Assembly: GCA_025455365.1 (NCBI GenBank)
Contig: JALOMP010000003.1
Span: 1-33,365 of the forward strand
DNA: 33,365 bases
Direction: 5' to 3'
Source of the DNA: Chitinophagaceae bacterium
GTDB lineage: Bacteria; Bacteroidota; Bacteroidia; Chitinophagales; Chitinophagaceae
Part shown: positions 1-33,365 of the stretch, one piece after another
Layout of the letters: each line of letters begins with the position of its first letter
Position numbering within the stretch: position 1 is the first letter of the stretch
Notes under the pieces: generated by a model
The model's input: only the letters and a program-made list of their open reading frames with translations
Database searches by the model: none
What the model was told of the DNA's origin: nothing
Program-made: the position numbers and the translations under genes

Positions 1-666
1 GGTTGGAACCTTGCCCAACAGGGCGCCAACCTTGTTTAACTGCATCATTTGGTCTGTAGCCAGCCGACCGTGTTCAGGATCAAGGATGCCTTTCTTTTCG
101 GCCGTTGTCAGGATGCCTACGCCAATTCTTTTGGTTAGCAGGAGGTAGTCGCCCTCCTTTGCTGTATTGTTTTGTTTTATGGAAGACAGCGGAACAAGTC
201 CGTTGACGGCGAGTCCGAAAATCGGCTCCGGTGAATCAATGCTGTGTCCCCCGGCGAGTGGGATACCCGCTTCGAGGCAGATGCTCCGGGCCCCTTCAAT
301 CACTTTTCGGGCTACGCGGGATGGTACCGTGTTGATCGGCCAGCCCAGGATGGCAATCGCGAGGACGGGCAAGCCACCCATGGCATATACATCGCTGATG
401 GCGTTGGCGGAAGCGATTCTCCCAAATTCAAAGGGGTCGTCCACGATCGGCATGAAGAAATCCGTGGTGGAAATCAGGGCCTGACCGTTTCCAAGATCAT
501 AGACCGCAGCGTCATCCTTGCTGTGATTGCCCACAATGAGCCGCTCATTATCCGGAAGGGCGAAGTTGCTTTGCAGGATTTCATCCAGGACTTTCGGCGA
601 AATCTTGCATCCACAGCCCGCGCCATGGGAATACTGTGTCAAGCGGACAGGCTCTTCGATCATCAT
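1..666 (-). CDS. selD: Selenide, water dikinase (selenophosphate synthetase), C-terminus cut by window edge
   Basis: Reverse-strand translation [31 protein letters not shown]...[62 protein letters not shown] matches SelD; the active-site codon is TGT (Cys), not TGA. Not in the ORF track because it is open at the window edge. Confidence 0.95.
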
Positions 667-1763
667 AACTGTATCGGGGTTTTAATGGAATGAATTTGGC
701 GGGCATTTTCCTCCGCTTCTACGCGCGCCGCAGGAACCAATTGGATCAGTTTTTCATGATCATCCCTTTCCTGAAGCGACTTTCCGTACTTCTTATCGTA
801 ATACTTTAACAGGATCCTGAAGGACTCCGTGATATTGCCTTCCACCAGGTGGAGCAATGCCGTTTTGGTTTCCAGCCCTCCCAGGCGTTTTTGAATCCTT
901 GTTATGGCGCTGGCGAGATCGCCCTTATTGAGTTTTCCGTAAGTGGAAACCAGGTATTGCAGCCGCTCTTCGAAAGGGATGTCCAGGAAATAGACTGGCT
1001 GTTTCCTGAAATGTTGCCAGAAAGGTTGAGGCAGGTTAACGGTACCGATCCGCTGGCTTTCATCTTCCATCCAGATATAGGGCTCTTCCTGTTCGCTGGT
1101 TTTCCATGTACGCGTAGCAAAAATGGAAAGGGCCAGGCGGTTCTCGAACATTTCCTGGCTGCCTTGTTTTGGCAGCCCGATCGCCCCGAAGGCCGAACCC
1201 TTGTGCCCGGCCAGGCCCTCCAGGTCAACCACGGGTTCATTGTACCGGGAAGCCAGCATCTGCAACAGGTCGGTCTTCCCGGAACCGGTATATCCGCCAA
1301 GCACCCTGATGGGTCCCGGGTTGGCAAGCGTTTCGAGAACCCACCGGCGGAAATATTTATAGCCGCCCACAAGGGTATATACTTTAAAGCCGTATAGGTC
1401 CAGCAGCCAGGCAACGGCACCGCTGCGCATGCCGCCACGCCAGCAATGTACCAGTATGGTCTTTTCCCGTCTGTTTTCCTGGCCTTGCCCCGGTTTAAAA
1501 TCCCTGCAGAGGGCTTCCGCTTCTTCCACCATCCTGCGCATCTTTGGGCCGAAAAAATCGAGGCCCGCTTTGATGGCAGCTTCCCGGCTCTTCTGCTTGT
1601 AGAGCGTGCCCACCACTTTTCTCTCTTCATCGCTGAATAAAGGCATCGAGAAAGCGCCCGGAATGGATGCATGGCAAAATTCGCCCGGACTTCGTACGTC
1701 CAGGATAGGGACAACCCGGGAGCGTTCCAGGAAATCACCAATTTTTAATTTTTCAGCGGCCAT
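663..1763 (-). CDS. mnmH: tRNA 2-selenouridine synthase (rhodanese + P-loop)
   Basis: N-terminal rhodanese ([10 protein letters not shown]..., [17 protein letters not shown]) followed by P-loop GGYTGSGKT. Start set at ATG 1763 because the longer ORF start (1793) runs into the rho terminator. Confidence 0.93.
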
Positions 1764-1790
1764 GCGTGCAAAGGTACCGTTTGATGCCCA

Positions 1791-1822
1791 CAAAAAAGAT
1801 CGCCCCGGAACACGGGGCGATC
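1791..1822 (-). terminator. Rho-independent terminator downstream of rho
   Basis: GATCGCCCCG-gaaca-CGGGGCGATC, 10 bp perfect stem, followed on the minus strand by TTTTTT. Confidence 0.8.
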
Positions 1823-1845
1823 ATGATATTTATTTTCAGCAGTTA

Positions 1846-3501
1846 CTATTTGTTCATGCTAGTCAGGAACTCATAATTGTCCTTGGTACCACGAATTTGT
1901 TTCTGCAGGAGGTTCATGGCTTCTTCGCTGTTCATGTCTGCCAGGTGGTTTCGAAGGACCCACATCCGTTGGAGTACATCCTTGTCGAGGAGCAGGTCTT
2001 CACGGCGAGTGGATGAAGCGGTGAGGTCGATCGCCGGGAAAATACGGCGGTTGGCCAGCCTGCGATCCAGCACCAGTTCCATATTACCTGTGCCCTTGAA
2101 TTCCTCGAAAATTACTTCATCCATTTTGCTTCCCGTATCGATCAGGGCTGTAGCCAGGATCGTTAAAGAACCACCATTTTCAATTTTGCGGGCGGCACCG
2201 AAGAACTGCTTCGGTTTGAGCAGCGCGTTGGCTTCCACACCGCCGGAAAGAACTTTACCAGACGAAGGCGCAACCGTATTGTGGGCCCGCGCCAGGCGGG
2301 TAATGGAATCGAGCAGGATGATTACATCGTGTCCGCACTCCACCAGCCTTTTTGCTTTCTGCAGGGCGATGGTAGACACTTTCACGTGTTTTTCGGCGGG
2401 CTCATCAAAGGTGGATGCAATTACTTCCGCTTTTACGCTGCGTTCCATATCGGTCACCTCTTCCGGCCGCTCATCGATCAGTACGACCATCAGGTAACAG
2501 TCCGGGTGGTTTTCGGCGATGGCATTGGCCACTTCCTTCAGCAACATCGTTTTACCCACTTTCGGCTGTGCTACGATCAGGCCACGCTGCCCCTTTCCGA
2601 TCGGGGTGAACAGATCCATCATGCGGGTGGACATATTGTCCGGCCTCGTGAAAAGGTTCAGTTTTTCAAAAGGGAATAGCGGCGTCAGGTAATCAAACGG
2701 TACGCGGTCACGCACTTCTTCGGGGGAACGGTTATTCAGACGATCCACTTTCAGCAGCGCGAAATATTTTTCACCTTCCTTGGGAGGGCGCACCGCGCCG
2801 TAAACCGTATCGCCTGTTTTAAGGCCAAAGAGTTTAATCTGCGACGGGGAAACGTATACATCATCCGGGGAGGACAGGTAGTTGTAGTCGCTACTGCGCA
2901 GGAAACCATACCCGTCAGGCATCATTTCCAAAACGCCTTCGCCGAGGATGACACCGTCAAATTCAATATTGAACTGGGACTCTTTTTTGTGCTGGTGCGG
3001 GCGGTTTACAGGTTCCGCTTCCGTGGGTGCCGGCTGGTCCACCATTACGGAGCCCGTATCACCCTGGGTACTGTTTTCCCCGTTGAATTCCTGTTCTATG
3101 TCAAATCCTTCCATCTCGGGAACCGCTGGCGTATCTTCCGGCTGGCGACTCTTGCGGGGCAGCTTCTTATCGAGTTTTTTCTCCGGTGCTGCCGATGGTG
3201 CAGCCGCATCGGTCTCCGTAGCCTTTTTCTTGATTACGCGTGTTTTCTCCCTTGGCGGTTCACTTTCAACAATCGCCTCTTCGGTACCCGTAGCGGTACT
3301 CGTCTTCACGATCCGTTTCTGGCGGGCTGGCTTTTCCTCTTTCTGGCCGGTTGATGCGCTGTTCTGGAGGGCCTGCTTGTCCAGGATTTTGTAGATGAGC
3401 TCCTGCTTTTCAAGCTTCTTGGCGTGGGGGATTTTCAACTGCTCGGCAATATCCAGCAGTTCTGGAACGAGCATGTCGTTCAATTGTAGGATGTCGTACA
3501 T
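1846..3501 (-). CDS. rho: Transcription termination factor Rho with extended low-complexity N-terminal insertion
   Basis: [96 protein letters not shown] are Rho motifs. Confidence 0.97.
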
Positions 3502-3674
3502 AAAATCGCTTAAAAATGTAGGCCCACTGGGGAAGGGACCTTAAAAATGACTTTTGAATTTGAATAAAGAGTGACTGGAATTGGGTAAAACTGATGCGCA
3601 CCCGGGGAATGAAAAAGACCTATCAGCCTGGATTCCAGTGCAAGATTACAGTTATTTTTCTAAAAATGCAAAAT

Positions 3675-3683
3675 TTATCCACA
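3675..3683 (+). promoter_or_regulatory. Consensus DnaA-box-like 9-mer TTATCCACA
   Basis: Exact match to TTATCCACA in the rho/asnS intergenic region; single copy. Confidence 0.35.
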
Positions 3684-3706
3684 GAAAGCATTTAAATGTC
3701 AACAGC

Positions 3707-3730
3707 TATCTTTGCGGCTCTTTAAGGAGG
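3707..3730 (+). promoter_or_regulatory. asnS promoter -7 box (TATCTTTG) and Shine-Dalgarno-like AAGGAGG
   Basis: TATCTTTG at 3707-3714 matches the Bacteroidota TAnnTTTG -7 consensus; AAGGAGG at 3724-3730 lies 5 nt before ATG 3736. Confidence 0.55.
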
Positions 3731-3735
3731 CCAAT

Positions 3736-5172
3736 ATGATACAGAAAAGAACGAAGATCAGGGAGTTGTTGCGCATGAAACCGGAAGGTCAGTCGCTCAC
3801 GGTCATGGGATGGGTTCGTACGTTCCGCAATAACCAGTTTATCGCACTGAACGACGGTTCAACCAATACCAACCTGCAGGTGGTGGCTCCACTGGGGGTA
3901 TTTGACGAAACGCTGCTGAAGCGGATCACTACATCGGCGTCCCTGAAAATAGAGGGCTCACTCGTGCCGAGCAGCGGCAAGGGCCAGGCCATGGAACTGG
4001 TGGCCACCAGCATCGAGGTTTTGGGGGACTCGGACCCTGAGAAATACCCGCTTCAGCCCAAGAAACACAGCCTTGAGTTCCTGCGCGAGATCGCCCACCT
4101 GCGGTTCAGGACAAATACGTTCGGGTCCGTGTTCAGGGTGCGACATTCGCTTGCATTCGCTATACACCAGTTTTTTAATGAACGCGGTTTTGTGTACCTG
4201 CACACGCCGGTGATCACCGCCAGTGACGCGGAAGGGGCCGGGGAGATGTTCCGGGTAACAACGCTGCCGTTTGACAATCCTCCCAGGAATGAAGACGGGT
4301 CTGTGAATTTCAGGGAAGATTTTTTTGGCAGGGCTACGAACCTGACGGTCAGCGGGCAGTTGGAAGGCGAACTCGGAGCCACCGCTTTCGGGGAGATATA
4401 CACATTTGGTCCCACTTTCCGGGCTGAAAACTCCAACACCACCAGGCACCTGGCGGAGTTCTGGATGATCGAGCCGGAGATGGCTTTCTATGACCTGGAA
4501 GACAACATGAACCTTGCGGAAAGTTTTATCAAGTATATCATTGGCTATGCGATGGAGCACAACAGGGAGGACCTGGAATTCCTGGCGCAGCGACTGCAGG
4601 AAGAGGAAAAAGCGCTGCCACAGGACAAGCGCAGCGAATGGACGCTCCTGGAAAAACTTGAGTTCGTCCTGAAGAACGACTTCGAACGGATTACGTATAC
4701 GGAGGCGATTGATATCCTGCTGCAATCCCCGGCCTACAAGAAAAAGAAATTCCAGTATGATGTGAAGTGGGGGATCGACATGCAAAGCGAACACGAGCGG
4801 TACCTGGTGGAAAAACATTTTCGCAAGCCCGTCATCGTTACCAATTATCCGAAAGAAATCAAGGCTTTTTACATGCGCCAGGATGACAATGGGAAGACGG
4901 TTGCCGCGATGGATATACTTGCCCCGGGCATCGGGGAAATCGTTGGTGGTTCACAGCGGGAAGAGCGTATGGACAAACTGACTGCACGCATGCGGGAGAT
5001 GCATATACCGGAAGAAGAATTGTATTGGTACCTGGACACCAGGAGGTTCGGGACGGTGCCGCATGCCGGTTTCGGGCTTGGCTTTGAGCGGATGGTGCAG
5101 TTCGTTACGGGCATGGGCAATATCCGCGATGTAATACCCTTTCCACGGACGCCCAAGAGCGCCGAATTCTGA
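3736..5172 (+). CDS. asnS: Asparagine--tRNA ligase
   Basis: [12 protein letters not shown]...[20 protein letters not shown]; class II aaRS motifs [24 protein letters not shown] and [29 protein letters not shown]. Confidence 0.97.
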
Positions 5173-5186
5173 AAAAGTAATTCCAG

Positions 5187-5211
5187 GGATCCCACACGGG
5201 ATCCTTTTTTT
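5187..5211 (+). terminator. asnS terminator
   Basis: GGATCCC-acac-GGGATCC followed by a T-tract. Confidence 0.75.
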
Positions 5212-6034
5212 ATTCATGCAGGCACAAGATGGGAATATGGGAATGGAATACCAGTTCCCGCGTGTGGCTTTTCTCAAACAAGCCGGACAACAATTTGTGT
5301 TTTTTAGGGATGGTTATCAGCAAATCAAAACCCTTTGTTTCCGCGTACTGGTGTATGCCCTCCACCACATCAGGATGTTCGATATAATCATATTGCGGAT
5401 GCGTCTCTTCCAGCATGGTATGCAGCAAAATGGTTTCTTCAGGAGTTTCCGGCTTGAAGTGCCGACTTTTGTAATCAACATTCAGCACATGCAATTCAGC
5501 GCCAAAAGTTTTACAGATCTCCACGATCTTGTGACCCGGTGTTGTGTCCACCACTTCGCTGAAATCGCAGGCGAAACCGATTTTCCGGACCGCTGAAAAA
5601 ACAGCGCCGGGCGGTACCACGATAACGGGATAAACCAAATGTCTGATCGCCGTCAGCGTGTTGCTTCCCAGGAAAAGCCTTTCGAGTCCGCTGGCCCCCT
5701 TGGTTCCCATCACCACGGCAAAGGGCTGGATGCTTTTACAAAGGGTTTCAATCTCATCCACTACTTCGCCCAACCGGGATTCCGTATAAATTTTTAACTG
5801 TCCGCTGGTGACATGTTCAAGATCCTTTTTCATCTTTTCAAGCTTTTCCTCGCTGGCTTTTTGCAGCTCTTCGATGGAAAGGTTTACCACGGGCACCTCT
5901 GTAAATGTTACGGGTACCTGGTAAACATGGAGCAGGATTATACTTGCGCCGATCGATTGCGCCATGTCAACGGCGTAGTTAATGGCATTCACAGACACGG
6001 GTGAAAAATCAGTGGGAACGATGATGGTCTTCAT
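5210..6034 (-). CDS. Universal stress protein, tandem UspA domains
   Basis: MKTIIVPTDFSPVSVNAINYAVDMAQSIGASIILLHVY..., VVMGTKGASGLERLFLGSNTLTAIRHLVYPVIVVP. Confidence 0.9.
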   Translation of the reverse strand: MKTIIVPTDFSPVSVNAINYAVDMAQSIGASIILLHVYQVPVTFTEVPVVNLSIEELQKASEEKLEKMKKDLEHVTSGQLKIYTESRLGEVVDEIETLCKSIQPFAVVMGTKGASGLERLFLGSNTLTAIRHLVYPVIVVPPGAVFSAVRKIGFACDFSEVVDTTPGHKIVEICKTFGAELHVLNVDYKSRHFKPETPEETILLHTMLEETHPQYDYIEHPDVVEGIHQYAETKGFDLLITIPKKHKLLSGLFEKSHTRELVFHSHIPILCLHE

Positions 6035-6108
6035 AATCCTGCATTTAATAGTTGAAATTACGGCTTAATGGCAAGGTGCGGAATGACCTCCGTCAGTTGT
6101 ACCTGTGA

Positions 6109-7167
6109 TCAGGCACGGCGCACAGCTTTATACAGCCGGAGCCTTCTGCTGACGTCTTCCCTGATGTTCAGGTAAAATAGGTTATAGTCGCCCGCGTGGT
6201 AATTGCGGGTGGCATACAGAAATCCTCCGGGGAACCGGGGTTTGCTGATCCATAGTGCATTTCCGGAGATGGCGGCGCTTTGGGTATGAGTGTATACCTT
6301 GTTAAATTTTAACAGGACGGCCCCCTTATGCATGGACCTGGACATCGTGCCAGCCGAGGTTTTCCAGGAGTAGGGATTAACCACTGAAATCGAGGTGTCT
6401 TCCGTGGAAATGTACCGGTCCTGGTAACCCCGGCGATAGGTTCGCCAACTTGCATAACAACCCACAGAGAGTGAATCCGCGCAAGGTTGCAACACTTGAT
6501 AATATGCCTTTTCTACCGGGATGCCCAACAGGTATGCCGCCACCAGTTGGGAACGCAGGATACTGTCTGTATCAAAAAATTCCCGTAAAAGTCTTTTGGC
6601 ATGCGTGGTACCCTGGCTGTGTGATGCTATGATGATCGGTCGCCCCTTGTTTTCTGTTTGCAGGTAATGCAGGAACGCCTGCCTGATATCCTGGTAGGCG
6701 AAGTCAAACGCTCTTAGTGCCCGCGCCGTGTCATGCTGGTAATACATCCGGAGATGAGCCTGTCTGTACCGGGGTGCATATATGCGGCAGGATTCGTTGA
6801 AAACGCTTGCCTGGTACAGGATGGAACTGAAGTCGGTTTTATGATTCAATGCAGAGTCGTCGATATTTGCATTGTCCTGAAGGGTGTCGTTTTCGTTGGT
6901 GAAACTGGTAGGGTGCAGGAAGAAGACGTCTGCATCGTATGTTGCGGACGTTTTCCGGAGAGGCTTGGGTACACTGTCCGATGGATCCCATTTGGCGGGA
7001 TGGGCCGCCCAATATGATAGACTGGCGTAATCCGGGGCTGCATGGCTTGTTTGCAGGCGGGGGTTTCCCTGATTGGGCGTATATTTCGGGCTGCAACCCC
7101 ATGCCAGGAATGTAATGCACAAGAGGGCTATGTAGCTGGCTGTATGCAACACCGCGAGTCTGCTCAT
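6109..7167 (-). CDS. DUF3089 domain lipoprotein (alpha/beta-hydrolase-like)
   Basis: Signal/lipobox FLAWGCSP; ADVFFLHPTSF..., IIASHSQGTTHAKRLL (nucleophile elbow S-x-S-Q-G); DUF3089-like layout. Confidence 0.75.
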   Translation of the reverse strand: MSRLAVLHTASYIALLCITFLAWGCSPKYTPNQGNPRLQTSHAAPDYASLSYWAAHPAKWDPSDSVPKPLRKTSATYDADVFFLHPTSFTNENDTLQDNANIDDSALNHKTDFSSILYQASVFNESCRIYAPRYRQAHLRMYYQHDTARALRAFDFAYQDIRQAFLHYLQTENKGRPIIIASHSQGTTHAKRLLREFFDTDSILRSQLVAAYLLGIPVEKAYYQVLQPCADSLSVGCYASWRTYRRGYQDRYISTEDTSISVVNPYSWKTSAGTMSRSMHKGAVLLKFNKVYTHTQSAAISGNALWISKPRFPGGFLYATRNYHAGDYNLFYLNIREDVSRRLRLYKAVRRA

Positions 7168-7230
7168 ATCGAGAATTTCTTTCTACTCAAAAATATGTTT
7201 TGTACTTTTTAGCTGTTAAAAGAAAATGTT

Positions 7231-8175
7231 ATGAATATACCAGTGGTAGACCTTGATCGGTTTCGAAAGGGAAACCAGGAGGAAAGGGAGGCCTTTGTAC
7301 AGGAGTTGGGAAAGGCGTATGAAGATGTTGGATTTGTTGCGGTTCATAACCATGGAATTTCCGATGCGTTGATCAAGTCCCTCTATGAAACGGTACAGCA
7401 GTTTTTTTCATTGCCGCTGGAGAAGAAGAAAAAGTACCAGATTCCCGGTTTGGCCGGGCAACGCGGTTATACATCTTTCGGGCAGGAACATGCCAAGGGT
7501 AGTGAGGCGCCAGATCTTAAGGAGTTTTTCCAATTCGGCCAGACCATAGAACCTGGCGTTGTTGTTGGGGAAGAATACCCGCCGAACGTGCAGGTGGGGG
7601 AAATCGCGTCATTTAATCCATTGTTCCTGGAAGCGTACCGGGCTTTTGAGCAGTCCGGGAAGGATTTACTATCGGCGATCGCCCTTTACCTTGGGCTCGA
7701 GCCGGGATATTTTGATCAAAAGATAGATCATGGGAATTCAATCCTTCGTGCCATTCATTATCCACCGATAACCACGGAGCCTAAATCTTCCATTCGAGCC
7801 GAGCAGCATGAAGATATAAACCTCATCACCCTGCTCGTTGGCGCTTCGGCCGACGGGCTTGAAATACTTACCCGGGATGGGAAATGGGTGCCTGTAACGG
7901 CGCTTCCCGGACAGATCGTAGTGAATGTGGGGGACATGCTTCAGCGTTTAACGAATAACCGGTTGCGCAGTACAACACACCGGGTGGTGAATCCCCCGAG
8001 GGAACTGTGGCATACGTCGAGGTTTTCCATCCCGTTTTTTTTACACCCGCGCAGCGAAGTGTCGCTGGCATGCCTGGATAACTGCATTGACGCGGCGCAT
8101 CCGAAGGCATATCCCGATGCCACTGCAGGGGAGTACCTCGATGAGCGCCTGAGAGAGATCGGGCTGAAGAAGTAA
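7231..8175 (+). CDS. 2OG-Fe(II)/isopenicillin N synthase family oxygenase
   Basis: MNIPVVDLDRF..., EQHEDINLITLLVGASADGLEILTRDGKWVPVTALPGQIVVNVGDMLQRLTNNRLRSTTHRVVNP (HxD...H, RxS motifs). Confidence 0.9.
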   Translation: MNIPVVDLDRFRKGNQEEREAFVQELGKAYEDVGFVAVHNHGISDALIKSLYETVQQFFSLPLEKKKKYQIPGLAGQRGYTSFGQEHAKGSEAPDLKEFFQFGQTIEPGVVVGEEYPPNVQVGEIASFNPLFLEAYRAFEQSGKDLLSAIALYLGLEPGYFDQKIDHGNSILRAIHYPPITTEPKSSIRAEQHEDINLITLLVGASADGLEILTRDGKWVPVTALPGQIVVNVGDMLQRLTNNRLRSTTHRVVNPPRELWHTSRFSIPFFLHPRSEVSLACLDNCIDAAHPKAYPDATAGEYLDERLREIGLKK

Positions 8176-8219
8176 CCTGGGAGAACCGCATATTATTTTC
8201 ATGTTTTAGACAAGGTTGA

Positions 8220-9482
8220 TTGCTTAAACTGTTCAGACATATCCCGTTTCTGAAAGCCGTTTTCCTGCACAGCATCACTGCTTTTGGAGGACCGCAGGGG
8301 CACCTGGGTATGATGATGAAAACCTTTGTGGACCGGCGCAGGGATGTGACGGAAAAGGAACTGTTGGATTTCAACGCGTTTTGCCAGCTCCTTCCCGGCG
8401 CGTCCTCTACGCAGACGCTTACGCTGATCGGGTATAAGCGCGGCGGGATTGTGCTGGCGATTATTACCCTGGTCATCTGGATACTGCCCGCGTCCTTTTT
8501 AATGGGAGGGCTTTCTTTTGTGATCCGTTATTTTGAGCAAAGGGAAACAGAACACAATCTCTTTCGGTTTATCCAGCCGATGGCTGTCGGGTTCCTGGCT
8601 TTCGCCGCCTTCCGGGCATTCACCCTGATTGTTCGCAACCGTACGGCAAGGATTATCGTGGTGACGGCCATGCTTGTCACCTACCTGTTTTTTAATAATC
8701 CGGTCATTTTCCCCGTGGTACTGATTTTGGGTGGATTGATGACCAGTTTTACCGAAAAGGAAGATAAAGACCGGCAACCGGTCCCGTACCGTCCCATCAA
8801 ATGGGGAAACATCGTGATTTTCCTGGGGATATTGCTGGTGAGCGGAATCCTGTCTGAAACCTCCCGGAAGCAGGAATGGCCCAACAGGAAAAGCTTTAAC
8901 CTTTTTGAAAACTTTTACCGTTTTGGGAGCATCGTATTCGGTGGCGGCGATGTGCTCATCCCCATGATGTATGAACAATACGTGGTAAGGCCGAATGCGG
9001 AACGTGTGCTGCAAAAGAAGAAAAATGTAATCCGTGTTGAAGCGGATGATTTCCTGACGGGTGCGGGGATCGTGCGGGCGATACCAGGTCCGGTGTTTTC
9101 CATCGCTTCATTTACCGGCGGCCTGGTGATGAAGAACGAAGGGAAAAGCCGGCAGATCATGGGATGTATTATCGGGGCCGTTGGAATATTTCTCCCGAGC
9201 GCCTTGCTGGTACTCTTTTTTTTCCCCGTATGGCATAACCTTCACCGGTATGAGGGAATTTACCGTGCCCTGAAAGGGATCAATGCCGCGGTAGTGGGCA
9301 TCATGATCGCTTCCACCATTTATCTTACCAGGGACCTTTCGCTGGCGGGCATCGTGGAAGGAAGGGCGATCAGTTTCCTGAATATGGGCGTTATCGCAGG
9401 CACCTTTGTGATGTTGATGTTTTCGCGATTACCCGCCCCGGTCATCGCCCTGGCATGTCTTTTACTGGGATGGATCTTTTAG
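8220..9482 (+). CDS. chrA: Chromate transporter, ChrA family (TTG start)
   Basis: [19 protein letters not shown]...[23 protein letters not shown] and second-half [13 protein letters not shown]...[25 protein letters not shown]; duplicated CHR domains. Confidence 0.88.
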
Positions 9483-10052
9483 CGGCCGGTAATAATGGTT
9501 CCGGTCGATTTCTTCCTTCACGATATCGGGTACGAGGTAGCGGATGGATTTGCCCGCGGCAATCATTTCACGGATATCCGTAGCCGAAATCTGCAGCAGG
9601 GGAGCCTGCAGGGAAGTTGCCGCAACGGGAAGGTCGGTGCGTATCGGGAAGCCTGGCCGCTCGTACACGTATACAGGGTAGCGGCTCATAATCACCGGTG
9701 CGTTTTTCCATTTGTCCAGGTTCTGGAAACTGTCGCTTCCCATCAGGATGGAAAACTGGTGGGAGGGATACTTTTCTTCCAGGTAGGCCATGGTGTCTAT
9801 CGTATAAGATGGCTTGGGCAAACGAAATTCGATATCCGTCGCTTTCAGCCTTGTTTCTCCCTCCAGGGCCAGCTGCGCGAGATGCAGGCGATGGTATTCA
9901 TTGAGCAGTCCCTTGCTCGGTTTAAACGGGTTCTGTGGTGAAATGACCAGCCAGATCTGGTCCAGGTCTGTGTGCTGAAGGGTGTAGTTGGCAATGATCA
10001 GGTGACCGTGGTGAATGGGATTAAAGGAGCCAAAATATAGACCAATTTTCAT
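9462..10052 (-). CDS. nadD: Nicotinate-nucleotide adenylyltransferase
   Basis: [26 protein letters not shown]...[17 protein letters not shown]...[24 protein letters not shown]. Confidence 0.95.
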
Positions 10053-10069
10053 AAAACATTGATATACAG

Positions 10070-10330
10070 CTAGTTAGCTTTCTCTGTATCGACCATGATC
10101 TTGGACGCTTCATTGAGGCGAAGACTAACCGCATACCCGGCAACCTGAATGGCGATGGGATCGCCCATGGGTGCTACTTGTTCAACGATTACCGTTTCGC
10201 CTGGTATAAATCCCATTTCCATCAATTTCAGGAAAATATCATCCTGCTCAAAATCTCTGATAACACCGGATTCACCCGGTTCCAATTCGGATAATCTTTT
10301 AATCATAAGGAGCAATAGCTTCTGGAACAA
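10070..10330 (-). CDS. FeoA-domain ferrous iron transport protein
   Basis: RLSELEPGESGVIRDFEQDDIFLKLMEMGFIPGETVIVEQVAPMGDPIAIQVAGYAVSLRLNEA. Confidence 0.88.
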   Translation of the reverse strand: MFQKLLLLMIKRLSELEPGESGVIRDFEQDDIFLKLMEMGFIPGETVIVEQVAPMGDPIAIQVAGYAVSLRLNEASKIMVDTEKAN

Positions 10331-10377
10331 AGCTAAGCCAGGCTGGATTGATTTCTCTGTATCTTGGATTGAATTTT

Positions 10378-10806
10378 ATGGCAAGGATATCTTTTGCATA
10401 TCAATTGGCCTATCGGGGTCCCGAAAACAAGGCAAGGCTTCGTGATTTCCTGGTAAGGCTGGCCGGCCGCGAGGGTTATGGTATCGACGAGCTGAACTAT
10501 GTCATCTGCTCGGATAAGTACCTGCTGCAGATCAACCAGGCCTATTTGTCGCACGATTACTATACGGACATCATCACTTTTGACCTCCGGGAGACGGCCG
10601 GGGCTATCAAGGGGGAGATTTATATAAGTCTCGACCGGGTTCGGGATAATGCAAAGACTTGGCGCCAGCCGGTCTATAAGGAATTGCACCGGGTGATTTT
10701 TCACGGGTTATTGCACCTCTGCGGCTATAAGGATACGTTAAAAGCGGACCAGGCGCTTATGCACCAGAAGGAAGATTTTTACCTTGGGGAATATTTCCGA
10801 CGCTGA
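10378..10806 (+). CDS. ybeY: Endoribonuclease YbeY (16S rRNA maturation)
   Basis: SHDYYTDIITFDL...GEIYISLDRVRDNA...ELHRVIFHGLLHLCGYKD metal-binding H3 motif. Start at ATG 10378 preferred. Confidence 0.93.
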   Translation: MARISFAYQLAYRGPENKARLRDFLVRLAGREGYGIDELNYVICSDKYLLQINQAYLSHDYYTDIITFDLRETAGAIKGEIYISLDRVRDNAKTWRQPVYKELHRVIFHGLLHLCGYKDTLKADQALMHQKEDFYLGEYFRR

Positions 10807-10807
10807 T

Positions 10808-11473
10808 ATGTTCCACGTGAAACAATTCGCCCTTTTTTTATTCCTTACCCTGCCCTTCTTCGGATATGCACAGGGTACGGTTGTCATGGAGAAGAAGGAC
10901 TTTATCTTCAATCGGGAAAAGGACCCCGGTGTAGAAAAATTCCTCTCAGGGTTTCCCGAACTGGAAAAGCTGGATCCCCTTGAGCAGGAAAGTTTTTACT
11001 GGATCAACCTGCTAAGAAAGGATCCGGCTGCCTTCTCACAGCATTACCTCGAACCATTTGTAGAGCAGTTCCCCGAACTGAAAGACAGCTATGTCCGGTC
11101 GCTCAAAAAAGAACTTCGCGAATCGCCACCCCTCGGCATGATTGCCCCGGCGGCCATTGTCCAGAAGGAGGCCGACCGGCATGCCAATGACCTGGCGAAG
11201 AGACTGAAAAAGATTTCCCATGAAACCAGTAGTGGCCGGTCCTTTTCCCAACGGATGGCCGATGCTGGAATAAAGCGTTGTGCGGGAGAGAATGTCTTTG
11301 AGGGCGAAGCAGATGCATTACAGGCCCTGTTGCTGCTGCTGATCGACCAGGGTGTTCCAAACCTTGGCCACCGGAAGGCCTTGCTTAACCCGTCCTTTAA
11401 TATAATGGGCGTTTCTGCGGAGCCTACCTCGGATTCCGTTCATTTTATCGTCCAACTGTTCTCCTGCCAATAG
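10808..11473 (+). CDS. CAP/SCP-domain secreted protein
   Basis: MFHVKQFALFLFLTLPFFGYAQG signal peptide; LDPLEQESFYWINLLRKDPAAF...HANDLAKRLKKISHETSSGRSFSQRMADAGIKRCAGENV...NLGHRKALLNPSFNIMGV CAP motifs. Confidence 0.82.
   Translation: MFHVKQFALFLFLTLPFFGYAQGTVVMEKKDFIFNREKDPGVEKFLSGFPELEKLDPLEQESFYWINLLRKDPAAFSQHYLEPFVEQFPELKDSYVRSLKKELRESPPLGMIAPAAIVQKEADRHANDLAKRLKKISHETSSGRSFSQRMADAGIKRCAGENVFEGEADALQALLLLLIDQGVPNLGHRKALLNPSFNIMGVSAEPTSDSVHFIVQLFSCQ
10809..10824. promoter_or_regulatory. parS-like centromere site 1
   Basis: TGTTCCACGTGAAACA, exact match to the parS consensus TGTTNCACGTGAAACA; overlaps the CAP gene start codon. Confidence 0.8.
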
Positions 11474-11488
11474 GTTCCACGTGGAACA
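11473..11488. promoter_or_regulatory. parS-like centromere site 2
   Basis: GGTTCCACGTGGAACA; perfect 14-bp palindromic core GTTCCACGTGGAAC; overlaps the last base of the CAP gene stop codon. Confidence 0.7.
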
Positions 11489-11525
11489 GTCCGCCCGGTT
11501 CCGGCTGGAATCGTAATTTTGCCCC

Positions 11526-13394
11526 ATGTTTCCTGAGTATGATGTTATTGTAGTAGGCGCCGGCCATGCCGGTTGTGAGGCTGCGGCCGCTGCCGCCAAT
11601 ATGGGCAGTCGGACGCTCCTGTTGACCATGAACATGCAGACAATGGCACAGATGAGCTGTAACCCGGCTATGGGAGGCATCGCGAAGGGGCAGATTGTGC
11701 GGGAGATAGATGCCCTTGGCGGATATTCCGGGATCGTGACAGACCAATCGATGATCCAGTTTCGGATGCTGAATAGGTCCAAAGGGCCAGCCATGTGGAG
11801 CCCCCGTGCGCAGAGCGACCGCATGCTTTTTACCAAGAAATGGCGTGAGATGCTGGAACAGACCCCCAACCTGGATTTTTACCAGGATATGGTGAATGGG
11901 ATCCTGGTAAAAGACGGTCGATGCGTGGGGGTGAAAACCGGGATGGGGCATGAAATCCGGGCAAGAGCGGTGGTGCTTACGAATGGTACCTTTCTGAACG
12001 GCATTATTCATGTTGGCGAAAAGAACTTCCAAGGGGGCCGGATGGCTGAGAGAGCCTCCTCCGGGATCACCGAACAACTCCAGTCACTTGGTTTTGAAAG
12101 CGATCGGTTAAAAACCGGTACGCCGCCCCGGATAGACGGGAGAAGCCTGGATTACACGCGAATGGAAGAACAGCCGGGAGACCCAGAGATTTCCGGCTTT
12201 TCATACCTGGACATAGAGAAAATCAATCCCCGGCAACAAAGAAGCTGCTGGATAACCTATACCAACGACCAGGTTCATGAAACCCTGAAGACGGGATTTG
12301 CCCAAAGCCCCATGTTTGCCGGGCGGATCGACGGTGTGGGACCACGCTATTGCCCCAGCATCGAAGACAAGATCAACCGTTTTGCTGAGCGCGACAGGCA
12401 CCAGCTTTTCGTGGAACCGGAAGGCTGGGACACCGTGGAAATCTATGTAAACGGCTTCAGCACATCCCTGCCCGAAGATGTCCAATTCAAAGCCCTTCGT
12501 ATGGTTCCCGGGTTCGAGCAATGCAGGATGTTCCGGCCCGGGTATGCCATCGAATATGACTATTTTCCCCCTACACAGCTTGACTACTCATTGGAAACCA
12601 AGCTATTACAGAATCTTTTCTTCGCCGGCCAGATCAACGGAACCACCGGGTATGAAGAGGCTGCCTGCCAGGGCCTGATGGCCGGCATTAACGCCCATTT
12701 GAAAGTTAGGGAACTGGAGCCCCTGGTTCTCAAAAGAAGCGAGGCGTATATCGGGGTGCTGGTGGATGACCTGATCAGCAAAGGTACCCAGGAACCTTAC
12801 CGGATGTTTACGTCCAGGGCAGAGTACAGAACCCTGTTGCGCCAGGATAATGCAGACCTGAGGCTGACGGCCATCAGTCGGCGCCTGGGCCTGGCATCGG
12901 AGGCAAGGGTGGAAAGGCTCCGGGAAAAAGAGACCGGGGTAGCAGATATAAAGTTGATTATCAATGAGTTGTCTATAGAGCCTGGAGAACTTAACGGATT
13001 CCTGGAGAGCAAGTCATCGGCTCCCCTTAGTCAAAAACAGAAATTATCACAGATCCTGCTTCGCCCCGGCATCAGCCTCCAGGAACTCGCAGCGGCCCTG
13101 CCCAAATTGGGCGAAGCGCTGCGGGGGTACCGCCCTGAAATCATTGAACAGGCTGAAGTGCAGGTAAAATATGATGTGTACATAGAAAAGGAGAGAGAAC
13201 TGGTGGGCAGGATGAGCCAGATGGAAGAACTGGAAATTCCCTTTTCCTTTGATTATACACGGGTCAAAGCCATCAGCACGGAAGCTCGTGAAAAACTGGG
13301 AAGGATTAAGCCGAGGACACTTGGCCAGGCATCCCGGATTTCCGGCATCAATCCTTCCGATGTACAGATCCTGATGGTATATATGGGTAGATAG
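11526..13394 (+). CDS. mnmG: tRNA uridine-5-carboxymethylaminomethyl(34) synthesis enzyme MnmG
   Basis: YDVIVVGAGHAGCEAAAAAANMGSRTLLLTMN...CNPAMGGIAKGQIVREIDALGG...LKTGTPPRIDGRSLDY. Confidence 0.97.
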   Translation: MFPEYDVIVVGAGHAGCEAAAAAANMGSRTLLLTMNMQTMAQMSCNPAMGGIAKGQIVREIDALGGYSGIVTDQSMIQFRMLNRSKGPAMWSPRAQSDRMLFTKKWREMLEQTPNLDFYQDMVNGILVKDGRCVGVKTGMGHEIRARAVVLTNGTFLNGIIHVGEKNFQGGRMAERASSGITEQLQSLGFESDRLKTGTPPRIDGRSLDYTRMEEQPGDPEISGFSYLDIEKINPRQQRSCWITYTNDQVHETLKTGFAQSPMFAGRIDGVGPRYCPSIEDKINRFAERDRHQLFVEPEGWDTVEIYVNGFSTSLPEDVQFKALRMVPGFEQCRMFRPGYAIEYDYFPPTQLDYSLETKLLQNLFFAGQINGTTGYEEAACQGLMAGINAHLKVRELEPLVLKRSEAYIGVLVDDLISKGTQEPYRMFTSRAEYRTLLRQDNADLRLTAISRRLGLASEARVERLREKETGVADIKLIINELSIEPGELNGFLESKSSAPLSQKQKLSQILLRPGISLQELAAALPKLGEALRGYRPEIIEQAEVQVKYDVYIEKERELVGRMSQMEELEIPFSFDYTRVKAISTEAREKLGRIKPRTLGQASRISGINPSDVQILMVYMGR

Positions 13395-13415
13395 GCCACC
13401 TGGAATTCCTCAGCC

Positions 13416-14018
13416 ATGCAACAAAATTCCGCATCCGACAAACAGCTGGAGCTACTGCATACTTTTGTGCAGCGGATTCATCCGATGGGAGACGACGCGT
13501 GGAACGCATTTGCCGGGATATGGCACACGGTAAAGGTTAAACGAAAAACGGGCCTCTTGTCGCCGGGCCAGACGGAACGGCATGTATATTTTGTACTGGA
13601 AGGTGTCCAGCGGGCGTATTTCATGGATGACGACGGCAGGGAGACAACGATTGTCTTTACCTATCCAACATCCTTTTCCGGGGTCGCGGATTCATTTCTC
13701 ACCCAAACACCCAGCATCTATTTTTTTGAAACCCTCACACCCAGTCTTTTCCTACGGTCGGACTACCCGTCTTTCCAGGAAATCACGGACCGTTATCCAA
13801 GCGTAGAGCGCATGATCCGCCAGGCAACGGCTTTTGCTCTGAAAGGCGCCCTGGAACGGCAGGTCGAGCTCAGCGCGTTTTCGGCAGAGCGGAAATTCAC
13901 CACCCTGCTGCGGCGAAGTCCGCATCTCCTGCAACTGATTCCGCAGAAATACCTGGCTTCCTACGCAGGGATTGATGAAGCCACTTTCAGCAAGCTCATG
14001 AAAAAGATTCGTCTCTGA
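13416..14018 (+). CDS. Crp/Fnr family cyclic-nucleotide-binding-like regulator (short C-terminus)
   Basis: GLLSPGQTERHVYFVLEGVQRAYFMDDDGRETTIVFTYPTSFSG cNMP-binding fold; C-terminal YLASYAGIDEATFSKLMKKIRL, HTH-like remnant. Confidence 0.75.
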   Translation: MQQNSASDKQLELLHTFVQRIHPMGDDAWNAFAGIWHTVKVKRKTGLLSPGQTERHVYFVLEGVQRAYFMDDDGRETTIVFTYPTSFSGVADSFLTQTPSIYFFETLTPSLFLRSDYPSFQEITDRYPSVERMIRQATAFALKGALERQVELSAFSAERKFTTLLRRSPHLLQLIPQKYLASYAGIDEATFSKLMKKIRL

Positions 14019-14083
14019 AATCTTGGCCGATTCCAATTTTTTCCATCCAGGTCCGCAATAGTTTTGGTGTAAATTTAAAAGAG

Positions 14084-14689
14084 ATGCCTCCCACGTATGT
14101 AACCAGTGATTTCTTAAGCCAGCGGATCCGGGAAACAGAAAAAATAATCCGTGAAGTCCTGCTGCTGGCGGACTCCCATGCACCCGGTGATTTTCTTGTT
14201 CAACCGGATCCCGCCAGCTGGTCGGCTGCACAGGTGATAGAGCACCTGAATAGCTACAACCGGTACTACCTGCCCGCCATAAGGCATGCATTGGAAAAGA
14301 AACCATTACCGGTTACGCGTGAACGTTACCATGCCGGCTGGCTGGGCGCGTATTTTGCCGCCCTGATGATGCCTCAGCCAGGCGGACGGGTAAAGAAGAA
14401 AATGCAATCGCCCCGTGACCACCGGCCGGCCCCGGCATTGGATGTGGTAAAAGTGCTTGAAGAATTCAAGTCCGGTCAGGAACTGTTGCTGGCGTACATG
14501 CGTGAGTCAGCAAAAACGGATATCGGGGCGATCCGGATTCCCGTTTCAATCAGTCCGCTGATCCGGCTTAAACTGGGGGATACATTTCATTTCCTGGTTG
14601 CCCACCAGCTTCGCCATCTTGAACAGGTAAAGAGAATTTTTCCTATTTTAATGTCGCTAAAGTTAGTGACACCCCCCAGCGGGAAATAG
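14084..14689 (+). CDS. DinB family protein
   Basis: WSAAQVIEHLNSYNRYYLPAIRHALEK ... FHFLVAHQLRHLEQVKRI, DinB four-helix pattern with spaced His. Confidence 0.75.
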   Translation: MPPTYVTSDFLSQRIRETEKIIREVLLLADSHAPGDFLVQPDPASWSAAQVIEHLNSYNRYYLPAIRHALEKKPLPVTRERYHAGWLGAYFAALMMPQPGGRVKKKMQSPRDHRPAPALDVVKVLEEFKSGQELLLAYMRESAKTDIGAIRIPVSISPLIRLKLGDTFHFLVAHQLRHLEQVKRIFPILMSLKLVTPPSGK

Positions 14690-14785
14690 CATCGCTTCAC
14701 TACAAACTCGTCGGCTTCAGATCCTCACCCGTGAACGCATCCCCCAAATTGGTGCAGCCCTTATTCAAACACTTAAAACCATCAC

Positions 14786-15781
14786 ATGCAACACAAGAAC
14801 CGTAGTGTACTTTCTAGCCTGGTTGCCATGCTTTTTTTAATTGCCTGGTCCTGTGGCAATCCCGATTCCAGTCAGCCGGAAACACAGACAGATTCACCGG
14901 GCATTGCGGACAGCGTACAAGCCAGCCTTGACAGGGGACGTTACCTTGCAAACCATGTTACGGGATGCCTCGATTGCCACAGCCAACGGGATTTCACGAA
15001 ATATGCGGGCCCGATCATACCCGGAACCGAAGGCAAGGGCGGGGAGCTTTTCGATCCCAAAGTGGGCGTACCGGGAGAAATTTATGCGCCGAATATAACA
15101 CCGGCTGCCCTGAAGGACTGGACCGACGAAGAATTGACAAGGGCGATCACCGAGGGCATCAACAAAAAGGGCGATACGCTCTTCCCGTTGATGCCTTATA
15201 TGACATTCGCCCAAATGTCACAGGCCGATATCCAGGATATCATCCGATATATCAGGAGCCTGGCGCCTATTGAGAACACGGTTCCGCCCCGTAAACTCTT
15301 CATTCCGATTGCGGCCGCTGTACCCCCTCATCCCAAGCCAGACCTGGCAAAGAATATTAAACCCTCTCCGGACGACCCGGTAAAATATGGTGAATACCTG
15401 GTTCGCAGCGGGTCCTGTTCCGACTGCCATACGCCCATGGTGAACGGCGCCCCGGATTTTGCCCGCTACATGGCCGGGGGTAACAGCTTTAGTGACGGTG
15501 TTTTCACGGTGATATCGCCCAATATCACCTCCGACACACTCACAGGCATTGGTAAGTGGACGGAAGAAATGTTCCTGCAGAAATTTGCCGCCAGTGCGGA
15601 AAAGGCCCGCCAGGCAGATAAACCCGGGGCAATAAACACATTTATGCCCTGGGAATTCTTTGCCAGTATGAAACAGGAAGACCTGAAGGCGATTTATGCC
15701 TACCTCAGAACGGTAAAGCCCGTCCAACAAACCATCGTCAAATGGCCACCACCATCTTCACAGAAAAAAGCGAAATCCTAG
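14786..15781 (+). CDS. Diheme cytochrome c lipoprotein
   Basis: Lipobox LIAWSCGN; two CxxCH motifs (CLDCH, CSDCH); LTRAITEGINKKGDTLFPLMPYMTFAQMSQADIQDIIRYIRSL. Confidence 0.88.
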   Translation: MQHKNRSVLSSLVAMLFLIAWSCGNPDSSQPETQTDSPGIADSVQASLDRGRYLANHVTGCLDCHSQRDFTKYAGPIIPGTEGKGGELFDPKVGVPGEIYAPNITPAALKDWTDEELTRAITEGINKKGDTLFPLMPYMTFAQMSQADIQDIIRYIRSLAPIENTVPPRKLFIPIAAAVPPHPKPDLAKNIKPSPDDPVKYGEYLVRSGSCSDCHTPMVNGAPDFARYMAGGNSFSDGVFTVISPNITSDTLTGIGKWTEEMFLQKFAASAEKARQADKPGAINTFMPWEFFASMKQEDLKAIYAYLRTVKPVQQTIVKWPPPSSQKKAKS

Positions 15782-15783
15782 CA

Positions 15784-15815
15784 TAAAAAAACCGGCCACT
15801 GGCCGGCTTTTTTTT
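15784..15815. terminator. Bidirectional terminator between convergent genes
   Basis: A-tract, CCGGCC-act-GGCCGG stem, T-tract. Confidence 0.8.
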
Positions 15816-15827
15816 GGGTTTTCCTGT

Positions 15828-16502
15828 TCAGGCTACCAAACGCAGGTGTTTAACCCCGTTTTGCCGCGTATGCTGAAGGGCTTGCCTGGTCACAGGATCC
15901 AAACCATCAATCAGCGTCCATTTTTGTTCATATGTTTCGGTGGTGTCCGTATCCAGCCAATGCCTGATTTCGCTTACGGCCATGCCTTTAAGCAGTATAA
16001 CCGCAAAGGCGTCACCGGATCCGCCGGCCCGTGTAAACAGTTCGGACAATTCTTCGAGGGAGCTGCTTTTATGTGCGGCCTGGCCTGCAATTTCCCTGAA
16101 AATGGCATCCTGGTGGTTCATGTAGACCATCAGGAAAGAAACCATCTTGCAAAATGCTTCCTGTATGGCGATGCCGGTTTTCAGAAAATGACCGGTAGTG
16201 CCCGGCTGGAAATACTGTTGTACAAGCCTTTCCAGCATCCGGCTATGGGATTCGGCTTCCCTTTTTTCTTCTTCCAGCAGGGATACGGAAAAGGGGGCTT
16301 CCAGGGCCAGCGCAGGGAAAAAGAACTGGGTTTCCAGTAAATATTTCCTGTCCAGCGTTCTGAGTAATTCCTGTAGTTCAGAGGCCATTTTACGGCCTTC
16401 TTCGGTGTTGGTAAAGTCCGTTTGCTGAACCCTTATCCCGGTTTCGAAGAGCCATACCCTGAAGCCCTTGTGGATTCTTTCGTTCATTCCTGCCTGTTTC
16501 AT
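15828..16502 (-). CDS. Helical, possibly hemerythrin-like/unknown protein
   Basis: Long helical ORF with LETQFFFPALALEAPFSVSLLEEEKREAESHSRMLERL, reminiscent of a hemerythrin/HHE domain but with weak metal-ligand conservation. The ORF itself is well supported (terminator, divergent from the crp gene). Confidence 0.5.
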   Translation of the reverse strand: MKQAGMNERIHKGFRVWLFETGIRVQQTDFTNTEEGRKMASELQELLRTLDRKYLLETQFFFPALALEAPFSVSLLEEEKREAESHSRMLERLVQQYFQPGTTGHFLKTGIAIQEAFCKMVSFLMVYMNHQDAIFREIAGQAAHKSSSLEELSELFTRAGGSGDAFAVILLKGMAVSEIRHWLDTDTTETYEQKWTLIDGLDPVTRQALQHTRQNGVKHLRLVA

Positions 16503-16698
16503 GTCCTTGCTTTTGTGTCTTTTGTGAATCGTTCGTCTGCATATATAGACGTGGCAGGAAAGCAGATGTTACAGCCTGGGCCGGGTATGTCGGTAAAAAA
16601 CGGCCAGTTCCACACCTGTGGCTGGTGGACGGGATGAACGGGGCAGACTGTTAAACATTTTGACAGTTTTGCAGAAATGCCTGTTTCAAATTAAGCGG

Positions 16699-16706
16699 TA
16701 CATTTG
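16699..16706 (+). promoter_or_regulatory. -7 box of the Crp gene (TACATTTG)
   Basis: Exact TAnnTTTG, 3 bp before ATG 16710. Confidence 0.45.
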
Positions 16707-16709
16707 GGT

Positions 16710-17351
16710 ATGACCAGCACCATGTATTCTCCGGCGGAAATCATGCGATTTTTTCCCCTGTTTGACAGGGAACTTGCCGATTTTCTGTCTGAAATAGGCG
16801 AATTAAAAACCTTTAAGGAAGGCGAAGTGCTGATGAAGACCGGCCAGTATTTCAAGGCATCCATGCTGCTCGTCAGCGGCCGGGTCAAACTTTACCGCGA
16901 AGGGGAGGACGGAAACGAGTTTTTCATGTATTTCCTCGAAGGGGGGAATGCCTGTGCCCTGAGCATGATCTGCGCTACCCGGAACCAGGCCAGCGGCATC
17001 ATGGCCGTGGCGGTGGAAGATACGGAAGTGATCATGATCCCCATCCGGTATATGGACCAGCTGATGACCCAGTATAAGTCCTGGTATTATTTCGTCCTGG
17101 AAACCTACCGTAACCGTTTTGAAGAACTGCTGGTAGTGATTGACAATATCGCGTTCAAGAATATGGACGAACGGCTGGAATGGTATCTCCGCCAGCAGGC
17201 TGCAAAAATTGGCAACCACTTAAGCCTCACCCACCAGCAGATTGCCAATGACCTGAATTCATCCAGGGAAGTCATTTCCCGCCTCCTGAAAAAGATGGAA
17301 AGAAATAACCGTCTTATCCTGCACAGGAACCATATCGAGTGGATCGGATGA
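16710..17351 (+). CDS. Crp/Fnr family transcriptional regulator (putative sulfur-island regulator)
   Basis: cNMP fold FKEGEVLMKTGQYFKASMLLVSGRVKLYREGEDGNEFFMYFLEGG; HTH LTHQQIANDLNSSREVISRLLKKMERNNRL with CRP-like SRExxxR recognition helix. Confidence 0.92.
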   Translation: MTSTMYSPAEIMRFFPLFDRELADFLSEIGELKTFKEGEVLMKTGQYFKASMLLVSGRVKLYREGEDGNEFFMYFLEGGNACALSMICATRNQASGIMAVAVEDTEVIMIPIRYMDQLMTQYKSWYYFVLETYRNRFEELLVVIDNIAFKNMDERLEWYLRQQAAKIGNHLSLTHQQIANDLNSSREVISRLLKKMERNNRLILHRNHIEWIG

Positions 17352-17420
17352 TGGTGAGAAATTTCTGCTGATTCCTGCTTTTCCAGCGTAGACTGATTGC
17401 CATCTGGCGACAGGTTTCAA

Positions 17421-17436
17421 TGTGACAAAAGTCATA
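17421..17436. promoter_or_regulatory. Crp/Fnr-type operator, site 1 (persulfide dioxygenase)
   Basis: TGTGAC-AAAA-GTCATA; centre 17428.5, 33 bp upstream of the centre of the -7-like CAATTTTG (17458-17465). Confidence 0.7.
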
Positions 17437-17439
17437 GAT

Positions 17440-17487
17440 GGCTGCTTTTTTAATGGTCAATTTTGTATTCCAACCATTAAAACAGCC
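17440..17487. repeat. Imperfect inverted repeat around the promoter of the persulfide dioxygenase
   Basis: GGCTGCTTTTTTAATGGT (17440-17457) vs ACCATTAAAACAGCC (17473-17487; reverse complement GGCTGTTTTAATGGT); 15-nt loop holds the -7-like box. Confidence 0.7.
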
Positions 17488-17490
17488 AAT

Positions 17491-18912
17491 ATGAAAATCG
17501 AGCAAATTTATACAGGATGCCTGGCACAGGGCGCTTATTACATTGAATGCAATGGTGAAGCGGCCGTAGTGGATCCGCTGCGCGAAGTATCGCCTTACCT
17601 GGAGAAAGCTAAAAAGGATGGTGCCAGGATCAAGTATGTATTTGAAACCCATTTTCACGCAGATTTTGTGTCCGGTCATCTCGACCTCGCCAAAGCTTCC
17701 GGCGCAACGATCGTGTACGGTCCTACGGCGAAGCCCGCATTCGAAGCACATATCGCGAAAGACGGGGAGGAATTCAAACTGGGCAATATCACGATCCAGG
17801 TAATCCACACACCCGGGCATACCATGGAATCCAGCTGCTTCCTGCTGAAGGACGAAACGGGAAAACCAACAAGCCTGTTCAGTGGGGACACGCTGTTTAT
17901 TGGCGATGTGGGTCGTCCTGATCTCGCGCAAAAAGTCATTGCGGAACTGACGCAGGAAAAACTCGCGGCGCACTTGTTTGAATCCCTTCGCAACAAGATC
18001 ATGCCTTTGGCGGATGATATTATCGTTTACCCCGCCCATGGTGCAGGCAGCGCCTGCGGCAAGAACATGAGCAAGGAAACCACGGATACCCTGGGCAACC
18101 AAAAGAAAACAAATTATGCGCTGAATCCTAACCTCACCAAAGAAGGGTTCATCAAGGAAGTACTTACCGGGTTGGTGGCGCCTCCTGCTTATTTCCCATT
18201 GAACGTGCTCATGAATATCAAGGGATACGACAGCATCGACGAAGTACTGAAGCGCGGACAGCATAAACTGGGACCTGCCGCTTTCGAAGCAGCTGCCAAT
18301 GAAACCGGCGCCCTGGTACTCGATACCCGTACCCCGGAATCTTTCGCCCAGGGATTCGTTCCCAATTCGATCAATATTGGTATCGATGGCAGTTTCGCCC
18401 CCTGGGTAGGAACCCTGATCCCCGATATCAAGCAACAGATACTGCTGGTAACAGAACCGGGCAGGGAAGAAGAAGTGATCACGAGGCTTGCGCGGGTAGG
18501 GTATGATTACTGCATTGGTTACCTGGACGGCGGATTTGAAGCCTGGAAGAAAGCCGGCCTTGAAACGGACAGCATCCGTTCCATCACCGCAGACGAACTC
18601 GCAGACATCAGGGCAAAAAATAAGGACGCCCATATCCTGGACGTTCGCAAGAAAAGCGAATTTGATTCAGAGCATGTGGTTGACGCGGAGAACGCTCCAC
18701 TTGATTTCATCAATGATGCCCTTGCCCGGATCAACAGGAAGGAAACCTACTACGTGCATTGTGCCGGCGGCTACCGGTCCATGATTTTTGTATCCACCCT
18801 GCGTGCCCGCGGATTTGATAACCTGGTGGATGTGAAAGGTGGATTCAAGGCCATCAAGGAAACCGGAAAATTCAAGATCACAGATTATGTGTGCCCCAGC
18901 ACCATGCTTTGA
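17491..18912 (+). CDS. MBL-fold persulfide dioxygenase with two rhodanese domains (CstB/ETHE1-like)
   Basis: MKIEQIYTGCLAQGAYYIECNGEAAVVDP; THFHADFVSGH; HTPGHTMESSCF; SGDTLFIGDVGRPDL; YPAHGAGSACGKN; rhodanese 1 without catalytic Cys (LLVTEPGREEE), rhodanese 2 with VHCAGGYRS. Confidence 0.9.
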   Translation: MKIEQIYTGCLAQGAYYIECNGEAAVVDPLREVSPYLEKAKKDGARIKYVFETHFHADFVSGHLDLAKASGATIVYGPTAKPAFEAHIAKDGEEFKLGNITIQVIHTPGHTMESSCFLLKDETGKPTSLFSGDTLFIGDVGRPDLAQKVIAELTQEKLAAHLFESLRNKIMPLADDIIVYPAHGAGSACGKNMSKETTDTLGNQKKTNYALNPNLTKEGFIKEVLTGLVAPPAYFPLNVLMNIKGYDSIDEVLKRGQHKLGPAAFEAAANETGALVLDTRTPESFAQGFVPNSINIGIDGSFAPWVGTLIPDIKQQILLVTEPGREEEVITRLARVGYDYCIGYLDGGFEAWKKAGLETDSIRSITADELADIRAKNKDAHILDVRKKSEFDSEHVVDAENAPLDFINDALARINRKETYYVHCAGGYRSMIFVSTLRARGFDNLVDVKGGFKAIKETGKFKITDYVCPSTML

Positions 18913-18991
18913 TCTGCAAGAAAGGTCATACGACAGCAAAAGATAGTGGACATTGAACGTTCACATTCAGGTTCTTTAGTGTTTGAGTAAC

Positions 18992-19024
18992 GGGGGGATG
19001 TTTCTACTCCCCCCTTGATTTTTT
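18992..19024 (+). terminator. Terminator after the persulfide dioxygenase
   Basis: GGGGGG-atgtttctact-CCCCCC followed by TTGATTTTTT. Confidence 0.6.
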
Positions 19025-19043
19025 AACAACCTTAATAAATTAT

Positions 19044-19697
19044 ATGGAAACCATTACACTTCATTCCATGCCGCGCATCGGCGACATGGCACCCGATTTC
19101 AAAGCGGTCACCACACAGGGCCCCCTGCAATTTTCGGACTTTAACAAAGGCCACTGGGTCGTTTTCTTTTCACACCCGGCCGACTTTACACCGGTCTGCA
19201 CCACCGAGATGAGTGGTTTCGCACTTGAACAGGAATCATTCTTTGAAAAGCGAAACACCAAACTGCTCGGGCTCAGCATTGACAGCATCCACTCCCATAT
19301 TGCCTGGGTGGACAACGTGAAGAAGAACACGGGAATCTATTTCAAGTTTCCCATCATCGCTGATCTCGATATGTCCGTATCGAAGCTTTACGGCATGCTC
19401 CAACCCGGTGAAAGTGAAACAGCCGCCGTGCGCGCGGTATTCTTCATCGACCCAACCGGAAAGATCCGGCTTATCATGTACTATCCACTCAGCGTGGGCC
19501 GGAATATGCACGAAATCAAGCGGGCACTAATCGCCCTGCAGACCAATGACGAACATAAAGTAGCCCTGCCCCTGAATTGGGAACCGGGCGATAAGGTCAT
19601 CGTTCCGCCGCCGAAAACCCTGAAGGAATATGAGGACCGGGTGAACAGCGGACTCGAAATGGTAGACTTCTACCTGGCAAAAAAAGAACTTACATAA
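19044..19697 (+). CDS. Peroxiredoxin, Prx6 (1-Cys-like) type
   Basis: IGDMAPDFKAVTTQGPLQFSDF; FSHPADFTPVCTTE; AVFFIDPTGKIRLIMYYPLSVGRNMHEIKRALIALQ. Confidence 0.92.
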   Translation: METITLHSMPRIGDMAPDFKAVTTQGPLQFSDFNKGHWVVFFSHPADFTPVCTTEMSGFALEQESFFEKRNTKLLGLSIDSIHSHIAWVDNVKKNTGIYFKFPIIADLDMSVSKLYGMLQPGESETAAVRAVFFIDPTGKIRLIMYYPLSVGRNMHEIKRALIALQTNDEHKVALPLNWEPGDKVIVPPPKTLKEYEDRVNSGLEMVDFYLAKKELT

Positions 19698-19712
19698 TTA
19701 AATAAAACCAAT

Positions 19713-19729
19713 CGCCCGTACACCGGGCG
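19713..19729 (+). other. Intercistronic hairpin between prx and rhodanese
   Basis: CGCCCG-tacac-CGGGCG; no U-tract (CCAAAAAATAA follows). Confidence 0.5.
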
Positions 19730-19745
19730 CCAAAAAATAATACCC

Positions 19746-20027
19746 ATGCAGTCATTAAAGGAAATCATCAAGGAAAAGAATGTTGTTTTTGTAGATGTCA
19801 GAACCCCGCAGGAATTTAACGAAGGTCATATCCCGTCTGCCCTGAACATACCCCTGGACCAGATCATGGGGCGGATGGAAGAACTGGAAGGCGCGGAAGG
19901 CCCTATCGTTCTTTATTGCCGCAGCGGCAACCGCAGCGGCATGGCCCTTCATATCCTGCAGTCAGAGGGGTTCAAAAACCTCTATAACGGAGGGGGCATT
20001 GATGACCTGCGTTACCTGCTGAACTGA
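19746..20027 (+). CDS. Cytoplasmic single-domain rhodanese
   Basis: VFVDVRTPQEFNEGHIPSALNIPLDQI; active loop YCRSGNRSG. Confidence 0.93.
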   Translation: MQSLKEIIKEKNVVFVDVRTPQEFNEGHIPSALNIPLDQIMGRMEELEGAEGPIVLYCRSGNRSGMALHILQSEGFKNLYNGGGIDDLRYLLN

Positions 20028-20053
20028 AACATGCCAATCATCAAAAACGAGTT

Positions 20054-20455
20054 ATGAAAACCACTATTCGCAGAGCCTTTTTGGCGTTTGCCGGCTTATT
20101 ATTTGCGGCGAACATATACGCGCAGGACACCAGCGGCAAAGCCATTTCACCGGAGCAATTTGAAAAACGAATGCACAAACGGAAGGTCACGGTACTGGAT
20201 GTGCGAACGCCCGAAGAATATGCGGAAGGCCATTTGCATCATGCCGTGCACATCAACGTGCTGGACAGTGCAGCCTTTGTGTCAAAAGTGCAATCGCTGA
20301 AAAAAAACAGGACCTACCTGCTTTACTGCAAGAGCGGACGGCGTTCCGGAAAAGCGTTGGTGATGATGCAGCAACAGGGATTCCGCAAGCTGTACCATAT
20401 GGACGGCGGGATCACCGCGTGGAAGGGAGCTGTTGAAAAAACGGAGGAGCCTTGA
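20054..20455 (+). CDS. Exported rhodanese
   Basis: Signal peptide MKTTIRRAFLAFAGLLFAANIYAQ; VLDVRTPEEYAEGHL; active loop YCKSGRRSG. Confidence 0.92.
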   Translation: MKTTIRRAFLAFAGLLFAANIYAQDTSGKAISPEQFEKRMHKRKVTVLDVRTPEEYAEGHLHHAVHINVLDSAAFVSKVQSLKKNRTYLLYCKSGRRSGKALVMMQQQGFRKLYHMDGGITAWKGAVEKTEEP

Positions 20456-21876
20456 TGGAGCGGATAAAACAGATGGGACTGGCCACCCTGTTGATCCTGG
20501 TGATACTCCCGCTTTCGTCCGCCCTGGCCCAGCATGGGGAGGATCTGCCATCCAATGCAAGGGCAACGCCGGATACCAATACCCTGCGTCATGCGCTGCG
20601 GAAAGGAAAGTTTGATGCGCATTTCCGGTTGTATTACATGGCTACCCAGAATGAGCAGGAGTTGAGCGACTATTATGCGCTGGCTTTTGGGGGTGGTGTA
20701 AAATACGAGACAGGCGCCTACAAGGGTTTTCGCCTGGGGGTGGGAGGATTTTTTACCTGGAATCTTGCCTCTTCGGACCTGGCTGCGCTGGATCCGGTAA
20801 CGGGCGCCAAGAACCGGTACGAGATCGGGCAGTTTGACGTGGAGGACCCGGAGAATAAAAATGACCTGGATCGGCTGGAGGATTTTTACATTTCCTACGC
20901 ACATAAAAACTGGAAGCTCACTTTTGGTAAGCAAGTGATGCAATCGCCCTTCGTGAACCCGCAGGACGGACGCATGCGCCCAACAGGGGAACAGGGATTA
21001 TGGGGCTACTGGCAGCCTTCCCGCAAATGGAAGATGGAAGGTGGTTGGCTGACCAAGATTTCTCCCCGGGGAACCGTACGCTGGTTTGATATCGAAGAAT
21101 CCATCGGGGTTTACCCGGTTGGGTTGAATATATATGGTGAAAAAAGCCAGTATAAGGGGAACCTGGAATCCGCCGGCATCGGGATTTTAGGATTGCACTA
21201 TCAGGTAACGGATCATATCAGGCTGCAGGGCTGGGATCATTTCGTGGAAGGGATATTCAATACCGCCTTCATGCAAGCTGATGCGGAATGGCCCGCAGGC
21301 CGGAACTTCAGCTGGCTTGGAGGGTTTCAATATACTTATCAGCATGCCGTGGGCGATGGCGGCAACTCGGATCCCCACAAAGCCTATTACCATCCCGATG
21401 AGCAATCGCAGGTATTCAGCGCGCGGGCCGGTGTCCGGAACAAGCATACGCAGATCCTCCTGAACGCCACCCGGATTACCGCAGACGGCCGTTTTCTCAT
21501 GCCAAGGGAATGGGGCCGGGAACCCTTTTATACATTCCTGCCCAGGGAACGCAGCGAGGGCAATGGCGATGTGAAGGCCATTTCCATGAATTTCATCCGG
21601 CAGTTTCCACAACAGCGAATCCGGGCTGAACTTGGCTATGGCTATTACGACCTTGCCGATATCCGGAATGTCCGGCTGAACAAATATCAATTCCCTTCCT
21701 ATCACCAGTTCCTGGCGGATGTCCGCTACCGGTTCGGAGGTTTCCTGGAAGGTATGAATGTACAGGCATTGTATACCTTTAAACGTAACGCCGGGGAAAC
21801 CTACGAGGATCCCCGGTACGTGATCAACAAGGTAAACATGCACCATTTCAACCTGGTTGTCAATTACCTGTTTTGA
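20455..21876 (+). CDS. Outer-membrane beta-barrel porin (OprD/OprO-like)
   Basis: Signal peptide ...LILVILPLSSALAQ; FDAHFRLYYMATQN...YKGFRLGVGGFFTWN...; C-terminal strand NLVVNYLF. ATG overlaps the rhodanese stop (TGATG). Confidence 0.75.
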   Translation: MERIKQMGLATLLILVILPLSSALAQHGEDLPSNARATPDTNTLRHALRKGKFDAHFRLYYMATQNEQELSDYYALAFGGGVKYETGAYKGFRLGVGGFFTWNLASSDLAALDPVTGAKNRYEIGQFDVEDPENKNDLDRLEDFYISYAHKNWKLTFGKQVMQSPFVNPQDGRMRPTGEQGLWGYWQPSRKWKMEGGWLTKISPRGTVRWFDIEESIGVYPVGLNIYGEKSQYKGNLESAGIGILGLHYQVTDHIRLQGWDHFVEGIFNTAFMQADAEWPAGRNFSWLGGFQYTYQHAVGDGGNSDPHKAYYHPDEQSQVFSARAGVRNKHTQILLNATRITADGRFLMPREWGREPFYTFLPRERSEGNGDVKAISMNFIRQFPQQRIRAELGYGYYDLADIRNVRLNKYQFPSYHQFLADVRYRFGGFLEGMNVQALYTFKRNAGETYEDPRYVINKVNMHHFNLVVNYLF

Positions 21877-21914
21877 TCCTGCAGGGATATTTAACACGAT
21901 AAACAGGAAGACTA

Positions 21915-21930
21915 TGTGATATAAATCACG
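21915..21930. promoter_or_regulatory. Crp/Fnr-type operator, site 2 (YeeE-TsdA operon)
   Basis: TGTGAT-ATAA-ATCACG; centre 21922.5, 33 bp upstream of -7-like AAATTTTA (21952-21959). Confidence 0.7.
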
Positions 21931-21983
21931 TTCTGCCTGACTTTTTTCCGCAAATTTTACATAAACATAAATTTTCAGCGCTT

Positions 21984-22553
21984 ATGTCATTTATTGAATG
22001 GATTAAACAACCGTGGCCATGGTATGTGGCTGGCCCACTCATCGGGCTGATGGTTCCCACCCTCCTGATACTGGGGAACCGGACTTTTGGCATCTCTTCT
22101 TCCTTGCGCCACGCTTGTGCGGCCTGTGCCCCGGGTGATATCGCCTTTTTCCAGTACGACTGGAAGAAGGAAACCTGGAATTTGCTTTTCGTGGCAGGGA
22201 TCGTCGTGGGCGGTTTCCTGGCGGCATCCTTCCTGAGCAATGGCTTGCCGGTTAACGTCAATCCAAAGCTGGTGGAGGAAATGAGCGGGTATGGGATTAC
22301 CAATTACACCGGGACGGTGCCCACTGACATTTTCAACTGGCCGGCCCTGTTGACGGCGCGGGGATTGATCATGATGGTCCTGGGTGGATTCCTGGTAGGT
22401 TTTGGAACCCGGTATGCGGGTGGCTGTACATCGGGTCACGCGATTATGGGATTATCCAACCTGCAATGGCCATCGCTGGTTGCCACCGTTTCATTCATGG
22501 CCGGAGGGTTCATCATGGCCAATCTCGTGCTTCCCTTCATTCTTAAACTCTGA
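21984..22553 (+). CDS. YeeE/YedE family sulfur-compound transporter, first half
   Basis: PWPWYVAGPLIGLMVPTLLILGNRTFGISSSLRHACAACAP...FGTRYAGGCTSGHAIMGLSNLQWPSLVATVSFMAGG. Confidence 0.9.
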   Translation: MSFIEWIKQPWPWYVAGPLIGLMVPTLLILGNRTFGISSSLRHACAACAPGDIAFFQYDWKKETWNLLFVAGIVVGGFLAASFLSNGLPVNVNPKLVEEMSGYGITNYTGTVPTDIFNWPALLTARGLIMMVLGGFLVGFGTRYAGGCTSGHAIMGLSNLQWPSLVATVSFMAGGFIMANLVLPFILKL

Positions 22554-22564
22554 CAAAAATCATT

Positions 22565-23092
22565 ATGGAAAAAGTTGCAGATATCAAGGACCCTGTGCTG
22601 GTCGAAGAAAAAAACACGGATTTTGAAGTAAGGTCGCTCGATGCGGTTTGCATTAACCAGGAAGAAGTGCAGGTTCCCAAATGGCACCTGATCAAGTATA
22701 TGCTGCTGGGGGTTTTGTTCGGGATCATCCTGGTGAAATCCGAAGTGATTTCATGGTTCCGCATACAGGAAATGTTCCGCCTGCAGAGTATTCATATGTT
22801 CGGCGTCATCGGCTCGGCCGTTGTGGTGGGGATGATCTCCGTGTTCCTGATCAAGAAGTTCAAAGTGAAAACGATATACGGGGAGAAAATCGTGCTGAGC
22901 GACAAGAAATTCAACAAAGGACAGATTTATGGTGGCCTGACTTTTGGGTTTGGATGGGCCCTCACGGGTGCCTGTCCCGGTCCGCTTTTCGCACAAATTG
23001 GCTCGGGAGCGACGGTCATTATCGTCACTCTGCTGAGTGCGATTGCAGGCACGTGGATATACGGACGATTCAGGGAAAAGTTGCCGCATTGA
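22565..23092 (+). CDS. YeeE/YedE family sulfur-compound transporter, second half
   Basis: GVLFGIILVKSEVISWFRIQEMFRLQSIHMFGVIGSAVVVG...GLTFGFGWALTGACPGPLFAQIGSG. Confidence 0.9.
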   Translation: MEKVADIKDPVLVEEKNTDFEVRSLDAVCINQEEVQVPKWHLIKYMLLGVLFGIILVKSEVISWFRIQEMFRLQSIHMFGVIGSAVVVGMISVFLIKKFKVKTIYGEKIVLSDKKFNKGQIYGGLTFGFGWALTGACPGPLFAQIGSGATVIIVTLLSAIAGTWIYGRFREKLPH

Positions 23093-23094
23093 TC

Positions 23095-24138
23095 ATGACA
23101 ACGCTTGCCTTCATGAAAAACAGCCTTGGTTTTCTACACCGGGTTTTCCGCCAGGGGCGATCGCAATGGTCGCTGGCCCTCGTCGGCTTCGTCCTTGCGG
23201 CAGCTTCCTGCGGAGGCGGGGAAGGTGGCGACGGGGGTGCTAAAACTGCGGCCGTGAGCGATTCCATATATGTTGAAGAATCGCCTTGGCGTGGCTGGAA
23301 CAAGTACCAGATCAAACTGGAGGATACACTCGCCCGGTACGGACGGGAACTTATTGAACATACGTCCCGGTACCTGGGTCCCAAAGGAACCGTAGCAGCC
23401 ATTTCCAATGGAATGAACTGCCAGAATTGTCACCTGGACGGTGGTACCATTCCCTGGGGAAATAATTACAGCGCCGTGGTATCCACCTATCCGAAATTCC
23501 GTGATCGCAGCGGTTCGGTGGAAACCATTCCCAAAAGGGTGAACGACTGTTTTGAACGAAGCCTGAATGGAAAAGCGCTGGATACTGCCAGCCGGGAAAT
23601 GAAAGCCATACTCGCCTATATGCACTGGCTAGGCGATGATATACCGAAGGGTAAGAAACCCAAAGGTTCAGGCATCATGGAACTTCCTTTTATGGATCGA
23701 GCGGCAGACCCGGCGGCCGGCAAAGCGGTCTACATGGCCAAATGCCAGGTTTGCCATGGGCCGGACGGCCAGGGTCAGAAATCGGCCGATGGTTATGAAT
23801 ATACCTATCCTCCCCTGTGGGGTGAGCACAGTTATAATAGCGGGGCAGGACTGTTTCGGATTACAAGGTTTGCGGGCTATGTAAAGGCATCGATGCCCTT
23901 CGGGCTGGCCGATCATAAAAATCCGCAGCTGAGCGATGCAGAAGCCTGGGATGTGGCTGCTTTTGTGAATTCACAACCCCGGCCTAAGAAAGACCTCAGT
24001 GGCGACTGGCCGGACATTTCCAAGAAACCCCTGGATCATCCTTTTGGTCCGTACGCGGATGGATTTACGGAAAATCAGCATAAATACGGGCCTTTTGGAC
24101 CGATAGAAAAAGCGAGAAAAGAAAAAAGCAGGAAATGA
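23095..24138 (+). CDS. tsdA: TsdA-like diheme cytochrome c (thiosulfate dehydrogenase family)
   Basis: NGMNCQNCHLDGGTIPWGNNYSAVVSTYPKFRDRSGSVETIPKRVNDCFERSLNGKAL...EMKAILAYMHWLGDDIPKG; second heme CQVCH. Start set after the YeeE stop; the longer ORF start (22681) overlaps YeeE out of frame. Confidence 0.83.
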   Translation: MTTLAFMKNSLGFLHRVFRQGRSQWSLALVGFVLAAASCGGGEGGDGGAKTAAVSDSIYVEESPWRGWNKYQIKLEDTLARYGRELIEHTSRYLGPKGTVAAISNGMNCQNCHLDGGTIPWGNNYSAVVSTYPKFRDRSGSVETIPKRVNDCFERSLNGKALDTASREMKAILAYMHWLGDDIPKGKKPKGSGIMELPFMDRAADPAAGKAVYMAKCQVCHGPDGQGQKSADGYEYTYPPLWGEHSYNSGAGLFRITRFAGYVKASMPFGLADHKNPQLSDAEAWDVAAFVNSQPRPKKDLSGDWPDISKKPLDHPFGPYADGFTENQHKYGPFGPIEKARKEKSRK

Positions 24139-24181
24139 CACCCTCTTCATTCGAGGGCATCATTTCCAGGTTCTTTGAATA

Positions 24182-24880
24182 TTAGCCAGCGAAAACATAG
24201 CCGCAGCCTTTTTCCTGTGCCCGACCCAGTGCCCAGACGCCGGAAGGTACCGGCTGTATACCGGGAATAAGGTTATTTGTCCAGTCGCTGATCACGTCGT
24301 TGGCCTTGAGTTGCATGGAGCCGGCAACCACATTGCCATACACGGTCATCGCGGCCTGGCAGACGCAGAAAAGGACACCGCTTTTCATGAGCTGGTTGAT
24401 ACCGATTTCAACTTCGCCGATACCAGGGACCATAAACGCGCCCGGTGGCGGGTTCCAGAATGGATTGCGGGTGGCTGGTTTGCTGGTGGCAGGGTCCATG
24501 GCCTTAAAGACCTCGCCAAACTTGTATTTTTCCCACATTCCCTGGGTCATCGCGTAGGGGATGGCTGCATGCCGCAATACAACAACGGCGCAGCAATCCT
24601 GCTCGAGGGCCCCGGTAGCCTTGTTTGTCATGAGGAAAACCCTTGGCCAGGCAAAGGGATAGATTTCATGCGGTTGGGTAACGTCGAAGACCATTTTGTG
24701 TTTCCCTTTGATGCGGTCGACCCAGGCTCCCGGGTCTTCGGCGAAATGAGTGGGTGTATTTGATTCAAGGGGTGAGGAAATTTCATCGAAGGATGAAAGC
24801 CCGATTGTAGCGGCACCGGCTGCAATGGATTGGATGAATTTACGGCGATTAGAGTGGTGCGCCGTTGCATGCGGGTCCAT
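24182..24880 (-). CDS. Tat-exported DsrE-fold-like protein
   Basis: Tat motif NRRKFIQSIAAGAATIGL; DVTQPHEIYPFAWPRVFLMTNKATG...CCAVVVLRHAAIPYAM...INQLMKSGVLFCVCQAAMTVYG...IPGIQPVPSGVWALGRAQEKGCGYVFAG, DsrE-like C-terminal pattern. Confidence 0.65.
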   Translation of the reverse strand: MDPHATAHHSNRRKFIQSIAAGAATIGLSSFDEISSPLESNTPTHFAEDPGAWVDRIKGKHKMVFDVTQPHEIYPFAWPRVFLMTNKATGALEQDCCAVVVLRHAAIPYAMTQGMWEKYKFGEVFKAMDPATSKPATRNPFWNPPPGAFMVPGIGEVEIGINQLMKSGVLFCVCQAAMTVYGNVVAGSMQLKANDVISDWTNNLIPGIQPVPSGVWALGRAQEKGCGYVFAG

Positions 24881-24988
24881 GTGTAATGGTTTTAAGCGTT
24901 AAGAAAAGATCTAAAGCGACTATTAAGTTACATTATAAAAAGACCCATAACCAAATTTATTACGGTTAAAGATCAACCTGCAAGCCAT

Positions 24989-26740
24989 ATGAAATCGGAA
25001 AAAAGCCAGATCCAGGTCCCTTGTTCCTGCGGCAGCATCCATGCACAGGATCGCCGTCATTTCCTCAAAGACATGTCCCTTGGTTTTGCGGCCCTATCCG
25101 GGATCCCGCAAGTGGCCGGCGCGATGGGGGGTATGGCTTCCCGGGAACAGGAATGGTCCCGAAGTGGCGTATTACAGCAGGGCAAGGCGCAGCGGATCAC
25201 CCTGCTCCACACGGCGGATATTCATGCGCAACTATATACACACGACGAGTTTTTCTGGGAGAAGGGAGGGCCGGTTTACAAGCCCCGTGGCGGCATGGCG
25301 GTTCTGAAAACCATGTTGCAGACCCTGAAAAAAGACAATCCCGGTAAGACATTGCTGATTGATGGGGGCGATTGCTTCCAGGGAGGTGGCGTGGCGGCCC
25401 TGAGCGAAGGGAAGGCCATCGTGCCCCTGATCAATAATATCGGGTACGACCTGATGCTGCCCGGCAACTGGGAGGTGGTTTATGGAAAAGAGATGATGGA
25501 GAAAGACCTGGGCGGGTATGATGCGCAGAAAATATGTGCCAACATGTTTCACGATACCCGGGATGACCGTAAGGGGGAACTGATGTTTCATCCTTGGTGG
25601 ACCACACATTTCGGGGACACTAAAATTGGGTTTATCGGTTACAATGACCCCTTGACCCCCCGGCGACAATCGCCTGCTTACAGCGAAGGTATCCAGTTTA
25701 CCAAGCCAGAGAAAAACGTGGCGCGGTATATCCGCTACCTGCGGGACTATGAGCTGTGTGACATGGTTTTCCTGGTGACCCATATGGGCCTTGCGCAGCA
25801 GGTTGACCTGGCCAACCAGCCTTACGTGGATGGCGTTGATTTTATCCTGGGTGCAGACACACATGAAAGAGTGCGGGAACCGATCCAGGCAAAATACTCG
25901 AAAGTGACGGAGCCGGGCGCATTCGGATCCTTTGTATCCAAACTGGATATTATCATCGAGAACGGTAAGGTGAAAGATACCAGTTACCAGCTGCTGGATG
26001 TGGACCCTGCCAGGTACAAGCCTGATCCTGAAATGCAGCAACTGGTAAGCAAAGCAAGGGAACCTTACAAACAGGAGCTGGACAAGGTTGTTGGTAAATC
26101 GAAAACCACGCTGGTTCGGTATTATGTGCTGGAAAACCCCATGGACAATCTAATTACCGATGCCATCTACTGGAAGTTCAAACCGGATATCGCGTTGAGC
26201 AACGGTTTCCGGTTTTGCCCGCCACTGGTTCCGGATCCCAGGACGGGCGTTGCGGAAATTACCAATGAATTCCTGTGGAGCATGATCCCGGTTGATAGTG
26301 ATGCCAAGACCGGCGTTATAACGGGGGAACAACTCTGGAACTGGCTGGAAAAGGAACTGCACAACGTATTTGCCAAAAATCCCGCACAACGCTTCGGGGG
26401 ATGGGTGGTTCGCTTCAAGGGCATGGAGATTAATTTCACCGCCTACAACGAAATGGGTAAACGCCTGAACTGGGTAAAGGTGAAAGGAGAGCCGGTGGAC
26501 CTGGAAAAACAGTATACCATCGTAGCCTGTGAACGGCATGGAGATCCGGATGACAACCTTTGCCGGGTAGAGCATGTGAGCGAGGCCCGTAAATTAGGGG
26601 CCACCCTGCACCAGATCATGCGGGAATACCTGGCCGCACATAGTCCTGTTTCGCCGCGGATCGAGAAGCGGGTCACCGCCACGGATGTGCCCCAGGACCT
26701 GCTTTCCCAGCTGGAGGGATATCCTTATACTTTCCGCTAA
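24989..26740 (+). CDS. SoxB-like Tat-exported thiosulfohydrolase / 5'-nucleotidase superfamily
   Basis: Tat motif DRRHFLKDMSLG; LLHTADIHAQLYTHDEFF; LLIDGGDCFQGGG; LMLPGNWEVVYG; GFIGYNDP; VTHMGLAQQVDLA; GADTHERVREP; NGFRFCPPLVPDP. Confidence 0.8.
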   Translation: MKSEKSQIQVPCSCGSIHAQDRRHFLKDMSLGFAALSGIPQVAGAMGGMASREQEWSRSGVLQQGKAQRITLLHTADIHAQLYTHDEFFWEKGGPVYKPRGGMAVLKTMLQTLKKDNPGKTLLIDGGDCFQGGGVAALSEGKAIVPLINNIGYDLMLPGNWEVVYGKEMMEKDLGGYDAQKICANMFHDTRDDRKGELMFHPWWTTHFGDTKIGFIGYNDPLTPRRQSPAYSEGIQFTKPEKNVARYIRYLRDYELCDMVFLVTHMGLAQQVDLANQPYVDGVDFILGADTHERVREPIQAKYSKVTEPGAFGSFVSKLDIIIENGKVKDTSYQLLDVDPARYKPDPEMQQLVSKAREPYKQELDKVVGKSKTTLVRYYVLENPMDNLITDAIYWKFKPDIALSNGFRFCPPLVPDPRTGVAEITNEFLWSMIPVDSDAKTGVITGEQLWNWLEKELHNVFAKNPAQRFGGWVVRFKGMEINFTAYNEMGKRLNWVKVKGEPVDLEKQYTIVACERHGDPDDNLCRVEHVSEARKLGATLHQIMREYLAAHSPVSPRIEKRVTATDVPQDLLSQLEGYPYTFR

Positions 26741-26756
26741 TGTGACCGTCGTCACC
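26741..26756. promoter_or_regulatory. Crp/Fnr-type operator, site 3 (SQR)
   Basis: TGTGAC-CGTC-GTCACC, immediately after the soxB-like stop; centre 26748.5, 33 bp upstream of -7-like TACCTTTA (26778-26785). Confidence 0.75.
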
Positions 26757-26807
26757 TTTCGGGACATGCATGCTTGGTACCTTTAACGGTACAACAAATC
26801 AACAAAC

Positions 26808-28076
26808 ATGAAATCCCATTACGAGGTGCTGATCATCGGAGGTGGCACCGGCGGCATTATGACGGCCGCGCAACTCAAACGCAAGGACAGCAAACTTTCC
26901 ATCGGGCTCATTGAGCCCAGCAAGGAACATTTTTACCAGCCTGCCTGGACATTGGTGGGCGCAGGTGCATTCAATTTCAACAAGACAAGAAGAGCCGAAG
27001 CTTCATTGATCCCGAGCGGTGTGGACTGGATACAGGATTACGCCACCACTTTCCAACCGGAGTCAAACCAGGTCAGTACCCGCAACAGCGGCAATATAAC
27101 CTACGACGTAATGGTCATCAGCGCAGGCATACAGATGGACCTGGATGCCCTCCCCGGATTACGGGAAGCATTGAAAACCGACAGTGTATGCAGCAATTAC
27201 CTTGATCCGAAAAAGACATTCGAAGTCCTTAAAAAATTCAAGGGAGGCAATGCTGTTTTCACGCAGCCGGCCACGCCGATCCGTTGTGGCGGGGCGCCCC
27301 AGAAAATCATGTACCTGGCGGAGGAATATTTCAAGAAAAGCGGGGTAAGGCCGCAGACCAATGTGGTCTTCGCCACACCCGGCTCCGTCATTTTTGGCGT
27401 GAAAGTATTTGCTGATGAACTGAATCGCATCCTGGAAGAGAAACACGTGCATTTTAAAACCTTTTACAAGCCGGTTAGTATTGATCCGGTGAAAAAAGAA
27501 ATCACTTTCCAGTACACCAAGGCGGACAGTGTGATTGAAGCGTCCAACCTGGATCAGGCGATCGGTGAAAAAACAGGCGAAAAGAACATGGTGACCATGC
27601 CTTATGACATGCTTCACCTGGCACCTCCCCAGAGCGCCCCGGACTTCATCAAGCAATCGCCCTTTGCTTACCAGGACGGACCCAATAAAGGCTGGCTGAA
27701 CGTGGACATCCACACCCTGCAAAGCAATACCTATGCGAACGTGTTCGGCCTGGGCGATTCCGCTGCCCTGCCTACGGCCAAGACCGGTGCGGCCATCCGC
27801 AAGCAGGTTCCCGTGGTGGTTGAGAATGTCATCCGGATCCTGCAGCAGATGCCTGTGGGGAAGGAGAAAATTTATGAAGGCTATTCTTCCTGCCCGATCG
27901 TTACCGGCTATGGTAAAATGTTACTCTGTGAATTCAAATACGATAATGTGCGCGACAGCGACCCCTTCCTGAGCAAATTCGTGGACACCAGCAAGGAGAA
28001 GTGGAGTATGTGGATCCTGAAGAAATTCGGTCTGCCCTGGCTCTACTGGAACATGATGCTCAAAGGACGCATGTAG
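26808..28076 (+). CDS. sqr: Sulfide:quinone oxidoreductase, type II (SQOR-like)
   Basis: YEVLIIGGGTGGIMTAAQL; HFYQPAWTLVGAG; TPIRCGGAPQKIMYLAEEYF; GLGDSAALPTAKTGAAIRKQ; YSSCPIVTGYGKMLLCEF. Both SQR cysteine contexts are present. Confidence 0.92.
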   Translation: MKSHYEVLIIGGGTGGIMTAAQLKRKDSKLSIGLIEPSKEHFYQPAWTLVGAGAFNFNKTRRAEASLIPSGVDWIQDYATTFQPESNQVSTRNSGNITYDVMVISAGIQMDLDALPGLREALKTDSVCSNYLDPKKTFEVLKKFKGGNAVFTQPATPIRCGGAPQKIMYLAEEYFKKSGVRPQTNVVFATPGSVIFGVKVFADELNRILEEKHVHFKTFYKPVSIDPVKKEITFQYTKADSVIEASNLDQAIGEKTGEKNMVTMPYDMLHLAPPQSAPDFIKQSPFAYQDGPNKGWLNVDIHTLQSNTYANVFGLGDSAALPTAKTGAAIRKQVPVVVENVIRILQQMPVGKEKIYEGYSSCPIVTGYGKMLLCEFKYDNVRDSDPFLSKFVDTSKEKWSMWILKKFGLPWLYWNMMLKGRM

Positions 28077-28117
28077 CCAATCTTCGTTGGTTGTTGTAAG
28101 GTGAATAAATACACCTT

Positions 28118-28148
28118 GCCGGCATGTGTTAACATGCCGGCTTTCTTT
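28118..28148 (+). terminator. SQR terminator
   Basis: GCCGGCATGT-GTTA-ACATGCCGGC, perfect 10-bp stem, followed by TTCTTTT. Confidence 0.85.
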
Positions 28149-28200
28149 TAAGCGAAAACGCAAAGGGGAAAATGGAAAACTGTAACTGTGCGGGAGGTAT

Positions 28201-28228
28201 AAAAAAACCGCCCCGGCAAGCGGGGCGG
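28201..28228 (-). terminator. Terminator of the WG-repeat gene
   Basis: CCGCCCCG-gcaag-CGGGGCGG with a poly-A tract on the + strand (U-tract on the minus transcript). Confidence 0.8.
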
Positions 28229-28266
28229 ACAGACACGGATGAAACAGCAAGATCATTCGAATCTCA

Positions 28267-28851
28267 TCATTGTTCTTCTACTTTTACTTCCTTACCGTTT
28301 TTGTCAATGGCCAGCCATTTGCCATCCAGCATCACTTTCGCGCTGCCATTGGCAAACTTTTCGGCATAACCGTAGCGGATTGGAATCACTTCTTTCCCAG
28401 AACTGTTAATGTATCCCCATAGGTTTTTACGGCTGACAGGAGCAAGTCCCTCGGAAAAGGATCCGGCTTGTTCATAGATAGGATCAATGACATATTTCCC
28501 TTCCTTGTTGATAAAGCCAAACTTGCCATCATTGACGGCAGCCAGACCTTCATGGTAGGAATACACTTCATAATATTTTAGCGGGATCACTTCCTTTCCG
28601 GAAGTGTCTATAAATCCCCATTTGTTCTTGATCATAACCGCGCCACGCCCCTCTGAAAAACAAAGTGCGTCATCATATTTCAGGGGTACAACCAACTTTC
28701 CCGTTATATCAACATAACCCCATTTCCCGTCCTTTTTAACCTTGGCCAGGTCTTCCGCGTACTGGTCAACCAGTTCATAATCCTTCAGACCCTTTTGGCC
28801 ATAGCTTATGTTAAAAGCCAGCAGGAGGACGATGGCTAATAATTTTTTCAT
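28267..28851 (-). CDS. WG-repeat protein, secreted
   Basis: MKKLLAIVLLLAFNISYGQ signal; repeated (K)WGYVD/KWGFID/KFGFIN/LWGYIN units with SEGLA spacers. Confidence 0.88.
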   Translation of the reverse strand: MKKLLAIVLLLAFNISYGQKGLKDYELVDQYAEDLAKVKKDGKWGYVDITGKLVVPLKYDDALCFSEGRGAVMIKNKWGFIDTSGKEVIPLKYYEVYSYHEGLAAVNDGKFGFINKEGKYVIDPIYEQAGSFSEGLAPVSRKNLWGYINSSGKEVIPIRYGYAEKFANGSAKVMLDGKWLAIDKNGKEVKVEEQ

Positions 28852-28992
28852 GGCAGTAGTATTAAGCGTGAACAATGATTTGACCAACAAGGTAAATCCA
28901 TGCTCACCCGCAAACCATGACGGCAAACAGGGTATTTCATACTTGTGATCAGGAATTCATGAAGCCCGGGCGGGGCGGAGCAGCCACTGCTG

Positions 28993-29874
28993 TTATTCGA
29001 CAGCCCTGACCGTATAGCCGGCTTTCCGGAGAAGGTTGATAACACCTTCCGGGCCGGGTAAATGACCCGCGCCAACACCAAAAAAACAGGCGTTTTCCTT
29101 CATGGCGGTTTCCATCACGGGGATCCAGTTCCGGTTTCTGTTGGCAAGCAGCAGGTTTTCAAATCCTTTCATGTCCGGCGCATCTTCGATCAGCCCCGCG
29201 AGGGTGTTCAGGTCGCGCTTTTTATACGCATCTACCATTTTCTGGAATTCTTTCCGCTGCCCGTCGAAATCCCTGACCATGTCCAGGATCATCCTGGCTT
29301 CGGTTGTATCCGGAATCTGGTCGAATACGGCGAACTGGTCCTCGAGTTTTTCCAGCCCCCGTATCTCTTTTTTCTGCTGGCCCGCCATGCCCACAAAACT
29401 TTGTTCAAAGGAAGCCACGTTGGAACAGGGAAGGATCCGGGTATAGAGCACGCTCATGAGCGTGAAAGGCTTCATCTTGTTAAAAAGCATCAGGGGCATC
29501 TTCATGCTGTCTGTCATGAAGCGGCCCAGGGTTTCATAATCTTCCCTGCTCATGAGGTCTTTTAAGGATCCTTCTTTCAGCATGGCCAGTTGCAGCGTTT
29601 TCAGGGCCATGGACGGGTCATCCATATCAATTTCCAGGTAGATTGTGGAGGCGGCGCCAAATGCGGATTTTATCGAATCCGAAATTTGGAAATCCTCCGG
29701 GCAAATCATATGGATCGTTCCGTACAGGTAAGAAGGTGCCGGGAGGCCCTTACCGCTGATTTGCCAGAGCAGGGCATTTTCCCGGGTATCGGGCGGGGTT
29801 ACAGTTTGTTTGGAAGCGGTCTTACAGGCCGGGTAGAGAAAAACAACGAACAACAGCGAAACCAGGTATCTCAT
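28993..29874 (-). CDS. TraB/GumN family lipoprotein
   Basis: LLWQISGKGLPAPSYLYGTIHMICPEDF; NRNWIPVMETAMKENACFFGVGAGHLPGPEGVINLLRKAGYTV. Confidence 0.9.
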   Translation of the reverse strand: MRYLVSLLFVVFLYPACKTASKQTVTPPDTRENALLWQISGKGLPAPSYLYGTIHMICPEDFQISDSIKSAFGAASTIYLEIDMDDPSMALKTLQLAMLKEGSLKDLMSREDYETLGRFMTDSMKMPLMLFNKMKPFTLMSVLYTRILPCSNVASFEQSFVGMAGQQKKEIRGLEKLEDQFAVFDQIPDTTEARMILDMVRDFDGQRKEFQKMVDAYKKRDLNTLAGLIEDAPDMKGFENLLLANRNRNWIPVMETAMKENACFFGVGAGHLPGPEGVINLLRKAGYTVRAVE

Positions 29875-29930
29875 GCAAGGGTGTTATGCCAGCAAATCTA
29901 CGAAGGCCTTTGCAGCATTGCCTGTTCTGT

Positions 29931-31073
29931 TTACAGCCTGCACAGGCGTTCAAGGGCCTGGTCCAGCGTTTCTTCCTTTTTGGAGAAGCAGAATCTCAAC
30001 ACCTGGTGGTCCGTTCCATCCTGGTAGAAGGCCGATACGGGAATGGTAGCCACCCCCGCTTCGCGGGTAAGGCGAACGGCGAAATCCTTGTCCGCCTCAT
30101 CGCTGATTCGCTCATAGGTGCCGCAGATAAAGTAGCTGCCCCGGGAGGGTTTAAGGCTGAACCGGGAAGCAGCCATACCACGGATGAAATAGTCGCGCTT
30201 GGATTGCATCAGGCTTGAAAGGCCGAGGTATGCGTCCCTGTTGGACAGGAAACCGGCGAGCCCCACCTGGACGGGCGTATTGCAGCTGAACGCGTTGAAC
30301 TGGTGCACCTTCCGGAATTCCGCCGAGAGTTCCGGGGGAGCCACGCAGTAGCCTAGTTTCCAGCCGGTGCAGTTATACACTTTCCCGAAGGAATAGCAGG
30401 CAAAGCTTCTTGCGGCCAGTCCCGGGTATCGCAATACCGACTCATGACGGGCGCCATCAAAGACCAGGTGTTCATACACTTCGTCGCTCACAATATAGAT
30501 ACCCTTTCCCGATACCCTCTTCTCCAGTTCCTGCATGTCAGCGGCGGACAACACGGCGCCCGTAGGATTATGGGGTGAATTGATGACGATCGCCTTGGTC
30601 CTGGGGCCGATCGCTTTATCCACCAGGTCCCAGGGAATGGAATAGTCTTCCGTGTTCAGCGGGACCAGCACCGCCTTCGCATAGTTGATTTCAATATTCG
30701 GCACATAGCTGTCGTAGGATGGTTCAAACACGATGACCTCATCACCCGGTTCCAGAATCGCGGTCAGGGCTGTGTAGATGGCATAGGTACCGCCCGGGGT
30801 GATGGTGATGTCTGTGCCAGGGTTGAGCGCAAATCCGTAGAGCCCTTGAATTTTTTGGGCGATGGCTTCCCGCAGGGGCATCCAGCCCGGCATGGGCGCA
30901 TACTGGTTAAATCCGTCGCGCATGGCTTTGCTGACAGCTTCGATCAGCCCGGCTTCCATCGGGAAATCCGGTAGCCCCTGTCCAAGGTTGATGGCATTGA
31001 ACTCGGTGGCGAGACCGCTCATGATGGTAAAAATATTGGTGCCTACCCGGGGCAGCCTTGAATATCCGTTCAC
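29931..31073 (-). CDS. PLP aminotransferase class I/II (methionine aminotransferase-like)
   Basis: INLGQGLPDFPM; VINSPHNPTGAVLSAADM; SDEVYEHLVFDG; SFGKVYNCTGWKLGYCVAP (Lys). Likely GTG start overlapping the upstream stop (GTGA). Confidence 0.92.
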   Translation of the reverse strand: MNGYSRLPRVGTNIFTIMSGLATEFNAINLGQGLPDFPMEAGLIEAVSKAMRDGFNQYAPMPGWMPLREAIAQKIQGLYGFALNPGTDITITPGGTYAIYTALTAILEPGDEVIVFEPSYDSYVPNIEINYAKAVLVPLNTEDYSIPWDLVDKAIGPRTKAIVINSPHNPTGAVLSAADMQELEKRVSGKGIYIVSDEVYEHLVFDGARHESVLRYPGLAARSFACYSFGKVYNCTGWKLGYCVAPPELSAEFRKVHQFNAFSCNTPVQVGLAGFLSNRDAYLGLSSLMQSKRDYFIRGMAASRFSLKPSRGSYFICGTYERISDEADKDFAVRLTREAGVATIPVSAFYQDGTDHQVLRFCFSKKEETLDQALERLCRL

Positions 31074-31414
31074 GTTTTTTTCTTTTTTGATGTATGAATC
31101 CCGCTGACCAGTGCATAGGAATGGTCGATCCATTCCAGCAGCCTGCTGCGCGGCACCGAGCCATCCACCACGATTGTGTTCCAGTGTTTTTTGTTCATAT
31201 GGTATCCCGGGAGCACACAGGCATATTCCGCGCGCAACTCCACGGCCAGGTCAGGGTCGCATTTGACGTTAAAGCGGAGGTCTTCCTCGTCCAGGGGCAT
31301 CAGCAGGTATGCCTTTCCGTTAACCTTGAAGACGAGTGTGTCCGGACCGAATGGAAGGGTTTCTTCGGTACCGGGCTTTGACAGGCAATATTCCCTTAAC
31401 GCCTCGAGGTTCAT
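31070..31414 (-). CDS. MmcQ/YjbR family protein
   Basis: MNLEALREYCLSKPGTEETLPFGPDTLVFKVNGKAYLLM...PGYHMNKKHWNTIVVDGSVP. Confidence 0.9.
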   Translation of the reverse strand: MNLEALREYCLSKPGTEETLPFGPDTLVFKVNGKAYLLMPLDEEDLRFNVKCDPDLAVELRAEYACVLPGYHMNKKHWNTIVVDGSVPRSRLLEWIDHSYALVSGIHTSKKKKT

Positions 31415-31905
31415 GATTTACCCGGCCGGATGGCTTTATTGGTTTTGTTGGCGGTTTTTTGCTTCCCCTCGGTAGACAAAGCCATTCCCTGCCGGCGGAT
31501 CATCTTGCCGATATGCGCTGCCTTGCGGAAGCGAAGGGCGCTCCAGTCCTCGTCCACGGCCACCATGCGCACGCCTTCGTACCCTTTTTCGCCCAGCAGC
31601 GACCAACCCTCGTCCCGCGTGATCGTGGATGCATATTTTTTGGAAGATTTTTTGGGGTACACCATCCAGAAAATACCATCCTCGTCCAGTTGTTTGATCA
31701 TCGGCAAGCCGAACTTTTTTACATCGGCCGGGCTTTGCACAAACCCAATGGCAAATGCATAGGATTTCTTGGGCCGGATCTCCGTATCAAGTTCAGTAAG
31801 TTTTTTCCAGTGGGCGATGACCGGCATGAATTCCGGTGGCGCTTGCAGGACCAGGACGGGCGACTGGTTTTTAAACTGGAGTTTGGACAGGAGAGCGTCG
31901 GACAT
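31411..31905 (-). CDS. DUF3052-like conserved protein
   Basis: Coherent ORF ATGA-coupled to the downstream gene; KKSYAFAIGFVQSPADVKKFG...DGIFWMVYPKKSSKKY...DEDWSALRFR. Confidence 0.65.
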   Translation of the reverse strand: MSDALLSKLQFKNQSPVLVLQAPPEFMPVIAHWKKLTELDTEIRPKKSYAFAIGFVQSPADVKKFGLPMIKQLDEDGIFWMVYPKKSSKKYASTITRDEGWSLLGEKGYEGVRMVAVDEDWSALRFRKAAHIGKMIRRQGMALSTEGKQKTANKTNKAIRPGKS

Positions 31906-31916
31906 ATGACGGCTGT

Positions 31917-32309
31917 TTAAGGTTCGGGGATGATGGCGGTGGCTTCGATTTCAACCAGGAAAACCGGATCGATCAGACGGCTCACTTCTACCATGGTGGT
32001 GCAGGGACGGATCTCCCGGAAAAACTCACCATGGGCTTTTCCGTATTCATCCCAGCGGCTGATGTCTGTTACAAAAAGCCTTGTCCGGATCACGTCTGAA
32101 AGCCTGGCACCGGCCTTTTCCAGCGTTTTTTCGATTTTCTGCAGGATGAACTTTGTTTGCAGGTACGCGTCGTCTCCACCTACCGCTTCGTTCTGTTCAT
32201 TGACGGCCACGGTGCCGGTGACCTCCACCAGGTTGCCGATCCTGACCGCACGGCTGTATCCTACGATGTCTTCCCATTTGGCGCCTGAAGCATAATTGGT
32301 CCGTTGCAT
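31917..32309 (-). CDS. RidA family protein
   Basis: RIGNLVEVTGTVAVNEQNEAVGGDDAYLQTKFILQKIEKTLEKAGARLSDVIRTRLFVTDIS...MVEVSRLIDPVFLVEIEATA. Confidence 0.9.
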   Translation of the reverse strand: MQRTNYASGAKWEDIVGYSRAVRIGNLVEVTGTVAVNEQNEAVGGDDAYLQTKFILQKIEKTLEKAGARLSDVIRTRLFVTDISRWDEYGKAHGEFFREIRPCTTMVEVSRLIDPVFLVEIEATAIIPEP

Positions 32310-32410
32310 GGTGGTCTGCCGTTTTATGTGGCAGTCGTACAAAGAAAACATATATATCCGTATTTTTCGGAGATTGCAGCCACATCAGAAACATCCAAAA
32401 AACTAGTACA

Positions 32411-32821
32411 ATGAAAAGAACTTCCAAAGCCGTCTGGAACGGTTCCGGTAAAGAAGGGAGCGGACACCTGTCCACACCATCCGGGGTATTCACGGAAAAA
32501 CCATACTCCTTCCATTCCCGTTTTGAGCAGGGGGAAGGAACCAACCCGGAAGAACTGATTGCTGCCGCCCATGCGGGTTGTTTCAGCATGAAACTCAGTT
32601 TTGTACTCGGCGCCGCCGGATTTACGCCCGATCACATTGAAACGGATTGCACGATCACCCTGGAGAATGGCACGATCACGAATTCCCACCTGGTATTGAA
32701 GGCATCGGTACCCGGTATCAGCCAGGAAAAATTCCTTGAATGTGCGAAAGACGCGGAGCAGAACTGCCCGGTCAGCAAGCTGCTGAAGGCGGAGATTACG
32801 CTGGACGCAACACTGGTATGA
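32411..32821 (+). CDS. OsmC family peroxiredoxin-like protein
   Basis: EGTNPEELIAAAHAGCFSMKLSFVLGAAGFTPDHIETDC...CPVSKLLKAEITLDATLV; both OsmC Cys present. Confidence 0.92.
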   Translation: MKRTSKAVWNGSGKEGSGHLSTPSGVFTEKPYSFHSRFEQGEGTNPEELIAAAHAGCFSMKLSFVLGAAGFTPDHIETDCTITLENGTITNSHLVLKASVPGISQEKFLECAKDAEQNCPVSKLLKAEITLDATLV

Positions 32822-32830
32822 AGGTAGAAA

Positions 32831-32891
32831 TACGATTTTAGAAGTTAGAAGTATCGAAACATACTTCTAACTTCTAAAATCTAAAATCGTA
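32831..32891. repeat. Long imperfect palindrome with internal 7-nt duplication
   Basis: TACGATTTTAGAAGTTAGAAGTAT-cgaaac-ATACTTCTAACTTCTAAAAT(CTAAAAT)CGTA. Confidence 0.85.
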
Positions 32892-32893
32892 CT

Positions 32894-33365
32894 TCACAGA
32901 AACTTATCTCCCTTATTCCTTTTCACTTCCGCCACATATTCCTTGATCTCCTGTTCCTTTTCCCGCTGGCAGATCAGCAGGACATCATTTGTTTCTACCA
33001 CGATGAAATCTTCCAGTCCCTGTAGGACCACAAGTTTGTCCTTGGGGGCATGCACCATATTTCGATTGGCATCGAATACGATCACATTGTTGCCGGCCAC
33101 CGCATTACCCAGGTAATCCTTTTCCATGTTTTCGTAGGCGGAATTCCATGTGCCGAGGTCGCTCCAGCCGAAACTGGACGGAATGATATACACGTTGTCC
33201 GCTTTTTCCATGATGCCATAGTCGATGGAAATACTCACACACTGCGGGTAGATCCGCTCGATCGCCTTCTTTTCCGCAGGGGTATTGTAGGCTTCTTTTT
33301 CCGCATCGAAAACTTCTGCCATTTCCGGCAGGTGTTTTTCAAATGCGTGAACGATATTTTTAACC
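32894..33365 (-). CDS. Mannose-1-phosphate guanylyltransferase, C-terminal part (N-terminus off window)
   Basis: IERIYPQCVSISIDYGIMEKADNVYIIPSSFGWSDLGTWNSAYENMEKDYLGNAV...VVLQGLEDFIVVETNDVLLICQREKEQEIKEYV. Confidence 0.88.
   Translation of the reverse strand, partial: VKNIVHAFEKHLPEMAEVFDAEKEAYNTPAEKKAIERIYPQCVSISIDYGIMEKADNVYIIPSSFGWSDLGTWNSAYENMEKDYLGNAVAGNNVIVFDANRNMVHAPKDKLVVLQGLEDFIVVETNDVLLICQREKEQEIKEYVAEVKRNKGDKFL

Follow-up and report, generated by a model that had tools for sequence, protein, structure and literature searches.

Introduction

SoxB is a standard marker gene of sulfur oxidation. An experimentally studied counterpart of the locus described here belongs to Erythrobacter flavus 21-3, in which, according to genetic evidence, TsdA makes tetrathionate, SoxB is needed for its conversion to sulfate and zero-valent sulfur, and a dioxygenase composed of a metallo-beta-lactamase (MBL) and a rhodanese part oxidizes the zero-valent sulfur (PMC7608252, PMC9426585). 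In liquid culture, a soxB mutant of this bacterium accumulated tetrathionate and formed no zero-valent sulfur (PMC7608252), and a tsdA mutant supplied with tetrathionate still made zero-valent sulfur (PMC9426585). The combination of TsdA and SoxB without SoxYZ is already published, and Bacteroidetes have been listed among the carriers of TsdA and SoxB homologues (PMC7608252, PMC9426585). The mutant evidence for an action of SoxB on tetrathionate has been found mainly in this one marine alphaproteobacterium.

A second relevant system is that of Metallosphaera cuprina, whose DsrE3A reacts with tetrathionate, and not with thiosulfate, to give a Cys-S-thiosulfonate, the group that SoxY carries; the enzyme that would strip the sulfonate from DsrE3A was unknown in that work (PMC4175335).

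In this study, a SoxB-like protein of a Chitinophagaceae bacterium was analysed together with its gene neighbourhood, its relatives and its predicted active site. The window denotes the whole stretch of DNA analysed, which has a length of 33,365 nucleotides. In the literature searched, which largely excluded subscription papers, no paper was found that describes the clade of this protein, the Asp ligand or the surrounding gene cluster.

Results

The SoxB-like gene is a single intact frame with an ATG start, and it lies in a cluster of sulfur-related genes. A scan of species genomes yielded 235 relatives, and all neighbourhood counts given below refer to the loci of the best 80 of these 235. 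The features of the window are as follows, with the frequency among the 80 best loci where counted:

16704..17351, plus strand: Crp/Fnr-type regulator (Pfam cNMP_binding, HTH_Crp_2; 24/80)
17491..18912, plus strand: predicted persulfide (sulfur) dioxygenase (MBL fold and rhodanese region; 55/80)
19044..19697, plus strand: peroxiredoxin (NCBIfam PRK13189, above cut-off)
19746..20027, plus strand: rhodanese without signal (Pfam Rhodanese)
20054..20455, plus strand: rhodanese with signal peptide, exported (Pfam Rhodanese; signal read by eye)
20452..21876, plus strand: OprD-like outer membrane porin (Pfam OprD; 40/80)
21984..22553, plus strand: YeeE/YedE thiosulfate or sulfur transporter, first half (Pfam Sulf_transp; 45/80)
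22565..23092, plus strand: YeeE/YedE partner half, DUF6691 (Pfam DUF6691, Sulf_transp; 47/80)
23113..24138, plus strand: TsdA-type dihaem thiosulfate dehydrogenase (lipoprotein-like signal, CQNCH, CQVCH, conserved Cys in DCFERSLNG)
24182..24880, minus strand: Tat-exported protein with DsrE-like C-terminal half and conserved Cys174
24989..26740, plus strand: SoxB-like thiosulfohydrolase homologue, 583 residues (Tat signal RRHFLK, CxC motif ahead of it)
26808..28076, plus strand: SQR-type flavoprotein (Pfam Pyr_redox_2; 10/80)

The dioxygenase was named by its architecture, its family matches lying below the curated cut-offs, and the flavoprotein scored 225 bits on NCBIfam SQR_III, under the cut-off of 525. 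In addition, TauE, named by likeness to annotated TauE genes, occurred in 53 of the 80 best loci. The Crp/Fnr-type protein possibly regulates the cluster.

The top curated family for the SoxB-like protein was SoxB (TIGR04486), on which it scored 271 bits, below the membership cut-off of 550 bits; UshA and other nucleotidase models scored lower still, and canonical SoxBs from the Bacteroidota sample reached 829-858 bits. A 5'-nucleotidase C-terminal domain was present (Pfam), and the closest solved structures by sequence were those of Thermus thermophilus SoxB. An AlphaFold2 model built from 26 sequences had a pLDDT of 81, and a Foldseek search with it placed SoxB structures at the top (TM 0.74-0.82; best matches 2wdc and 2wdf, TM 0.75-0.82), with nucleotidases behind by E-value. 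Tat export is predicted from the RRHFLK motif by reading of the sequence alone. Directly before the Tat RR motif lies a CxC (often CxCxxC in relatives; 25019-25066 in the window, residues 11-26). Of the 65 full-length relatives whose Tat motif could be recognised, 61 had this element, as did every tree member sampled from the subclade that carries GGDCFQG, and it was found in none of the canonical SoxBs or remaining subclades.

In a tree with nucleotidases as the outgroup, the window clade (100/100) and canonical SoxB (100/100) were separate, and the nucleotidases (99/96) and a group of SoxB-like proteins of about 480 residues (100/96; the 480-residue group hereafter) each formed one clade. 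The window clade, canonical SoxB and the 480-residue group joined at 99/96, apart from the nucleotidases, and a sister relation of the window clade to the 480-residue group was weakly supported (77/71). The separate 100/100 clades exclude nesting of the window protein in canonical SoxB; it is therefore not a divergent copy within that family, and the distinct clade proposed by the sequence-only reading is borne out.

The record titles of the best 80 of the 235 relatives named Bacteroidota or uncultured bacteria, the former comprising Chitinophagaceae, Sphingobacteriaceae with Daejeonella, Cyclobacteriaceae and metagenome-assembled genomes labelled Flavobacteriales; the clade is one of freshwater and soil Bacteroidota. 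Of 40 genomes close to that of the window, some had a close orthologue (59-74% identity) and others had none, and clade members also occurred on Runella and Pontibacter plasmids, so that the cluster looks patchy and mobile. A phage collection held only distant nucleotidase-like matches to the window protein. A basal subclade (genomes G143, G282 and G310) had neither the Tat signal nor TsdA; in each of these three genomes a DsrE-like gene adjoined the SoxB-like gene, and two of them also carried DoxX- and TlpA-like genes, as read by eye.

The active site was compared across 38 members of the window clade, 19 canonical SoxBs, 13 members of the 480-residue group and 7 nucleotidases. By alignment, the putative metal ligands of the window protein are D77, H79, D128, N160, H265, D290 and H292. 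The sequence-only reading had drawn attention to two motifs, GGDCFQGGG and GNWEVVYG, which were located at residues 126-134 and 159-166. The reference motifs that it had named were also recovered, since GGDTWQGS occurred in 11/19 and GHWEFTY in 16/19 canonical SoxBs, and GNH[DE] in six of the seven nucleotidases, the seventh having GNHN. The Cys in place of Thr is present in the window protein and did not hold as a mark of the clade: residue 129 was Cys in 27, Met in 7 and Leu in 4 of the 38 members, with Cys129 limited to the GGDCFQG subclade. The Met or Leu in 11/38 rules out Cys129 as a catalytic or clade-defining residue. Likewise, the nucleotidase Asn and the SoxB Trp are indeed combined in GNWE, with N160 invariant and Trp161 at the position of the nucleotidase catalytic His in all 38 members (SoxB likewise has Trp there), and the combination is not unique, as two proteins of the 480-residue group have GNWD.

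Judged from the alignment, a sharper clade mark than Cys129 or the Asn-Trp combination is residue 290, which was Asp in 38/38 clade members (GADTHER, more generally G[AGN]DTHER) and His in 39/39 canonical SoxBs, 480-residue proteins and nucleotidases (GHTH in SoxB and the nucleotidases). The aligned His of UshA and CD73 coordinates the second metal. Asp290 thus appears to replace a His ligand common to SoxB and the nucleotidases, which suggests that the metal site of the clade differs from that of either family. Both variable metal-ligand His residues of SoxB (GHW and GHTH) were replaced, by Asn160 and Asp290, in all 38 members. Moreover, the GFR-aromatic motif of SoxB (SPGFRWG) was retained as SNGFRF, and profile alignments showed the nucleotidase motifs PFGN and GGDGY changed to PVDS-type and GDPD..CR sequences. 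The aromatics of PFGN and GGDGY stack the nucleobase in UshA and CD73.

The TsdA of the window matched the Allochromatium vinosum TsdA structures with an E-value of 6e-47, including the Cys of DCFERSLNG, which we take to be the haem ligand. A TsdA homologue was found within 10 kb of the SoxB-like gene in 70 of the 80 best loci, in most of them immediately upstream (median -57 bp); only three of the ten loci without it had more than 5 kb on both flanks. In a partner survey of 297 Bacteroidota genomes drawn evenly, 15 genomes carried the window clade and 14 carried canonical SoxB. TsdA was present in 11 of the 15 clade genomes versus 23 of the 282 others (Fisher p 9e-9, kinship ignored), or in 12/15 when genome G108 is counted, in which a run of N masks the expected place of TsdA and a TsdA-like C-terminus remains; the other three clade genomes lacking TsdA are those of the basal subclade. 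Given this linkage, the best guess for the substrate is tetrathionate or a thiosulfonate formed from it, and both kinds were among those listed by the sequence-only reading.

The lack of a SoxYZ partner, first noted for the window, extended further. SoxY accompanied canonical SoxB in 14/14 genomes and was found in 0/15 window-clade genomes of the 297-genome sample. Furthermore, neither SoxY nor SoxZ was found in 1.33 Mb from the 80 best loci, and identical queries did match the canonical loci. The same search of the window and of the rest of its genome (89% complete) was also negative, with the controls silent in the genome, and the claim of absence therefore rests on the 297-genome sample and the 80 best loci.

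At least 27 of 60 well-flanked loci encoded, within 6 kb of the SoxB-like gene and often 0-100 bp downstream of it, an exported DsrE protein (PF02635) with one invariant Cys. The frame at 24182-24880 (minus strand) of the window is divergent from the SoxB-like gene and 108 bp from it. Its C-terminal half matched the exported DsrE alignment (hhalign probability 96.2%, E 2e-9) with the Cys kept, its AlphaFold2 model was poor (pLDDT 49), and it gave a weak match of 25 bits to the TSD-type thiosulfate dehydrogenase family NF052225. The protein could be a sulfur carrier replacing SoxYZ. Across the 297 genomes, DsrE and TsdA occurred together in 16 (Fisher p 1.5e-14, kinship ignored). As a universal obligate partner of the SoxB-like protein, DsrE was rejected, because none was found near many loci and because it also occurs with TsdA alone. 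Eight genomes (G190, G073, G254, G120, G178, G194, G047 and G158) have TsdA adjoining or near an exported DsrE and no SoxB-like match, and the TsdA-DsrE pair may form a self-contained unit in Bacteroidota. A separate observation concerns a Bosea protein (L143:21404-22192) that scored 395 bits on NF052225; a C-terminal half resembling DsrE, with the conserved Cys, may be part of this family and could account for its chemistry.

The 480-residue group was represented by loci L095, L142, L143, L135, L144, L136, L137, L138 and L098, in which the genes were mostly clustered with YeeE, TauE, DsrE, SQR or Blh-type genes. Since no signal peptide is visible, these proteins may be cytoplasmic thiosulfohydrolases. 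Locus L136, the Pontibacter akesuensis plasmid Paks1, has three different SoxB/nucleotidase-type genes in one sulfur cluster (8153-15082 and 17371-18255), an arrangement also known from E. flavus, and it encodes a DoxX-DsrE fusion as well.

Discussion

The reading we prefer, at a probability of roughly 0.55 for the whole, is that the protein is a sister type of SoxB, a hydrolase of the periplasm with two domains and two metals, which would act after TsdA in a SoxYZ-independent oxidation of thiosulfate by hydrolysing the S-SO3 bond of tetrathionate. In its favour are the TsdA linkage, the lack of SoxY in the clade genomes, the retained GFR-aromatic motif alongside the loss of the nucleotidase His and aromatics, SoxB as the top fold match, and the E. 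flavus mutants. The E. flavus pathway and the window homologues of its three functions together point to S-SO3 hydrolysis of tetrathionate or a derived thiosulfonate, and by this analogy removal of sulfate from one of the two is the most likely activity. The homology, the linkage and the lack of SoxYZ are observations, whereas the substrate, the products and the direction of TsdA are inferred. TsdA, whose homology is clear, would oxidize thiosulfate to tetrathionate, and the SoxB-like enzyme would release sulfate and sulfane sulfur from it, as proposed for the SoxB of E. flavus 21-3. The sulfane sulfur would then be handled by the rhodaneses, imported by the YeeE pair and oxidized by the dioxygenase, with electrons entering at TsdA and possibly also at the SQR-like enzyme. 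The absence of TsdA from the basal subclade (G143, G282 and G310) stands against this reading. Moreover, the Asp290 change and the missing SoxB His might alter or abolish S-sulfonate activity.

The strongest rival, which we hold to be unlikely, places the thiosulfonate on a protein. The single Cys of an exported DsrE-type protein, or of an exported rhodanese, would react with tetrathionate to Cys-S-SSO3, from which the SoxB-like enzyme would strip sulfate, leaving a Cys persulfide, and DsrE would be the replacement of SoxYZ. The chemistry has its precedent in Metallosphaera DsrE3A (PMC4175335), and the exported DsrE with its invariant Cys at 27 or more of the 60 well-flanked loci, the Tat-exported DsrE-like half with the same Cys beside the window gene, and the co-occurrence of DsrE with TsdA would all suit such a carrier. 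However, no DsrE was found near over half of the loci, the window protein is only a distant DsrE relative with a poor structure model, and DsrE also adjoins TsdA in genomes without the SoxB-like gene (e.g. G190, G073 and G254), so that it may be a partner of TsdA only. The specific form in which a periplasmic DsrE-type Cys takes thiosulfonate from TsdA-made tetrathionate and the Asp-ligand SoxB variant hydrolyses it seems doubtful at present. If true, it would mean that DsrE, and not SoxYZ, is the basis of a carrier system for sulfur oxidation in the periplasm.

A less probable account reverses TsdA, which would serve as a tetrathionate reductase, while the SoxB-like enzyme would act on another sulfonate, such as trithionate, an organic thiosulfonate or glutathione S-sulfonate, and would serve detoxification or the supply of sulfur, not energy. 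TsdA enzymes can work in both directions (PMC7608252), and the rhodaneses, the peroxiredoxin and the SQR-type enzyme would also suit the detoxification of sulfide or polysulfide. Nevertheless, the porin, the YeeE pair and the dioxygenase of most loci suit uptake and oxidation of inorganic sulfur, and the E. flavus cluster, which has the TsdA, SoxB and dioxygenase functions in common with that of the window, oxidizes thiosulfate (PMC7608252).

That an ordinary periplasmic nucleotidase or phosphatase sits in the sulfur cluster by chance is very improbable, and pure nucleotidase activity is unlikely on sequence grounds: although 5'-nucleotidases have the same fold and C-terminal domain and likewise an Asn in GNxE, the catalytic His is Trp in 38/38 members, the base-stacking aromatics are gone, the protein groups with SoxB at 99/96, and its linkage to TsdA is strong.

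Under the preferred reading, action after TsdA on tetrathionate, carriers of the clade probably have a route of thiosulfate oxidation that would escape standard surveys of Sox genes. Because the window protein falls almost 280 bits under the curated cut-off, thiosulfate oxidation is probably underestimated in Bacteroidota of freshwater and soil. Through the linkage to TsdA, the idea that SoxB acts on tetrathionate becomes testable in culturable Flavihumibacter, Daejeonella, Lacibacter, Terrimonas and Runella, and the His-to-Asp ligand change offers a direct handle on the choice of substrate and metal by SoxB-type enzymes.

Four known types can be compared with the window clade. It has in common with SoxB (TIGR04486; 2wdc, 2wdf) the fold, Tat export, the Trp where nucleotidases have their catalytic His, the GFR-aromatic motif and the sulfur context. 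It differs from SoxB in its separate clade, in its score of 271 against a cut-off of 550 bits, in Asn and Asp for the two SoxB His, in the CxC before the Tat motif of the window protein, and in the lack of SoxYZ in the genome, the 80 best loci and the sampled clade genomes. The two-domain fold, the Asn of GNxE and the C-terminal domain family are also those of UshA and CD73, from which the window clade is set apart by its own branch, by the missing catalytic His and base-stacking aromatics and by Asp for the second-metal His. The 480-residue proteins, encoded on plasmids of Sphingobium, Bosea, Bradyrhizobium, Pontibacter and Hymenobacter, are likewise SoxB-like members of SoxYZ-free sulfur clusters (with YeeE, TauE, SQR or Blh), whereas they have a GDTFHGT motif, His at 290, no visible signal peptide and a clade of their own (100/96). 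Finally, the TsdA-SoxB-SdoA/B system of E. flavus likewise unites TsdA, a SoxB-type enzyme and an MBL-rhodanese dioxygenase in a proposed route without SoxYZ (PMC7608252, PMC9426585), and the MBL and rhodanese architecture of SdoA matches that of the window dioxygenase (PMC7608252). E. flavus belongs to a different phylum, and its SoxB may belong to the window clade, the 480-residue group or canonical SoxB. An OprD-like porin and, in many cases, an exported protein of the DsrE type are further components of the Bacteroidota clusters.
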